From: a bacterium
GTDB taxonomy: Bacteria; Planctomycetota; UBA1135; GCA-002686595
Reading direction: 5' to 3'
Length of the DNA stretch: 60,583 nt
NCBI GenBank assembly: GCA_024226735.1
Contig: JAAELL010000023.1
Location: 1 to 60,583 of the forward strand
Part shown: piece by piece, positions 1 through 60,583 of the stretch
Position numbering within the stretch: the first letter of the stretch is position 1
Layout of the letters: the number at the start of each line of letters is the position of its first letter
The notes under the pieces: model-generated
The model's input: only the letters and a program-made list of their open reading frames with translations
Databases searched by the model: none
Told to the model about the DNA's origin: nothing
Position numbers and translations under genes: made by a program

Positions 1-174
1 TCAGGTTTCGGCGAGCCATCGTCGTTCCTGGCAAGGCGCGCCGCCGACGCGTATTCGCTGGATACTCGGAGAAGGCGCAACGTAGCCAGGGGCGGCGAGG
101 GCCGGCGAAACGTGACACTTATTCTCGGACGGGCCCTAAGAGCCGCAAGGTTCGACTAAGGAGATGGACTGATC

Positions 175-876
175 GTGTCGATACGAGACACGATGTCGAC
201 TCCCAGCCTGCTCGTGGCCGCGATCGCGGCCTGCGCCAACGCTCCGGTCCCCTACGCCATCGAAGCCGGCGTTCCCGTCCTCGAGCAGCTCGCCCCGCCG
301 GTCGTCGCCTGGGAGGAGCTCGCCCACGACCCCGAGGCCTTCCTCGGCCAAGAGGTGCGGCTGTTCCTCCAGCACCACTCCGAGCGCGAGACGTGGAATC
401 CGTACATGACGCGCTTCGCCGACCACACCTTCCGGGCGCTAAACGGCTGGTCGGACGCGCAGCGATTGTGGGTGCAAGAGGACTTCGACGCGCCGGTCGC
501 GCGCGTGTTCGTGCGCCGCGGCTCGGAGGCCGACCGCGTGCTGCACGGCGTCGCGCGCCACCGGCGCTCGATGCTGACCGTCGTCGTGCGCGAGGTGTTC
601 GTCGGCCGGCCCTGGATCGAGGTGACCCACGCGCACGTGATGAAGAGTCACGTGCCGGAGGGCACGATCCTGCACGCGATTCGCGCCTTCGAGCTCGTCG
701 AGAAGAAGGCGCTCTTGCGCGCGAAGGACGAGTTCACGCGGGCGCTCGCGGCGCCGCTGCCGGTGGCGGTTGCTCGAGACCTCGAGGCTGCGCTCGCGCG
801 GTGTGAGCCTCCGCAGCGCAAGGTGCGGACTGCCGCGGTGCGACGGCGCGCACGGGATCAGCCCGCCCGCAAGTAG
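175..876 (+). CDS. Hypothetical protein, 233 aa
   Basis: I do not recognise a family. The start is a GTG preceded by AAGGAG 11 bases upstream; an in-frame ATG six codons later (193) is the alternative. The first 20 or so residues are Ala-rich and mildly hydrophobic, a weak export signal at best. The middle (about residues 45-165) has alternating hydrophobic stretches with DPEAFLGQEVRL and PWIEVTHAHV, which could be a small beta-barrel of OB type. The C-terminus is a charged helix followed by a basic tail. It stands alone, 66 bases upstream of the sigma factor gene. Confidence 0.6.
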   Translation: MSIRDTMSTPSLLVAAIAACANAPVPYAIEAGVPVLEQLAPPVVAWEELAHDPEAFLGQEVRLFLQHHSERETWNPYMTRFADHTFRALNGWSDAQRLWVQEDFDAPVARVFVRRGSEADRVLHGVARHRRSMLTVVVREVFVGRPWIEVTHAHVMKSHVPEGTILHAIRAFELVEKKALLRAKDEFTRALAAPLPVAVARDLEAALARCEPPQRKVRTAAVRRRARDQPARK

Positions 877-942
877 CGGGTTCCCGCGACGGGACCTCGC
901 GGCCCTCCGCGTGCCCGCCTATGCTCTTGTCAGGCGAGAGCC

Positions 943-1572
943 ATGGCGATGCACCGAAACAGTCCCGCCGGTGACTTGACGACTCTGCACGTGCGCGGAG
1001 CCGCCGGCGGCGATGCGAACAGCTTGCGCTGGCTCGTCGAGCGTTTCTCGCCGCTCTTGCATGCGGTCGCAGCGCGCCGGCTCGGGCCGCGACTGCGCGC
1101 CAGCTACGACCCCGCGGACGTGGTGCAGGACGTGTGGACAGCCGTGCTGCCGAAGCTGGGCGCGCTCGAACTGCGGGGCGCGCGTGCGACGCCGACCGTG
1201 CTCAAGTACCTCACGACGGCTGTCGTCAACCGCGTCCGCAACCTGTTGGAGAGACACCTCGCGCGACAGCTCACCGGCGAGCCGGACGAACCCGACCTCG
1301 AGGAGCTCAAGGACTCGGCGTCGGGCATCTTGACCAAGGCCGTGCGAGCCGAGAGCGCGGTGTGCGTGCATCGAGCGCTGGAGGAGCTGACCGACAGCGA
1401 CCGCGAGATCGTGATCCTGCGCGGCCTCGAACAGCAGTCGCTACCGGCCGTCGCGGAACAGTTGGGTATCGAGCCGGGGACTGCGTCCGTTCGATTCCAC
1501 CGCGCATTGAAGCGACTGCAGCAGAAGTTGCCAGACTCGGTGTTCGCGGACCTGGAATCGGTCGATGCCTAG
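943..1572 (+). CDS. ECF-type RNA polymerase sigma factor
   Basis: This would direct RNA polymerase to a specific set of promoters. At 209 aa it has the two-domain layout of extracytoplasmic-function sigma factors: region 2 around residues 20-85 with the DPADVVQDVW core-binding stretch near residue 55, and region 4 around residues 145-200, a helix-turn-helix with LTDSDREIVILRGLEQQS and VAEQLGIEPGTASVRFHRA. The form resembles the planctomycete ECF families usually found beside Ser/Thr kinases. The next gene is such a kinase and starts 32 bases after the stop, so kinase-mediated control of this sigma factor is a fair inference. No anti-sigma factor is present. Confidence 0.9.
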   Translation: MAMHRNSPAGDLTTLHVRGAAGGDANSLRWLVERFSPLLHAVAARRLGPRLRASYDPADVVQDVWTAVLPKLGALELRGARATPTVLKYLTTAVVNRVRNLLERHLARQLTGEPDEPDLEELKDSASGILTKAVRAESAVCVHRALEELTDSDREIVILRGLEQQSLPAVAEQLGIEPGTASVRFHRALKRLQQKLPDSVFADLESVDA

Positions 1573-1615
1573 CCCCCATTCGTCACCAGCATCACGTGAG
1601 ACGAATGGGGGCTAG
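1569..1615 (+). promoter_or_regulatory. 16-bp perfect inverted repeat over the sigma stop and kinase start
   Basis: Arms CTAGCCCCCATTCGTC (1569-1584) and GACGAATGGGGGCTAG (1600-1615) are perfect reverse complements with a 15-base loop. The left arm contains the sigma factor stop codon and the right arm contains the kinase ATG (1605). In mRNA the hairpin would bury the kinase start codon. There is no U-tract, so translational control or transcript processing is more likely than intrinsic termination. The repeat is seen directly; the role is inference. Confidence 0.7.
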
Positions 1616-4600
1616 TGGCGCGGACGACGTCGATCGCCTGCGCGCGGCGATCGAAGCGCACGAGCGCTTCGTACTCGAAGAAGGGCGCCGCAGCGCCAGC
1701 GACTTCTTGGTCGAGCACGAGGAGCTGCGCGACCTGCTCGAGCCGCTGCTCGCCCACGCGCGTCCGCCGCCGCCTGAAACCGACACCGAACGGGTGCTCG
1801 GCGACTTCCGCCTGCTCGGCGAGCTCGGTCGCGGCGGCATGGGCGTCGTCTACGATGCCGAGCAGATCTCGCTCGGTCGCCGCGTCGCGGTCAAGGTGCT
1901 GCCGGGTCGTCTGGCCCTCGATCCGGGACGGCGCGCCCGGTTCGAACGCGAGTCACGGCTCGCCGCGAGCCTCGACCATCCGGGCATCGCGAAAGTGATC
2001 AGCGCCGACTCCGACGGCGAGGTGGTCTGGTTCGCGATGGAGCGCATCGACGGCGCGCCGCTCGACCAGGTGCTGCTCCGAACCGCCGTCACCCAGTCCG
2101 CCAGCATGACCGGCCGCCGGCTCGAATCGGTCGTGGGCGACGTCGCCCGAGAGCACGGCGTCGGCGGCTCCCGCATCGAGGCCGCGACCGACAAGTCAGG
2201 ATCGACCGTTTGGCGCAGCGGCTACGTGGACACCGTCGTGCGCATCGGTGCCCAGATCGCGGACGCCCTGCAGCACGCCCACCAGCAGGGCGTCATCCAT
2301 CGCGACGTCAAACCCGGCAACGTGCTCTTGCGCCGGGACGGGAGCGCGGTTCTGACCGACTTCGGCTTGGCGCGCGAGCTGCAGGCGCCGTCGGTGACGT
2401 TGACCGGTGATTTCCTGGGGACACCGTCCTACTCCGCCCCCGAACAGCTCGCGGGCGAGCGAGCCTCGGTCGACCATCGCACCGACGTGTTCGCGCTGGG
2501 CGTGACGCTCTACGAGCTCCTCACGCACAAGAAGCCGTTCGAGGCATCCAGCTCCGACGAGGTGCGCACCCGCATCCTGACGGTCGAGCCGCCACGGCCG
2601 CGCAGGCTCAATCGGAAGATCCCCCCCGACCTGAGCTCTGTGCTGCTCAAGGCGCTCGAGAAGGATCCGAATCGGCGCTACCAGAGCGCGGCGGCGATGG
2701 CCGCCGACCTGCGTGCGGTCGCGCAGGGCCGGCCGGTGAAGGCGCAAGTCGTACGCCTGCACAGGCGCGGCTGGCGCTGGTGCCGGCGCAACCGCTGGGC
2801 GGCAACCGCGCTCGCTTCGATGCTCGGGGTCGTCCTGCTGCTGCTCACGATTCGCGCGCAGCTCGTGCACGCCAATGCCGAACAAGCCGAGAGCACGATC
2901 CGCGCCGGTGTCGCCCTCGCGCGGACGCAGGACTTTCGCGGCGCGCTGGCCGTGCTGATGCCACTCGAGAGGCAGTTCCCCGGTCCCGCGACACAAGCTG
3001 CCCTGGACGAGCTGTTTCGTCGCCACCCGTGCATCGCTTCGTATCCGCTGATAGGCAAGTCGAACGAGCGTTTGGTCGCGGCCCTTTTCAGCGCCGATGG
3101 GACTTGGTTGACGACGAGGCACGAGCTGGCGGATACGCCGGGTCAGTCGTGGCAGCGGCTATGGCGCGTCCCGCTGCCGAACTCTTCGGCGCCGCAATCG
3201 GCTTGGAGATGTGAGTGGGAGAGCGCTCCTACAACTCACTACCGGGGGTTCATCGCTGGGCCGCCGATCGTCTGGTTGAAGGACGACCGGACAGTCGCCG
3301 TCGGCGGACCGGACCGCAAGACCTCGGAGATCGAGTTCGAGGATCGGGTCCAGGGGCTGATCCAGTCGAGTCGCGACGGGCATTTCGGCGTTAGCTTCGA
3401 GAAGCACGTAGAACTGCGCGACGCGGAGGGCCGCCTGATCCATGAGTGGCCGATTGCGCGCGACGCGGACCGCTCCGGCATTAGGATTTTGGACGACGTG
3501 CTGGTTCGCGGGTGGCAAAGTCTCGACTCACGGTGGGCCGTCGGTTCCACCGCCCCGGGCTCGGAGCCCATCGACGTCGGGGTTGGCGTAGGTGTGATAA
3601 ATCTCGATCCAGACGACCCGACGCGAATGATGGTGTCGACGGATGGATGGATCACCGCGTTGCGCAGCATCAATGGGGAGCTCGTACCCGACGGTCGAGG
3701 TGCGAGCCTGTTCTCCGGTGGGCTGAATCGCGCCCCGTTGAGGAACGAGGCAGGCGAGCTCAAAGAGGACGGGCCGCGCTTGTCGGCTCTTTCAGAACTA
3801 CCTCTGTGGCGCTCGGCTTCGCTTTGCTCGCGGCTCTACACGGCCGAGGCTAGCGGTACGCACGAACCGTATATCGTCGCCGTCGAAGACCGAGTCCTGC
3901 GCGTCTGGGGCACGCCCGGACCGCGCCGACTGGACCCGGAGCGAAGCCGGCTCGAGATCGCCCGCTTTGAGCCAGCCACACGCAAAGTGTGGTGCGCGGG
4001 TTTCGACACGTTGGCCACATGGTCTCTCGATGCCAAGGGCGTGGGAGCGCGTGAGGATGTGGAGACTCCGCTGGAGATCCGCGAGGTGCTGGCCGACGGG
4101 AAGGCGCCGAGCTTCTCCGGCATGGCCTTCGATCCGGGTCGTGCGGTTCTGGCATGCGCGCGCAGCGATGTTCAGCTACCGACTGGGGGGTGGGTGTTCG
4201 TGCTGCCCGCGGGCGACTTCGGGCGGGCCAAGGCGTATCCCTGTCGCTCCGAACCTGGTTGGATCGAGCTCAGTTCGGACCGAAGCCAGCTCGCCGTGGC
4301 CGAGCGTGACGGGGGCGTCGAGCTGTGGACTTACGATTCGAAGCTCGGTGTGCTGACGGACCGCGTCGCGCTGCCCGCGCGACCGATCAAGGCGTTGCGA
4401 CTCTCGTGTGTGCGCTACCTCGGCTCGCGGTTCCTGCTCGGTACGGAGGCCAGCCACATTGAGAAGGGGGGGCTCCTGCGCTGGGACCTCGACGCTCCAG
4501 GTGCGCCACCCGTTCCGGTCGCGCTGGCCGAAGTCCGCGGGGGGCTGCGCTGTCTCACGGTTTCCTCCGCAGGCAAGATCGTTGCGACCGGCGGTGACGA

Positions 4601-4988
4601 TCGATTCGTGCGGGTCATGCGCGTCGCCCGTAAGGACGGCGCGCCGGAGCTCGAATCGATCTGGCGTGCAGATCACGGGGCGGCAGTGTTTGCAGTCGCG
4701 TTCGCCGAACGCGATGGCGCCCTGATCCTGGCGAGCGGCGATCGGCAGGGCGGGGTCCGGCTGTGGGACGCGGAGACGGGAGCCGAGCGGGGGCACTTGC
4801 GGGACTCCACGGAGGGCGGCGGTGAGATGATCCTCAGCCTCGACTTCTCAGAGGACGGCCGCTATCTCGCGGCATGCGGGAGCAGTGGACGCGTGCTGCT
4901 GTGGGACTTGGATCGGCCACGGCGGTGTCTCGAAGGCAACCGGGACTGTGCGGAGCGGTTGCTTCGGCTGCAGGCCGAAGTTCGGTAG
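1605..4988 (+). CDS. Ser/Thr protein kinase with TM segment and C-terminal WD-type repeats
   Basis: A membrane-anchored eukaryotic-type kinase, 1127 aa. The kinase domain (about residues 60-370) has the glycine loop GELGRGGMGVVY, the VAVKVL lysine, HRDVKPGNVLL near 231, DFGLA near 251 and APEQ. About 45 unusual residues sit between the hinge and the catalytic helix. One TM segment lies near 400-420. The rest is predicted extracytoplasmic and beta-propeller-like; the last two WD-type blades end in GGVRLWDAETG and GRVLLWDLDRP. The start is the ATG at 1605, inside the inverted repeat; an in-frame GTG at 1596 is possible. Pairing with the upstream ECF sigma gene suggests a joint signalling unit. 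All key kinase residues are intact. Confidence 0.9.
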   Translation: MGASGADDVDRLRAAIEAHERFVLEEGRRSASDFLVEHEELRDLLEPLLAHARPPPPETDTERVLGDFRLLGELGRGGMGVVYDAEQISLGRRVAVKVLPGRLALDPGRRARFERESRLAASLDHPGIAKVISADSDGEVVWFAMERIDGAPLDQVLLRTAVTQSASMTGRRLESVVGDVAREHGVGGSRIEAATDKSGSTVWRSGYVDTVVRIGAQIADALQHAHQQGVIHRDVKPGNVLLRRDGSAVLTDFGLARELQAPSVTLTGDFLGTPSYSAPEQLAGERASVDHRTDVFALGVTLYELLTHKKPFEASSSDEVRTRILTVEPPRPRRLNRKIPPDLSSVLLKALEKDPNRRYQSAAAMAADLRAVAQGRPVKAQVVRLHRRGWRWCRRNRWAATALASMLGVVLLLLTIRAQLVHANAEQAESTIRAGVALARTQDFRGALAVLMPLERQFPGPATQAALDELFRRHPCIASYPLIGKSNERLVAALFSADGTWLTTRHELADTPGQSWQRLWRVPLPNSSAPQSAWRCEWESAPTTHYRGFIAGPPIVWLKDDRTVAVGGPDRKTSEIEFEDRVQGLIQSSRDGHFGVSFEKHVELRDAEGRLIHEWPIARDADRSGIRILDDVLVRGWQSLDSRWAVGSTAPGSEPIDVGVGVGVINLDPDDPTRMMVSTDGWITALRSINGELVPDGRGASLFSGGLNRAPLRNEAGELKEDGPRLSALSELPLWRSASLCSRLYTAEASGTHEPYIVAVEDRVLRVWGTPGPRRLDPERSRLEIARFEPATRKVWCAGFDTLATWSLDAKGVGAREDVETPLEIREVLADGKAPSFSGMAFDPGRAVLACARSDVQLPTGGWVFVLPAGDFGRAKAYPCRSEPGWIELSSDRSQLAVAERDGGVELWTYDSKLGVLTDRVALPARPIKALRLSCVRYLGSRFLLGTEASHIEKGGLLRWDLDAPGAPPVPVALAEVRGGLRCLTVSSAGKIVATGGDDRFVRVMRVARKDGAPELESIWRADHGAAVFAVAFAERDGALILASGDRQGGVRLWDAETGAERGHLRDSTEGGGEMILSLDFSEDGRYLAACGSSGRVLLWDLDRPRRCLEGNRDCAERLLRLQAEVR

Positions 4989-5147
4989 CCCGCGGAAAAG
5001 ACGGCAAGCCCTGTAAGCGCGAGCCCAGCCGCCGGTCTGCCAGGTGAGCTGAAGGGTTCGGCGGTGTCCTTCGAACGCCGGAACATCGACGAGCAGACGG
5101 CCCGTCTCTTCCTCGTCGCCTCAGAGCCTACGACAGGATTGTGAATC

Positions 5148-8042
5148 ATGAAGAACCGAATGAGTTCGTCCGGCGCGTCCCTGATTGCCCGGTGGATGGC
5201 GTGGGCGGCGGGGGTGCTTGCACTTTCCACGACAGGCCTCGCACAGGATCCCTGCAACGTCGTACCCGGCGATTGTTGCGCCGGCCAACCGGCATTCGAT
5301 GATCCAGGCTATACGTTTGCGGGTCAGGTCGCCGTAGGCACGGCTTCTCCACAAGCGATTGGTACCGCTGTCCTCGTCGTCTACGACTTCTCGGACTTCT
5401 CGAGTGCCACGCCGGGCGCGAACTTTCCGATCAACCGCTACAGTGACCCGAGCTGGACGCAACTGACGTTGGGAAGCATCTTCGGCGTCACGCTCGATGC
5501 GGACGGCAACATCTACGTCACGGCGACGACGTGCTATCACTCCGACCAGGTGGGGTCCGGTGGAGTTGGTGCCGTGTACCGCATCGACGCAAGCACCGGT
5601 GCAGCGTCCGTCTTCGCCAGCCTTCCGAACACGGGTCCCGAGCTGGGCAACATCGCCTACGACTGCGCAAACGAGCAGTTCTTCGTGACCAATCACGAGG
5701 ATGGGAAGATCTATCGCCTCGATACGGCAGGCACGATTCTGAGCACGTTCGACCACGGCGTGCCCGATGACGGTTCCGCCGGCTTCGCTCCCCTCGGTGA
5801 GCGACTCTGGGGCGTGGCGGTGCACGATGGCCGGGTGTGGTTCGGTGTTTGGAACGAGGACTCCGGCACCCCGAATCCGGTCGTCACCAACGAAATCTGG
5901 TCAGTGGCTCTCTCCGGCGGCGACTTCAGCGGCACTTCACAACTCGAGGTGTCGGTTCAGGCGCCGTCGGGCGACGACTACACGAACCCGATCTCGGACA
6001 TCCGGTTCACGCCGACGGGCTCGATGCTCATCGCCGAGCACGGGCAGTTGGACGACACCACACCGGTCCCGCATGACGCGCAGGTCCGAGAATACGAATG
6101 CGTGGGGGGGGCTTGGTCCGAGACCGCCAGTACGTTCAGCATCGGCATCGTCAATGGCGGCACGAACAGCTCCGGCGGGGTCGATTTCGACTACGGTCCG
6201 GGCGGTCGTGTGTGGGCGAGCGCCGATGCGATCAGTCTTTCGAGTCCAGCGATCTACGGTTTCCAAGGCCTTCCGGCGACCGGCGGGTTCGTGTCAAGCA
6301 GCATTCTCGTCGACTACAACGGCAACCTGTCAGTCCAGGACAAGACCCTGATCGGCGACATCGCGATCTCGTGTCCCGCCGGGACCGAGGTCTGCTGCCT
6401 CGACTTCAACGACCAAACGACCCAAGGCTTCATTCCCTGTCCGCAAGCGCCCAACGTCACCCTCACGACCCCTTCACCGGGGCCTTCCGGTGACCCGCAG
6501 GACTTCTTCCTTCTGCTCGATGATCAATCGGGGCCGTCGGCCGCCTGCGGCCCGGCCCCCTGTGCCGGCGACTGGTGCACGCTGGGACCGTGCGCCGCGT
6601 TGTGCTTCGATGAACGTGTGCTCGACGACGGCGTTCCCGGCAGTTCCATTCCCATCACCCCGGCGATCGTCATCACCGACGGGACCATTCGGGCAGCATT
6701 CTTTGCGAGCTTCACCGTGACCGATGACGGTGGCAGCAACCCCGGCTGGCACTCGATCTGTGCACCGATCCGGCCGCTCGGACTCAGCGGGGCGCCGCCC
6801 CACAGCAGCGGTGGCGCTTGGCAGATGTTGGACGGTCGCCCCGACAGCGACTGGGACGTGCTGCTCTGCAACGTGACCGAGATTCAACTCTCGGGCGATC
6901 CGGTCGGCAGTCAGACCGAGCTCTTCGGGTTCGACAACATCTGCCTGCGCGACGACGTCTGCAACTTCTCCGGCGTCAACAAGGACCTGCGCAACGACAC
7001 GGGACAGGACGTCAACGGCGTCGACATCCTGCTCGAAGGCACTTGGACGTTGGCCGATCTGCGCTTCCACTTCGACGGTGGCTTCACGTCGTTCCAGATG
7101 ATCCCAGTCGGCCCCAACACGATCCTGCGCTGGACCGGCGGGTTCACCGTTCCGCCGGCGGGCGTCACGCACGTCGGCTACGCGATGTGGTCGCCGGCGA
7201 CCACGGTGATGGGGGTCTTCTGGACCGTCAACGGGATCGCTGTCGGGTGCGCACCCCAGTGCAACATCGAGGGCCGCTCGCACCCGGGCAGTGGTGAGGT
7301 GCGCTACACCAACAACGCCGACTCCTGTTCGTCCGATCCTCTCTACACGGGCGACCTCGTCGTGGAGTACTACATCGTTCCGCCGCCGCTCGCGGATTGG
7401 AACGCGACGACGCCGCGTGTGCCGATCCAGCTCGACGTCGTACCGTTCGCGGTCTGTCTCCAGCCGGGAGACGAGGCGGTTCTGTTCACTCCGGCGCCGC
7501 CTTCCGACGCACACTTCGCGCTGTATGTCTTCGAGGTCGGCAGCGATCCGGCATTGGGCGGACCCAACACGACCGTGGACTTCCTCCTGGTACCGCTCAT
7601 CGATGCCGGATCTCCGATCGGGACCGCCTACTGCAGTCCCAACGAGCTCAACTCGACGGGGCAGCCCGGTAGCCTGTTGGCCCACGGTAGCACAGTCGTC
7701 GCGGACCAGAACGTCGCGCTGTTCGCGAGCTCACTACCCTCGAACCAGTTCGGCTACTTCCTTAGCAGCCCGACCCAAGGGTTCATCGCGCACCCGGGCG
7801 GGAGTATCGGGAACTTCTGCTTGGGGGTCGGCGACTTCCTCGGGCGCTACAATGGCATGGTGCAGAACACGGGACCCGTGGGTCAGGCGGCGCTGGTCCT
7901 CGACCTCACCGCCGTCCCGATCGCGATCGCGCCTGGCTCGATCGCGATCCAGGCGGGTGACACGTGGAACTGGCAGATGTGGTACCGGGACATCGGGAAC
8001 ACCAACAACTTCACCGATGCCGTTAGCATCACCTTTCAGTAA
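5148..8042 (+). CDS. Secreted propeller-like protein with planctomycete-style C-terminal domain
   Basis: Residues 1-32 form a signal peptide ending near GLAQ, so the 964-aa product is exported. Residues 60-400 resemble an NHL/SMP-30-type beta-propeller, with repeats such as GVTLDADGNIYVT and YRIDASTG. A Cys-rich segment follows (about 415-530, several CC/C pairs, likely disulphides). The C-terminus has NSTGQPGSLLAHGS and ASSLPSNQFGYFLSS, then a jelly-roll-like end with GNTNNFTDAV. I know this last block from large secreted proteins of some Planctomycetota, with unknown function. A partial, decayed copy of the C-terminus follows downstream. Binding or surface display is a guess. Confidence 0.8.
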   Translation: MKNRMSSSGASLIARWMAWAAGVLALSTTGLAQDPCNVVPGDCCAGQPAFDDPGYTFAGQVAVGTASPQAIGTAVLVVYDFSDFSSATPGANFPINRYSDPSWTQLTLGSIFGVTLDADGNIYVTATTCYHSDQVGSGGVGAVYRIDASTGAASVFASLPNTGPELGNIAYDCANEQFFVTNHEDGKIYRLDTAGTILSTFDHGVPDDGSAGFAPLGERLWGVAVHDGRVWFGVWNEDSGTPNPVVTNEIWSVALSGGDFSGTSQLEVSVQAPSGDDYTNPISDIRFTPTGSMLIAEHGQLDDTTPVPHDAQVREYECVGGAWSETASTFSIGIVNGGTNSSGGVDFDYGPGGRVWASADAISLSSPAIYGFQGLPATGGFVSSSILVDYNGNLSVQDKTLIGDIAISCPAGTEVCCLDFNDQTTQGFIPCPQAPNVTLTTPSPGPSGDPQDFFLLLDDQSGPSAACGPAPCAGDWCTLGPCAALCFDERVLDDGVPGSSIPITPAIVITDGTIRAAFFASFTVTDDGGSNPGWHSICAPIRPLGLSGAPPHSSGGAWQMLDGRPDSDWDVLLCNVTEIQLSGDPVGSQTELFGFDNICLRDDVCNFSGVNKDLRNDTGQDVNGVDILLEGTWTLADLRFHFDGGFTSFQMIPVGPNTILRWTGGFTVPPAGVTHVGYAMWSPATTVMGVFWTVNGIAVGCAPQCNIEGRSHPGSGEVRYTNNADSCSSDPLYTGDLVVEYYIVPPPLADWNATTPRVPIQLDVVPFAVCLQPGDEAVLFTPAPPSDAHFALYVFEVGSDPALGGPNTTVDFLLVPLIDAGSPIGTAYCSPNELNSTGQPGSLLAHGSTVVADQNVALFASSLPSNQFGYFLSSPTQGFIAHPGGSIGNFCLGVGDFLGRYNGMVQNTGPVGQAALVLDLTAVPIAIAPGSIAIQAGDTWNWQMWYRDIGNTNNFTDAVSITFQ

Positions 8043-8061
8043 GAGCGCCACGCAACTCGGT

Positions 8062-8097
8062 GCGTTCGCTCCCACCCGCGAGGGTGGGAGCGAACGC
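8062..8097 (+). terminator. 16-bp perfect hairpin with GCGA tetraloop
   Basis: Arms GCGTTCGCTCCCACCC (8062-8077) and GGGTGGGAGCGAACGC (8082-8097) are perfect complements closing a GCGA loop, which is of the stable GNRA class. It starts 19 bases after the stop of the secreted protein gene. There is no T-tract directly after it (a T5 run comes about 19 bases later), so it may be a terminator or a 3'-end stabiliser. Confidence 0.6.
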
Positions 8098-8130
8098 CCT
8101 TGATTGGGGCATGGGTTTTTGCGTTTCGCG

Positions 8131-8441
8131 GCTCTTGTTCGCCGGCGGCCGGTTCGGGCTGGCCGGGGGAATTGGCGCGTTGAACATCGCTCGTTGGGAC
8201 GGAACGAGCTGGACCAACATCGTCGCGGGCGGAGTCGGCGGGTTGCCGCTACAACGGCATGGTGCAGAACTCCGGCAGTTTGGGGGCGTTCGCGATCCCG
8301 ATCGACCTGACGGCCGTACCGATCGCCAACGGTCCGCCGATCGCGCTCCAGCCGGGAGATACGTGGAACTTCCAGGCGTGGTTCCGCGACGTGGGGAACA
8401 CGAACAACTTCACCGATGGCGTGAGCGTGATGTTCTTCTGA
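8131..8441 (+). pseudogene. Decayed secreted-protein fragment (paralogue of the upstream C-terminus)
   Basis: Two pieces in different frames. About 8131-8215 encodes LLFAGGRFGLAGG and NIARWDGTSW, a beta-propeller repeat seen in secreted planctomycete proteins. From about 8247 the frame changes, and RYNGMVQNSG through DLTAVPIA to GNTNNFTDGVSVMFF closely matches the last 65 residues of the upstream secreted protein. There is no signal peptide and no continuous reading frame. The simplest reading is a recombined and frameshifted remnant of a related gene. Confidence 0.7.
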
Positions 8442-8481
8442 GGCCGGAGTCAGCCGCTTCCTCGAGTGCGGCTTCCGACCG

Positions 8482-9102
8482 TCAGGGTCGCTCTCGGAAC
8501 GTCTCGGTCGGTAGCTCGATCGCTCGCCCCGCAAGCTTGGCCTGGCTCAGGCGGAAGCCGCCGCTCGAGTCGTAGACCAGCAAGAACGCCTCCGGCCGCG
8601 CGTAGCGCTGCACGAGCTCGTCCAGCCAGTCCTCCTCGCCCGGCCACGGGTACGCGAAGATCAGGTCGAAGTCGTCGAGCTCGAGCCCCAGCTCGTCGTA
8701 CGCGCACGCGCCCGCGGTCGGCGTGAAGTGATCGCGTGACTGGTGCTCGATCTCCTCTTGATAGCTCGGCGGAACGAACGAGCCCTCGACGAAGCTCGCG
8801 TTCGATTCGAACTCCTCGGCGAGCTCGATCGAGCGTTCGACGAGCCAGGGCTCGAGCTCGATCCCGTACGCGTCGTAGCCGAGGAGGTCGGCCATCACGG
8901 TCACGACGCCGCCGCCGGAGCCGAGCTCCACGAACGTGGACGCGCGGTCGGACAACAGACGCAGGAGGTCGTACGCGCTGGCGTGGTCGCTCGGAATGAA
9001 GAGGTGGTAGCGGTTCTCCCGCGAGCGGAACTCCTCCCAGGTCCGATCGCCCTCGGCCATGAGACGTGCGAGAGTCGCGGGCGTGATGGCGGGAGCGTGC
9101 AT
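8482..9102 (-). CDS. Class I SAM-dependent methyltransferase
   Basis: A 206-aa Rossmann-type methyltransferase. Motif I, FVELGSGGGVVTV, lies near residue 57, followed by GYDAYGIELEPWLV with the acidic residue expected to bind the SAM ribose. DDFDLIFAYPWPGEE is the motif IV region. The substrate is unknown. The ATG at 9102 is chosen because it has GGAAG upstream and lies four bases after the stop of the lipoprotein gene, with which it is probably co-transcribed. Upstream extensions would overlap that gene. Confidence 0.8.
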   Translation of the reverse strand: MHAPAITPATLARLMAEGDRTWEEFRSRENRYHLFIPSDHASAYDLLRLLSDRASTFVELGSGGGVVTVMADLLGYDAYGIELEPWLVERSIELAEEFESNASFVEGSFVPPSYQEEIEHQSRDHFTPTAGACAYDELGLELDDFDLIFAYPWPGEEDWLDELVQRYARPEAFLLVYDSSGGFRLSQAKLAGRAIELPTETFRERP

Positions 9103-9106
9103 GGGC

Positions 9107-9805
9107 TCACTTCCCAGCGAACGCCTCGATGACCGCCCGAAGCGTCGGCGCCAACGCCTCGGCCAGCCGCTCGTGTCCAGCCGCGCTCGGACCGCCATCG
9201 GCTCCGACCAGACCCGTGCCCGCGTTGAGCGCACCGTCGAAGCGCGGAACGAGCGTCACCCCCGACCGCTCCGCGTACGCGGAGTAGACCGATTCGAAGA
9301 GGCCCGGGTAGCGTCCGTCGCCCGGCGCGGTCCGCCCGAGCAGCAGTACGTGCGCACCCGACTTTCGGGCGCGCTCGACGAGGTTCGAGAGGTCCGCGCG
9401 GATGTCCTCGATCGGGCGCCCCGCGTCCGCATCCGCACGCCCGATCGCCAGGACCACGATGTTGGGCCCGATCGACAGTTGCGCCTCGAGCACCGCGAGC
9501 GCCTCGTCCGTGCGCCGGCCCGGGAGGCACTCGACGTGCGGCCGGAAGATGCAGCCCTCGCGCGCGAGCTGCAGGCGCACCTGGCCGAGGAAGCTCTCGT
9601 GTGGCGCGACGCCGCCCGCGTCGCACAGCCCGTCGCCGAGGAACAGCACGCGCGGCGCGTAGTCGGCGTGCTCGCCGTGCCCTGGAAGTGGGGCCGCCGT
9701 GTGGGTCTCTTCGGGTTCGGGAGGGGCCTCGCTCCCGCCACACGCCGCGAGCGCGAGCAGGAGGCAGAGCCGCCAGCGGTGGGGATGGTCTCTCACGGCC
9801 ACCAT
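9107..9805 (-). CDS. TesA-like SGNH lipoprotein lacking catalytic residues
   Basis: A 232-aa putative lipoprotein with a short basic N-terminus and a LALAAC lipobox. The body follows TesA/arylesterase architecture: LFLGDGLCDAGG in place of the GDSL block, VVLAIGRADA where GGND is expected, HVLLLGRTAPGDGRYPGLF, and DGGPSAAGH where TesA has DGIHP. The nucleophilic Ser is Gly and the catalytic His position is not His, so hydrolase activity is unlikely. An ATG seven codons upstream (9826) is also possible. It is divergent from recN and sits upstream of the methyltransferase gene. Confidence 0.75.
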   Translation of the reverse strand: MVAVRDHPHRWRLCLLLALAACGGSEAPPEPEETHTAAPLPGHGEHADYAPRVLFLGDGLCDAGGVAPHESFLGQVRLQLAREGCIFRPHVECLPGRRTDEALAVLEAQLSIGPNIVVLAIGRADADAGRPIEDIRADLSNLVERARKSGAHVLLLGRTAPGDGRYPGLFESVYSAYAERSGVTLVPRFDGALNAGTGLVGADGGPSAAGHERLAEALAPTLRAVIEAFAGK

Positions 9806-9877
9806 TGTCGCGACGCCTGGCGCCATTTCGACCGCGGCGGGTTGAAACCTGACGCGCGGCCGTGCGATCTTTCCGCC

Positions 9878-11620
9878 ATGCTGGTCGAACTCGCCATCTC
9901 CGATCTCGCCCTCATCGAGGGCGCCACCCTGGGCTTCGGCGGCGGGCTGAACGTCATCACCGGCGAGACCGGGGCCGGCAAGAGCCTTCTGATCGACGCG
10001 CTCGAGCTGCTCCTCGGGCAGCGAGCTCGCTCGGGGATGGTGCGGGGCGGCGCGCAGCGGGCGCGCGTCGAGGGGCGCTTCCTCGTCGCGCCGACGGGGT
10101 ACGGCGAGCTCGCGCGTGGCTGGCTGCGCGAGCACCTGCCCGACACGCTCGACGAGCTCGAGGAGGAAGCGGGTCCAGACGGCGAGCTCGAGCTGATCTT
10201 GACGCGCACGATCGGCCGCGATGGCCGCAGCCGCGCGCACGTCAACCACCGCCCGGTGACGCAGCGCGTTCTGCGCGAGCTCGCTGCACACCTCGTCGAG
10301 ATCCACGGGCAGAACGACCACCAGAAGCTGTTCGAGCCGTCCGAGCAGTTGCGGCTGCTCGACACGTTCGCGGGAACGGAGGACTCGCTCGCGGGCTACC
10401 GCGAACGGCGGGCGCGTTGGCTGCAGCTCGCGGAGCGGCTCGAGGACTTCGACCGCGGCGAAGCGGATCGGCTGCAGCGGCTCGACCTCTTGCGCTTCCA
10501 GGCCGCCGAGCTGGAGGAGGCGGGTGACGACCTCGCCGGGCGCAGCGAGCTGGTCGACGAGCGCGCGCTCCTGCGCCACGCCGGCGAGCTGTCGCGCGAC
10601 CTCGGGGCCTCCTTGCAGGAGCTGTCCGAGGGCGAGGGCGCCGCGCTCGACGTGCTGCGTCGCGCCGAGCGCCGTATCGACGAGTGGGCGGAGAAGGTCG
10701 GCGGGCTCAGCGTTCCGGCGGAGTCGGCGCGCGAGGCGGTCGCGCACCTCGAGGAGTGCGTCGCGGCGCTGCTCTCGATTGCGGGCGAGATCGAGGCGAA
10801 CCCCGCGCGGCTCGAGGAGCTCGAGACGCGCCTCAGCCGCGTCGAACAGCTCGAGCGCAAGTACCGCGACGACGCCGAGGGCTTGCTCGCGCGACGAACG
10901 GCGATCGAGGAAGAGCTGGGCACGCTCGAAGGCGAGGAGGTCGGGCGCGACGATCTCGAGCGCCGCACGAACGAGGCGCGCGAGTCGCTGGAGGACTCGG
11001 CGCGCCGAGTGATGGAGATGCGTGAAGGAGCACGCGGGCGGCTCGAGGTCGCCGTGCACTCCGGGCTGGAGGGGCTCGGGCTCCAGCGCGCCAAGTTCGA
11101 GGCGAACGTCGTCGAGCGTGAGCTCGACGACGATGCCGACGGGTTCGCGGCGGCGCGGCGACGCTTCACGGCGGAAGGTACGAGCGCAGTCGAGTTCCTC
11201 CTCGCCGCGAACCCGGGCGAGCCCAACCAGCCGCTGCGCAAGGTCGCCTCGGGCGGGGAGATGGCGCGCATCATGCTCGCCCTGCGCGGGGCGCTCGCCG
11301 TGCGCCAGTCGACGCCGACGCTGGTCTTCGACGAGGTCGACTCGGGCGTCGGCGGCCGGCTGGGGCCGCAGGTCGGGGCGCAGCTCGGGGCGCTCGCCCA
11401 GCACCACCAGATCCTGTGCGTGACCCACCTGCCGGCGATCGCGGCACGCGCGCAGTGCCACCTGCGGGTCGCCAAGCAGGTGTCCTCTGGCCGGACGCGG
11501 ACCCGGGTCGAGGTCTTGAGCGGAGATGAGCGGGTCGAGGAGATCGCGGACATGATCGCGGGCGGATCCGCCCACGAGACGGCCCGCGCCGAGGCGCGCC
11601 GTCTCCTTCAGGACGCGTAG
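9878..11620 (+). CDS. recN: DNA repair protein RecN
   Basis: An SMC-like ATPase acting in recombinational repair of double-strand breaks. The protein is 580 aa, a normal RecN length. It begins MLVELAISDLALIE and has Walker A GETGAGKS at residues 29-36, HGQNDHQKLF near 145, a long charged coiled-coil-rich middle, the ABC signature region VASGGEMARIMLALRG near 460, and Walker B LVFDEVDSGVGG near 482, followed by the ILCVTHLPAIAA switch region. The start ATG at 9878 matches the conserved N-terminus. The gene is divergent from the lipoprotein gene with a 72-base gap. Confidence 0.95.
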   Translation: MLVELAISDLALIEGATLGFGGGLNVITGETGAGKSLLIDALELLLGQRARSGMVRGGAQRARVEGRFLVAPTGYGELARGWLREHLPDTLDELEEEAGPDGELELILTRTIGRDGRSRAHVNHRPVTQRVLRELAAHLVEIHGQNDHQKLFEPSEQLRLLDTFAGTEDSLAGYRERRARWLQLAERLEDFDRGEADRLQRLDLLRFQAAELEEAGDDLAGRSELVDERALLRHAGELSRDLGASLQELSEGEGAALDVLRRAERRIDEWAEKVGGLSVPAESAREAVAHLEECVAALLSIAGEIEANPARLEELETRLSRVEQLERKYRDDAEGLLARRTAIEEELGTLEGEEVGRDDLERRTNEARESLEDSARRVMEMREGARGRLEVAVHSGLEGLGLQRAKFEANVVERELDDDADGFAAARRRFTAEGTSAVEFLLAANPGEPNQPLRKVASGGEMARIMLALRGALAVRQSTPTLVFDEVDSGVGGRLGPQVGAQLGALAQHHQILCVTHLPAIAARAQCHLRVAKQVSSGRTRTRVEVLSGDERVEEIADMIAGGSAHETARAEARRLLQDA

Positions 11621-11741
11621 AGCTTTCGCGACGATTCCGGACCTCAGATTCCGGTCCACATGGGCCGGACGACCCCCTCCGGACGCTACTCTCTTGGGCC
11701 GCCCCTCCCTCGTCAGAACCGTCCAGTCCCCGTCCCTACCA

Positions 11742-12743
11742 ATGTCCCTCGACGAACCGCTCCGCTTCGAACCCGCGGTCTTCCGCAAGGTCTGGGGCGG
11801 CACGGGGCTCGCCGCGCTGGCCGGTGCGTCGGGACCCGAGCCCGACGAGGTTCCGATCGGTGAGGTGTGGCAGATCGCCGATCGCGACGAGCACACCTCG
11901 GTCGTTGCCGAAGGGGCGTTCAAGGGGCGGTGTCTGAGTGGCTTGATGCTGTCGGAGCGCGACGCCCTCCTCGGACGCTCGACGCCGACCGCGAAGGGTG
12001 GGTTCCCGCTGCTCATCAAGCTGCTCCAAGCCGCGCGTCCGCTGTCGGTCCAAGTGCATCCGGACGCGAAGATCGCGGCGCGCATCGGCGGCGGCGCGGA
12101 GCCGAAGGAGGAGTGCTGGTACATCCTCGACGCGGAGCCGGGCAGCGAGATCCATCTCGGCCTCAAGCCGGACGTTGACGCAAAGGAGTTCGCGGCGGCC
12201 GCGGCGAGCTCGAACGTCGTCGACCTGTTGCGCTCGTTCCCCGTGTCCCCGGGGGAGTTCATTCACGTGCCGCCGGGGACCGTGCACTCGATCGGTTCCG
12301 GGTTGATGCTCGTGGAGGTGCAGGAGAACTCCGACACGACCTACCGGCTCTTCGACTGGAACCGCGAGGGCGAGGGGCGCGGCCCACGCTCGCTGCAGGT
12401 CGACCTCGCGCTGCAGTCGATCGACTACGGACAGGTCCTGGACGGCCCGCGTACAGACGATCTCCAGGGCGACGTCAACCGACGCGCCGAGCTCCTCGAC
12501 AGCGAATCGTTCGCGATGGATCTGCTCGAGATCCACGAGCCGGCCGACTTCGACACGGGCGGCCTCGTGTGGGCCTACGTCGTCGTCGACGGCTCGGGCC
12601 GACTGTGTGCGGGGGAGCACGAGCGTCAGGTCGCTCGCGGCCAAGCATGGGTGATCCCCGCTTGCGTCGGGCGGCATCGATTCGATTCGCCGGATGGCGA
12701 GCTACGGGTCCTTCAGATCCAAGCGAAGGAGCGCGCGTCGTGA
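11742..12743 (+). CDS. manA: Mannose-6-phosphate isomerase, class I
   Basis: Interconverts fructose-6-phosphate and mannose-6-phosphate, which feeds GDP-mannose and so polysaccharide synthesis. The 333-aa zinc enzyme has KVWGG, PIGEVW, LLIKLLQAARPLSVQVHP (Zn-binding Gln and His), KEECWYI (Zn-binding Glu) and PPGTVHSIG (fourth ligand, His). It is on the short side, like the Bacillus-type enzymes. The stop overlaps the start of the pseudouridine synthase gene (TGATG), so the two are probably translationally coupled. Confidence 0.9.
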   Translation: MSLDEPLRFEPAVFRKVWGGTGLAALAGASGPEPDEVPIGEVWQIADRDEHTSVVAEGAFKGRCLSGLMLSERDALLGRSTPTAKGGFPLLIKLLQAARPLSVQVHPDAKIAARIGGGAEPKEECWYILDAEPGSEIHLGLKPDVDAKEFAAAAASSNVVDLLRSFPVSPGEFIHVPPGTVHSIGSGLMLVEVQENSDTTYRLFDWNREGEGRGPRSLQVDLALQSIDYGQVLDGPRTDDLQGDVNRRAELLDSESFAMDLLEIHEPADFDTGGLVWAYVVVDGSGRLCAGEHERQVARGQAWVIPACVGRHRFDSPDGELRVLQIQAKERAS

Positions 12744-13690
12744 TGAGCGGAACCCGGAAACGACCGAGCGGAGACGACAAGAATCGCAAGCAGACCCGCC
12801 CCGCGAAGGTCGGTGGTCGGCGCAAGCCGGCACGGACCTCGTCGGCGCGCGAGGCCAAGCGCGATACGGAGCTCGTGCGGCTCAACAAGTACCTCGCCGA
12901 CCACGGCGTCGCCTCGCGCCGCGGCTGCGACGAGCTGATCTCCGAGGGCAAGGTCATGATCGACGGTGAGCCGGTCACGACCCTCGGCACCAAGGTCGAC
13001 CCGGCGAAGCAGAAGGTCGAGGTCGATGGCTACGTGCTTCGGCTGGATCGCATGTCGCGACGCTACTACCTGCTGCACAAGCCGGCCGGCGTCGTGTGCA
13101 CGAACGAGAAGCGCGAGATGCGGCCGCGGGCGATCGATCTGATCACCGACAAGAACAAGGGGCGCATCTACACGGTCGGTCGCCTCGACGAGGAGAGCAC
13201 TGGGCTGCTCCTGTTGACCAGCGACGGTGAGTTCGCCGAACGCATCGCCCACCCGCGCTACGGCGTGCCGAAGACCTATCGCGTGCGCGTGCCCGGACGC
13301 GTCGACGACGATGCGGTCGCGCGCATTCGCCGCGGAGTGCACCTGTCCGAGGGCAAGACGGCCGGTGCACGCGTGCTCATCCAGCGCCGGACGACCAAGT
13401 CCTCGACGCTGCTCGTCACGATCCGCGAGGGCATGAACCGCGAGATCCGGCGCATCTTCGCGCGCGTCGGCTACAAGGTGGTCAGCTTGACGCGCACCGA
13501 CATCGGCCCGCTCACCGTGCGCGGCCTCAAGGTGGGGCACTGGCGACCGCTGAGCCGAGACGAGGTCGAGGCGCTCTTGAACGCGAGCGGCGCGGACGCG
13601 ACGGAGCCCGACGACGACGGGCCTCCGCGCCGACCGAAACCACGACGCCATAGACCCGGAGCGGCACGCCCGCGCGGGAGACGCAAGTGA
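12743..13690 (+). CDS. RsuA/RluB-family pseudouridine synthase
   Basis: Isomerises a specific uridine in ribosomal RNA. Of 315 aa, the first 40 or so are a Lys/Arg-rich tail. An S4 RNA-binding domain follows (about 45-95, LNKYLADHGVASRRGCDELI), then the catalytic domain with the active-site Asp in GRLDEESTG near residue 146 and EGMNREIRRIFARVG. The C-terminus is another basic, disordered tail. RluB (23S rRNA) is the likeliest orthologue but RsuA cannot be excluded. The start overlaps the manA stop, and the end overlaps the GTG of the M16 peptidase gene. Confidence 0.88.
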   Translation: MSGTRKRPSGDDKNRKQTRPAKVGGRRKPARTSSAREAKRDTELVRLNKYLADHGVASRRGCDELISEGKVMIDGEPVTTLGTKVDPAKQKVEVDGYVLRLDRMSRRYYLLHKPAGVVCTNEKREMRPRAIDLITDKNKGRIYTVGRLDEESTGLLLLTSDGEFAERIAHPRYGVPKTYRVRVPGRVDDDAVARIRRGVHLSEGKTAGARVLIQRRTTKSSTLLVTIREGMNREIRRIFARVGYKVVSLTRTDIGPLTVRGLKVGHWRPLSRDEVEALLNASGADATEPDDDGPPRRPKPRRHRPGAARPRGRRK

Positions 13691-15009
13691 GCTTCCCGAT
13701 GTTTCCCCGTTCGGCGACCACCAAGAAGAAGCGCCAGCTCTCGGCGGACGTCCTGTCCGGCGCCGTGCTGCACGAGGGCAAGCTCAAGAACGGTCTATCG
13801 GTCCTGGTCGCCGAGCGCCACCTCGACCCCGTCGTCGCCACGATGGTCTGGTACGGCGTCGGCTCACGCGACGAAGCACCCGAGGAGGCAGGCGTCTCGC
13901 ACTTCCTCGAGCACATGATGTTCAAGGGCACGCAGCGCCACGGCAAGGGCGCGGTCGATCGCATGACGACCGAGCTCGGGGGGCGCAACAACGCGTTCAC
14001 GAGCACAGACCACACCGCGTACTGGTTCGAGCTCGCGTCCGATCGGTGGAAGCCGGCGCTCGAGCTCGAGGCCGACCGCATGCGCAACCTCCTGCTCGAC
14101 CGGCGCGAATTCGGCACGGAGAAGGCGGTCGTTCTCGAGGAGCTCTCGATGGGGGCCGACGATCCTTGGCGCCACCTCACCCAAGAGATCTCGGAGGTCC
14201 TGTTCCGCCGCCACGCGTACGCGCGACCCGTCATCGGTTACGCCGACGTCCTGACGCGCATGACGCCGGAGCTGATGCGCGACTACTACGAGCGGCACTA
14301 CTGCCCCTCGAACGCCACCGTCGTCATCAGTGGCGACGTCGCACCGGGCCCGGCGATGCGCGCCGTGCGCGAGGCGTTCGGCGGGCTCGCGTCCGGTCCG
14401 GGCAACCATGCGACCGTGCGCCGCCCCGTGCCTGAGCCCAAGGGCGAGTGGCGCTTCACGACCCACTGGGATGATCAGGCACTGCGGCTCGCGATGGCGT
14501 GGCCGACCGATTCGGTCGTGACGGACACGGACTACGCGTTCGACTTGATCTCCACGATCCTCACCGGCGGCCGGCTCTCGCGGCTGTACCGCTCCCTGGT
14601 CCTCGATCGTCGCGTCGCGGTCAGCGTCGGCTCCAGCAATGACGCCCGGGTCGACGGGGGAGCCTTCTGGATCTACGCGGAGTGCGTTCCCGGTGTCGCT
14701 CCCGAGAAGCTGGAGCAAGCGATCGACGAGGAGCTCGCGCGTCTCGCGGACGAGACCGTCGAGCGCACCGAGCTCGGTCGGGCGCGCGCGATCCTGAGCG
14801 CCTCGGAGGCCTACGGCGGCGAGACGGTGACCGACATCGCCGAGACGCTTGGTGAGTACGCCGTCGACTCGGAGTGGCGCGACGCGCTGCGCCACGAGGA
14901 GCGGCGCGCGAAGATTCGTGCGCGCGACATCAAGCAGGCCGCGAGCCGGTACCTGCGTCCGCAGCGACGCGTGCTCGGATGGAGCCTTCCGAAAGGCGAG
15001 CGCGCATGA
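13687..15009 (+). CDS. M16-family zinc peptidase, catalytic subunit
   Basis: An insulinase/mitochondrial-processing-peptidase-like metallopeptidase of 440 aa. The inverted zinc motif HFLEH is at about residues 72-76, and the third ligand Glu lies about 75 residues later in VVLEELSM. The C-terminal half has the second M16 domain, with a NNAFTSTDHTAYW substrate region before it and GGRLSRLYRSL later. There is no clear signal peptide. The start is a GTG overlapping the previous stop (GTGA). The following gene encodes a zinc-less M16 paralogue, so the pair probably forms a heterodimer. Confidence 0.9.
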   Translation: MSFPMFPRSATTKKKRQLSADVLSGAVLHEGKLKNGLSVLVAERHLDPVVATMVWYGVGSRDEAPEEAGVSHFLEHMMFKGTQRHGKGAVDRMTTELGGRNNAFTSTDHTAYWFELASDRWKPALELEADRMRNLLLDRREFGTEKAVVLEELSMGADDPWRHLTQEISEVLFRRHAYARPVIGYADVLTRMTPELMRDYYERHYCPSNATVVISGDVAPGPAMRAVREAFGGLASGPGNHATVRRPVPEPKGEWRFTTHWDDQALRLAMAWPTDSVVTDTDYAFDLISTILTGGRLSRLYRSLVLDRRVAVSVGSSNDARVDGGAFWIYAECVPGVAPEKLEQAIDEELARLADETVERTELGRARAILSASEAYGGETVTDIAETLGEYAVDSEWRDALRHEERRAKIRARDIKQAASRYLRPQRRVLGWSLPKGERA

Positions 15010-16316
15010 GCTCGCGTTCGCAGGCGGCTATCAAGGTCCCGACGCTCGAGGTTCCGCGCGAGCGGTTCGAGCTGGGTTGTGGCGTGAAGCTCGTCGTGTC
15101 CCCGCGACCCGGGGCATCGGTCACGGCGCTCAGGATGCACTTCCGCGGGGGGCGCTCGCTCGAGCCGGAGGATCGCGTCGGGCTCGGCGCGCTGGCCGGT
15201 CAGTTGATCGATCAGGGCACCACCGAGCACGACGAGTCCGAGATCGCCAATCTGCTCGAGCCGAACGGCGGGCAGATCGGAGGAGGGGCGACTGGACTGG
15301 CGGGTTCGATCGCCGGCGGCGGGTGGGGGCTCTTGCTCGAGCTCGCCTGTGAGATGGCGACGCGGCCAACGTACCCGGCGCCGCTCGTCGAGCTGCACAA
15401 GGAGCGCGTCGCGAGCCGCATCGTGACCGAGGCCGAGTCGCCGCGTTTCCAGGCGGAGCTGCGCTTCCGCCAGCTCGTCTACGGCAAGCACTGGATGGCG
15501 CGCAACGCGCGCGGCACGCTCGAGACGCTTGCGGCGATCACGCCGGCCCAGCTGCGCTCGTTCCACGGTCGGCTGTGGGTGCCGAATCGCTGCACGATCG
15601 CCGTGTGCGGCGACGTCGACCCACGCAAGGTCAAACGCCGGCTCGATACCCTGCTCAAGGACTGGAAGCCGCGCTCGGCGCGCAGCTTTCCCGTGCCGGA
15701 CATCCCCGAGCCGGGCGTGCGGGTCGATGCGTTTCCGCGCGAGCGTGAGCAAGTGCACCTCTACCTCGGGCACCTCGGCATCCGCCGCAAAGACCCCGAC
15801 TACGCGGCGTTGACGGTCATGGACCACATCCTCGGCACCGGGCCGGGGTTCACGAACCGTATCGCGCGCCGCCTGCGCGACGAGATGGGGCTGGCCTACT
15901 CGGTCGATGCCGACATCCACTCATCCGCCGGCATCGTCCGCGGGGTCTTCGCGGCCTACATCGGGACATCGCCTGAGCACGTCGGGACCGCGATCGACGG
16001 CTTCCTGAAGGAGATCAAGCGGATCCAGGCTCGCAAGGTGACGGCCGCGGAGCTCGAGACGGCGCGCAACTACCTGTTGGGTTCATTTGCGATGGGGTTC
16101 GAGCGCGCATCGCGTCGCGCGAGCTACCTCGTCGAGGCCGAGATCCACGACTTCCCCGACGACTATCTTGTCCGGCTTCCGCGCGAGTTCGCGGGTGTCG
16201 ACCTGGCCGACGTGCAGCGGGTGGCCCGGGAGCATCTCTTGCCCGGGTCGTGCTGCCTGTCGGCCGGAGGGCCGATTTCGAAGCGGGAGCTCGCCGCCTT
16301 CATGACAAGACGGTGA
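15006..16316 (+). CDS. M16-family peptidase-like, non-catalytic subunit
   Basis: A 436-aa M16 paralogue in which GLGALAGQLIDQGTT replaces the HxxEH region, so zinc binding is lost. It keeps the glycine-rich loop (QIGGGATGLAGSIAGGG) and the C-terminal R/Y region, which includes GPGFTNRIARRLRDEMGLAYSV. The ATG overlaps the upstream stop (ATGA). The arrangement matches two-subunit bacterial M16 peptidases, where one chain carries zinc and the other contributes substrate binding. The partnership is inferred from family knowledge and gene order. Confidence 0.88.
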   Translation: MSSRSQAAIKVPTLEVPRERFELGCGVKLVVSPRPGASVTALRMHFRGGRSLEPEDRVGLGALAGQLIDQGTTEHDESEIANLLEPNGGQIGGGATGLAGSIAGGGWGLLLELACEMATRPTYPAPLVELHKERVASRIVTEAESPRFQAELRFRQLVYGKHWMARNARGTLETLAAITPAQLRSFHGRLWVPNRCTIAVCGDVDPRKVKRRLDTLLKDWKPRSARSFPVPDIPEPGVRVDAFPREREQVHLYLGHLGIRRKDPDYAALTVMDHILGTGPGFTNRIARRLRDEMGLAYSVDADIHSSAGIVRGVFAAYIGTSPEHVGTAIDGFLKEIKRIQARKVTAAELETARNYLLGSFAMGFERASRRASYLVEAEIHDFPDDYLVRLPREFAGVDLADVQRVAREHLLPGSCCLSAGGPISKRELAAFMTRR

Positions 16317-16412
16317 GCGACTCCGGACGGGTTCCCGACTGGGGCAGCAAGGCGGCAGCGGACGAACTATACTTCCGGTACGTGTGGGCCTCCCGACCCG
16401 CGCGACCACGCC

Positions 16413-17924
16413 ATGACAATGGTAGAGACCAACGAGGCTCCCGAGCAGGTACGGCTTTCGACCGTGGATCGCGTCTTCGCGGAAGTCCACGAAGAGGGAA
16501 TCCGCTACTGCCACTGGAAGAGCAATCACCACCTGCACTTCGCGCTCGCCGCGACCGAGGATCTCGACCTCCTCATCGAGAAGGCGAGGTTCAGTGAGTT
16601 CGTTCAGATTCTGCTAGCCAATGGATTCAAGCCCGCGGAGACGCTGACCAGCCGCCAACAGCCCGGCGTCTACCACTTCCTGGGCAACGACGCGGACGCG
16701 GGACGCGTGATCAACGTCCATGCGTACACACGCATCTTGACGGGTGATCACCTGCTCAAGTCCAGCACGTGGCCGCTCGAACGCTTGCTGCTGGAGTCGA
16801 CGCGCGAGCACCTCGGGATTCGCGTCCCGTCCGCGTCCGCCGAGCTGATCGTCTACGCCTTCCGGGCGATGGTCAAGCAGACGACGGTCATGGACCATTA
16901 CTTCTTGTGGCGCTCCAAGGGCGGTTCCGAGGAAGAGCTCCAGTGGCTGCTCTCCGCCGGCGACATGGAGCGCAGCCGCAGCTTGCTCGCGCGGTACTTC
17001 CCGGAGATCGAGTACGCCGACTTCGAGCGCGCGCTCGCGCTTTGCAGCGAGACCGGGACCGGCGCGTTCCTGTCGCGTCTGCGTCTGGGTTTCCGGTTCC
17101 GGCGGGCGTTGTCGAAGTACCAGCGCTACGGCAGCTTGCGGCGCACGTCGTTGACGTTCCTGGCGACGCTCAAGATGGGCTGGAACAAGATCGTCCGCCG
17201 CCAGAAGCCGATGATGCTCCAGGACGGAGGCGTCGTGATCGCCTTCGTCGGGCCCCAGGCGACGGGCAAATCGACCCTCGTCAAGCACCTGCGCGCCTGG
17301 CTCGGTCGCGAGCTCGCGGTGATGACGATCCACGCGGGTAAGCCGCCGGCGACTTGGGTCACGTTCGTGCCGTCGAAGCTGATCCCGATCCTGCGCATGA
17401 TCCATCCGGACAAGTCGACCGGGAACGTCGAGCGGGCGATCGAGGGCGGCGAGGTCAAGTCACCCCCGCTGCTCTTCCTCGTGCGCAAGGTCATGTTGGC
17501 CTGGGACCGCCGCAGCCTCCTGCGCGACGTCTACCGCCAGAGCCGCAACGGCCGCATCGTCCTGAGCGATCGCTACCCGTCCGAGCTCCCCGGAGCGATC
17601 GACGGCCGCTCGTTCGGCGACGAACAGATCGAAGGTGAAAAGTCAGGCTTCAAGCGCTGGCTTATGGCGAAGGAGCGCTCGCTCTACGCCGAGATCCCGC
17701 CACCCGACCTCGTCTTCCAGCTCTCCGCCCCGGTCGACCTCGCCGTGAAGCGCAACGAAGAGCGCAACAAGGAAGGGGACCAGACCGAGGAGTACGTCCG
17801 CTTCCGCCACTCGAGCCAGGCGTTGCCCGTGTTCACGCGCTGCCCGGTGGAGTGCGTGGCGACGGATCGCGGATTGACGGAGACGCAGGACGAGGTGCGG
17901 CGGCTGGTCTGGAAGCACGTGTAG
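16413..17924 (+). CDS. Nucleotidyltransferase-like + thymidylate-kinase-like P-loop protein
   Basis: A 503-aa two-part protein. Residues 20-180 resemble a nucleotidyltransferase-like fold (YCHWKSNHHLH and EDLDLLIEKARF). From about residue 270 there is a P-loop kinase domain with VGPQATGKST near 278 and LSDRYPSELPGAID near 385, the DRY region of thymidylate-kinase-like enzymes. Similar proteins sit in polysaccharide gene clusters; their substrate is unknown to me. It is the first gene of the polysaccharide locus and converges with the deacetylase gene. The ATG at 16413 is favoured; ATG 16419 is possible. Confidence 0.75.
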   Translation: MTMVETNEAPEQVRLSTVDRVFAEVHEEGIRYCHWKSNHHLHFALAATEDLDLLIEKARFSEFVQILLANGFKPAETLTSRQQPGVYHFLGNDADAGRVINVHAYTRILTGDHLLKSSTWPLERLLLESTREHLGIRVPSASAELIVYAFRAMVKQTTVMDHYFLWRSKGGSEEELQWLLSAGDMERSRSLLARYFPEIEYADFERALALCSETGTGAFLSRLRLGFRFRRALSKYQRYGSLRRTSLTFLATLKMGWNKIVRRQKPMMLQDGGVVIAFVGPQATGKSTLVKHLRAWLGRELAVMTIHAGKPPATWVTFVPSKLIPILRMIHPDKSTGNVERAIEGGEVKSPPLLFLVRKVMLAWDRRSLLRDVYRQSRNGRIVLSDRYPSELPGAIDGRSFGDEQIEGEKSGFKRWLMAKERSLYAEIPPPDLVFQLSAPVDLAVKRNEERNKEGDQTEEYVRFRHSSQALPVFTRCPVECVATDRGLTETQDEVRRLVWKHV

Positions 17925-17983
17925 CCGCTCGCTGGGACAAGACAGGGGTCAACCGACTACGCCAGCTCTCAGAGTAGCTCCCG

Positions 17984-18907
17984 CTACCCCCGCGCCGCGT
18001 GGCTCTGCATCGTCTGCACGTTGAACCGCGCGGCGAGCAGATCGATCACCTCGCCGACGAGCTCCACCTTAGGCGCGCTCTCCATCCCCATGCCGGGGAA
18101 GAAGTCGAGCCCGACCCCGTCGTCCTTGCCCAGGAAGTCCAGCGGGTGCAGGAGGATCGACGGCTGCACCCCCGTCAGCCGGCACAGTCCCAGACCGGTG
18201 CGGAAGTAGGTCTTGGCCAGCAAACGCGATACGCAGCCGATGTAGACGAGGTAGCTGACGTGGAACGGCACCTTCACGAACGGGACCGTCGTCACCGGGA
18301 CTTCGACGAGTGCGCCGTCGGGCGTCTCGATCGGGTGTCGCTTCAGTGTCCCGAAGCCGTCGCTGAACTTGCCGAACAAGTCCTTTCGCTCTCGCTTCTC
18401 CTCCCTGCTGAGCTTGGCCGTCATGAAGTAGTAGGCCTTGGCGAGGGGGCCGAGGAACGTCGGGAACGACGACGCGTCGTACGCGTAGCCGCGGCGGGCG
18501 AGCGTGCGCAGGATGTCGGGTGAAGAGCTGAACCCCGGGCCGCGAAAGCCGATGGTGCGCCGGCCCGTGGCCTCCTCGATATGACGCTCGGCCGTGGCGA
18601 GCTCGTCGTCGATCTCCTCGCTCGAGTAGCGGTGCAGCCACGGCTCGTGGCGCATCGAATGGTTGCCGATCTCGTGGCCCGCGGCGGCGATCGCCGCGAG
18701 GGCGGTGCGGTTCTTCTCGAGGGCGGCGTCCTGTCCGACCAGGAAGAACGTGATCTTCAAGTCGCGCTCGGCCAGGAAGTCGAGGACGCGCGGCACGACG
18801 ATGTCGAGGTAGCTGGGGTACTCCTCCCAACCCGGATCGCCGTGAATCTTGAGGTACGACCAGCGGTTGTCAAGATCCAGCGACAAGCTGGCGGTCGGTC
18901 GCGGCAT
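17984..18907 (-). CDS. Polysaccharide deacetylase (NodB homology, CE4-like)
   Basis: Expected to remove N-acetyl groups from a polysaccharide or its lipid-linked precursor. The 307-aa protein has the CE4 motifs in order: SLDLDN near residue 8 (catalytic Asp and metal Asp), HEIGNHSMRH near 80 (metal His pair), and FRGPGFS near 125. A C-terminal HPLDFLG supplies the last-motif His. There is no signal peptide, which suggests a cytoplasmic or membrane-associated role. The start lies inside the 3' end of the FAD-protein gene (38-base overlap). It is last in a five-gene minus-strand unit. Confidence 0.88.
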   Translation of the reverse strand: MPRPTASLSLDLDNRWSYLKIHGDPGWEEYPSYLDIVVPRVLDFLAERDLKITFFLVGQDAALEKNRTALAAIAAAGHEIGNHSMRHEPWLHRYSSEEIDDELATAERHIEEATGRRTIGFRGPGFSSSPDILRTLARRGYAYDASSFPTFLGPLAKAYYFMTAKLSREEKRERKDLFGKFSDGFGTLKRHPIETPDGALVEVPVTTVPFVKVPFHVSYLVYIGCVSRLLAKTYFRTGLGLCRLTGVQPSILLHPLDFLGKDDGVGLDFFPGMGMESAPKVELVGEVIDLLAARFNVQTMQSHAARG

Positions 18908-20240
18908 CGTTCGTCTCGTGCGGGGCGTCGCCGTGGGCGAGGAGCGTGGGGAGAGCTTCTTCGGCGAGCTTGATCGTCTCGTTGACGTTCAAGGTGCCGT
19001 TGGCGATCTGAGCCGAAGTGACGACGAACACGCCCGGCACGGACGTGCGCGTCGCCGGGAGGCGCTTGGAGTAGTCGAGCGTAGTCAGTGCCAGGACGCG
19101 CCGCACGCGCGATACGCGGAACGCGAGAATGTCGTCCGGCTCGAAGCTCGGGTACATGCGCTCGAGCGCCTCGACCACCTCACGCCGCAGGTCGTCGTCG
19201 GTGACGTCGAAGCCAGCGTGCTCGGCCGGAAGGTAGCGCGGGAGGTAGACGAGCGAGCGGCCGCCGAACGTGCTCGGCGGGACAAGCGCCGTCATCTCGA
19301 TCACGCCCGTGAACGGAAAGCTCGGCTCGGTGACGTTGGTGACGTAGTAGTCGGCCAGTGGCTTCTTCAACAGGAGCGACGTGCAGACGATGCCCTGGTA
19401 CTCGATACCCGTCAGGCGCTCGACCTCGTCGGCCTCGAGCGACGGGCACATCTGGGGCACGATTGTCGCGGGCGTCGTGATTGCGATCCGGTCGAAGCTG
19501 GCGGTCTCGCCGCTTGCCAGCTGCAGGCTGGATGCGTCGATCGATCGGATCGGACAACCGAGCCGCACTTCGACTCCGGCTTCGCGGAGCCGCTCTTCGA
19601 GCACTTCCAGGATGCGGGCGTAGCCGCCTTCGACGTACCCGAACCGCTCGCGCTTGGAGCCGCCGCGGCGAGCCGCGTACATGCGCGCGATGATCGCCCA
19701 GATCCAAGCCGCCGACACCCGGTCCGCGTTCTCGCCGAGCTTGGCGCGCAAGAGCGGGAGCCACATCTTCTCGTAAGCCCGGCGGCCCGACATCTTGACC
19801 AGCCAATCGCTAGCGCGGATGCCCTCCAGGCGGCGCCAATCGCGGATCTTCGAGCCACGCCAGATCGTGTACCCAAGACGCAGCTTCGAGATCAGGTCGA
19901 GCGGCGGGAAACGCAGGAACTGCATCGTCGTCGACATCGAGTGCAGCTTGCCGTCGACGTAGAAACCGGTGCGTGTCTCGTGCCAGCGCAGCTCGGACGT
20001 GAGACCCAAGTCCTCGAGGAGGCGGAGCAGGAACTCGTCCGACTCCAGGATGACGTGGTAGTGGCGGTCCCAGGTGATCTCGCCGAGCTGCCACGCGTCC
20101 GCGAGGCCGCCGAGGTGATCGGCGCCTTCGAACAGGGTCACGCGGACCCCAAGCCGCGCGAGGCGGAGGGCGAGCGTCATCCCCAGGAATCCTCCGCCGA
20201 CGATGCCCCAGGTCGGGCCGGCCGCGGTCTCGAGCGTCAT
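18870..20240 (-). CDS. FAD-dependent amine-oxidase/protoporphyrinogen-oxidase-like protein
   Basis: A 456-aa flavoprotein with the dinucleotide-binding motif GIVGGGFLGMTLALRLARLG at the N-terminus, FEGADHLGGLA after the second strand, and a C-terminal FAD-contact region (VPGVFVVTSAQIANGTLN). Relatives in polysaccharide clusters are annotated as NAD(P)/FAD-dependent oxidoreductases and may act on sugars or polyprenol-linked intermediates; the substrate is not readable here. The start ATG at 20240 shares one base with the upstream stop (TGATG). Confidence 0.85.
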   Translation of the reverse strand: MTLETAAGPTWGIVGGGFLGMTLALRLARLGVRVTLFEGADHLGGLADAWQLGEITWDRHYHVILESDEFLLRLLEDLGLTSELRWHETRTGFYVDGKLHSMSTTMQFLRFPPLDLISKLRLGYTIWRGSKIRDWRRLEGIRASDWLVKMSGRRAYEKMWLPLLRAKLGENADRVSAAWIWAIIARMYAARRGGSKRERFGYVEGGYARILEVLEERLREAGVEVRLGCPIRSIDASSLQLASGETASFDRIAITTPATIVPQMCPSLEADEVERLTGIEYQGIVCTSLLLKKPLADYYVTNVTEPSFPFTGVIEMTALVPPSTFGGRSLVYLPRYLPAEHAGFDVTDDDLRREVVEALERMYPSFEPDDILAFRVSRVRRVLALTTLDYSKRLPATRTSVPGVFVVTSAQIANGTLNVNETIKLAEEALPTLLAHGDAPHETNDAATDRQLVAGS

Positions 20241-21922
20241 CAGGCCTCGCGCGCTCCCCGAGGTTCTCCGGCGACCGGTGGGGTCAGCTCGCGGACCTTC
20301 TGGTCCTGGATCTCGTATTGCAGTCCACACGACGGGCAGGCGGCTTCGCGCGTCGGCGGATCGGTGTCGAAGCGCGCGACGAGCTCGCCACAGCGGCAGA
20401 CGCAGCCGATCGAGCGCGCTGGCGAACCCATCACCAAATGGAAGTCCGGGACGGCTCGCGTGACGATCGAGCCCATCCCGACCATCGCGAAGCGCCCGAT
20501 CGTCAGGTCGCATCCGATCGTGCAGTTCGCTCCGATCGTCGCGCCCTCGCGCACGAGTGTCGTGCGCGTCGACTCGTCCGGGTCGGAGTTGCGCAGACCC
20601 GAGAGGTCCGGCGTCGCCGCGCGCGGGAAGCGGTCGTTCGTGAAGACCGTCTGCGCACTCACCATCACGCCGTCCTCGAGCGTGACGCCATGGCAGATGT
20701 AGACAGACGAGTTGATCTTGACGCGATTCCCGACACGGACGCCGTAGGCGATGATCGAGCTACCGCCGACGATGCAGTCTTCACCGATCACGGTGTCGTG
20801 GCGCACGTGCGCGTGGCTCCAGATGGCCGTGCGCGAACCGAGCTGCACGTCTTCCTCCACGAGGGCAGTCGGGTGCACGCGCACGTCGGCGTCGAAGCGC
20901 GCTTCGCGCGCGAGCTGGACGGCGTGTAGCGTCGACGCGCGGGCGTGGATCGGTTGCCACTCACTCGACTGGAGCGCGGCGTAGGCCGTCTCGATGACCT
21001 CGACCGACGCCAGCGCTTCCTCGGGGGCGACGCGCGGCGGCTCGCTGCCGAGCACCGAGTTCGCGAAGTTGTCGATCTGCGCGCGGAAGGCCTGGGCCTT
21101 GTCGTAGCCCTTGCCGAAGACCGTCCAATCGTCGTCCGTCCGGCGCTTGTACTTTGACTCGCCCCACCCGACGTGCAGGGTGCCGCCGGTGCCGTAGACG
21201 CTGATGTAGTTTGGCTGTTGCTTGGAGATGCTCCAGGAGAGGTCGATGTTGCCGACCGTTCCGCCGGTTGTCCGGACGAATACGCGCACGGTGTCTTCGA
21301 CCTTGAGGCCCTGATGGCGCTTGCCCTCGACCGTCTGCAGCTCGGCGAGCGGGCCGAACAGGTAGCGCATGATGTCGATCGAGTGCGTGCCGTTGTCGAT
21401 CAGCACGCCACCGCCGCCGACCTCGGGGTCGGAGTTCCATCGCGACGACATGTCGACGTGGGCGGTGAAGCTGTTCTCGAACAGCAGGATGTCGCCGAGC
21501 ATTCCCGAGGTGATCAGGGATCGCGCACCGACGACGTCCTCGACGAAGCGGAACTTCGACGCCATCGTCAGGATGACTCCCGCCCGCACGGCCGCCGCGA
21601 GCATCTCACGCGCGTCGTTCGAGGTGATCGCGAGCGGCTTCTCGCACAGGACGTGGACGCCGCGCCCGGCCAGGGCGATGCAGATCGAGGGGTGCGTGGC
21701 TGGCGGCGTGCACACGACGGCGGCATGGCAATCGGTCGCGTCCACGAGCTCCTCGAATGAGCCGAAGGCGGGGCATCGCAGTGTCGCGGCGATCGCCTCC
21801 GCGGCCTCCGCGCGGACGTCCGCCACGCCGACGACTTCGCAGCTCGGGCTCTCGCTCAGCGCGCGCGCGTAGGCCTGGGCGATCGCGCCCGCACCGATGA
21901 GCCCTATCTTGACACCGGTCAT
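20240..21922 (-). CDS. Fused WbpB-like sugar dehydrogenase and WbpD-like N-acetyltransferase
   Basis: A 560-aa bifunctional protein. Residues 1-340 are a Gfo/Idh/MocA oxidoreductase with GLIGAGAIAQAY, CEKPLA and GGGVLIDNGTHSIDI. Residues about 360-500 are a left-handed beta-helix acetyltransferase with hexapeptide repeats (GSRTAIWSHAHV, IGANCTIGCDLTIG, MGSPARSIG). The last 55 residues hold a small zinc ribbon (CVCRCGE and CPSC). In Pseudomonas, WbpB and WbpD are separate enzymes of UDP-2,3-diacetamido-uronic acid synthesis, and WbpE is the aminotransferase between them. The next gene upstream is a WbpE-like aminotransferase, so one pathway is likely. Confidence 0.85.
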   Translation of the reverse strand: MTGVKIGLIGAGAIAQAYARALSESPSCEVVGVADVRAEAAEAIAATLRCPAFGSFEELVDATDCHAAVVCTPPATHPSICIALAGRGVHVLCEKPLAITSNDAREMLAAAVRAGVILTMASKFRFVEDVVGARSLITSGMLGDILLFENSFTAHVDMSSRWNSDPEVGGGGVLIDNGTHSIDIMRYLFGPLAELQTVEGKRHQGLKVEDTVRVFVRTTGGTVGNIDLSWSISKQQPNYISVYGTGGTLHVGWGESKYKRRTDDDWTVFGKGYDKAQAFRAQIDNFANSVLGSEPPRVAPEEALASVEVIETAYAALQSSEWQPIHARASTLHAVQLAREARFDADVRVHPTALVEEDVQLGSRTAIWSHAHVRHDTVIGEDCIVGGSSIIAYGVRVGNRVKINSSVYICHGVTLEDGVMVSAQTVFTNDRFPRAATPDLSGLRNSDPDESTRTTLVREGATIGANCTIGCDLTIGRFAMVGMGSIVTRAVPDFHLVMGSPARSIGCVCRCGELVARFDTDPPTREAACPSCGLQYEIQDQKVRELTPPVAGEPRGAREA

Positions 21923-23151
21923 GATGCTTCCTGCAGTTTGTTGACCGCCGTGCGCACTGCCGAGGCCAGGAAGTCGACGTGTTGCTCCTCGAAGCGCTCG
22001 TTCCACGGCAGCACGAGGATCTCCTCGAGCCCGCGGAATGTGCCCGGGAAGTTGGCCGGGTCGTAGTCGACCGCCTCGGGGCGCGCGAGGGTGAAGGGGA
22101 AGCGGCTGTTGCCGAACGTGCGCTGCTGGGTGAAGACCTGGCAGGCGAAGGCGGGCTTCTGGATGTAGCGCGGCGCGCATGCGATGCCGCGCTCACGCAG
22201 GCCCGCGCCGAGCGCGACCGAGCCGCCAGGCACCGCGTTCCCATCGACCGTCAATGCGTAGCGCCAGTACGTGTGCTTCGCGCCGGGCGCGACCTGCGGC
22301 GTGGCGACGCCGGGCAGGTCCGTGAGCTTGGACGTGAGCCGGTTCGCCATCTCGACCCGTTGGGCGACGCCGCCGTCGAGCTTCTCCATCTGCGCGAGAG
22401 CAACGGCACCTTGCAGCTCGCTCAAGCGGTAGTTCAGGGCGAGGAAGTAGTGGTCGGGGTTCTTGTCGCCGTAGCCCCAGGCCTTGTTGATGAACAGGAA
22501 CGCGCGACGCGCGAGCTCGGGGTCATTCGAGACGACGATGCCGCCCTCGCCGGTCGTGACGTGCTTGCCCTGCTGGAGGCTGAAGCAGCCGAGCGCGCCG
22601 ATCGTGCCGACCTTGCGGCCGTCGACTTCGGCCTCGAACGCCTGCGCGCAGTCTTCGATCACGGGAATCCCGCGCGCGTTCGCGAGCTCCATGATCGGAC
22701 CCATCGCGCACGGGTTGCCGAAGAGGTGCGTCACGAGGATGGCGCGCGTCTTCGGGCTGAGGACGCGTTCGATCGCGTCCGCGGTCAGGTTGCAGGTCGC
22801 CGGATCGACGTCGGCGAAGACGGGGATCGCACCCTGATAGAGAATCGGCGACAGCGCGCCCATGTCCGTGATCGAGGTCGTGACGATCTCGTCTCCGGGC
22901 TCCGGATCGATCGCGGCGATCGCGCAGTGAATCGCGGCGGTTCCCGACGAGGCGGCGTAGGCCGCGTGGACTCCGAGCCGCGCTGCGAATTCCTTTTCGA
23001 GCGTCTTCGTGAACGAGCCCTTCGTGCTCGTCAGGGTTCCACTCTCGATCGCCTCTTGAACGAGCGCTATCTCTTCGGTGCCCAGGGTCCTTCCCGACGA
23101 CTCCTGGTCGTTGGGAAGTGTCAGGTCCTGCGGGGGTGTGTCGATCGTCAT
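21919..23151 (-). CDS. DegT/DnrJ/EryC1 (WbpE-like) sugar aminotransferase
   Basis: A PLP-dependent aminotransferase acting on a nucleotide-linked keto sugar, 410 aa. It has ASSGTAAIHCAIAAI (PLP phosphate site), IEDCAQAFEA, and the internal-aldimine Lys in SLQQGKHVTTGEGG near residue 192. QQGK is a common WbpE-type variant. The C-terminal half has NYRLSELQGAVALAQ. The start ATG at 23151 overlaps the glycosyltransferase stop (ATGA), and its own end overlaps the fused dehydrogenase start. It probably supplies the 3-amino group in the pathway with the neighbouring WbpB-D protein. Confidence 0.9.
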   Translation of the reverse strand: MTIDTPPQDLTLPNDQESSGRTLGTEEIALVQEAIESGTLTSTKGSFTKTLEKEFAARLGVHAAYAASSGTAAIHCAIAAIDPEPGDEIVTTSITDMGALSPILYQGAIPVFADVDPATCNLTADAIERVLSPKTRAILVTHLFGNPCAMGPIMELANARGIPVIEDCAQAFEAEVDGRKVGTIGALGCFSLQQGKHVTTGEGGIVVSNDPELARRAFLFINKAWGYGDKNPDHYFLALNYRLSELQGAVALAQMEKLDGGVAQRVEMANRLTSKLTDLPGVATPQVAPGAKHTYWRYALTVDGNAVPGGSVALGAGLRERGIACAPRYIQKPAFACQVFTQQRTFGNSRFPFTLARPEAVDYDPANFPGTFRGLEEILVLPWNERFEEQHVDFLASAVRTAVNKLQEAS

Positions 23152-23942
23152 GAATGGTGCATCGAGCCCAAGGGGACTCGCTTTCGAAATAATACGTCCA
23201 AAGTGTTCGTTACAAAGATGCGGCTCATGAGCTGCAGGTGCCCCCACGTCGTGCGCACGAGGCGCATCTTCGAGTTGCCCTCGACCCGAGTGGTCAGATC
23301 AGCGGGCCACTCCGCGATGCGCGCTCCCTGGCGGTCGAGACGCCACAGCGTCTCGGCGATGCCGACGAAGCGCGGGTGCCGTAGCTCCAACTCGGCCACG
23401 GCGTCGCGCCGGTAGACGCGGAAACAGCTCGTGTAGCACGACAGTTTCTGCCGCATCAGCAACCGGTACGCGCGTGATGCCATGCGGGAGAGGGCGATGC
23501 GCCAGGGGGGCGCGCCGTGCACCGTCCCGGCCTCGTGATAGGGCGAGGCCGTGAGCACGTCGATGTCGGGCGTGAGCAGCGGCAGCGCCTTCTCGAGCTG
23601 GCGCGGGTCGTACGTGCAGTCGGAGTCGATCGAGCAGACGACGTCCGCGTGGGCGTGTTGGAAGCCCGTCATGATCGCCGCCGCGATGCCCTGGTTCTCG
23701 TCGTGACTCACTACGGTGCATAGCGGCACGGATTGGAAGGCGTTGAGGAGAGCGGCGCGGGTTCGGTCCGTGCTACCGTCGTCGACCAGCACGAATTCCA
23801 CCAAATGCTCGGGATGCAGGAGCTCCCTCAGCGCCGTCAACTCGGTGAGCAGACGTCCGACGTTCCCTTCTTCGTTGAAGCAGGGGACCGCTACGCATAC
23901 GGTGGGCACTTGCCCGGCAGTGGAGGCAGGTCGAGGGTGCAA
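23148..23942 (-). CDS. Family 2 glycosyltransferase (DPM1-like)
   Basis: A 264-aa GT-A glycosyltransferase with CFNEEGNVGRLL near residue 21, the DDGSTDRTR nucleotide-binding loop near 53, ENQGIAAAIMTGF, and the SIDSDCTYDP metal-binding acidic motif near 105. It lacks C-terminal TM helices and is therefore probably a soluble or peripheral transferase to a polyprenyl carrier. The start is uncertain: a TTG at 23942 gives 264 aa, while a GTG at 23909 gives 253 aa and keeps all motifs. It is the first gene of the minus-strand unit, divergent from the sulfotransferase gene. Confidence 0.85.
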   Translation of the reverse strand: MHPRPASTAGQVPTVCVAVPCFNEEGNVGRLLTELTALRELLHPEHLVEFVLVDDGSTDRTRAALLNAFQSVPLCTVVSHDENQGIAAAIMTGFQHAHADVVCSIDSDCTYDPRQLEKALPLLTPDIDVLTASPYHEAGTVHGAPPWRIALSRMASRAYRLLMRQKLSCYTSCFRVYRRDAVAELELRHPRFVGIAETLWRLDRQGARIAEWPADLTTRVEGNSKMRLVRTTWGHLQLMSRIFVTNTLDVLFRKRVPLGSMHHS

Positions 23943-24111
23943 TCTTGGCCCCAGTGGGGACTATCCGGCGAACTCGGTGCAAAAAAAAAGGTAGGCAGAC
24001 GCGAGCGGCAACGGCCAGTTCTGAAGGCTATCACAGGCAGCTGAAAGCGCCAGTTCCAGAGACGCGGTCCGAGACTTGGTTTCCACGCAAATCGGGCGAC
24101 CCCCTTCGACG

Positions 24112-25143
24112 ATGACCTCCTTCTGGCGACGCCCGTTGCGCCGTGTCTTGCCCGAGCATTTTCACGATCCGCTCGGTCTCACGCTGCGACTCCTGCGGAG
24201 TCGAAACTCGGCGGCTTACTTCGCGATGGGGAGCGCTGCCCTAGGCCTGTTGGCGACTCCGCTCGATTGGTCGTTTCAGCCGGCCGAACGCCGTCGCTAC
24301 CGGTCCGCGCCCGCGCGCTCCAAGCCGCTGCTCTTCGTTTGCGGTCCACCCCGTTCGGGCACGACGATCGTCGCCAGCACGCTTCTCGAGCACCTGCCGT
24401 TCTCGTACTTCACCAATTGGACAGCGATCTTTCCGCGTTCACCACTGGTCGCGTCGCGTGTCTTCCGTCCGCTCGTACGCGGTCGGCGCATCAGCGGCCG
24501 AAACTACTACGGACGCACGACCGGGTTCAGCGGCCCCAACGATGCGCTCTACTTGTGGGACCGCTGGCTGGGCAGCGACCGGCAGAGCGCTCCGGAGCAC
24601 CTGGAGCCCAGCGTGCGCGACAGGCTGCGCGCGTTCTTCGCGGCGTGTGAAGACGCGACGGGCACCGCGCTCCTGAACAAGTGCAACAACCTCAACGCTT
24701 CCGCGCATCTGGTCGCCGAGGCGCTGGAGCAAAGCTGGTTCGTGTGCGTCGAAAGGGACCCGCTGTACCTTGCGCAATCGCTGTACCGCGCGCGGCTCGA
24801 CATTCACGGCGACGCCCACGTGCCCTACGGACTCGCCGACCCGGCGGCACCGGCGCGATCGGACGCGATCGACAGCGTCCTCGACCAGGTCCGCTACCAC
24901 GCCGACCTCGCGTCCGCCCAAGAAGAGTGCATCGGTGCCGAGCGCTTCTGGCGTGTCTCCTACGACGATTTCTGCGCGGCTCCCGGCCAACTCGTCGACC
25001 GCGTGTCGCGTGAGGTCCTGGGGGTAGCGGGTCCGTCGGAGCCGGTTGCGCCTCTCGTGCCGTCGCGCAAGCGGACGCTGGACGAGAAGACGTTCGAAAC
25101 GCTCGAGAAGAGACTGCAGGGCCACCCGTTGGAGCAGAGTTGA
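24112..25143 (+). CDS. Sulfotransferase family protein
   Basis: Transfers sulfate from PAPS to an acceptor, most likely a sugar of the surface polysaccharide. The 343-aa protein has the 5'-phosphosulfate-binding loop CGPPRSGTTI near residue 77 and a 3'-phosphate-binding region around FVCVERDPLYLAQSLYRAR. The ATG at 24112 is preferred; a TTG at 24076 would add 12 residues. The N-terminal 60 residues include a hydrophobic patch (FAMGSAALGLLAT) that may associate with the membrane. It begins a plus-strand unit with two membrane proteins; its TGA overlaps the TTG start of the next gene. Confidence 0.85.
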   Translation: MTSFWRRPLRRVLPEHFHDPLGLTLRLLRSRNSAAYFAMGSAALGLLATPLDWSFQPAERRRYRSAPARSKPLLFVCGPPRSGTTIVASTLLEHLPFSYFTNWTAIFPRSPLVASRVFRPLVRGRRISGRNYYGRTTGFSGPNDALYLWDRWLGSDRQSAPEHLEPSVRDRLRAFFAACEDATGTALLNKCNNLNASAHLVAEALEQSWFVCVERDPLYLAQSLYRARLDIHGDAHVPYGLADPAAPARSDAIDSVLDQVRYHADLASAQEECIGAERFWRVSYDDFCAAPGQLVDRVSREVLGVAGPSEPVAPLVPSRKRTLDEKTFETLEKRLQGHPLEQS

Positions 25144-26432
25144 GTCGTACCGCCAAGACCCTCCTCGCGCTGTTTGTGCTCCTGCTGGCGACGGGGCTCG
25201 TCGCCCAGCGCACGCGATCTCGCCTGAGTGACCCCGAGCACCAGGTCGAGCGCAAGGGCGGTCTGCGTGACTTCCACAACGCTGTCTACTATCCGGCGGT
25301 CGCGGTTCGCGAGGGCGTCAATCCCTACGACTCCGATGCGTACCGCGCACACTACCCGGTGCGGCACTTCCCGCTCTACTCTCCCGTCACGCTCGCGCTC
25401 TACTTCCCGTTGGGCATGCTGCCGCGCGGGATTGCCGAGGTGCTGTACTTCGCCGCGGGGATCGCGATGAGCGTCGCGCTCGCCTGGCTGGCGCTGCACG
25501 CGTACGGCGCGCGTGCGCCGGCCTGGCGCTTGCTCGCCCTGGCCGCGGTCATCCTCGTGAGCCGCCCCGGGCAGCAGAACATGATGAACGGACAATCGAC
25601 GCTGCAGGTGGTGATCGGCGTCGTGCTCGCTCTGCGCTACGGATCCGAACGGCCGTGGGTCGGCGCACTCGGGGTCGTGCTCGGGACGCTGAAGCCGACC
25701 TTCGGGCTGCCACTCGTCCTGCTGATGGCTGCCCGCGGCCAGTTCGCGGCACTCGCGCGTGGGCTCGCGGTGGCGCTGGCGATCGCGGTGCTGGTGCTCG
25801 GCTACTTGACGCTGCAGGGCGGGGGAGTCGAGGCACTCGTCGACTCGTTCTCGCGCAACCTCGCCCGGCATGGCGACCATCCGAACACGAACCTCGAGAC
25901 GACCTACTCGCGCATCGACACGGTCTTCTTGGTCAGCCGCTGGACGGGCTGGATTCCCGCGCTGAAGGCCCAGTTCGTCATCGCCTTCGGCTTGTTGGCG
26001 GTCGCGGCGTGGACCGTGTACGGGCTTCGGAGCCGAGGCGGCCCCGAGCACGGCCCGAACACCCTGTCGGACGTGACGTGCTACCTAGCGATCCTCTCCT
26101 TCCTCTACCACCAGAGCTACGACCTGCTGTTCCTCGCGGTGCCGCTCGTGGCTTTGATCGCGTCGGGCAGCGGGACTTGGGGCCGACCGGGACCTGCATC
26201 GAACGTGACGATCTCCGGACCGCGTGTGCGCGCGTTGTTGGCGCTGGCTTGGCTCGCTCCGTTGTTCAACTTCGCGGCCACGGCATCGGGCGTTCGCGTG
26301 CTCGGGACTGGCCCCGAGTCGCGGGTCCTCTTGTGGCGAGCGGTGACCTCACTCAACGCGGTGCTCGTCCTCTGCACGTTCGCGGTGTGTGTTCTCTTGG
26401 CCCGACGCGCCACCCCGCCGGCCGCGCTGTGA
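25140..26432 (+). CDS. GT87-like (DUF2029) membrane glycosyltransferase
   Basis: A 430-aa polytopic protein with about ten hydrophobic helices. Family members use polyprenyl-phosphate sugars (mannosyl or arabinosyl) on the outer face of the membrane. The first extracytoplasmic loop has DFHNAVYYPAVAVREGVNPYD, cut here to its acidic and aromatic features, a hallmark of this group. LKPTFGLPLVLLM and YHQSYDLLFLAVPL are further conserved helices. The start is TTG at 25140, overlapping the sulfotransferase stop, so translational coupling is likely. The stop overlaps the GTG of the UPF0104-like gene. Confidence 0.8.
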   Translation: MSRTAKTLLALFVLLLATGLVAQRTRSRLSDPEHQVERKGGLRDFHNAVYYPAVAVREGVNPYDSDAYRAHYPVRHFPLYSPVTLALYFPLGMLPRGIAEVLYFAAGIAMSVALAWLALHAYGARAPAWRLLALAAVILVSRPGQQNMMNGQSTLQVVIGVVLALRYGSERPWVGALGVVLGTLKPTFGLPLVLLMAARGQFAALARGLAVALAIAVLVLGYLTLQGGGVEALVDSFSRNLARHGDHPNTNLETTYSRIDTVFLVSRWTGWIPALKAQFVIAFGLLAVAAWTVYGLRSRGGPEHGPNTLSDVTCYLAILSFLYHQSYDLLFLAVPLVALIASGSGTWGRPGPASNVTISGPRVRALLALAWLAPLFNFAATASGVRVLGTGPESRVLLWRAVTSLNAVLVLCTFAVCVLLARRATPPAAL

Positions 26433-27475
26433 CCGAGCCTGCCCCCGAGCCTGCCCCCGGGTCTGCCCCCGGGTCTGCCCCCGGCCGCCGGCGCCGGGCG
26501 ATGACGTGGATCGGTATCGCTTCGAGCCTGGTCTGCATGTACTTCGCGCTGCGCGGCACCGACCTGCGCAGCGTCGGCAAGACGCTCTGGCGTGCACACT
26601 TGCTGTTCGTGATCGCGTACGCCGTAGCGCAGGTCGGTTTCTACTGGGTCAAGGCCGTGCGTTGGCGCTGGCTGCTCGAGCGGCGCTGCACGAGCGGTGA
26701 GCTGTTCGCGCCGATGATGATCGGGACACTCGGGAACAACGTGCTCCCCGCGCACCTCGGCGAGCTCGTGCGCATGGATTTCTGCGCCAGACTCGTCGGC
26801 TTTCCACGCTCGAGCGTGCTGGCGAGTCTGGTGCTCGAGCGCATGTTCGACGTACTGGCCGTGCTGGCTCTCTTCGCGGCAGGCGGTCTCGTCTTGGTCG
26901 ACGTACCTGCTCTCTTCACGACCGCCGCCTGGTGGTCAGCGGCGCTCGCGTTGACGGGCCTGGGATGCGCCGTTCTGTACGTGAGTCGCACGGAAGCCGT
27001 CGTGCGGCTGGTGACGGGCACGACACGCATGCTGCCCGAAGGCGTCCGCTCGCGCATCATCGAGCAGGTCCGGCTCGGCGCTGCCGGGATGCGCGCACTA
27101 CGCGATCCGCGCGCCGCGCTGCTGATCGCGCTCGGCTCGCTCGTGCAATGGGCGTGCATGGCCGGCTCGATCCTCTTCGCGCTGATGGCGCTGGACGTGG
27201 ACGCTCCGGCGGCGGCCTCGGTCGTCATTCTCGGAGCGGCGGTCATCGGCGTGACGCTTCCCGCGGCACCGGGTTTCTTCGGGACGCTCGAGCTCGCCTT
27301 CGTGATCGCCCTACAGCCCTTTGGTATCCACGAGGAGGCCGCGCTCGCCGTGGCGCTCCTGTACCACGTGCCGTCTTTCGTGCTCACCTCGCTCGTCGGG
27401 GCCTACGCGTTGCGACGGGTCGGCGCGCGGCTGAGCGACGCGGCGCCGAAGGGGAGCGATTCATTTCCGGCGTAG
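26429..27475 (+). CDS. UPF0104/LPG-synthase-TM-like membrane protein
   Basis: A 348-aa integral membrane protein with about eight helices. It shows features of the lysylphosphatidylglycerol-synthase TM / UPF0104 family: VKAVRWRWLLERR, GTLGNNVLPAHLGELVR, LERMFDVLAV and LPAAPGFFGTLE. Relatives in polysaccharide loci are thought to move lipids or polyprenyl-linked glycans. The GTG at 26429 overlaps the previous stop and places four 4-residue repeats (EPAP, EPAP, GSAP, GSAP) at the N-terminus. An ATG at 26501 would give 324 aa and leave the repeats untranslated. Confidence 0.8.
   Translation: MTEPAPEPAPGSAPGSAPGRRRRAMTWIGIASSLVCMYFALRGTDLRSVGKTLWRAHLLFVIAYAVAQVGFYWVKAVRWRWLLERRCTSGELFAPMMIGTLGNNVLPAHLGELVRMDFCARLVGFPRSSVLASLVLERMFDVLAVLALFAAGGLVLVDVPALFTTAAWWSAALALTGLGCAVLYVSRTEAVVRLVTGTTRMLPEGVRSRIIEQVRLGAAGMRALRDPRAALLIALGSLVQWACMAGSILFALMALDVDAPAAASVVILGAAVIGVTLPAAPGFFGTLELAFVIALQPFGIHEEAALAVALLYHVPSFVLTSLVGAYALRRVGARLSDAAPKGSDSFPA
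26435..26482 (+). repeat. 12-bp tandem repeat, four copies (2+2)
   Basis: Two copies of GAGCCTGCCCCC (26435-26458) are followed by two of GGGTCTGCCCCC (26459-26482). They fall at the start of the UPF0104-like gene and keep the frame, so copy-number change would add or remove four residues without a frameshift. Confidence 0.8.
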
Positions 27476-28816
27476 CGTGCCCAGGATCGAGGCGTGGACG
27501 CCCAGGCTGCGCCGGACGATCTCGTGCGAGGCGAGTGAGGTCAGGAGGGTGACGACGAGGACCGTGATGCTCGCGCCCATCAGGCCGTGCGCAGGCACGA
27601 GTATGAGGAACAGGACCGCCGTCAGAGCGAGGCCCGCCGCGGACACCCACATGCTCGCCACCTGCCGCCCGGTGACGTTGAGCAGCTCGGACACGGGGCC
27701 GAAGCCAGCACGCACGAGTTGCGCGGTCCCGAGGATCAGCAGGGCGGGATAGCCGCGCTCGAACTCCTCGCCGAAGATCGCCAGCAGTGGACGGCCCCAG
27801 AGGGCGAGCACGGCGAGGCCGACGAGGCCGCCACTGAAGCGCAGCATCGCGGCTTGGGCGACGAGGTGGCGCACCTGTCCGACCTCGCCCGCGGCGTGCA
27901 GCTGCGAGATGGACGGCAACACGAGGGAGTCGACCGCGATGATGCCGAACCCGATGAAGAACGCTGTCCGCCAAGCCGCCCAGTAGACCGCGACATCCTG
28001 GGGAGGCTGAAAGAGCCCGAGCAGCGTGACGTTGACCTCGGGGTAGAAGGTGGACGCCAAGCTGACGACGAGCAACGGCGACGAGATCTTCAGCCAGGAG
28101 CGCGTGTCGTACTCGGCTGTGACCCCTCCGAGCTGGGGCCGGAGCGCGCGGCCCAAGATCGCGCTCTGCCCCAACAGCACGATGAGCGCAACGCCCAAGT
28201 GCACCGCCATCGCGAGGCCCGCTCCCAGCGCGAAGTCGTTGAGCCAGAGGACGGCGACGACGGCCAGGAACGCGGCCGGACGGACGATCGTGTTCGGCAA
28301 CACCGTCAGCGTAAACCGTCGGAAGGCGTGCGCGTGACCGGACTGGAGCCGCAGGAGCCCGAACGCCGGAATGGCGAGGAAGCTCGTGATCAGTGCCCAA
28401 TGCGGTGGCTGGTCCGTCCAGTGCGCGTAACCCCAGATCGACGCCGCGCCGATCAGGGCGACGGCGCTTCCCGCGCCGAGCACGATCTGACGGCCACGCC
28501 GGATGAAGCCGAGAGCCTTGCCGGTGTTCTCGTTCGCGAGCTCGAGCCCCACGACACGCAACGAAGCGTCGCGCAGACCGAGCACGCAGATCGTCGTGAC
28601 CACCGTGCACGTCGCGAAGGCTCCCGCGTAGCGGCCGAACTCCAGGTCGCCCATCCAGTTCGCGAGCGCGACCTGAGTGACGTACGCGAGCGCCGCGCCG
28701 ATCAGGCGCGCCGAGAAGAAGAGCGCCGAACCGCGTGCGAGACGTGCGAATCCTCGGCCGAAGCGCTTGCGCGGCGCCGAGGGTGCCGCGGGTCCCGTCA
28801 GTTCAGTCTCCGGCAC
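27461..28816 (-). CDS. Wzx-like polysaccharide flippase (MOP superfamily)
   Basis: A 451-aa polytopic protein with 12-14 hydrophobic segments, beginning with the amphipathic GFARLARGSALFFSARLIG that opens most Wzx/RfbX-type flippases. It would move the lipid-linked repeat unit to the periplasmic face. GTG 28816 is chosen as start because it overlaps the upstream kinase-like gene by 19 bases, and residues before it would be a shadow of that gene. Its end overlaps the convergent UPF0104-like gene by 15 bases. It is last in the Wza-to-Wzx minus-strand operon. Confidence 0.82.
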   Translation of the reverse strand: MPETELTGPAAPSAPRKRFGRGFARLARGSALFFSARLIGAALAYVTQVALANWMGDLEFGRYAGAFATCTVVTTICVLGLRDASLRVVGLELANENTGKALGFIRRGRQIVLGAGSAVALIGAASIWGYAHWTDQPPHWALITSFLAIPAFGLLRLQSGHAHAFRRFTLTVLPNTIVRPAAFLAVVAVLWLNDFALGAGLAMAVHLGVALIVLLGQSAILGRALRPQLGGVTAEYDTRSWLKISSPLLVVSLASTFYPEVNVTLLGLFQPPQDVAVYWAAWRTAFFIGFGIIAVDSLVLPSISQLHAAGEVGQVRHLVAQAAMLRFSGGLVGLAVLALWGRPLLAIFGEEFERGYPALLILGTAQLVRAGFGPVSELLNVTGRQVASMWVSAAGLALTAVLFLILVPAHGLMGASITVLVVTLLTSLASHEIVRRSLGVHASILGTLRRK

Positions 28817-29706
28817 AGGCGCCCTAGTCTCCGCATGTATCGAGCGCCCAAAGTGCGGACACCCGCGGACTTCAGCACCGCCTCGAGCCGGCTGCCTCCC
28901 TGGAACTCCTGGAAACGAAACCTGTTCTGGAGCGCCAGCTCGGCCTCGATTGCTGCCGAGCTGGTATAGGGTCTCCACTGTTCGAAGGCCTGCTCGACCA
29001 GGCTCGCGTCCGGCCCCTTCAGGAACCGGCTCGTCGGCCTGCCCCAGTTGAGCAGACCCACCGAGACGAGCAGCTTGGCGGCGGCCTCTTCGATCGGCGC
29101 CGTGTAGGGCTTGCCGAAGTCGAAGATGACCATCTCGCGGTTGTTCGTCCGCGGCCCGAAGCCCGTGTTGCGGATGTCGATGCCCTTGAAGTTGACGGCG
29201 AGTCCGCGCGACTCGTAGCTACGCTGCTTGCGATTCAACTCGGGACGGCGGTCGCCCGCTTCGAAGAGCGTATCGAGCACGGCGCGCAGGCTGCGTAGCG
29301 CTTCGGGGAACATCGCGGCGAATGCAGCGCCGTCGGACTCGCGCAACACTCGGTCGACCGGAACTACCTCGGCCCATTCGATCGCGATCAACATGTGCTC
29401 GTCGGATCGAAAGAGCACCTGCGGTACACGCGCGACGGATCCGAGGAGGTCGGTCGCCACGGCCGCTCCTTGGCACTCGTATTCGAAGTGATCCCGATGC
29501 CAGGCGCCACCGCGGTCGCACATCTGCTTGATGAAGACCTTGCGCTCGGTCCCGTCCTCGCCGACCGCGGTCGCCTGGCCCACGCGGGACCAGTTGCGTT
29601 GATCGTGTGCGAGGCACAGTACGCGCAACGTTCCCGAGACGTCGCGGAGCTCGAGTTGCTTGCCGCTCTGGATCGGCTGCGCGTTCGACATCGTGGCGGG
29701 GCTCAT
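28798..29706 (-). CDS. Kinase-like protein of the polysaccharide operon (LPS-kinase/APH fold)
   Basis: A 302-aa soluble protein with a remote protein-kinase-like layout. KVFIKQMC gives the ATP-binding Lys, MLIAIEWAEVV a hinge-like stretch, and MVIFDFGKP near residue 195 corresponds to the DFG metal motif. The catalytic loop is atypical: FKGIDIRNTGF replaces the usual HxDxxxxN. It may phosphorylate a sugar of the glycan or glycolipid, or may be inactive. The ATG at 29706 overlaps the polymerase stop (ATGA); ATG 29691 is the alternative. Confidence 0.65.
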   Translation of the reverse strand: MSPATMSNAQPIQSGKQLELRDVSGTLRVLCLAHDQRNWSRVGQATAVGEDGTERKVFIKQMCDRGGAWHRDHFEYECQGAAVATDLLGSVARVPQVLFRSDEHMLIAIEWAEVVPVDRVLRESDGAAFAAMFPEALRSLRAVLDTLFEAGDRRPELNRKQRSYESRGLAVNFKGIDIRNTGFGPRTNNREMVIFDFGKPYTAPIEEAAAKLLVSVGLLNWGRPTSRFLKGPDASLVEQAFEQWRPYTSSAAIEAELALQNRFRFQEFQGGSRLEAVLKSAGVRTLGARYMRRLGRLCRRLN

Positions 29707-30953
29707 CCGAACCGGGGACGAGACTCGGCGAGCTTGGACTGTCGGATGGCGAGACCGACACCGAGGCCGAGGAAGACGAAGAGGTGCCGCCAGTGGAGCG
29801 TGTCGATGACCATGCTCTCCGCGAGGATACCGACGACGACCGCGAGGCACGCCGCGATGTTCACAGCGTACTTGCCGCGCGCGACGACTTCGCGCAGCAT
29901 CGTCAAGAGGCAGGAACCGAAGACCATTATGAACCCAACTGCGCCCAGCCAGCCGGTTTCGAGCAGGACGCGCAGGTACGTGTTGTGCATCGCCCGGTCG
30001 AAGCGAGGCTTCTTCCACTCCCCTGCACCGATGCCGAACGGGTGATCCGCGGCGACGGTCAGGGCGTAGCGGTGGGTGCCGAATCGATCCGAATCGTAAC
30101 CTTGGAACGACAGTCGGTCGACGAAGTAGTCCACGTCCGCGGATTTTGCCAGGACGAACACGACGGACGGAACGGCTATGGCCGCCGCCAGCCCGATCGT
30201 GACCGCCAGGCGCTTGAGGACCCGGGGGTTGCGGACCACCAGGACCTGCAGGGCGATGAACGCGATCAGCGTGACGCCCAGGTTGAAGTAGGCGCCGCGT
30301 GAGAAGCTGAACAGGATTCCGATGAGGTAGACAGTCGCCATCACGATGCGGGCAAACCCAAACGGCGTGCGCTCGAGGCCCGACGCGAACGTCCAGAGCA
30401 CGACGGACACGAGGAATGGCGAGAAGACGTTCGGATCCTTGAACGTGCTGCGGATCCGAATTCCGCTCGCGTCGCGCATGTAGTCTTGCCAGTTCGGCAG
30501 GACGTGGTAGTGCGCGAGGATTCCGATCAGCGCCGTCACCAGGGCGGCGATCGAGATTCCGATGAACATCGGCGTGACGATCGCGTCGCCGTAACGGTGG
30601 ACGAGCGCGGCGATGCAGTAGGCCGCTCCGAACAGATAGAACGTGATCACCATGAAGCGGAGCGAATGCACCAGCTCCCATGCGACCAGCGTCGACAGCA
30701 GGTTGCACGCGGCGAACAGGACCATCCCGAGCAGCGCGCCCGGGCCGATCGGCACCGGCGACAGCGATCGTGCGGTGAGCAAGGCGACGAGCGCCACCGG
30801 CAGGAACAGGAGATCCGTCGGCGCCGGCTCGTTGATGACGTACCCGCTCATCGCGAGCATCGCGACCAAGAGGAACACGAGCACCCGCGGGGGCGTCTCG
30901 TCCGCGTCCATGCGCTGGACCTCGGAAAGCGCGGTCGTCATCGAGACTGTCAT
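29703..30953 (-). CDS. Wzy/WaaL-like O-antigen polymerase or ligase
   Basis: A 416-aa membrane protein with 10-12 hydrophobic helices and one large periplasmic loop (about residues 270-340). That loop carries GTHRYALTVAADHPFGIGAGEW and MHNTYLRVLLETG, the H-x-NxY region typical of the O-antigen ligase/polymerase family. Given the surrounding Wzx/Wza genes, a Wzy polymerase role is likelier than WaaL. The ATG overlaps the glycosyltransferase stop (ATGA), and its own stop overlaps the kinase-like gene. Confidence 0.82.
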   Translation of the reverse strand: MTVSMTTALSEVQRMDADETPPRVLVFLLVAMLAMSGYVINEPAPTDLLFLPVALVALLTARSLSPVPIGPGALLGMVLFAACNLLSTLVAWELVHSLRFMVITFYLFGAAYCIAALVHRYGDAIVTPMFIGISIAALVTALIGILAHYHVLPNWQDYMRDASGIRIRSTFKDPNVFSPFLVSVVLWTFASGLERTPFGFARIVMATVYLIGILFSFSRGAYFNLGVTLIAFIALQVLVVRNPRVLKRLAVTIGLAAAIAVPSVVFVLAKSADVDYFVDRLSFQGYDSDRFGTHRYALTVAADHPFGIGAGEWKKPRFDRAMHNTYLRVLLETGWLGAVGFIMVFGSCLLTMLREVVARGKYAVNIAACLAVVVGILAESMVIDTLHWRHLFVFLGLGVGLAIRQSKLAESRPRFG

Positions 30954-32083
30954 CGGCTGGATGAATGTCCGTCCGTGAGCACTCGATACAGCGCGAGCGT
31001 CGAATCGACCATGGTGTCGGCCGAGAATTCCCGCGCGCGCTCGAGGGAGCGGGCGGCGTAGCGCTCGCGTAGCCCGTGGTCGTCGGTCAACGGCTGGAGG
31101 GCTTCGCCGAGCTCTTGAGGACTATGGCCGGTAGATACGGCCCCGTTGCCCCCGTTTTCGACGGTGCTCGGCACGCCTCCCACCGGGGTCGCGACGATGG
31201 GCAGTCCCGCCGCCAGAGCCTCGAGCAGGACGTACGGCATGGCTTCGTACGCGCTCGGCATCACGAAGACGTCGAAGCCGCGCATGACCGTGTCCGGGTT
31301 GCGCGCACCGGTCCAGACGATCGCGTCGTCGAGGTCGATGCTCCGGGCGAGGGACTGGACCTCCGCCTCCATGGGGCCGTCGCCGACCATGCACAACCGC
31401 AGCTTGGGCCGCGACGCGCGCAGCTGGGCGAATGCGTGGAGCAGCAGCGCGGGATCCTTCTGCGGCATCAACCGTCCGAGGAAGCCGAGCACGACCTCGT
31501 CCTCGGTGAAGCCTAGCTCGCCCCGGACTTGCTCGCGCGAACGCCAATTCTGTTCCCGCGGCCCGTTCGGGATGTAGTGCACGCGGTCCTGCCCGAGCCC
31601 CATTTCGACGATGTGCTCGCGCTCACCCAGCGACACGGCGATGATGGCGTCCGTGCGCGGCGCGAGCATGCGCTCGGCGGCGCGAGTCGCGTGACTCATC
31701 ATCTTCCCGGCGTCCGGGTTCATCGTGTAGATGCAGTGCGGCGTATAGAGCACGCGCGCGTTCCCGTGGCCGCCGGCCGAGCGAACGATGAGGCCGGCCT
31801 TGGAGCTATGAGCGTGCACGACGTCGAAGGCGGGGCCATTGACGAAGCGGCGGTAGCGTCGCATCGCGCCGAGATCCGCCGGCCGCGGCGCGCGATGCAT
31901 CGTCAGCGGACTCGCTCGAAGATCCTCGAGCTCGGCGATGCCGGTACGGAATGGACCGTCCATCCGTAACGGCGAGTACACGAGGTGCACTTCGCACCCA
32001 CGCTCGAGCAGTCCGTGGGCGAGGTCGACGACGTGACGGCCGACCCCTGCGGCGGACGCTTCCGTCACCAGGAGGACCTTCAT
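30950..32083 (-). CDS. Family 4 glycosyltransferase (GT-B)
   Basis: A 377-aa GT-B transferase that adds a sugar to the lipid-linked repeat unit. The N-terminal domain starts MKVLLVTEASAAGVGRHV; the C-terminal nucleotide-sugar domain has GFLGRLMPQKDPALLLHAF and the E-x7-E motif in SAYEAMPYVLLEALAAGLP. ATG 32083 is chosen for the conserved N-terminus. There is a 93-base gap to the priming transferase gene, then an overlap with the polymerase gene. Confidence 0.9.
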   Translation of the reverse strand: MKVLLVTEASAAGVGRHVVDLAHGLLERGCEVHLVYSPLRMDGPFRTGIAELEDLRASPLTMHRAPRPADLGAMRRYRRFVNGPAFDVVHAHSSKAGLIVRSAGGHGNARVLYTPHCIYTMNPDAGKMMSHATRAAERMLAPRTDAIIAVSLGEREHIVEMGLGQDRVHYIPNGPREQNWRSREQVRGELGFTEDEVVLGFLGRLMPQKDPALLLHAFAQLRASRPKLRLCMVGDGPMEAEVQSLARSIDLDDAIVWTGARNPDTVMRGFDVFVMPSAYEAMPYVLLEALAAGLPIVATPVGGVPSTVENGGNGAVSTGHSPQELGEALQPLTDDHGLRERYAARSLERAREFSADTMVDSTLALYRVLTDGHSSSR

Positions 32084-32176
32084 GCCGAGCGCCGCTTCCC
32101 TCTCCTGTGCCGGCGCGTCCAGCGGCTGGGGACGGCGCCGGCCAGCTCGGGCGGTGCTGGTGCAGATCGCGGACAA

Positions 32177-33676
32177 TCAGAAGGCACCGTGACCTCCAAG
32201 AACGACGCGCACCGTACGCAGGAGGATGTGCATCTCGAGCCAGATGGACCAGTTGCGCGCGTAGTAGCTGTCGAGCTCGACGCGCTCCTCGTAGGTCGTG
32301 TTGTTGCGACCGGAGATCTGCCACAGCCCCGTCACGCCGGGCCAGACCTTCTTGTAGAGCTCGAACGAATCGGCGTATTTTGCCACTTCGTCGTCGACGA
32401 TCGGACGTGGTCCGACCAGGCTCATTTCACCACGCAAGACGTTCCAAAGCTGCGGCAGCTCGTCGAGGCTGAGTCGACGCAAGAGCTTGCCAATCGAAGT
32501 GACCCGCGGGTCGTTCTTGAGCTTCTGATCCTTCTCCCATTCCGCGCGCAGCTCCGGGTCTTTCGCCAGGCACTCGTCGAGGGTTTTCTGGGCGTCCGGG
32601 ATCATCGTGCGGAACTTCCACACGTGCAGAACCTCACCGCCGCGGCCGATCCGTTTGTGGCGGAAGAAGACCGGGCCGCGCGAAGTGAGCTTGATCGCGA
32701 TCGCCAACGCCGCAACGAGGGGCACGGCCACGATCGATCCTAATCCGACGATCGCGAGATCGAGCACGCGCTTCTGGAAGCGGCACAAGGGGTGCAGCAG
32801 CCGGTCGCGCAGACGAACCCCCGACAGTCCGGCAGCGTAGAACTCGATGCCGGGAGGGAACGGGCTGTGGCTCAGTCGCGGCGAGAGGACGAGCAGATTG
32901 GCAACCCCGAGCTGGTCATGGTTGCGCCAAGCGTGCATGCCGTGCATGCCGTGCACGTCGTCGACGACGATCGCCCAGAAGGCGTGCTGGCGACGGGCGA
33001 GCGCGGCTGCCTCACGCGGTAGTGCCGCCGCCGAAGCGACACAATCCGAGTCCAGGAAGGCGACGGGCCGCAGGCCCGAGGCGCGGTTGCGCATGAGGGT
33101 CCGGTAGGTGTCCTCGCACTCGTCGCCGTTGCCGATCACGATCGCGCGCACGCCCCACCCATCGATGCGAGAGAGCAGCGCGCGGCCGACTTCCCGCCCC
33201 GCGGCGACCGACCAGATCGTCAGCAGCCACGCGCACGCCGCGAAGACGATCCACGTCGTGTGGGTGGGCAGCATCGTCACGGCGAGGATCGAGAACGACC
33301 CGAACAGGAGAGATACGCCGATCGACAATCGCTTGATCTCGACCGACGGACCCATTGCGGACCCGGGGTAGACCCCAAGGAGTCCGAGGAATAGTGGCAA
33401 GCTGAGCCCGAACGGCGTAAACGCCTCCAACGTGCCCGCGAACGACGCGAGACCGAAGGCCCGGAAGAGTCCCGCGATCACGAGGACGGGGGTCCAAAAT
33501 GAGACGAGGTCTACGACGATCAGCGGCAGGCTGGTCTTGGTGAGCTCGAGTACGTAGGCGAGAGCGTCGGAGCGCGGCTCACCCGCGTCAACCTTTGGCA
33601 GGTGTTCCTCAGGATGCGTGGGAGAGTCGAGTTGCGAAGCTCTCGACCGACTGGTAGACGGACCGAAGATAGTCAT
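32177..33676 (-). CDS. WbaP-like priming sugar-phosphate transferase
   Basis: Starts repeat-unit assembly by moving a sugar-1-phosphate from a nucleotide sugar to undecaprenyl phosphate. The 499-aa protein has four to five N-terminal TM helices, a CoA-binding-like cytoplasmic domain ([16 protein letters not shown]), and the C-terminal bacterial sugar transferase domain from about residue 295: KRVLDL, the re-entrant helix, [27 protein letters not shown] and LVGPRP. A small HGMHGMH repeat near residue 240 comes from a 9-base tandem duplication. Confidence 0.9.
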
Positions 33677-33700
33677 TCAAGGTGTTGCGGCAGGTGCGAG

Positions 33701-35776
33701 TCAAAGCGTTCGATACAGCCAAGACGGAATCGGGAAACGTCGCTTGTTGAGAACAGCGCCCAATAAGTTGACACTAGCCATCCTAAGCACGTCACTCGTC
33801 TTGTGCGCGACCTGCCAGCGAGTTTTGCCTGACTCGAGAACTATGAAGGAGACGTCACACGCCGACGCAAGCGCGGCGAACGAGTTGTGTGAAGTGATCT
33901 GCGGGAGATCGATCACGACGTAGGCGAACGACGCTGTCCACTCGCGCAGCAACTCCATCATCTCGTCGTGCGCGAAGCGGCCGAGCATTCGGTGCGATGC
34001 CGTTCCGCCCGGAATGACATGCATGTTGGGCGTGCGTAGCGGGTGCACTGGAGGCTTGGCTTTGCTGCGCCGCGCCAGTGCGTCCGAAATGCCTGGACGG
34101 GACTCTCCGAGCAGCGCGTCGCTGATGCGTGGATCCTCGAAGTTGGCGTCGACGAGCGCGACGTCGCCTTCGCCGCGCAGCGCGAGGGTCGCGGCCAGGC
34201 CGGCGGCCACCGAAGTGACGCCCGCGCCGGGCTGGCAGCCCGTGACGGCAACGAACTTGGTCGTCGAGCCCGAGCCTTGCGTGGCCAAGGTCACTTGCTC
34301 ACGCAACTCGCGGAACGGACGGCTGACCGAACGCGGGACTTGCCCGAGCTTCCAGTCCTCGAGCTCGGGAATCGACGCGAGGGCGCGGATGTTGACGCGC
34401 TCCTCGAGCTTGTCCGGCGAGTCGACCGCGTCGCTGAGGAACTCGAGCACGAACACGAGCATGATCGAGATCCCGAGGGCCATGAACAGACCCAGCGCGA
34501 GGAGCGGGACCTTTCCAGGACCGATGGGCTTGTCCGGGAGGGTCGCACGCTGGATCACGCTGATGTTGGAGATGCGTTCGCGGTGGAAGGCGCGTTGGAT
34601 GCGGGCCTGCTCCAGGCTCTCCTGGTAGCTGCGGTAGCTCTCTGCCTGGGTCTGGACGTTGCGGGTGAGCCGGTTGAGCTCCGCCTCGTTCGCGGACAGT
34701 TGCTTGAGCTCGTCACGCACCGAGCCGACCTGCGTCTCGAGGGCGTCCGCCTGGGCCTTCTGGCTCGACAGGAGCGCGCGCGCCTCGACCAGGCCCATCG
34801 TGGCCTGCTGGAGGTTGGGGTTGATCCCGCGCACGACCCGCGGGCCGCTCTGCACGTTCGCGATCATCTTCTCGGTGGTCTGGATGCGCGTTCGCACTTC
34901 CTGGACGGGTCGGCTCTCGTCCAGGTAGTCGATCAAGAGGTCCTGCTCGCTGATACGCAGCTCGTAGAGCCTCTGCTGGAGCGCCTTCAGCGTCCCGTCC
35001 TCGGCGCCGCTCGACTCGCTCACGATGACTTTCTGGGGGATGTCGCCGGCCAGCTCCTCGAGACGCGTGATGCGTGCCTCGGTGGACGCGACGGCGACGA
35101 TGGCCTGTTGGCGGCTCTGCTCGAGCGTGTCGATGCGATCGAGGAGCGCGGTGCGCTCTTGCTCGATCGAGGTCACGCCCATCTCGCTCTTGAGCTTGAA
35201 GAGCGAATCCTCCACGTCCTCGATCTCGCCCTCGAGTCGCTCCGTCTCTTGCAGGAAGAACTCGTAGGCGCCGGTGTTTTGGTGGATCTCGATGTGCTTG
35301 TCGAGGTAACGCTCGACGAGGACGAGCAGCACGCGCTGCGCGAACTCGGCCTCCTGCCCCGAGAACGTGAGGTTGATGACGTTGCTCTCGTCCTGAAGTC
35401 CGGGGCTGAGCTGGCTCTCGATGTCGTCGGCGTCGATCTGGATCGGGCCACTCGGATGCTCACCGGTCGCCAAGAGGTCCGACACCTCGTTGAGTAGCTC
35501 GTTGCTGGTCAGGATCTCCAGCTCGGAGTGCAGTTGGGCCTTGCGCTCGGTGTCGCTGCGGAACGAGATCGGATCGACGGCGGGGTCGATTCGCACCAAG
35601 AGCTTCGCGTCCGAGCTGAACACGTTGTCGCGCACGAGGACCAGCGCCGCGATCAAGGCGCTCATCAGCAGGAAGCACGTGATCGCCGTCTCGAGGTGTT
35701 TGAAAATGACGCGGTAGAGGTCCCGCAGCGAGAGGATCGAGATCCCCGCGCTCGTGTTGTTGTTCTCACCCGGCAT
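33701..35776 (-). CDS. Wzc-like chain-length/tyrosine-kinase protein with altered P-loop
   Basis: Controls export and chain length of the polysaccharide with the Wza-like channel. The 691-aa protein has an N-terminal Wzz domain with a TM segment near residues 28-50, a long coiled coil (about 175-400), a second TM near 422-445, and a cytoplasmic BY-kinase-like domain. The P-loop reads TGCQPGAGVTS near residue 510, with Val where Lys is expected. Walker A' (ALVDANFEDP) and Walker B (VVIDLP) remain, but the C-terminal Tyr cluster is missing. Phosphotransfer is therefore doubtful. The gene follows the Wza-like gene by one base. Confidence 0.85.
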   Translation of the reverse strand: MPGENNNTSAGISILSLRDLYRVIFKHLETAITCFLLMSALIAALVLVRDNVFSSDAKLLVRIDPAVDPISFRSDTERKAQLHSELEILTSNELLNEVSDLLATGEHPSGPIQIDADDIESQLSPGLQDESNVINLTFSGQEAEFAQRVLLVLVERYLDKHIEIHQNTGAYEFFLQETERLEGEIEDVEDSLFKLKSEMGVTSIEQERTALLDRIDTLEQSRQQAIVAVASTEARITRLEELAGDIPQKVIVSESSGAEDGTLKALQQRLYELRISEQDLLIDYLDESRPVQEVRTRIQTTEKMIANVQSGPRVVRGINPNLQQATMGLVEARALLSSQKAQADALETQVGSVRDELKQLSANEAELNRLTRNVQTQAESYRSYQESLEQARIQRAFHRERISNISVIQRATLPDKPIGPGKVPLLALGLFMALGISIMLVFVLEFLSDAVDSPDKLEERVNIRALASIPELEDWKLGQVPRSVSRPFRELREQVTLATQGSGSTTKFVAVTGCQPGAGVTSVAAGLAATLALRGEGDVALVDANFEDPRISDALLGESRPGISDALARRSKAKPPVHPLRTPNMHVIPGGTASHRMLGRFAHDEMMELLREWTASFAYVVIDLPQITSHNSFAALASACDVSFIVLESGKTRWQVAHKTSDVLRMASVNLLGAVLNKRRFPIPSWLYRTL

Positions 35777-35777
35777 G

Positions 35778-36509
35778 TCAGTTCCTCCGAATCCGGGTGT
35801 CCACGTCGAGCGAGTTGCCAGCCCCGAGGTCCGCCGAGTAGTTGAGGCCGAGCGTCGGCACCATCCTGTTGATGTGCTGGTCAATCCACTGGTTCATCTG
35901 GGAGATCCTGGATCTCGGTACGTAGACGATGTCGCGCGGCTGCAGATAGATCGGGGCGTGGTGTTCACCCGAGAACGCGGCCTCGAGGTTGGCGCGGTAG
36001 CCGACGCGGGATCCGCTCACTTCGCGGATGATCACGACGTCGCACATCGAGGCGAACTCCATGTCCGGCCCTCCGGCCTGCAACACGGCGCCCAGCGTCG
36101 TCATCGTGTCCGGCATCGGGACAGTCCCCGGCCGGTTGACTTCGCCTCCGACGAGGACGTAGCGGTCGGAGTAGGACTGGACGACCACGTTGACGTCGGG
36201 GTTGCGCAAGTGCTCGCCGTACGACTGGCGCAGGTCCTCGCGGACTTGTTCGATCGTCCTACCGGCGACGACCACGTCGCCGACGAGCTGTAGGGAGACG
36301 AGGCCGTCCGGCCCAACCGTCTGTACGTCGTTGAGCTCGGGGGTGTAGAAGAACCGGAACTCGACGACGCTGCCGGGGTGAATCAGGGCGCGGACAGCCG
36401 GTCCAGGGGCGCCCAGCGGCGCCGGCTCCAACTCGGGCTTCGGTCCGATGCACCCCAGCAGGGGTGTCATAGCGAGAATTGCCGTAGATAAGATGGTGGA
36501 GTGTTTCAT
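35778..36509 (-). CDS. Wza-like polysaccharide export lipoprotein
   Basis: Outer-membrane export channel component, 243 aa. The N-terminal signal ends in the lipobox LLGC near residue 20. The poly_export domain (about 45-120) has LIHPGSVVEFRFFYTPELN and VGPDGLVSLQLVGDVVVAG; an SLBB domain follows with RYVLVGGEVNRPGTVPM. It is shorter than E. coli Wza and lacks the C-terminal amphipathic helix, so it may need another outer-membrane partner. It is the first gene of the minus-strand export and assembly operon, and one base separates it from the Wzc-like gene. Confidence 0.88.
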   Translation of the reverse strand: MKHSTILSTAILAMTPLLGCIGPKPELEPAPLGAPGPAVRALIHPGSVVEFRFFYTPELNDVQTVGPDGLVSLQLVGDVVVAGRTIEQVREDLRQSYGEHLRNPDVNVVVQSYSDRYVLVGGEVNRPGTVPMPDTMTTLGAVLQAGGPDMEFASMCDVVIIREVSGSRVGYRANLEAAFSGEHHAPIYLQPRDIVYVPRSRISQMNQWIDQHINRMVPTLGLNYSADLGAGNSLDVDTRIRRN

Positions 36510-36895
36510 GTCGCGGCACGCAGGATTGCGGTGATCCGTGGCGCGAATACGCGGGTTCAGGGAGATAGCGGGTGGATTGGTCCCGCATGCATAGTGACCC
36601 GCCCTGGTGGAATGGCAAGTCGGACGAACATGATTCCCGCGCTGGGACCTTCTCGATGGGTGGCCGGCGCCGCGTCCACGTCGGCCGTGGCGCCACCAGC
36701 CCAGCCCCCGATTGGCCGGGTCGAGGGCCGGTTCTGGACCCGATCCAGGTCGCGCCCAGCTGAAAAATCGGCCAGGTGCAGAATCGAGAAACGGTTCGGG
36801 CGTCAAAGCGGATACATTACGGCAAGCCACGAAGGCTGGCTCCTGCCCTACTCTTCCACCCCTCGAATCCGATCCGTCAAGGACAAGGAGACGTC
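36510..36895. other. Divergent intergenic region, 386 bp
   Basis: Separates the Wza-like operon (minus) from a small lipoprotein gene (plus) and must carry promoters for both, but I see no clear -35/-10 or sigma-54 element. It contains a 10-bp perfect palindrome, GTGGCGCCAC (36687-36696), which could be an operator, and several G/C-rich partial repeats around GGCCGG. No gene is supported inside it. Confidence 0.5.
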
Positions 36896-37300
36896 GTGAA
36901 ATCCCTCCTCACCATCCCCCTCGCCTGCCTGCTCACCCTGGGCTTGACCGCCTGCGGTGACTCTGGCGTCGACGCCAAGGAAGCCCTTTCGGGTGCCCTC
37001 GAGAACCTCGACATCGACTTCAGCGCCGAAGGCGCCACGGAGAAGGTCAACGAGGTCGTCAAGAGCTCGGTGTCCAAGATCGACGAGATCAAGGACCTCG
37101 CGTCCGCCGAGAGCATCACCGAGAAGTTGGGCCCGGCGCTCGACATGCTCAAGAAGGCCAAGACGACGCTCGGCGAGAAGATGCCGGACACGGCGTCGCT
37201 CACCGGCCTGATCGAGACGCTGAAGTCCAAGTTCGCCGGCAAGACCGACATCCTGGGCGCCCTCAAGCCGCTGATCGAGAAGATCCAAGCGTTGATGTAG
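36896..37300 (+). CDS. Small helical lipoprotein
   Basis: A 134-aa predicted lipoprotein. The signal is MKSLLTIPLACLLTLGLTAC, with the lipid-modified Cys at residue 20. The mature part is Lys/Glu/Asp-rich and almost certainly all alpha-helical (EKVNEVVKSSVSKIDEIKDL), with no recognisable domain. The start is a GTG preceded by AAGGAG at 36885-36890. It stands alone between the export operon and a terminator. Confidence 0.75.
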   Translation: MKSLLTIPLACLLTLGLTACGDSGVDAKEALSGALENLDIDFSAEGATEKVNEVVKSSVSKIDEIKDLASAESITEKLGPALDMLKKAKTTLGEKMPDTASLTGLIETLKSKFAGKTDILGALKPLIEKIQALM

Positions 37301-37335
37301 AGCGAAGGACCCCGTCAGGGGACTCAGTCCATTGG

Positions 37336-37375
37336 ACGCGGCCGATCTCGAGCGAGGTTGGCCGCGTTTTCTTTG
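37336..37375 (+). terminator. Intrinsic terminator after the small lipoprotein gene
   Basis: Stem arms ACGCGGCC (37336-37343) and GGCCGCGT (37360-37367) are followed by TTTTCTTT. It lies 36 bases after the lipoprotein stop and one base before the convergent membrane-protein stop, so it may also affect the opposite strand. Confidence 0.7.
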
Positions 37376-37376
37376 G

Positions 37377-39176
37377 TCAGCGCCTGACGAGGACCGCGAT
37401 GCCGAGCTGGTTGCGCGCGATCAACGGCGGGTTGCCGTACAGCGCGCTCTCTTTGTAGTGCCGGCGCACCCAGCGCATGATCTCGATTCCATAGTGCTGC
37501 CCGAAGAACGGGAAGCCGTACTCCGCGGTGTCCTTGTGGGCGATGACGATGTAGTCCGGATCACCCGCCCGCAGGGCTTCGAGGATCGTCTCCTCGCCGA
37601 AGAAGTACATCTCGGGCGGCATGAAGTTGTAGTACGGCGAGGGGTTCACGCTGCGCAGCAGGTAGTTGAGCATCACGCCCTCGGGTAGCACCAAGAGGGT
37701 CTCGCCCGGCTGCACGCGCTCTCTCAGATCGGCTAGCGCGACTTCGAATTCGCGGCCGCGCCACTTCGCGTTGGCGTGGAACACGTCCGCTCCCCAGCCG
37801 AGCTCGATCGTCTTGTCGGCGTACCACTTGTTGGAGCTGTGGACGTGGACGCCGACGAGGGCGACGAGTGAACCGAGCATCGCGGCGCGCAGCAGCGTGC
37901 CGCCCCGCGCCAGACGTGCCGGCACCACGTGTAGCGCCAGTCCAATCAGGACCAGCGTAGCGGGCAGTCCGAGGACGAAGCCGTAGTGCCGCAGGATCAG
38001 AGCGAGCACCATCTTCAGGGTGAGCGCACCCGCCAGCACGATCGCGCTCAGCTGGAGCGCGCGCCGGCCGTACGCGTCCACGTCGCCCCGTTCGACGACG
38101 AGCCTGACGACCACGATCGGCGCGAGGACCGCGAGCATCCCCGGCAGCGGGCGCCCCAGGCCGTTCCAGTGCGCGACGCCGAGCACGCCGCCCGCGCTCG
38201 CGAGGCCGGTGGCAAAGGCGGCCCAAGTCGTCTTGCGGCCAGTCCCCAGGCGCGCCGCCACGTGCCTCGCTGCCAGCGCGAATCCCGCGATGTACGCCGT
38301 GTATCCCAAGCCCCAGACGAGGGCCTTGCGCACGTTGGCCCACGGCCGGTTCGTGCCCATCATCGCCTCGTAGAACGGCAGCGCGCGCACGCGCTCATCG
38401 AACACGTAACGCCACGAACCGAGCGTGCCGTGCAGAGCTCCGTCGGCCGGGAGGTACGAGCGCAGCGCGAGCCAGCAGGCGAGCGGAGCGACGAGCAACC
38501 CGGCGGCGTGGGCGAGCGCGAGCCGCCCGCGCCGTCCCGTGCTCGAGCGCGCGCACAAGAGACACGCGACGAGTACGCCATCGGCGGCCGCGCCAGCGAC
38601 GAAGACCTCGGCCTTGGTCAGGAACGCGAGCCCGACGAGGACTCCGGCGGCGAACGCCCAGGGGACCGCGCGCGCACAGAACGCGCGCGCGAGGCAGGCG
38701 AGAGCGGCCAGCGAAAGCACGAACCCGTGGGTGATCTCGTGCGAGTAGGGACAGATGAAGTTGTAGTTCGCGATCGCCGCGTATTGCCCGAAGGCGAACA
38801 TGCCGAGAAACACGAAGACGGACGCCGCGGCGACCCAGCGGTCGGCGGCGCGGCGCGCCAGGTCGTGGAGCAAGAGCGCCGCCACGCACGTCAGGACGAG
38901 GTTGACGAGCGCGATGCTGCGCAGTGACGTGCCCAGCACGCGCATCCAGAACGCGTTCCAGTGCACCGAGAGCGGTCCGTTGAACCACGACTGGTCGACG
39001 TAGAGCCGGTCGCCTTCGATCAGCCGCCACGGCACGTAGAGCTCGCGCCCGAAGTCGACCTGCATGTCCGGCCAGTTGCCGTGGCTCCATGCGAACAGCG
39101 CGGCCGCGAGCGCACCGAATGCGAGCAGCTGCGCGAGGCGCACGGGCAGGGGAAGAGAGGGATCGCGCGCCGGCAA
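37377..39176 (-). CDS. GT39/ArnT-like membrane glycosyltransferase
   Basis: A 599-aa polytopic protein with about 11 helices and a C-terminal soluble part. The first periplasmic loop has QVDFGRELYVPWRLIEGDRLY with the acidic residues typical of GT-C enzymes, and SWFNGPLSVHWNAFWMR follows. The C-terminal 130 residues have GETLLVLPEGVMLNYLLR. It probably glycosylates protein or lipid from a polyprenyl donor. The start is uncertain: TTG 39176 is used, and GTG 39143 is possible. It begins 55 bases after the 17-haem gene and could be the last cistron of that operon. Confidence 0.7.
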   Translation of the reverse strand: MPARDPSLPLPVRLAQLLAFGALAAALFAWSHGNWPDMQVDFGRELYVPWRLIEGDRLYVDQSWFNGPLSVHWNAFWMRVLGTSLRSIALVNLVLTCVAALLLHDLARRAADRWVAAASVFVFLGMFAFGQYAAIANYNFICPYSHEITHGFVLSLAALACLARAFCARAVPWAFAAGVLVGLAFLTKAEVFVAGAAADGVLVACLLCARSSTGRRGRLALAHAAGLLVAPLACWLALRSYLPADGALHGTLGSWRYVFDERVRALPFYEAMMGTNRPWANVRKALVWGLGYTAYIAGFALAARHVAARLGTGRKTTWAAFATGLASAGGVLGVAHWNGLGRPLPGMLAVLAPIVVVRLVVERGDVDAYGRRALQLSAIVLAGALTLKMVLALILRHYGFVLGLPATLVLIGLALHVVPARLARGGTLLRAAMLGSLVALVGVHVHSSNKWYADKTIELGWGADVFHANAKWRGREFEVALADLRERVQPGETLLVLPEGVMLNYLLRSVNPSPYYNFMPPEMYFFGEETILEALRAGDPDYIVIAHKDTAEYGFPFFGQHYGIEIMRWVRRHYKESALYGNPPLIARNQLGIAVLVRR

Positions 39177-39231
39177 GATCCCGGGATCATAGCGACGCAG
39201 GTCGCGCGGAAGCGACTCCGGATGGCGGGAC

Positions 39232-40566
39232 TCAGTCGTCGCCGTCCGGATGGCACGCGAGACACGCCGGGCTGGAGTAGACGTAGCCGGGCACGTCGTC
39301 GTGCTCGTCGTCCGTCTCGCTCTGGCGGTGCTCGTGGCAGTCGATGCAGGAGAACTGTGGGAAGGAGCCCGTCGTGTGGCAGTCGATGCAGTCGAAGTTC
39401 GAGTGGTCCCCGTTGTTGATCGGGAAGCTGTGGTTCCAGCTCGTGTTGTGCCAGTTGCTCGTGTTGTGGCACACCTCGCAGGCCGTCGGGAAGCCGACCT
39501 GCTGGTGGTCGGGATCGGAGGTGTTGGCGTAGTCGTCCGCGTGGCAGTCGATGCACCCGTTGGAGATCCCGCCGTGATCGAACGACGCGGGCGTCCAATG
39601 CAGGGTCGAGTGGCACTGCTGGCACTCGGTCGGGAACATCTCGGCCTGGTGGTCGGGATCGGTCGTGGCGTTGTAGTCGTCGAGGTGGCAGGTGATGCAC
39701 GGGCTCGAAACCCACGCGTGATCGAACTGTGCGGGCGTCCAGCCCCCCGTGCCATGGCAGCGGTCGCAACGCAGCGGGATGCCGAGCGCGACGTGGTCGG
39801 GATCCAAGGCCCCGTTGTAGTCGTCGAGGTGGCAGGCCGAGCAGTCGCGCGGCGTGCCCGAGAAGACGCCACCGACGTGGCAGTCCTCGCAGTCGGTCGT
39901 GCGGTGCGCGCCCGTCAGCGGGAACGTTCCGTGGTTGAAGCCGCCGCCGGTCCACGTCGTCGGGATGTGGCAGCGGTCGCAGCTGGAGACCCAGCCCTGG
40001 CCGATGTGATTCGGCGACTGCGCGCGCGCGAGGTCGTCCGCATGGCACGTGACGCACTCGGTGTCCGCGTGGGAAAAGTCGCCGACCTGCGCGCCGGGAT
40101 GGCAGCGCCAGCAGGCGGCTGCCGCGTGCGCCCCGACCAGCGGGAAGCGCGTGCTGTTGTGCATCGCGATCACGCCCGTCGGCCGCCAGTCGAGCTCGCC
40201 GTGGCAGTCCTTGCAGTTCTGTCCGAGCTCCCCGCGGTGCACGTCCTCGTGACATCCCGCGCAGCCGCGTGCCGCGAACGTCGCGACCGGTCCGCGGTCA
40301 TTGTGGCAGCGCAGACACTCCGCGCTCGCGTGTGCACCGTCGAGCGCGACCCCGGTTCGGGCGTAGTGGTCGAACTCGAAGTCGTCGCGGATCTCGTGCC
40401 AGCTCTCGCCGATGTGGCACAGCGTGCAGTCGGCTGGAAACGAGTCGTGCGGGATCACGGGCCCGCGATCGTCCCACCACTTCTGGACCGGACCGCCGTA
40501 GCGCCCACCCGAGACGCACGCGAGGACCGCGAACAGTGCCGCGCCCGCGAGGAAGCCTCGGCGCAT
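39232..40566 (-). CDS. 17-haem c-type cytochrome lipoprotein
   Basis: A putative outer-membrane electron-transfer lipoprotein, 444 aa from ATG 40566, with signal MRRGFLAGAALFAVLAC whose lipobox is VLAC. I count 17 CxxCH motifs, from CTLCH near the N-terminus to CLACH before the C-terminal DGDD, and many extra His residues for axial ligation. Repeats of about 40 residues recur in the form CH.DDY....DPDH....FP..C..CH. An ATG at 40605 overlaps the barrel gene stop and would add 13 residues. It probably sits outside the barrel encoded just upstream. Confidence 0.88.
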   Translation of the reverse strand: MRRGFLAGAALFAVLACVSGGRYGGPVQKWWDDRGPVIPHDSFPADCTLCHIGESWHEIRDDFEFDHYARTGVALDGAHASAECLRCHNDRGPVATFAARGCAGCHEDVHRGELGQNCKDCHGELDWRPTGVIAMHNSTRFPLVGAHAAAACWRCHPGAQVGDFSHADTECVTCHADDLARAQSPNHIGQGWVSSCDRCHIPTTWTGGGFNHGTFPLTGAHRTTDCEDCHVGGVFSGTPRDCSACHLDDYNGALDPDHVALGIPLRCDRCHGTGGWTPAQFDHAWVSSPCITCHLDDYNATTDPDHQAEMFPTECQQCHSTLHWTPASFDHGGISNGCIDCHADDYANTSDPDHQQVGFPTACEVCHNTSNWHNTSWNHSFPINNGDHSNFDCIDCHTTGSFPQFSCIDCHEHRQSETDDEHDDVPGYVYSSPACLACHPDGDD

Positions 40567-40604
40567 CCGCGCTCCGCGCCCGTCCGTCGTGTTCCGTGCG
40601 CCCA

Positions 40605-42242
40605 TCAGAAGCTCCGCTGCAGATAGAGGCCCAGGGTCCGCGAGTCCTGCTCGTCGCCGAACCGCTCTTCACCGAATACCGAGACGCTCCAGTCCCGACC
40701 GACGTTCATGTCCCAGCTCGCCCGCAGCCTGTGTTGGGTCAAGCTCTCTTGGTCTCCGTCGAACCTGCTCTGGGCGAAGTCGGCGATCTCCCACTGCACG
40801 GACCAGAAGCCCTTCTTCGTCGTCCCGCGCGCAGTGATCCGCGCGCCCTGGGTGTCGCTGAACTCTCCGCCCGAGTCGAAGAGCGCGAGGGAGAGCTCGC
40901 CGCGGTCCCACAGGAGGTCGCGCACGCTGCCCGCGATCTCGCCCGAGGTCCCCGAGCTGTCGTCGTCGTCCCAACGGTCGATCCGCGCGCTGAGGCGCAC
41001 GTTCTTGGCGACGTGCTTCCAGCCGCTTACTCCGACGCGGTTCAGCTCGTTGTCGGCGAGCTCTTGCGCCGTGACTGGCGTGAACTCGTCGCGCAGGAGC
41101 TCGGGAAACCGGATCTGGCTTGCCGTGAGCGACACGCCGTCGCCCGCGGTGCTGGTCACCGTCGCCCCCAGGTTGAGGTCGGTCAGCTCGAAGCCCGACG
41201 ACTTCGCCTCGTCCTCGCTGCCGTAGTGGTCGACCCGCGCCGTGCTCCAGAAGTACAGCCCGCGGCGGGGACGGAAACGTAGCTTGCCGACGAGCAGGTC
41301 GCGGTCGGACTCGCCCTCGTGCCACGTCTTCTGGAACGCGGCCCCCGCTTCGAGCTCCTGGTTCTCGCCCGCGGTGTGCGTGTAGTAGACGGACGTCTGG
41401 AAGTCGTCGCCGCTCTCGAAGTCCTCGTTCAGCTCCGGCATGAAGCCGGCGCTGAACCCGACACGGTCACCGTTGTCGAGGCGGCGCGTGTACTCGGCTC
41501 CGTCCAGCACGCCGAGCTCGGGGAACTCGTTCTGGAGAAAGCGCCCACCCTGAACGCGTTGCGGCGTCTCGCGCACACCGCCGTAGACGTAGGAGAAACG
41601 GTCGAGGCGTAGGCGGCTCTCGTCTTCGTCGTCCGCGTCGTCCCCTTCGAACGAGCGCGTCCACAGCTCCACATCGAAGTCGAGCTCGCCTCCGCGACCG
41701 AACGGGTTGCGCACCGCCATGTCGAGCCCCGTGCGCCCGAGCTCGTGCTCGCTACTCGAACCCTCGTCGTCGCGGGTCCAGTCGTATTGGGCGTAGAGGC
41801 GGCCACGGAAGTCCATGTCGCGCTCCGCCGCGGCGCGTACGTAGCCCGGAGTGAGCAAGGGCTGCTCGGGATCGAAGTCCTCGACGGGGCGCTCCCACGG
41901 AGGGTGTTCGTCGTCCTCGCTAGGGCCCGCTCGCGCTGCGGGCACGTGCACTTCGCACGGTGTACCGGGCGTCAAGCCGTCCGTGTTGGACAGCACCAGC
42001 TTCGCCCTCTGCTCGGTGACCGTGCCGATCGCGCCTTCGATGCGGCCGCGGCCGGGGGGAAAGAGGAGCACGCGATCGCCGGGCTCGACGCCGTGCTCGG
42101 TGCCGACGTCGATCTCGACCGCGGGTCCGACGACTCCCGTCACGCGCGCATCGACGCGCACGGGCACTTGATCCTGCGCCGTGGCGTGCGGTGCACAGGC
42201 TAGGGCGACGGCGACGATCATCAAGTGAATGAGCTTCGTCAT
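40605..42242 (-). CDS. Outer-membrane beta-barrel protein with N-terminal SH3-like domain
   Basis: A 545-aa protein with a signal peptide ending near HATAQ. Residues 25-105 form a small beta domain (TGVVGPAVEIDVGTEHGVEPGDRVLL). From about 130 to the end it shows alternating amphipathic strands rich in Asp, Arg, Trp and Tyr, closing with LGLYLQRSF; a C-terminal Phe is the outer-membrane insertion signature. There is no CxxCH or CxxC, so it is not an MtrB orthologue by motif. Position between two multihaem cytochromes suggests it is the porin of a porin-cytochrome conduit. The stop overlaps the cytochrome ATG at 40605. Confidence 0.82.
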   Translation of the reverse strand: MTKLIHLMIVAVALACAPHATAQDQVPVRVDARVTGVVGPAVEIDVGTEHGVEPGDRVLLFPPGRGRIEGAIGTVTEQRAKLVLSNTDGLTPGTPCEVHVPAARAGPSEDDEHPPWERPVEDFDPEQPLLTPGYVRAAAERDMDFRGRLYAQYDWTRDDEGSSSEHELGRTGLDMAVRNPFGRGGELDFDVELWTRSFEGDDADDEDESRLRLDRFSYVYGGVRETPQRVQGGRFLQNEFPELGVLDGAEYTRRLDNGDRVGFSAGFMPELNEDFESGDDFQTSVYYTHTAGENQELEAGAAFQKTWHEGESDRDLLVGKLRFRPRRGLYFWSTARVDHYGSEDEAKSSGFELTDLNLGATVTSTAGDGVSLTASQIRFPELLRDEFTPVTAQELADNELNRVGVSGWKHVAKNVRLSARIDRWDDDDSSGTSGEIAGSVRDLLWDRGELSLALFDSGGEFSDTQGARITARGTTKKGFWSVQWEIADFAQSRFDGDQESLTQHRLRASWDMNVGRDWSVSVFGEERFGDEQDSRTLGLYLQRSF

Positions 42243-44572
42243 CGCTGGCTCCTCCGCTCTTGGTCGCGCAAGAAGCGATCGAGCGGCCCGCCGCCTCCCT
42301 GGCGCTTCTTCTTGCCCCCGATCCCCGGATCGTGGCAGTCCGCGCACTCGCGCCCGAGCGGACGGTAGCGCACGGCCTCACGCCCGTCGGCGAGCCGCCA
42401 GGCGACGTGGCACGCCGAGCACGCGAGCCGCTCGTGGACCTCGTCGAGCGCGAAGCGCGCGTCGTTCTCGTGGTCGAACGTGAGCTGCTCGAAGCTCGCG
42501 GCCGCGGTATGGCAACGCGCGCAGTCCGTGCTGCCGCTCTTGGCGAATTGCCCGACGTGCGGGTCGGCGTGGCAGTCGCTGCACGCGGTGCCTGGCGCAT
42601 GGCCGAACGTCCGTCCGCGCTCGTCGGGCGCGGTCGACGCGTGGCAGTCGGTGCAGGCAGTGGCGTTGTGTGCGCCGAACAGCGGAAAGCCCGTCGCGCG
42701 GGCGTGGTCGAAGCTCTCGTCGCGGACCTCGTGGAAGGTCTCCGTCGTGTGGCAGCGTGCGCAATCGGTCGTGCCCGCCGCCGCGAAGACGCCGCCGTGG
42801 GGGTCGACGTGGCACGTCGCGCAGGACTCGACCGAACCGGGAAAGGTCTCGCTCGCCCGTGCGAAGCTCCGGCCCGTGGCGCCTGGCTGCGGCGTGCGCG
42901 GGTGGCAGGTCGCGCAGGAGGTACGCGCGTGCCCCCCGTCGAGGACGAACCCGGTCCATGCGCCGTGGTCGAAGTCCGGCACGTCGGCAAACGAATCCTG
43001 CGTGTGGCAGCGGGCGCAGCTCGCCTGGTCGCCAACGACCGCCGGCCTGCTGGCGCCGGTGAACGCGCCGCCGTGGGGGTCGGCGTGGCAGGTGCTACAG
43101 CGATCGGTATTCCCGGGGAAGTGCTCGGCGACTCGCCCGAAGCGCCGACCGAGCGCGTCGGGCCGCGGGGCGGGAACGTGGCACGTCTCGCACTCGAGCG
43201 CCGCGTGCGCGCCGGCGAGCGGGAACCGCGTCCACGCGTCGTGGTCGAACGACGTACGCGCTGTTTGCTCGAAGCTCTCGGTCGTGTGACAGCGCGCGCA
43301 CCCCTCCGCGTCGGGCCGACGCGGAGGGCCGAGCTCGTCGAAGGCGCCCTCGTGCGCGTCCGCGTGGCAGGCCTCACAGGCGTTCGGGGTGCCACGGAAC
43401 GTCCGCAGCGCATCCTTCGACTCGTCCGCGAGAACGTGGCAAGCGTGGCACTCGGTCGCACCGTGTGCACCGGCGAGCGGGAAGGCCGTCGCGGCGTGCT
43501 GCTCGACGTCGAAACCGTGCGGCGCGAAGGAAGTCGGGTGGCAGGTCACGCAAGCCGCGCTCGGCACCGCGTCGAACTGGCCCCCGTGCGGGTCGTCGTG
43601 GCAGGCGGCGCAGTCGTCGGCACGGCGCCCGGGGTGGCGCGCGGCGAACGTCGCGCCCGCGTGACAGTCCGCGCAGGCGACTCCGTCGTGGGGCGGCGTC
43701 AACGGGAAGGAGGTGAGCGCGTGCAGATCGCTCTCCATGTCCGTGGCCGGACCGAACCCACCGTCAACCGCGGTGTGGCACGCGCTGCACGTGGTCGCGC
43801 CGTCAGCGTCGAATCCATCGTCGTGGGGGGAGTCGTGGCACGCGGAGCAGCCGCGCACTTCCGGCGCACCGTGCTCGAGTGCCATCGCGATCGAGCGCTC
43901 TCCACCTGTCTCGTGACACGCGGAGCACACGATTTCGGCGTGTGCGTCGCTCAAGGCGAACTGCGGGGTGTGCGCGAACTCGGCGACTTCCGCGAAGGGG
44001 CGCTCCTGGCCGTGGCAGCTCTCGCAGTCGTGCGACATGTCGCCTCCGTGCGGGTCCTCGTGGCAGCGCGCGCAGTCGTCCTCGAGTCCGAGGAAGCGCA
44101 CTTCACCTGTCGCGAGGAACGGAGCGTTCGCGAGCGGGTGGCACTGCTCGCACGTCAGCGACGCGTGCGTTCCGTGCAGATCGAACGCGAGCCCGTCGTG
44201 GTCGTACGCGTCCCGGTCCGCGATTCCCGCGACGGTGAATGCGTGCTCACCGGCGAGCGCGAGGTTGGCTCCCTCGTGTTCCAGGTGGCACCGCGCGCAG
44301 AGCCTCGCGTCCTCGAGCAGGCCGTGGAAGCCCGAGCGTGCCTCGAGCTGCTCTCCGATCACCGTGTGGCACCCGATGCAGCTCTCGGCGAGCGCGTCGC
44401 GCTGGGCGCCGTGGCAGGAGCTGCACCCGTCGTCTCCGGTGAGGCTGGCGACCTGAGCGTGCGCGGCCGAGAGCTCGCCCGGTGTCGTTCGTTCGAGGTC
44501 GACGTAGACGAGCCCGGTGACGATGGCCATGGACAGCAGGCCCAGCCAGAGACGCGGATCGGCAATCTTCAT
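42239..44572 (-). CDS. 26-haem c-type cytochrome, membrane-anchored
   Basis: A 777-aa multihaem cytochrome with one N-terminal hydrophobic segment (residues 8-25) and no clear cleavage site, so probably anchored in the inner membrane with the rest in the periplasm. I count 26 CxxCH motifs, from CSSCH near residue 50 to CADCH near 750. From residue 300 on, a module of about 75-85 residues repeats: CARCHTTESF, FDHDAWTRFPLAGAHA, CETCH, then CSTCHADPHGGAF. The stop overlaps the barrel gene ATG and the start overlaps the oxidoreductase stop (both ATGA). It is likely the electron wire between the inner-membrane oxidoreductase and the outer-membrane barrel. Confidence 0.9.
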   Translation of the reverse strand: MKIADPRLWLGLLSMAIVTGLVYVDLERTTPGELSAAHAQVASLTGDDGCSSCHGAQRDALAESCIGCHTVIGEQLEARSGFHGLLEDARLCARCHLEHEGANLALAGEHAFTVAGIADRDAYDHDGLAFDLHGTHASLTCEQCHPLANAPFLATGEVRFLGLEDDCARCHEDPHGGDMSHDCESCHGQERPFAEVAEFAHTPQFALSDAHAEIVCSACHETGGERSIAMALEHGAPEVRGCSACHDSPHDDGFDADGATTCSACHTAVDGGFGPATDMESDLHALTSFPLTPPHDGVACADCHAGATFAARHPGRRADDCAACHDDPHGGQFDAVPSAACVTCHPTSFAPHGFDVEQHAATAFPLAGAHGATECHACHVLADESKDALRTFRGTPNACEACHADAHEGAFDELGPPRRPDAEGCARCHTTESFEQTARTSFDHDAWTRFPLAGAHAALECETCHVPAPRPDALGRRFGRVAEHFPGNTDRCSTCHADPHGGAFTGASRPAVVGDQASCARCHTQDSFADVPDFDHGAWTGFVLDGGHARTSCATCHPRTPQPGATGRSFARASETFPGSVESCATCHVDPHGGVFAAAGTTDCARCHTTETFHEVRDESFDHARATGFPLFGAHNATACTDCHASTAPDERGRTFGHAPGTACSDCHADPHVGQFAKSGSTDCARCHTAAASFEQLTFDHENDARFALDEVHERLACSACHVAWRLADGREAVRYRPLGRECADCHDPGIGGKKKRQGGGGPLDRFLRDQERRSQR

Positions 44573-46788
44573 CTCGCGAACATTCCCCCGAAGCGCAAGG
44601 CCGTGACGATGTGCGCGACGACGAGCAGCACCATCGCCAGTGCGATCCAACGATGCAGGTAGCGCCAGGAACCCATCAGGCCGCGCAGGTCCTCGTAGTG
44701 CGCCGCCATCAGGGACGCACGGTGTGCTCGGCGCGCGAGCGTGAGCACGGCCTGCACGTGTTCGCGCGCGACTCCTTCGCGTTCTCCGACCTCGCGCAGC
44801 TCCGTGAGCGTGCGGGCCAGCCTGCGTTGGCCGAAGACGAGAGCGCCGAGCCGACGCAGCGTCGAACCGTGCCAGCGCCCGTGATCGATCAAGGCCTGAA
44901 GCTCGTCGCGCACGCGCGCTCCGAACTCGCGGTGGCTGCGCTCCCATTCGCCCGACAGCGTCGCGAGTGAACTCTTGACTTCGTCGAGCGCAAGCTCACG
45001 CCCATTCGCCGCGCGCGGCACGAACGCGTAGAAGTAGCGCCCGATCGCACCGGTGACGATGAGGATGCCGAGCGCCGCGAGCGCGTGGCCCCCAACGGTG
45101 TGCCGCGGCGCGAGACCGGCGTGCAAGAGCGCCAGCACGAGTGCTAGAACGCCTGTCGCGACGTGCACGGTCATCCAAGCTGTCAGCGCGCCGAGCTCGA
45201 AACGCAGGCGCGGAGAGCGGCGTACCAAGTAGGCGAGGTTTGTCGCGATCAGGGCCGTTGCGCCGATGCCGAGTCCTAGGCCGATGCCGCGCGACGGTCG
45301 CAGGGTCTCGTGCAGGGCGTGCGCGGCCCGGCCCAGCGCGTCGGCGGCGTAGTAGTCGCGGTTCAGCAGCGTCCAGGCCAGAGCCCCCACCGAGAACAGG
45401 AAGGCGAACGAGAGCGCCGGCAGGAGCCCGGAGCCGCCCGCAGTCAGCGTCTCCTGCGCCGGCCGATCGGCGGCGTCGAACGACACGCCGCTCTGCTCGA
45501 GGAGCTTGAACGGTGGCACACCGCCGGCCAGGACGAAGACGTCGTCGTTGGGGATGCGCAGGAACTCAGGTGCATCCTCGGGGCCCTGCTCGAGCTGAAC
45601 GTGGTCGGGCTCGATCACGCGTACGCGACTCTCGAACACGGCGCGGATGCGGCCCGCTTGGAGGGCCTCCAGGATCCGCGCTTCGTTGCGCGCCTTGATG
45701 CGGACGAAGGCCTTGCGGCGGTACGACAGCGTCACGGCGTTGTTGCCTCCCTCCGCCAGGCCGAGCGCAGCTTCGATCGCGCTGTCTCCGCCGCCGACGA
45801 CGAGCACGCGACGGCTCGAGTACGAGGCGGCGTCGACGAGGCCGTAGGCGACCTTGGGCAGCTCCTCGCCGGGGACTCCGAGTTTGCGCGGCGTCCCGCG
45901 CCTGCCGAGTGCGAGGCAGACGTGACGGGCACGGATGAGGTCGGTGCCGAACGGGATTTGGAAGATGCCGCGCGCGTCCCGGTCGAGTCCGATGAACGCA
46001 GCGCCCGTGCGGATCGGGAGATCGTGAGTCGCTACGATCTCGGTCCACAGCTCCATCAGCTCTTCCTTCCTGTACGTCGTCCGCGAGAGCCGGCCGTGCA
46101 AGGGCAGCTCGGCGGGTTGGGTCATGACGAGCTTCTTGCGCGGATACTTGGAGACCGTGCCACCGAGCTGCTCTTGTTCGAGCGTGATGTAGTCGAGCCC
46201 GTGCGCGGTCGCTTGTAGCGAGCAGGCGATGCCCGCCGGGCCGGCCCCGACGATGCACAGCTCGTGCACACCTTCATCCACGGGACCCGCCTCCTTGGCG
46301 CGCCGCGCGACCTCGCTGGCGACCGCGGTGCCGTGGGCGATCGCGGTCCGGATCAACGCGTAGCCAGTCACCTCGCCCGCGAGGAATAGCCCCGGTACGC
46401 CCGCCGTCTCCAGCTCACCCGTCAGCGCCGGGATGTCGTTGCGTTCCGAGAGATCGCCGAGGGTGATCGCGATGGCTCCGACCGGGCACTCGCGCGCGCA
46501 GCGACCGTGCCCGACGCAGCGCGCACCGTGGAGGACGAGCGATTGACCGTGCACGAGGCCGAGCACGCCCTCTTCGGGACAGGCGGCGACGCAGGTGCCG
46601 CAGCCGATGCAGCGCGACAGGTCGACGTCGGGGTACTGCAGCCGCGCGCGGTGGGTGCCGCGTTCACGCGCCTCGTCGCGGGCCTCGATGCTGGTCGCCA
46701 TCCGAGCGAGCTCTCGCCTGCGCGCGACGAGAGAGGCCAGGACCGCCGCAAGGACGGTGACGACGGAGATCAAAGTGAGCCAACTCAT
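44569..46788 (-). CDS. Membrane FAD/NAD(P) oxidoreductase with ferredoxin and cytochrome-b-like domains
   Basis: A 739-aa multidomain redox protein. After an N-terminal TM helix comes a two-cluster ferredoxin domain (CIGCGTCVAACP near residue 58, CVGHGRCARECP near 92). Next is a thioredoxin-reductase-like flavin domain with CIVGAGPAGIACS near 177 and the NAD(P) motif VLVVGGGDSAIEAAL near 327, but no CxxC disulphide. From about 450 there are four TM helices with His in HVATGVL, ALLHAG and GGHAL, a soluble helical insert, and a last helix LHRWIALAMVLLVVAHI, resembling a di-haem-b membrane domain. It is first in the cytochrome operon and probably the electron entry point. In the second cluster His replaces one Cys. 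Confidence 0.85.
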   Translation of the reverse strand: MSWLTLISVVTVLAAVLASLVARRRELARMATSIEARDEARERGTHRARLQYPDVDLSRCIGCGTCVAACPEEGVLGLVHGQSLVLHGARCVGHGRCARECPVGAIAITLGDLSERNDIPALTGELETAGVPGLFLAGEVTGYALIRTAIAHGTAVASEVARRAKEAGPVDEGVHELCIVGAGPAGIACSLQATAHGLDYITLEQEQLGGTVSKYPRKKLVMTQPAELPLHGRLSRTTYRKEELMELWTEIVATHDLPIRTGAAFIGLDRDARGIFQIPFGTDLIRARHVCLALGRRGTPRKLGVPGEELPKVAYGLVDAASYSSRRVLVVGGGDSAIEAALGLAEGGNNAVTLSYRRKAFVRIKARNEARILEALQAGRIRAVFESRVRVIEPDHVQLEQGPEDAPEFLRIPNDDVFVLAGGVPPFKLLEQSGVSFDAADRPAQETLTAGGSGLLPALSFAFLFSVGALAWTLLNRDYYAADALGRAAHALHETLRPSRGIGLGLGIGATALIATNLAYLVRRSPRLRFELGALTAWMTVHVATGVLALVLALLHAGLAPRHTVGGHALAALGILIVTGAIGRYFYAFVPRAANGRELALDEVKSSLATLSGEWERSHREFGARVRDELQALIDHGRWHGSTLRRLGALVFGQRRLARTLTELREVGEREGVAREHVQAVLTLARRAHRASLMAAHYEDLRGLMGSWRYLHRWIALAMVLLVVAHIVTALRFGGMFAR

Positions 46789-46822
46789 GCTGATTCGCGC
46801 CGTGTTGGCGCCACCGACACGA

Positions 46823-46838
46823 AGCAATAGCGGTGCCA
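46823..46838 (-). promoter_or_regulatory. Sigma-54 (-24/-12) promoter of the cytochrome operon
   Basis: On the minus strand the sequence TGGCACCGCTATTGCT matches the sigma-54 consensus TGGCAC-N5-TTGCW at every fixed position, with GG and GC 10 bases apart. It predicts transcription starting near 46812, about 24 bases before the oxidoreductase ATG at 46788. The divergent gene encodes a sigma-54 activator, which fits a dedicated regulator. Confidence 0.85.
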
Positions 46839-46903
46839 GGGGACGCACGGCACGCAGGAGGCCCGCGCCGATCGGTTCATCGACCCATGGGCCCGTTGCG
46901 CGG

Positions 46904-46919
46904 ATTACCGTTGCGTAAT
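46904..46919. promoter_or_regulatory. Candidate enhancer palindrome ATTAC-N6-GTAAT
   Basis: An ATTAC...GTAAT palindrome with a six-base centre (CGTTGC) lies about 92-107 bases upstream of the predicted sigma-54 start, the usual enhancer distance. A second CGTTGCG lies 15 bases to its left (46894). Arms are only five bases, so this is suggestive rather than firm. Confidence 0.45.
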
Positions 46920-47205
46920 GGGCCGTGCGTGCGGTCCGTCGGCGCGCACGAGGAGAAAGCCGAAGACCCTGCCGGAGCCCGCGATGCGTCCGCGGCCACC
47001 CGGTGGGCCGATGAAGATGTGCACCCCCGGCGCGCCGCGGGCCGCTACGCGCGGGCCGAATGGGTCGCCGTGCACTGAGACCCACCTCATGAGCATTCCG
47101 CGCCTGCACGGAACGAGCGAAGCGAACGGTCCCCCCTTCGAATGCGCAACTATACGTAGCGCGCGCTCCTCGTCCTCGTCCAGAATCTGGACGGACATCC
47201 ACGAT

Positions 47206-50200
47206 ATGGATCGCGACGAACCCTTGATCAGCCCCACCTTCGGGTCCGCCGAGGAGCCGGCCCCCGGATACCGAGGGGTACGCGAGCTCGCGCGGCGGCC
47301 CGGCGTGTGCGTGCTCGAGGCCGATCACGGCGGCCGGCGCGTGGCTCTGCGCCTGGTCGAGCGCGCCGAGACCGCCGAGTTCCTCGCGGAGTTGGCGGTG
47401 TTGGCGGCCGTATCCCACCCGGGTCTCGCGCGCCTCGAGGGTCACGGCGCGCTCGAGGGCGGTGGTGCGTACGTCGCCCGCACGTGGATCGAAGGCGAGC
47501 CGCTCAGCAGCTGGGCCCGCGAGCGTTCGCCCGACGAAATCGCGTGTCTCGTCGTTCAGCTCGGCCCCGCGCTCGAGCACCTGCACGAGCGCGGCTTCGT
47601 GCACGGCGACCTCAAGGCCGCCAACGTTCTCGTGCAGTCCGACGGCCGACCGGTCATTACCGACTTCGGTCTGTCACACGACTTCCGCGGGTCGCGCCGC
47701 AGCAGCGATGTATCCGGGAGCCTGCTCGCGCTTGCTCCCGAGCTCCTGCGCGGCGCGCCTCCGACACCGCGCTCCGACGTGTTCGCGATCGGCGTGATGC
47801 TGCACGGGCTCCTGGTGAGCGAGCCGATCGACGGACGTCGCTTCTACGGCCACTTTCCGTCCGAGCCGTTCCTCGAAGCTGCACGGACGCCGTTGGATTC
47901 GCTTCCGGAGTGGGCGCGCACGTGGCTCGAGCGTACGCTCGCACGCGACTCCGCGCGGCGGCCGGCATCCGCTTCGGGCGCGCTGCGCGAGCTCGCGCGT
48001 GAGCTGGGTGTGCGGGCCGCTTCCGAACACGGCTGCGTGCGATTGGCGCTGATGCCTTCGGACGCCTGGGGCGATTTCGTCCGGACGCGAATCGAAGTCG
48101 GTGTGGGGGAGCCCGAGTGGTGGCGCACGTCGGACGCCCAGGACGCGCTGCCCCTCGTGACGCACGCGTCCGTCGAGGCGAGCCTGCGCGGTGCGTGCTC
48201 GCTGTTCGTCGACCTCGACACCGAGCTGGCGCGCTTCGACCACGCGCTGGCGCTCGACGCTTGGTGCGAGGGAGTCCTCGCCCGCGCGCGCGGCGGGTGC
48301 CTGTGGATCGCGAGCGTCACGTCGACGGACTGGGCCGCGCGTGCGCTCGCCTCGTTCAGGCGAGCGGGCTCCGGGATGCGCATCGTCGCCGCTGGCTCGG
48401 GCGCCGCGCCCGAACGGTGGTGCTCACACGCGGTCCCGCCGATCGAGGAGCGGCACGTGCTCGCGCTGCTGGAGGCGCAGCTCGAGGGCGACGGCGACGA
48501 GCGCTTGGAGACGCTGGCCGCGCGACTGCACGCCGAATCCGGCGGCTCGGTCGCCGTACTGGACGAGCTGCTCGCCGAGCTCGTCGCCGACGGCTCGATC
48601 CTGTTCGGCGACGAGCGGCCGCGGCTGCGCACCGGTGCACTGCCGGCCTGGGCCGGTCGCGGCCGCGGCCAGGGCCGCAATGAACGCGCCCGAGCGGCGA
48701 CGGAGACGCAGATGCGGCTCTTGGCCGCGCTCGGGGTTTTGCGCGGCACGGCGCCGCTGCACGTGGTGCAGGACGTCAGCGGGAGCGCGACGTTCGGCGC
48801 CGACGTCGAGGCCGTTTGTCGGGCGGATCTCGCGCGTCTCGAGCATCGTGGACGCGAAGTCGTACTGACCGCACTCGTCGGCGAAGCGAGCCTCGAGCTC
48901 GATCCCGAGCTCTCGCGTGAGCTGCACGCGCGCGTAGCGGAAGTGCTCGCGGCAAACGACGCGCCCAGGGGCCGTGTGCTCGCCCACCGCTACAGCGCGC
49001 AGCCCGGAGCTGCCGCGCTCGAGAGCGTGCTCGAGGCGGTTCGCGCCCTGCGCGAGCGCGGCTCGAGCGAGCTCGCGCTCGAGCTCGCGAGCACGGTCGC
49101 CGCCGCGATGCGCTCGAACGGCACGGGCGAGGACCCGCGGCTCCAGGCCGAGCGCGCGATCGCGTGGTCGACGCTCGGTGCAACCGACCGGGCGCTCGAG
49201 GCGGCGACCGCGCTCGAGGGCACCGGCACCGACCAGGCGCGCGCGCTCGTCGAGTGCATCCGCGGGCACGTCGCGCATCGCTTGCGGCGCCCGGGAGATG
49301 CGCTGATGCACTTCGGCCGGGCGGCGCGACTCGATCCGGAGTGCCGGCCCGATGCACTGCAAGCCACCGCGCTCGTGCTCTACGAGGGGCGCGAGGACGC
49401 GCGGCTGCAGGAGCTCTCGGCGGAGATCGACGCTGGTCGGCACGGTGCGCTCCCGGAGCCGTTGGAGCTCAACGTGCGCTCGATGGCGGCGATGAGCCGC
49501 TACCGCACGGGGGACACGCGCGCCGCCGAGCGAGAGCTCGCCCGGATCCTCGCGCGCGCGAGCGAGCTCGACGAGCCGGCCGCCGAGGCGGCGTCGCACC
49601 TCAACCACGGCAACCTCGCCCGGGCGCGTGGCGGCGTGAAGGAGAGCCTCGAGCACTTCCAGCGCGCAGAGGCCGCCTACGTGCGCGCGGGACACCTCTT
49701 GGGCGTTGCGCAATCGCGCACGCTGCTCGGGGCGGCGCTGCGCGACGTCGGGAGGCTCGGCGAGGCGGAGGCGCCGCTCCTGTCGGCGCTCGGCATCCGC
49801 GAACGTGCCGGAGACATCGCGGGCGCCGCGGCGGTGCGCGGGATGCTCGGCTGGCTGCACCTCGAGCGCGGGCACGTGCGCACGGCGGCGATCGAGCTCG
49901 AGGGCGCCGCGCCGGAAGTCGAGGCGGTCGGGCGGACTCTCGAAGCGGCGCTCCTGCGAGCGCTCGCGCTCGAGGCCCGGTCGCGGCTCGGTGCGCGGCC
50001 GGAGCTCGATGCGGCGCTCGTCGACGGGGCGGAGCGCGAGCCGCGGCTCGCGAACGCGCTCGCGCGCGCGGCGCGCGCGCAGGACGATTCGGACAGCGTG
50101 AGCCGGTTCGCTGACGCCGCCGCTCGAGCGGCGGATCACCTCGACCGCCCCGCCGTGGCTGCCGAGGCGCGCTACCTGGCCTCGGGAGTGCTCTCCGAAG

Positions 50201-52038
50201 ACGCGCCGGTGGCGACGCGGCAGGATGCCGAGATCGAGCAGCTCCTGCGCGCCGAGGGTTTCGACGCGCGCCGGGCGCGCGCGCTCCTCGAAGAGCTCGA
50301 GGAGGCGGGACGCGATGACCGCGCGGCACGCCTGGCGCTCGCCATCGCCCGGCGGACCGGCGATGACGAGGCCCTCGAGCGCGCGCGTGCACGGTTCACG
50401 CGATGCAGCCTCGGCCTCACGGACGAGGAGGCCCGGTTCTTGCAAGGACACATGCTCGGCTCGCCCGATCCGCTACCGGACGATCTGAACAACCTGGCCA
50501 CCAACCCACAGGAAAGCGATTGGGAGATGGACGTTCTTTCTGTCCTGGAAATCAACCAGCGCCTCGTCGAACAGCAGGACCTGCCCACTCTGCTCGGCTC
50601 GATCGTCGAGAATGCCCTCGAGGTCACCGGCGCGGAGCGTGGCTTTCTCGCGCTGGAGGAAGGGGGCGAGCTGTCGCTGGACCTCGCCCTCGACTCGCGC
50701 CGAGGCGACATCGATGAGCCCGAGGTCGAGGTGTCGCATTCGATCCTCCATCATGCGTTCGCCGTGGGGCATGCGCTGCGGCTCTCGAACGCCGCGGAGG
50801 ATCCGGAGCTCGGGGCGGCGCCTTCGGTGACTGCGCTCGACCTGCGCTCGATCCTCGTGCAACCCTTCGACGTGCAGCCCGGTCTGCGTGGGGCGATCTA
50901 CCTCGACAACCGCGTCGTCTCCGGGGCGTTCGACGAGCGCGCGGAGCGACTGCTGGGTCTGCTCGCCGGCCAGGCCGCGCTCGCCATTCGGCAGGTGCGG
51001 CGGCTGGACGAGATTCGTGACTTGAACTCGCAGCTGGGGCGCAGGGTCGTCGCGCGCGAGTCGGACCTGAAGGTCGCGCGGCGCGCGCTCGCCGAGGCGG
51101 GGCTCCCGGGTCCGATTGGTGGCTTGATCGGTACGAGCGCGCCCATGCGTTCCGTGCACGCGTTGATCGAGCGTGTGGCCGCGAGCGATCTGGCCGTGCT
51201 CGTCATTGGCGAGAGCGGGACGGGGAAAGAGCTCGCGGCGCGCGCGCTGCACGAGGAGAGTCCGCGCAAAGCCGGGCCCTTCGTCTCGGAGAACTGCGCG
51301 GCGCTGCCCGCTTCGCTGATCGAGTCGGAGCTCTTCGGTTTCCGCAAGGGAGCCTTCACCGGAGCGGACCGTGACCAGGCCGGGCTCTTCGAGCGGGCGA
51401 GCGGCGGCACGCTGTTTCTCGACGAGATCGGAGAGCTACCGATCGAGCTGCAGGCGAAGCTCTTACGCGTCCTGGAGACCAACGAGGTGCGACGCATCGG
51501 CGAGAGCGACTCGCGATCGGCGTGCTTCCGTCTCGTCGCGGCGACCAACCGTGATCTCGCGGCGGAGGTCGGCGCCGGTCGCTTCCGCTCGGACCTGTTC
51601 TACAGGCTCGACGGCGTGTGCGTCGCGATGCCGTTGCTCGACGAGCGCGTCGAGGACATCCCGCTGCTCGTCGATCACTTCATGTGTCTCGAGGAGGCGA
51701 AGACGAACGTGCCGCGTACGTGTTCACCGGAGGTCATGCGGCAGCTGTGCGCTCGGGCCTGGCCGGGCAACGTCCGCGAGCTCGCGAACGAGGTCGCGCG
51801 ACTCTGTTTGTTGTCGGAGCGCGACCTCGACGAGCCGAGCCTCATCCGCGAGCCGCACGCGGTGCGCGACAAGGCGCCCGTGATCGACGCGGTGACGCTC
51901 GCCGAGCTCGAACGCCAGGCGATCGAGGGTGCGCTCGAGCGGGCGGGGGGCGACAAGCGGCGTGCGGCCGAAGAGCTCGGAATCTCGCGCGCGAAGATCT
52001 ACCAGCGGCTCAAGGAGTGGCGCGAGCTCGACGGGTGA
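47206..52038 (+). CDS. Kinase-like/TPR/GAF/sigma-54 activator (NtrC-type AAA+) fusion
   Basis: A 1610-aa regulator. Residues 15-290 are a Ser/Thr-kinase-like domain with [11 protein letters not shown] near 131, DFGLS near 152 and ALAPE, but VALRLV replaces the usual VAxK and the glycine loop is absent. Residues about 300-590 resemble the ATPase-like linker of PknK-type proteins, without a visible P-loop. TPR-like helices run from about 595 to 1000. A GAF domain follows (about 1115-1265, [20 protein letters not shown]). The AAA+ domain has GESGTGKE near 1334, GAFTGA near 1382 and [10 protein letters not shown] Fis-type HTH closes the protein. ATG 47206 is the likely start. It probably activates the divergent sigma-54 promoter. 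Confidence 0.9.
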
Positions 52039-52366
52039 GGGATCGCTGCCTCGCCCCGCTGGTCTCGTAATGGGACATACCGCCCCGCACACCGAAAACC
52101 CGCGTAGACCGAAAACCCGCGTAGACCGAAAACCCGCGTAGACCGAAAACGCTGTGTAGAGGGGATTTGCAGCCCACAGGCGAGCTTTTTCGCCAGTTCG
52201 GGGATTCGGTAATGACCCCCCGCGTGTCCCGTTTTGGATGATGCCGCCCTCGCGCCGCGGGCTGGACTCTCCTCCCCCGCGGACGCCGTCGGGCAGGCGG
52301 TGGAAGCGAGCGACTTCACGGCAGATTCGTAACAGGCAGACTTGGGTCGAGGGGGCCCACACAACC
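52039..52366. other. Intergenic region with tandem repeats, 328 bp
   Basis: Between the activator stop and the glycosidase-like gene. It holds the 17-bp tandem array (52091-52159), a small hairpin with GGCGA/TCGCC arms and a T-rich loop near 52172-52190, and a near inverted pair AATGGGACA (52069-52077) and TGTCCCGTT (52225-52233) flanking both. No coding signal is convincing. Confidence 0.55.
52091..52159. repeat. 17-bp tandem repeat, three perfect copies plus one degenerate
   Basis: The unit ACCGAAAACCCGCGTAG occurs at 52091-52107, 52108-52124 and 52125-52141, followed by a diverged copy that starts ACCGAAAAC at 52142. There are no spacers, so it is not a CRISPR array, and 17 is not a multiple of three, which fits non-coding DNA. 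Confidence 0.85.
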
Positions 52367-53944
52367 ATGCTCTCAGCAGCCATCGGCCTTTCAGGCCTTG
52401 CGGCGTTCGTCGCGGCGACGCCGATCCCTTGCAACGACTACGAGGTCGACATCGCGATCGTGGACACGAGCCACACGCACGTCCATCCGCCCGGCGACCC
52501 ATTCCGCATCGAGGTGACGGTGGGGGACTCGGGACTCGCCACGGCGCACACGTTCGCGCAGTGGCTCGACCCGGAGGGCGTACCCCTCGCGCCGCGCATC
52601 GAGCTCGGCGTGGGGACGCACAGCCTGCTCTCGCCCGGGCGTGACATCGGCTACTACGGCCTCAGGTTCTTCTCCGACGACACGCGCGTTTCGTTTCCAC
52701 CGCAGAACGCCGGCTTCACGAGCGGCGAGTACGGTTTCGCGATCTTGCCGACGCGGCGGCTCATCGACCGCACGCAAGACCCGCGCTCCTTCTTCGGTAC
52801 CGTGCACACCGTGCTCGCCGACCCGTACATCCACGGTGGATCGAAGACGCTGACCTGGAACAGCGCGAGCCCGACCTCGTGGACGGCGCGCATCGCCGAG
52901 ATCCGCGATGCGGGGCTGACGGAGCTGCCGCTGGTGAACAACGACGACTGGGACAGCGACGACGACGCGCAGATTCCGCAGTCGCAGCTCGACGAGATGT
53001 CGGACCGATTCCGCGACTACTTGTTGGCGGATCCGACGGTGCTCGACTGGGAGCTGGGGCTCGAGGAGAACGCCGGCAGCACCTACGATCAACCGTACTA
53101 CTTCCACAACCTGATCGCCAAGGCGGAGGCCCTGCGCGCGGTTGCGGACCAGATCAATCCCGACGTGCGGTTCGTCTACAACGTGCGCGGTTTCGACTAC
53201 GACGAGATCGAGGACTTGTTCGCGGCCGGCGCGATGGAGCGCTTTCAGGTCTTCGCGATCCATCCGTACCGCTGGACGGAGTTTCCGACGCCCGAGCTCT
53301 GGTTCGAGAACCACGTGCGCTGGATTCGCTTCATCATGCGCAGCTACGGCGCCGGTGACATGTCGCTGTGGATCACCGAGTTCGGGTTGCCGGTGCGCGG
53401 CAACAACGACCCCGACGATTTCTTCGGGTACCCGAGCGACGGCAACGAGGTGCCGGGTGCGACGCGCGAGCACGCGGCGCGCTACATCGTCAAGGGGCAC
53501 GCGATCGCGGCGTTCAAGCGCGTCGAGAAGCTGTTCGTCTACAACTACCAGAACCGCGGCGACGACATCCGGTACGCCGAGGACCACTTCGGTCTGCGCA
53601 GCTACACCGAGGACCGGCACACGATTCCCGGGCACCCGCTGCCCGCGTACGTTGCCTATGCGCAGATGATCGACCACGTCGCCGACAAGCGGCCGCCTCT
53701 CCGCCGCCGGCCGCACGGCAACGTGTGGGTCTTCGACTATTGGGGCGAGGGCTCCGCCGACGACTGCCTCCTCGCCTGGGTCTTCCCCGAGGGGGAAGAG
53801 GTTGTGCCGCTCGGCGATCTACGCCCCGGGCTGACCAGTGACGAGGTCGTGCGCGTCGTCGACATCTACGGTCGCAACGTCGACCTACAGGGCGAGACCG
53901 TGCGCCTCACGGGGCGTCCGGTCTACATCACGGTCCTCGACTGA
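52367..53944 (+). CDS. Secreted glycoside-hydrolase-like (clan GH-A type) protein
   Basis: A 525-aa protein with a short signal peptide (MLSAAIGLSGLAAFVAA, cleavage near ATP). After an N-terminal beta domain of about 150 residues, the rest reads as a TIM barrel. WELGLEENAG near residue 228 could provide the acid/base Glu, YNVRGFDYDEIE and FAIHPYRW lie on later strands, and LWITEFGLPV near 335 is the typical nucleophile strand of clan GH-A. A C-terminal beta sandwich follows. The exact family and substrate cannot be read. An upstream in-frame ATG at 52238 would spoil the signal peptide. Confidence 0.75.
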   Translation: MLSAAIGLSGLAAFVAATPIPCNDYEVDIAIVDTSHTHVHPPGDPFRIEVTVGDSGLATAHTFAQWLDPEGVPLAPRIELGVGTHSLLSPGRDIGYYGLRFFSDDTRVSFPPQNAGFTSGEYGFAILPTRRLIDRTQDPRSFFGTVHTVLADPYIHGGSKTLTWNSASPTSWTARIAEIRDAGLTELPLVNNDDWDSDDDAQIPQSQLDEMSDRFRDYLLADPTVLDWELGLEENAGSTYDQPYYFHNLIAKAEALRAVADQINPDVRFVYNVRGFDYDEIEDLFAAGAMERFQVFAIHPYRWTEFPTPELWFENHVRWIRFIMRSYGAGDMSLWITEFGLPVRGNNDPDDFFGYPSDGNEVPGATREHAARYIVKGHAIAAFKRVEKLFVYNYQNRGDDIRYAEDHFGLRSYTEDRHTIPGHPLPAYVAYAQMIDHVADKRPPLRRRPHGNVWVFDYWGEGSADDCLLAWVFPEGEEVVPLGDLRPGLTSDEVVRVVDIYGRNVDLQGETVRLTGRPVYITVLD

Positions 53945-53966
53945 CCGCGCGTCAACCCGCCAAGAT

Positions 53967-55691
53967 TCACTCCTGCTCTTCGATCCATGCGTCGACGGCC
54001 TCTTCGAGGAGGTCGAGCGGCAGTGGACCGGAGTGCAGGACGACGTCGTGGTAGGACCGCGTATCGAAGTCGCGCTTCAGGCGCTCCGCGCCGCGCTCGC
54101 GGAGGCGTTCTAGGCGCAGGCGCCCGACGAGGCCCGCGGCGGCGTGAGCGGGCGCCAAGATCACGCGATCGACGGCCGCGGCGCACTCCTCCGCGCCCCG
54201 TGCGGTCGTCGCGAACAAGTACTCGTTCGCACGCTCGCGCGACCAGCGATTGGCGTGGACTCCGGCGTCGACGACGACCAGTGCGGCGTGCCACAGCCGC
54301 GCGGTCGCGCAGCCGACGTCGGTCCCGAGCTCGATGCTCCTCGGCAGCTGCTCCGCGTACTGGGCCCAGCCCTCTTGGTGCGAGGGCGTGGTGCTCCACT
54401 GCATCAGCGGCACGAGCTGCTCGCGTGCGCGCACGACGGCGTCCCGCAGTTGCCGTCCGGGCGCGAGCTCGCCGTGGACGTGCACGGGGACGCGCGACAG
54501 CGGCATGGTGCTCGCTCGCAACGGGTCGCGGGAGAGGTCGACTTGCCACTGCGGGGGGGGCGTGACGAGCTCGACGAGCTGCGCGCGGATCTGACTCGCG
54601 TAACGCTCGATCTCGGCGCGCAGCGTCGCGTCTCCGGTCAGGTCGTCGGGGCCTCCCAGCAGGGGCTCCGAGCGCAGGCGGTCCAGGAGCTCCGCCAGGC
54701 TCTCGCCCGTGCCCGACTCAAGGACGAGTGTGGTGAGGGCCGATTGGGCCAGGCGCACCTCACGCAGGCCCAGCCGATACACCTCGTCCGGCGTGAGCTC
54801 GAGCGTCGTCATGCGGCGCAGAGCGTGGACATAGAAGCGATCTCCGTCCGGCAGGTGCCAGACCCCGACGTCGCCGCTCGTCTCGGAACGGTGGCTCTCG
54901 AGCACTTCGATCAGCGATTCGACGGCTGGGGTCAAGACGAGCTCGACCGCCTCGCGGGCGCGACGCAAGAACTCCTCGCGGCGCAGCCGTGCTGGTCGCC
55001 CGAGCGCCGCCATCTTGCGGTCGAGGTCATCGACGAACAGATCCGGGGCGCGGGCGACGAACCGATGCGCCTCGTCGATCACTTCGTCGTAGGCGAAACG
55101 CGGCATCAGAATCCCGCGCGCGCGACGCTCCTCCAGCGCCTCGGCGAGCGCCTGCGTGTAGCGTTCGACTCGCTCGAGTCGCAGGACGTAGTTCTCGGCG
55201 TCGACCTCGTCGGCGACGTCGTGCAAGTCGACGAGCAGCTCCTCGATCAGCACGTGGCCACCGACGCCGGGCCGGACGGGACTCTCGTGAAAGCGCCATT
55301 CGAAGTCCTTGACGTTCTCGCTCGACTGCCACTCGAAGAAGCGATACGCACGAACCGCTCGGTCGTCGAGGCTCGAGACGGAGAACTCCGCGACGAGCCG
55401 CCCGCGTGCGTGCTCGAGCATCTCCTGGCTCTCGGCTCGAAACGTGTCGGAGGGGTCGGGCCAGCGGCTCGGTTCCCGTGCGCTGCGCCGACCGTGCCCG
55501 CGCTCGAGGCGCGTCGCGAGGAGCGGATCGCGGTCCAGTCGTCCCGCGAAGACCTCTTCCAAGAAAGCGGCCAGTCGGCGCGAGTCGTCTCGCGCGCGGT
55601 CGGGAACGTAGCGCCGCGGGCCGCACGCCGTCGCGCTGAAGGACGCTGCGATCAGCACCGTCGCGATCGAGATTCGGACTGACGTGCGCAA
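53967..55691 (-). CDS. DUF885-like lipoprotein with degenerate metal site
   Basis: A 574-aa predicted lipoprotein (signal through ATAC near residue 23). The body is helical, and the DUF885 pattern shows in the C-terminal half: QEGWAQYAEQLPRSIELG matches the conserved EGWALYAE block. In typical members that block is preceded by HEGxPGHHLQ; here the same place reads HVHGELAPGRQLRD, so the His pair is gone and zinc binding is doubtful. It converges with the GH-like gene and starts opposite the apaG promoter region. Confidence 0.7.
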   Translation of the reverse strand: MRTSVRISIATVLIAASFSATACGPRRYVPDRARDDSRRLAAFLEEVFAGRLDRDPLLATRLERGHGRRSAREPSRWPDPSDTFRAESQEMLEHARGRLVAEFSVSSLDDRAVRAYRFFEWQSSENVKDFEWRFHESPVRPGVGGHVLIEELLVDLHDVADEVDAENYVLRLERVERYTQALAEALEERRARGILMPRFAYDEVIDEAHRFVARAPDLFVDDLDRKMAALGRPARLRREEFLRRAREAVELVLTPAVESLIEVLESHRSETSGDVGVWHLPDGDRFYVHALRRMTTLELTPDEVYRLGLREVRLAQSALTTLVLESGTGESLAELLDRLRSEPLLGGPDDLTGDATLRAEIERYASQIRAQLVELVTPPPQWQVDLSRDPLRASTMPLSRVPVHVHGELAPGRQLRDAVVRAREQLVPLMQWSTTPSHQEGWAQYAEQLPRSIELGTDVGCATARLWHAALVVVDAGVHANRWSRERANEYLFATTARGAEECAAAVDRVILAPAHAAAGLVGRLRLERLRERGAERLKRDFDTRSYHDVVLHSGPLPLDLLEEAVDAWIEEQE

Positions 55692-55833
55692 GGGCGGGGA
55701 GTATAGCTCGCCGTGGGGTGGTGCCAGCAGCCCGCTAGTGAGCCCGCAGGCAGGACGTGTTCGAGGACAGCCTGCCCTTGCGTTATGCTCTTGTGGTCAG
55801 GATCCTGATCCTCGAGTTCCGCTGGAGACCCGC

Positions 55834-56250
55834 TTGGTCGAACAAAGCCCTAATTCCGAGACCTTGACCGCCGGCATTCGCATCGAAGCCGCGGCACGCT
55901 TCATGCCGGAGGAATCCGAGCCCGAGGAGTCGCGGTATTACTACGTGTACCGCATTCGGATCACGAACGAGGGCACCGAACACGCGAAGCTCCTGTCTCG
56001 CAACTGGCTGATTCTCGACGCGCACAACCGCAGCGAGGAAGTCGTCGGCGAAGGCGTCGTCGGCAAGCAGCCCGACCTGGGGCCGGGCGAGCTGTTCGAG
56101 TACACCAGCTTCTGTCCCCTGCGAACCGAGTGGGGGACCATGGAAGGGACCTACACCTTCCGTCGTCCGGACGGCGAGGAATTCGAGGCGACGATCGGTC
56201 GCTTCTTCCTGGTTCCGTCCGCGGAGAACGCGATCGTCGTCGATTCCTGA
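55834..56250 (+). CDS. apaG: ApaG-domain protein
   Basis: A 138-aa single-domain protein of the ApaG/DUF525 family, a fibronectin-III-like beta sandwich of unclear biochemical role (linked to Ap4A metabolism and Co/Mg resistance in enterobacteria). Conserved stretches are YYYVYRIRITNEG, LLSRNWLILDA, GEGVVGKQPDLGPGELFEYTSFCPL and GTMEGTYTF. TTG 55834 is chosen as start because GGAG lies seven bases upstream and the length then matches the family; longer versions add an unrelated Pro/Gly-rich leader. The methyltransferase gene follows after 28 bases. Confidence 0.9.
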   Translation: MVEQSPNSETLTAGIRIEAAARFMPEESEPEESRYYYVYRIRITNEGTEHAKLLSRNWLILDAHNRSEEVVGEGVVGKQPDLGPGELFEYTSFCPLRTEWGTMEGTYTFRRPDGEEFEATIGRFFLVPSAENAIVVDS

Positions 56251-56278
56251 CCGTTCCGAGACCGCAAACCAGGACTCT

Positions 56279-56980
56279 ATGACTACTCGACTATCGGACA
56301 AGCTGTTGCGCATGAACCTCGAGGTGGGTTCGGGCGCTTGGCAGCCGACTCCGCACGGCGAATTCATGGGCCAGATGCTCGCGAAGCACAATCTGGTCGA
56401 GGGGCGGACGGTCCTCGAGCTCGGCGCTGGCTGCGCGAATCATACGATCGTCTTGTTGCGCCAAGGCGCCGCGCACATCGTCGCCACGGAGATCAGCGCG
56501 GACCTGCTCGAGACCACGCGCAAGAACGTCGAGCGCAACGAGCCGGATGCCGATTGCATCGAATACTGCGTCGCCGACTGGTTGAGCGTGGATGGCAAGT
56601 TTGATGTCCTCGTGACGAATCCACCGTTCTGCAAGAGCGGGAAGCAGAACCGTCGCTACTACATCGATTCCTTGATCCTCGATGGGCACAAGCGACTGCG
56701 TCCCGGCGGGACACTCCTCTTCGTTCAGTCGTCGATGGCGGACCTGGCCAAGACTCAGCGCATGCTCGGCGACAATGGCTTCGAGTACCGCGTCCTCGGC
56801 GAGCGGCAGGGGCCGTTCCGTGACTACTACTTCGACGACGAGACGTTCATGAGTGAGATTCAGGACGTCGAGGGTGGATTCGAGGTTCGCGACGGAAAGC
56901 ACTACGAGACCCTGTACGTCGTCGCGGCCGAGCTTCAGCCCTACTCGCCTCTGCCCGGGGCGTACGCCCCGGACGCCTGA
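56279..56980 (+). CDS. Class I methyltransferase with NPPF motif
   Basis: A 233-aa SAM-dependent methyltransferase of the small-methyltransferase (RsmC/PrmC-like) type. It has TVLELGAGCANHTI near residue 44 (SAM-binding motif I), ATEISADLLETTRKN for the ribose-binding acid, and DVLVTNPPFCKSG near 105. NPPF is the motif IV of enzymes that methylate planar nitrogens such as Gln in release factors or base amino groups. The substrate is unknown. The SGNH gene starts 12 bases downstream, so co-transcription is likely. Confidence 0.85.
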   Translation: MTTRLSDKLLRMNLEVGSGAWQPTPHGEFMGQMLAKHNLVEGRTVLELGAGCANHTIVLLRQGAAHIVATEISADLLETTRKNVERNEPDADCIEYCVADWLSVDGKFDVLVTNPPFCKSGKQNRRYYIDSLILDGHKRLRPGGTLLFVQSSMADLAKTQRMLGDNGFEYRVLGERQGPFRDYYFDDETFMSEIQDVEGGFEVRDGKHYETLYVVAAELQPYSPLPGAYAPDA

Positions 56981-56992
56981 ACCGATCATTCC

Positions 56993-58150
56993 ATGGGCAC
57001 GCGTGTCCTAGTCGCGCTCGTATCAGCGACGATCGCGCTGTCCCTGGGATGGTGGGTGCTGCGCGGCGCGTGGTCGGAACCGGAGACGGTGACGATCGTC
57101 GACAGCCGCGCGGATGTCGCGTCGATGTTGCGCGAGCGCAACGCGGCCGGCGAGATTCCCTTCTCCGGCGAGCTCATCGTCGAGGCGCTCGACTTCGACA
57201 CCGCGAAGATTCTCTATCCGGCGGCGGCCGCGGACAGCTACCGCTTCGACCCGAGCTGCTACTTCCGGATGCGGCCCGGGATCTCGATGCGGATCGGATT
57301 CGCCGAGCACCCCGCCGGCGGATGGACGGCTGTGACGAACGATCACGGCATGTTGGACGGGCAGGACGTCCGCGAGCCGGCGCCGGAGGTGCGCGTGCTC
57401 GTCACCGGCGATTCGCACTCCGCAGGACTGTGCGCCCCGCTGGAGACGTTCACGCATCTGTTGGAGGTGAACCTGGCGCAGGGGCTCGGGGCGGAGCACG
57501 TCGAGACGCTCAACGCGGCGCTGGGGGGCTACGACCCCTACAACTACCTCGGCGTCCTGGAGTCGTTCCGCGCGTTGGAGCCGGACGTGTTCGTCGTCGT
57601 CGTGTTCGGCGGCAACGACTTCTACGGCCTCCTGAAGCTGCAGCGCTTCTTTCATCGGCGCCCGCCAGCGAAGCAGACCCCGCACTCGCGCGAGCCGCTC
57701 CTGAAAGCCTTCAAGCGCGGCGTCGTCGGCCAGGAGCTGAGCCAGGTCGTGCACTTCTTGAACAATCCCGAAGACGAGGCCATCTGTGGCGGGACCCTGA
57801 TGGCGATCACCGAGGGGATCGCCGCCCGGTGCCGCGAACGCGGCGTCGAGTTGCTCTGCGTCTACCTGCCGCCGCCGTCGCGCGGGCAGCCCGAATTGCA
57901 TGCGCAAAAATTCGCAGAGGCCCTCGCATCCATCGGCGTCGGGCCGGAGGCTCTCGCAGTCTCGGACCGGATCGGCGACCGTTGGCTGGCCAGCCTGGAG
58001 GACGCCGGCATCGAGGCGCTCGACCTGCGGCCGGAGTTCGCCGCGTCGCAGGAGGATCTCTACTGGTCGACGGACTACCACCTCGACCTCGCGGGGCACC
58101 GGCTCGTCGGCCGCATTCTCGCCGACCGTGTCCGAGCTCTCGTGCAGTAG
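56993..58150 (+). CDS. SGNH/GDSL-family hydrolase, membrane-anchored
   Basis: A 385-aa protein with an N-terminal hydrophobic helix (residues 4-24), probably an anchor or signal. The catalytic blocks are intact: VTGDSHSAG near residue 136 (Ser), ALGGYDPYN (Gly block), VFGGNDFYG near 203 (Asn), and DYHLDLAGH near 362 (Asp and His). It may be an esterase or O-acyl hydrolase acting on cell-envelope glycans. The TesA-like lipoprotein elsewhere in this window (9107-9805) has lost these residues. Confidence 0.85.
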   Translation: MGTRVLVALVSATIALSLGWWVLRGAWSEPETVTIVDSRADVASMLRERNAAGEIPFSGELIVEALDFDTAKILYPAAAADSYRFDPSCYFRMRPGISMRIGFAEHPAGGWTAVTNDHGMLDGQDVREPAPEVRVLVTGDSHSAGLCAPLETFTHLLEVNLAQGLGAEHVETLNAALGGYDPYNYLGVLESFRALEPDVFVVVVFGGNDFYGLLKLQRFFHRRPPAKQTPHSREPLLKAFKRGVVGQELSQVVHFLNNPEDEAICGGTLMAITEGIAARCRERGVELLCVYLPPPSRGQPELHAQKFAEALASIGVGPEALAVSDRIGDRWLASLEDAGIEALDLRPEFAASQEDLYWSTDYHLDLAGHRLVGRILADRVRALVQ

Positions 58151-58171
58151 CTCGCTATAGTCGACCGCGAC

Positions 58172-59767
58172 ATGGTCGCGCGACTCCTGCCGGTGCTCGT
58201 GGGCGTGTTCTGCAGTGCGCCACTCGTCGGGCAAGGTGCCGACCCCCTGAGCGCCGAGGAGCTTGCGTGGCTAGCGGATCATCCCATCGTCCGAGTCGGT
58301 CCGGATCCTGACTATCCGCCGACCGAGTTCATCGACGACCGCGTGGTCTACAGCGGCATCACCGCTGACTACTTGCGTCTGATCGAGCGACGCCTCGGGA
58401 TCGACTTCCAGATCGTGACGCCGACACACGACGAGCGTCTGCGGCGCGTACCCGATGCGATGGGGGTCGACGTCGTTCCAATCTCGGCGCGGACTCCGAC
58501 TCGCGAGAAGCACTGGTCTTTCACCGAGCCGTTCCTGCACTTTCCCGCGAAGATCCTCGGGACGTTCGCGAACGGACCGCTGTCGATGGGCGACCTCGTC
58601 GACCGCCGCGTCGCGATCGTCGAGGGCTACGCGGCCGCGGAGTACGTCGCGTCCTCGCACCCCGGCGTCGTGATCGTGCCCGTCCGCGACTCCGTGGACG
58701 GGCTGCAGCGAGTCGCGATGGGGGACTGCCTGGCGATGATCTCGGACTTGCCAGTCGCTTCGTGGTTCGCCGAGCGCGAGGGCATCTCCAACGTCTTCGT
58801 CGCTGGCGAGTCGGGCTTCACCTACGACATGGGCATCTCGGTCCGCAAGGACTGGGACGTGCTGCTCGGCATTCTCGAGAAGGGGCTCGCGACGATCTCC
58901 GAGGACGAGCGCCAAGTGATCTACCGCAGGTGGGTGCACGTGTCGGTACTCCAGGCGCCCCCATCCGGGGCGTGGACGTACCTCTTGGGCGCGCTCGCGG
59001 TCGCCCTCGCCGGAGGTGCGGGGGTCGTCATGTGGAACCGCTCGCTCAAGTCGCTGATCGCGGACCGGACTCGGCAGCTCGAGGAGGAGTTCCTCGCACG
59101 TGATCGGGCGCGCGAACGCGAGCAGATGATGGTGCGTGAGCTCGATCACCGAGTGAAGAACACCCTCGCGACGGTGGTCGCGATCAGTCGCCAGACGGCG
59201 CGCGGTGCCAGCACGCTCGGTCAGTACACCGAGACGTTCGAGGGGCGCATCGGGTCGCTCTCGCGCATTCACGAGCGGCTCTCGCAGCGTCGCTGGCGTG
59301 GTCTGCAGATCCGCGAGCTGGCCGAGAGCATGCTCCAACCCTACGGTCCGGCCGAGCGCATGCAGGTGGCTGGCGAGGAGCTCGTCCTGCCGCCATCGTG
59401 CGCGATGCCGCTCGCCATGGCGCTGCACGAGTTGGGCACCAACGCCGCGAAGCACGGCTCCCTGTCCACGAGCGAGGGCTCGGTCCACGTGAGCTGGCAG
59501 CGCATCGAGCGCGACGGCGAGCCCTGGGTGCGCCTCGAGTGGATCGAGCGCGACGGCCCGCCGGTCATCGAGCCGCGCCGGATCGGATTCGGCACGTCCT
59601 TGATCCGCAACGGAGCCCGTTACGAGCTCGGTGGCGAGACCAGTCTGGAGTTCGCCCCCAAGGGCGTTCGCTGCCGGATCACCTTTCCGCTCGAGGGCGC
59701 GCGTTCGTCGGACGCCACGCGCCCGTTGGACGAGTCGGCTACGGGTTCGGGGACGATCAGCCGATGA
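58172..59767 (+). CDS. HWE-family sensor histidine kinase with periplasmic solute-binding domain
   Basis: A 531-aa membrane sensor. After a signal peptide, residues 30-255 form a family 3 solute-binding-protein domain (VRVGPDPDYPPTEFIDD, RTPTREKHWSFTEPF), as in BvgS-type sensors. A TM helix lies near 269-287 and a short coiled coil follows. The phospho-acceptor is in RELDHRVKNTLATVV near 322, and the ATPase domain has HELGTNAAKHGSLS near 418 and LEWIERDGPP. The conserved His and W-x-E define the HWE family. No response regulator gene is adjacent, so its partner must be elsewhere. Confidence 0.88.
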   Translation: MVARLLPVLVGVFCSAPLVGQGADPLSAEELAWLADHPIVRVGPDPDYPPTEFIDDRVVYSGITADYLRLIERRLGIDFQIVTPTHDERLRRVPDAMGVDVVPISARTPTREKHWSFTEPFLHFPAKILGTFANGPLSMGDLVDRRVAIVEGYAAAEYVASSHPGVVIVPVRDSVDGLQRVAMGDCLAMISDLPVASWFAEREGISNVFVAGESGFTYDMGISVRKDWDVLLGILEKGLATISEDERQVIYRRWVHVSVLQAPPSGAWTYLLGALAVALAGGAGVVMWNRSLKSLIADRTRQLEEEFLARDRAREREQMMVRELDHRVKNTLATVVAISRQTARGASTLGQYTETFEGRIGSLSRIHERLSQRRWRGLQIRELAESMLQPYGPAERMQVAGEELVLPPSCAMPLAMALHELGTNAAKHGSLSTSEGSVHVSWQRIERDGEPWVRLEWIERDGPPVIEPRRIGFGTSLIRNGARYELGGETSLEFAPKGVRCRITFPLEGARSSDATRPLDESATGSGTISR

Positions 59768-59774
59768 AGCCGGT

Positions 59775-60434
59775 ATGTCTGATCGCTTCGTCGTCACCGG
59801 CTGCGGCCGCTCGGGAACGGGCTACACCTCCGGTCTGATCACTCAGCTCGGGCTGCCCTGCGGGCACGAGCGTGTCTTCAACCCCTACGATCTACTCGAC
59901 GCCGAAGTCTTCTGGCCGCCCAACGTCCCCGGCGACTCCTCGTGGCTCGCCGCACCCCTGCTCGGGTACCTCGAATCCGGTACGCGCGTCCTGCACCAAG
60001 TGCGCGATCCACTGGCGGTCGTACGCTCGCTCGTGCGCACCCGCTTTTTCGACGACCCCTCGCTCTACCGCGACTTCGCCGAACAGCTCTGCCCGGAGCT
60101 CGCGCAGGGATCGGCGGTCGAACGCAGCGCGCGCTACTGGGTGAGCTGGAACCGCATGGTCGAGGAGCAAGCTCGATCGGCGGGCCTCCCGTACATGCGC
60201 TACCGGCTAGAGGACTACAGCCCCGAGCTCGTGCGCCAGATGACCGAGTTCCTGCAGCACGAAGCCAGCACAGAACGCATCACCGCCGCCCTCGCCAACC
60301 ACCCAACCGACTTCAACACCCGCGGCGACAAGTCCCACGACGAAGAGATCGTTCTCGAAGCCCTGGACCCCAACCTCGAGAACCAACTCACCCACCTCGC
60401 GAGCCACTACGGCTACACCCCCGCCCACGCCTGA
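59775..60434 (+). CDS. Small sulfotransferase-like P-loop protein
   Basis: A 219-aa protein opening with FVVTGCGRSGTGYTSGLI, a 5'-phosphosulfate-binding-type loop, and HQVRDPLAVVRSLVR, which corresponds to the 3'-phosphate-binding region of sulfotransferases. It is shorter than most members but looks complete. The acceptor is unknown. The ATG at 59775 lies seven bases after the sensor kinase stop, so the two genes may be co-transcribed. Confidence 0.78.
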   Translation: MSDRFVVTGCGRSGTGYTSGLITQLGLPCGHERVFNPYDLLDAEVFWPPNVPGDSSWLAAPLLGYLESGTRVLHQVRDPLAVVRSLVRTRFFDDPSLYRDFAEQLCPELAQGSAVERSARYWVSWNRMVEEQARSAGLPYMRYRLEDYSPELVRQMTEFLQHEASTERITAALANHPTDFNTRGDKSHDEEIVLEALDPNLENQLTHLASHYGYTPAHA

Positions 60435-60448
60435 GACCCAAATCTGAA

Positions 60449-60489
60449 GCGGGGCCGAAGAGGTGATCCCCTCTTCGACCCCGCCCTTT
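60449..60489 (+). terminator. Terminator-like hairpin after the last gene
   Basis: Arms at 60449-60463 (GCGGGGCCGAAGAGG) and 60470-60484 (CCTCTTCGACCCCGC) pair with one mismatch and are followed by CCTTT. It lies 15 bases after the stop of the sulfotransferase-like gene. Confidence 0.65.
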
Positions 60490-60509
60490 GGTCAGGCCTC
60501 GCCCGGTCT

Positions 60510-60583
60510 CAACGGCGTCAGCCGTTGAACCCAGGGATACATCCGTGCCGCGAAGCGGCACTAGCGGGGCTCGTCCCCGCTAA
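60510..60583. repeat. Cluster of three further short hairpins at the window end
   Basis: CAACGGC/GCCGTTG (60510-60527, loop GTCA), GTGCCGC/GCGGCAC (60545-60561, loop GAA) and TAGCGGGG/CCCCGCTA (about 60562-60582) follow one another. With the terminator hairpin just before, four stem-loops occupy about 135 bases. I see no gene here; the run may continue past the window edge. Confidence 0.55.

Follow-up and report, generated by a model that had tools for sequence, protein, structure and literature searches.

A PCC3-like porin-cytochrome operon in a planctomycete, with its inner-membrane protein fused to an NAD(P)H/ferredoxin module: a candidate route for electrons out of the cell

Porin-cytochrome clusters of type PCC3 were proposed in 2017 by He et al. 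in Sideroxydans, Leptothrix and other Proteobacteria (PMC5566968). In the parts of that paper considered here, the PCC3 inner-membrane protein has ~300 aa and five transmembrane (TM) helices, with the motif WX3HX13H on TM3 and TM5 and SGXXG on TM4; the median number of haems is 21 in the periplasmic cytochromes and 34 in the distal ones; the clusters are hypothesised to be quinone-linked, and these parts assign no function to them. Another type in the same source, PCC4, includes Planctomycetes in its subgroup II; the Fe-S and membrane-protein parts of PCC4 are annotated in one Oceanospirillum as a single gene, thought by the authors to be possibly two (PMC5566968, same parts). Furthermore, in one group of porin-cytochrome clusters, 7 of 11 had a ferredoxin-NADP+ reductase gene nearby, a proximity that was read as potential functional coupling (PMC13264449, 2026).

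The window analyzed here is a stretch of 60,583 nt (contig JAAELL010000023.1 of assembly GCA_024226735.1). Four genes on its minus strand span positions 39232-46788 and encode a FAD/ferredoxin/five-helix fusion protein, a 26-haem cytochrome, a predicted outer-membrane barrel and a 17-haem putative lipoprotein. The gene junctions on the coding strand read GATGA, GATGA and TGATG; therefore adjacent genes overlap, just as the preliminary description of this DNA had stated. The span given there, 37377-47205, was too wide: positions 37377-39231 belong to a PMT_2-type glycosyltransferase gene (Pfam; 37377-39176), which we rejected as a part of the operon, with no homologue among the ORFs of loci L019-L101. 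At the other end, judging by where homology begins, 46788 is the most likely start of the FAD gene, rather than 47202-47205. A regulator gene at 46918-52038 was not supported as a conserved partner; it had six matches in the ORFs of L019-L101, three of which adjoin the FAD gene (upstream in L046; downstream in L077 and L081, where the match covers the sigma-54 part only), the remaining three being weak or located elsewhere.

The planctomycete origin supposed earlier is correct. The host genome encodes cytochrome c assembly family proteins; it also carries one further complete gene set and two partial sets. In the third copy, C333 and C250 overlap within the barrel gene; as their protein sequences differ there, they may come from a single operon in a mixture of strains or represent two copies.

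The fusion protein (44569-46788, minus strand; 739 aa) begins with a hydrophobic stretch, followed by a ferredoxin-like part with two Fe-S sites, a YpdA/TrxR-like FAD/NAD(P) domain and a five-helix membrane domain of b-haem type. In the ferredoxin-like part (residues 53-111; 46456-46632) the first site is CX2CX2CX3CP and the second one CX2HX2CX3CP, with His replacing one Cys. Pfam matches (Pyr_redox_3, 2.4e-37; Fer4_7, 2.3e-10) confirmed the FAD/ferredoxin part noticed earlier; the built-in entry module of NAD(P)H type is supported. The FAD/NAD(P)-binding domain (residues 176-446; 45451-46263) is related to the bacillithiol disulfide reductase Bdr, with a curated YpdA/Bdr score of 151.9 bits that falls short of the cut-off of 339.9. 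The Cys of GPCG is the active-site Cys of Bdr; the fusion protein carries GPAG, and we rejected a disulfide reductase function given the Ala at the position of this Cys. Of 83 scored relatives, 71 have Ala at this position and 9 are without the pattern.

The membrane domain (44572-45441) carries WX3HX13H twice, on TM3 and TM5 of the model, and TGAIG on TM4; its helices are predicted. It gave a weak match to Pfam DUF4405 (27.2 bits, cut-off 26.7). A PDB fold search with the model of this domain returned no relative at E < 0.1, only helical-bundle noise; thus the assignment of b haems relies on the motifs.

The counts of 26 and 17 haems given in the preliminary description are reproduced exactly by the tally of CXXCH motifs. 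In the 26-haem cytochrome (42239-44572, minus strand; 777 aa) all 52 of 52 Cys sit in CXXCH motifs, while 500 shuffles of this protein had on average 0.27 motifs and at most 2. It consists largely of three-haem repeats, and its N-terminus, with a membrane anchor recognized by eye, suggests a periplasmic location; we predict that it serves as a periplasmic wire. The 17-haem cytochrome (39232-40605, minus strand; likely start 40566) consists partly of two-haem repeats; its sole Cys outside of the motifs is in a lipobox-like stretch, FAVLAC, and we predict an outer-surface lipoprotein.

The barrel gene (40605-42242, minus strand) encodes 545 aa with a small N-terminal domain, 22 predicted strands and a C-terminal Phe. 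The fold proposed earlier is that predicted by an AlphaFold model (mean pLDDT 88), in which we counted 22 barrel strands. The barrel matched no Pfam family, and at E up to 0.01 none of NCBIfam, the MtrB/PioB family TIGR03509 included; a fold search gave general outer-membrane barrel similarity only, with TMq of at most 0.44 among the 50 matches listed, and MtrB was absent among these 50. Thus, none of these searches identified it as a known unrelated porin, an outcome that would have counted against a conduit. The motif CXXC is a hallmark of MtrB and PioB. The barrel ORF has two Cys overall and no CXXC, in agreement with the first description, and the search for MtrB in the whole genome produced no match, with the controls silent everywhere as well.

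The conduit idea also depended on co-conservation of the genes. Among related loci (the best 80 of 140 were retained), the order of fusion, cytochrome with at least 18 haems, barrel and cytochrome was kept in 39 of 39 loci with enough downstream sequence; locus L100, classed as a fusion by length alone and having no downstream sequence, is outside of the 39. The sequence period of the wire cytochrome is three haems, and its haem counts step in threes: among 47 rows, 26 haems occurred 25 times, 23 occurred 19 times, 29 twice and 24 once. The distal cytochrome has between 6 and 34 haems, the lowest count coming from a stretch with <6 kb downstream. One could take this wide variation as a sign that the cytochromes are mainly an electron store or a redox protection of the envelope, with the barrel being an ordinary porin; the strict operon order, the lipobox-like N-termini found in distal cytochromes and the recurrence of the barrel family beside these genes across several phyla all argue against it, and we give this explanation very little credence. 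The HMM of the barrel matched ORFs in loci of Calditrichota, KSB1, Ignavibacteria, Krumholzibacteria and Emticicia. The barrel alignment, A2, comprised the window and 45 of 53 references, 8 being omitted as cut, fragmentary, near-duplicate or remote.

In the tree, fused forms take one side of a single branch (54 rows versus 33, support 100/99.8); by sequence they make one clade. With rows taken without motif selection, 52 of the 54 fused ORFs had both WX3HX13H motifs, as did 20 of 20 gammaproteobacterial proteins, the latter also having SGXXGR in 20 of 20. In alignment A3 of the membrane domain (the window and 49 of 64 references) the W and H are invariant in the reference set by construction, as the 64 references were chosen for carrying both motifs.

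Outside of this clade the two halves are encoded by separate genes. We considered 20 gammaproteobacterial PCC3-like neighbourhoods, the strongest of 37 places bar one already among our loci (only matches at E up to 1e-12, found in 32 of 185 genomes, were counted; two of the 20, L126 and L129, are a nearly identical pair). In 16 of the 20, a FAD-ferredoxin ORF was located at most 1.2 kb from the membrane-protein ORF; with a limit of 8.5 kb the number rises to 18. The other two, L121 and L131, had no FAD gene within the fetched stretch. The unfused set is present on a plasmid of Emticicia oligotrophica (DSM 17448), with the FAD-ferredoxin and membrane-protein genes adjacent. In L093 and L098 these genes also adjoin, with no protein having three or more CXXCH motifs in the available stretch. 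The phyla in which the pair has cytochromes alongside number at least five (Planctomycetota, Pseudomonadota, Calditrichota, KSB1 and Bacteroidota). Short membrane proteins on Methylophaga and Bradyrhizobium plasmids lie beside FAD/NAD/2Fe-2S or NAD/2Fe-2S proteins and so suggest that another type of NAD-binding partner recurs; these two are remote proteins (25-27% identity), one having a single WX3HX13H motif and the other neither.

Given the fusion and the conserved neighbouring module gene, the entry point is likely NAD(P)H, not quinone. It was proposed for PCC3 that the same motifs indicate a possibly quinone-active cytochrome b (PMC5566968, in the parts considered); the five-helix domain would then serve the quinone pool, with the FAD-ferredoxin part as a side entry or regulator. 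The two neighbourhoods with no FAD gene in reach fit this explanation; the fusion in one clade, together with the close linkage of the halves elsewhere, does not, and we consider it unlikely. For PCC3-class conduits in general, an NAD(P)H-driven rather than quinone-driven mode is conceivable, though we would not yet count on it.

The gene content, motifs, repeats, conservation, fusion and neighbourhoods, all read from the sequence, are in line with the porin-multihaem logic suggested at the outset, and we think it rather probable that the operon encodes a porin-cytochrome conduit of PCC3-like type with an NAD(P)H entry of its own, passing electrons to an extracellular acceptor. NAD(P)H would reduce FAD in the cytoplasm; electrons would move on to the two Fe-S clusters and next to a stack of two b haems across the inner membrane (membrane-domain His pairs 105/275 and 119/289), and from there to the membrane-anchored periplasmic wire with its 26 c haems in three-haem modules. 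The far end of the wire would enter the 22-stranded barrel and make contact with the 17-haem lipoprotein at the outer surface; this lipoprotein would reduce a metal oxide, humics, oxygen or another cell. We infer this order of electron flow and its outward direction, as well as complex formation, surface exposure, acceptor, function and substrate. The preliminary description had left the choice between extracellular electron transfer and uptake; export is favoured here on thermodynamic grounds. In uptake, NAD(P)H would be made with electrons fed in from extracellular Fe(II) or from a cathode, and PCC3 clusters are indeed present in some Fe(II) oxidisers (PMC5566968, in part). Inward transfer from Fe(II) to NADP+ would have to overcome both the difference in redox potential and the membrane potential, in an operon that appears to have no energy-coupling subunit; moreover, according to the portion of PMC12016527 considered, one PCC3 cluster of Sideroxydans lithotrophicus was largely undetected, and the other, its extracellular cytochrome excepted, was at similar levels in all samples. 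Uptake is thus quite improbable in our judgement.

If PCC3-class conduits in general were driven by NAD(P)H, they would be a bacterial counterpart of NADPH oxidase, with electrons leaving via a haem wire across the periplasm and a barrel; cytoplasmic NADPH would be wired directly to the outside of two membranes, the planctomycete fusion being the revealing link. Entry by NAD(P)H would change the expected direction, energetics and substrates of PCC3 clusters, and the finding would extend extracellular electron transfer into a little-studied branch of planctomycetes. Cultured Planctomycetes Poly30, Pla163 and Pla86, having two membrane-domain matches each, and E. oligotrophica DSM 17448 make the conduit directly testable.

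Among described systems, MtrCAB, MtoAB and PioAB share with this operon the combination of a barrel with a periplasmic and an outer cytochrome; the operon differs in cytochromes that are not decahaem and in a barrel with neither CXXC nor an NCBIfam match. The 26-haem protein gave only a weak match to the DmsE/MtrA-type profile TIGR03508 (76.3 bits, cut-off 192.2). The earlier remark that the cytochromes exceed MtrA holds, and we rejected MtrCAB membership because of the haem number, the profile scores and the barrel. PCC4, as far as the cited parts of PMC5566968 describe it, is similar in that its inner-membrane protein carries the same motifs and has other redox genes alongside; its cytochromes are periplasmic with 4, 5 and 10 haems, with no extracellular one, and membership was rejected on the cytochromes of the operon, with their 26 and 17 haems. 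The clusters of PMC13264449 have large decahaem cytochromes and the reductase as a separate gene, unlike the fusion seen here. The likeness is to PCC3 as described in the same parts of PMC5566968: an inner-membrane protein of five helices that has two WX3HX13H motifs and [S/T]GXXG, a large periplasmic cytochrome (by inferred location), a distal, putatively surface-exposed cytochrome and a barrel. In comparison with PCC3, the protein seen here has TGAIG in place of SGXXG, and its membrane part is a domain of a 739-aa protein, fused to an NAD(P)H/ferredoxin module, rather than a protein of ~300 aa; the wire has 23, 26 or 29 haems in fused loci versus 18, 21 or 24 in the gammaproteobacterial loci examined; the gene order is cytochrome-barrel-cytochrome. 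The barrel is from another family: in the 20 gammaproteobacterial loci its HMM matched no ORF of at least 100 aa at E up to 10, with only 9 of the 20 stretches containing a candidate porin as judged by a crude criterion. The 'undescribed type' of the preliminary description therefore stands in part: the membrane domain, oversized cytochromes and operon logic belong to the PCC3-type class known so far, and what differs is the fusion to the NAD(P)H/ferredoxin module and the barrel of a different family.

Four minus-strand genes, each overlapping the next by 1-4 bases (junctions GATGA, GATGA and TGATG, from gene 1 on), make up the operon: a fusion (gene 1, 44569-46788; 739 aa, with a 4Fe-4S dicluster region, an FAD/NAD(P) domain and a C-terminal five-helix membrane domain), a cytochrome (gene 2, 42239-44572; 777 aa), a barrel (gene 3, 40605-42242; 545 aa) and a second cytochrome (gene 4, 39232-40605; 457 aa). 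The preliminary description had extended these overlapping genes over 37377-47205; the four genes are there, but the left part, 37377-39231, encodes a PMT_2-type glycosyltransferase and was rejected as part of the operon. The haem-site numbers that it gave for the cytochromes agree with the CXXCH counts, 26 in gene 2 and 17 in gene 4. Gene 2 has 52 Cys, each of them inside a haem motif; the sole Cys of gene 4 outside them is in a lipobox-like stretch. The predicted model of gene 3 is a barrel (22 strands counted, mean pLDDT 88) that matched 271 PDB chains in Foldseek at E <= 0.001; the 50 matches listed were all outer-membrane barrels, with TMq <= 0.44, and MtrB was absent among them.

A divergent gene (46918-52038) encodes Ser/Thr kinase, GAF, sigma-54 activator and Fis-type HTH domains; a long homologue adjoins the operon in related locus L046, while L077 and L081 have sigma-54-type ORFs next to the FAD gene. 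Genes of exopolysaccharide type (glycosyltransferase, sugar transferase, GNVR-domain protein, Poly_export/SLBB protein) occupy 30950-36830.

The assembly (9.0 Mb, 612 contigs, 88.8% complete) carries a second full set on contig C142, in which the fusion, a 23-haem protein and the barrel are followed by a 7-haem and an 11-haem protein; C333 and C250 each hold a partial set. A genome-collection scan with an alignment of three fusion proteins gave matches at E <= 1e-150 in 40 of 61 close genomes (own included) and in 29 of the 37 genomes of its own family; at 0.001 some match appeared in 60 of 61, many of these to the reductase domain only. Loci of the planctomycete isolates Pla163 and Pla86 match in position genomes listed under the window's family. 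Of 199 genomes sampled evenly across the phylum, 24 have the barrel at 1e-15. Among the best 80 of 140 relatives, the order fusion, cytochrome, barrel, cytochrome was kept in all 39 fusion loci with at least 6 kb downstream. Two layouts were seen: one, including the window, has a single large distal cytochrome (with 10-34 haems in loci that are not close to a contig end); the other (14 rows) has a 7-haem distal protein, with an 11-haem protein after it in 11 rows. In L020, a locus of the second layout, the 11-haem protein (7190-9952, ~920 aa) follows a 7-haem lipoprotein-like gene. By eye, over 23 loci, the 23-29-haem proteins seem to start with a membrane anchor and, after it, a PG-(P/E)-L-like stretch (in the window TTPGELS); most distal cytochromes resemble lipoproteins and have a GPV(V/I)PH..FPADC stretch that is absent from the 11-haem proteins.

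In the 26-haem protein, haem-site segments are alike at lags of three (mean +9.8) and six (+4.2) but not at lags 1, 2, 4 and 5 (-21 to -26). The best lag was 3 in 39, 6 in 17 and 2 in one of 57 ORFs with 20, 23, 26 or 29 motifs; in the 24 ORFs of Gammaproteobacteria that have 18, 21 or 24 it was 3 in 12, 6 in nine, 2 in two and 4 in one. The cytochrome adjoining the fusion has 26 (25 rows), 23 (19), 29 (2) or 24 (1) haems; that adjoining the gammaproteobacterial membrane protein in 20 loci has 21 (15), 24 (4) or 18 (1), counted as CX2-4CH. The wire seems to lengthen or shorten in whole steps of three haems. In the 17-haem protein the repeat is partial and of two haems (lag 2, mean +2.1). A 1721-aa ORF with 70 CX2-4CH motifs is present in the PCC3-like cluster of L115 (660-5822, minus strand).

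Turning to the fusion, the closest solved structure to its FAD domain is Bdr, the bacillithiol disulfide reductase; as the domain lacks the Cys of Bdr, it probably donates electrons to the Fe-S part rather than reducing disulfides. At the second Fe-S site of the ferredoxin-like part (46456-46632) His stands at the expected place of a Cys; 70 of 83 scored relatives share this His and none has Cys, and the replacement suggests a His-ligated or three-iron cluster. The last 302 residues form five membrane helices in the structure model (mean pLDDT 89.7), for which a PDB fold search found no solved relative, a point against the mechanism proposed below. This domain resembles the inner-membrane protein that He et al. 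(2017; PMC5566968) describe for porin-cytochrome clusters of class PCC3, a protein of ~300 aa with five helices, two WX3HX13H motifs and SGXXG, read by them as possibly a quinone-active cytochrome b; the window has both WX3HX13H, and TGAIG. Both motifs are present in 52 of 54 fused ORFs (L052 is truncated and L058 has a single one), and the residue preceding GXXGR is T in 49, S in four and A in one.

As a separate protein, the membrane domain was found in 32 of 185 gammaproteobacterial genomes (E <= 1e-12). In all 20 neighbourhoods fetched there (one pair nearly identical) the protein has both WX3HX13H and SGXXGR, measures 293-394 aa stop to stop and is followed by an 18-24-haem cytochrome. 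An FAD-ferredoxin homologue is located within 1.2 kb in 16 of the 20 and within 8.5 kb in 18; in L115 it is split over two ORFs. The FAD gene is absent from the fetched stretches of the remaining two (L121 and L131), which counts against entry from NAD(P)H. On plasmid pEMTOL02 of Emticicia oligotrophica DSM 17448 the genes are consecutive: CcsA, membrane protein (281 aa, both motifs), FAD-ferredoxin protein (440 aa), 23-haem and 40-haem cytochromes, and barrel (538 aa). The CcsA-type cytochrome assembly gene (L137, 5770-8856) heads this cluster, thus haem attachment may travel with it. In a tree calculated from 87 membrane domains, a single branch (support 100/99.8, bootstrap not fully converged) separates the 54 fused forms from the rest. 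That the FAD-ferredoxin and membrane proteins are fused in one lineage and encoded as neighbours elsewhere is a classic sign of joint function.

The two genes are also adjacent in L093 (2668-4998) and L098 (9722-12152). No multihaem gene was found in these fetched stretches, which counts against the proposed mechanism; in these loci the pair may work with a different partner. Short membrane proteins encoded on a Methylophaga and a Bradyrhizobium plasmid are remote relatives (25-27% identity; the former has one of the two motifs, the latter none) and adjoin a 7-haem cytochrome and an NAD-binding/2Fe-2S protein of a different kind, a predicted partner again of pyridine-nucleotide type.

From the parts, motifs, repeats and linkage established here we infer a path in which NAD(P)H would reduce the FAD of the fusion, electrons would pass through the Fe-S clusters to two b haems, then to a periplasmic wire of c haems, and finally to the barrel and surface lipoprotein. 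Outward flow is preferred, on general bioenergetics, because from NAD(P)H it is downhill in potential and along the membrane potential.

Among the matches listed, open-licence literature on PCC3/PCC4, on planctomycete and Calditrichota/Krumholzibacteria conduits, and on PCC3 with ferredoxin or NADPH gave no description of the fusion or the operon. Among the nearest reports, one has 7 of 11 decahaem clusters with a gene for ferredoxin-NADP+ reductase close by (PMC13264449); another describes four Planctomycetota MAGs with iron-reduction genes, MAG OFTM248 with a porin-cytochrome complex (PMC10732223). Ten related loci among the best 80 of 140 come from MAGs with names of the OFTM form.

PCC3 combines a barrel with extracellular and periplasmic cytochromes of very many haems (PMC5566968). 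Its parts list in that paper names no FAD-ferredoxin-type protein, and 'ferredoxin' does not occur in the main text; other redox proteins are reported there to adjoin PCC4 and other clusters with such membrane proteins. An ORF of ~650-950 aa with Sel1-like and ankyrin-like repeats (by eye) adjoins the FAD-ferredoxin or membrane-protein gene in gammaproteobacterial PCC3-like clusters (L117, L121, L124, L125, L130, L133); none was seen in the window's operon. Porin candidates (C-terminal aromatic residue, few Cys) of 630-908 aa were present in 9 of the 20 gammaproteobacterial stretches, and the one scanned had SPOR and TPR matches. The window's barrel profile matches ORFs in Calditrichota, Krumholzibacteria, KSB1, Ignavibacteria and Emticicia loci; it matched none in the 20 gammaproteobacterial loci, and the barrel is therefore not placed with the PCC3 porins. 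Thus, the window's system would operate in the manner of PCC3, with which it has the inner-membrane part in common, but differs in the porin.
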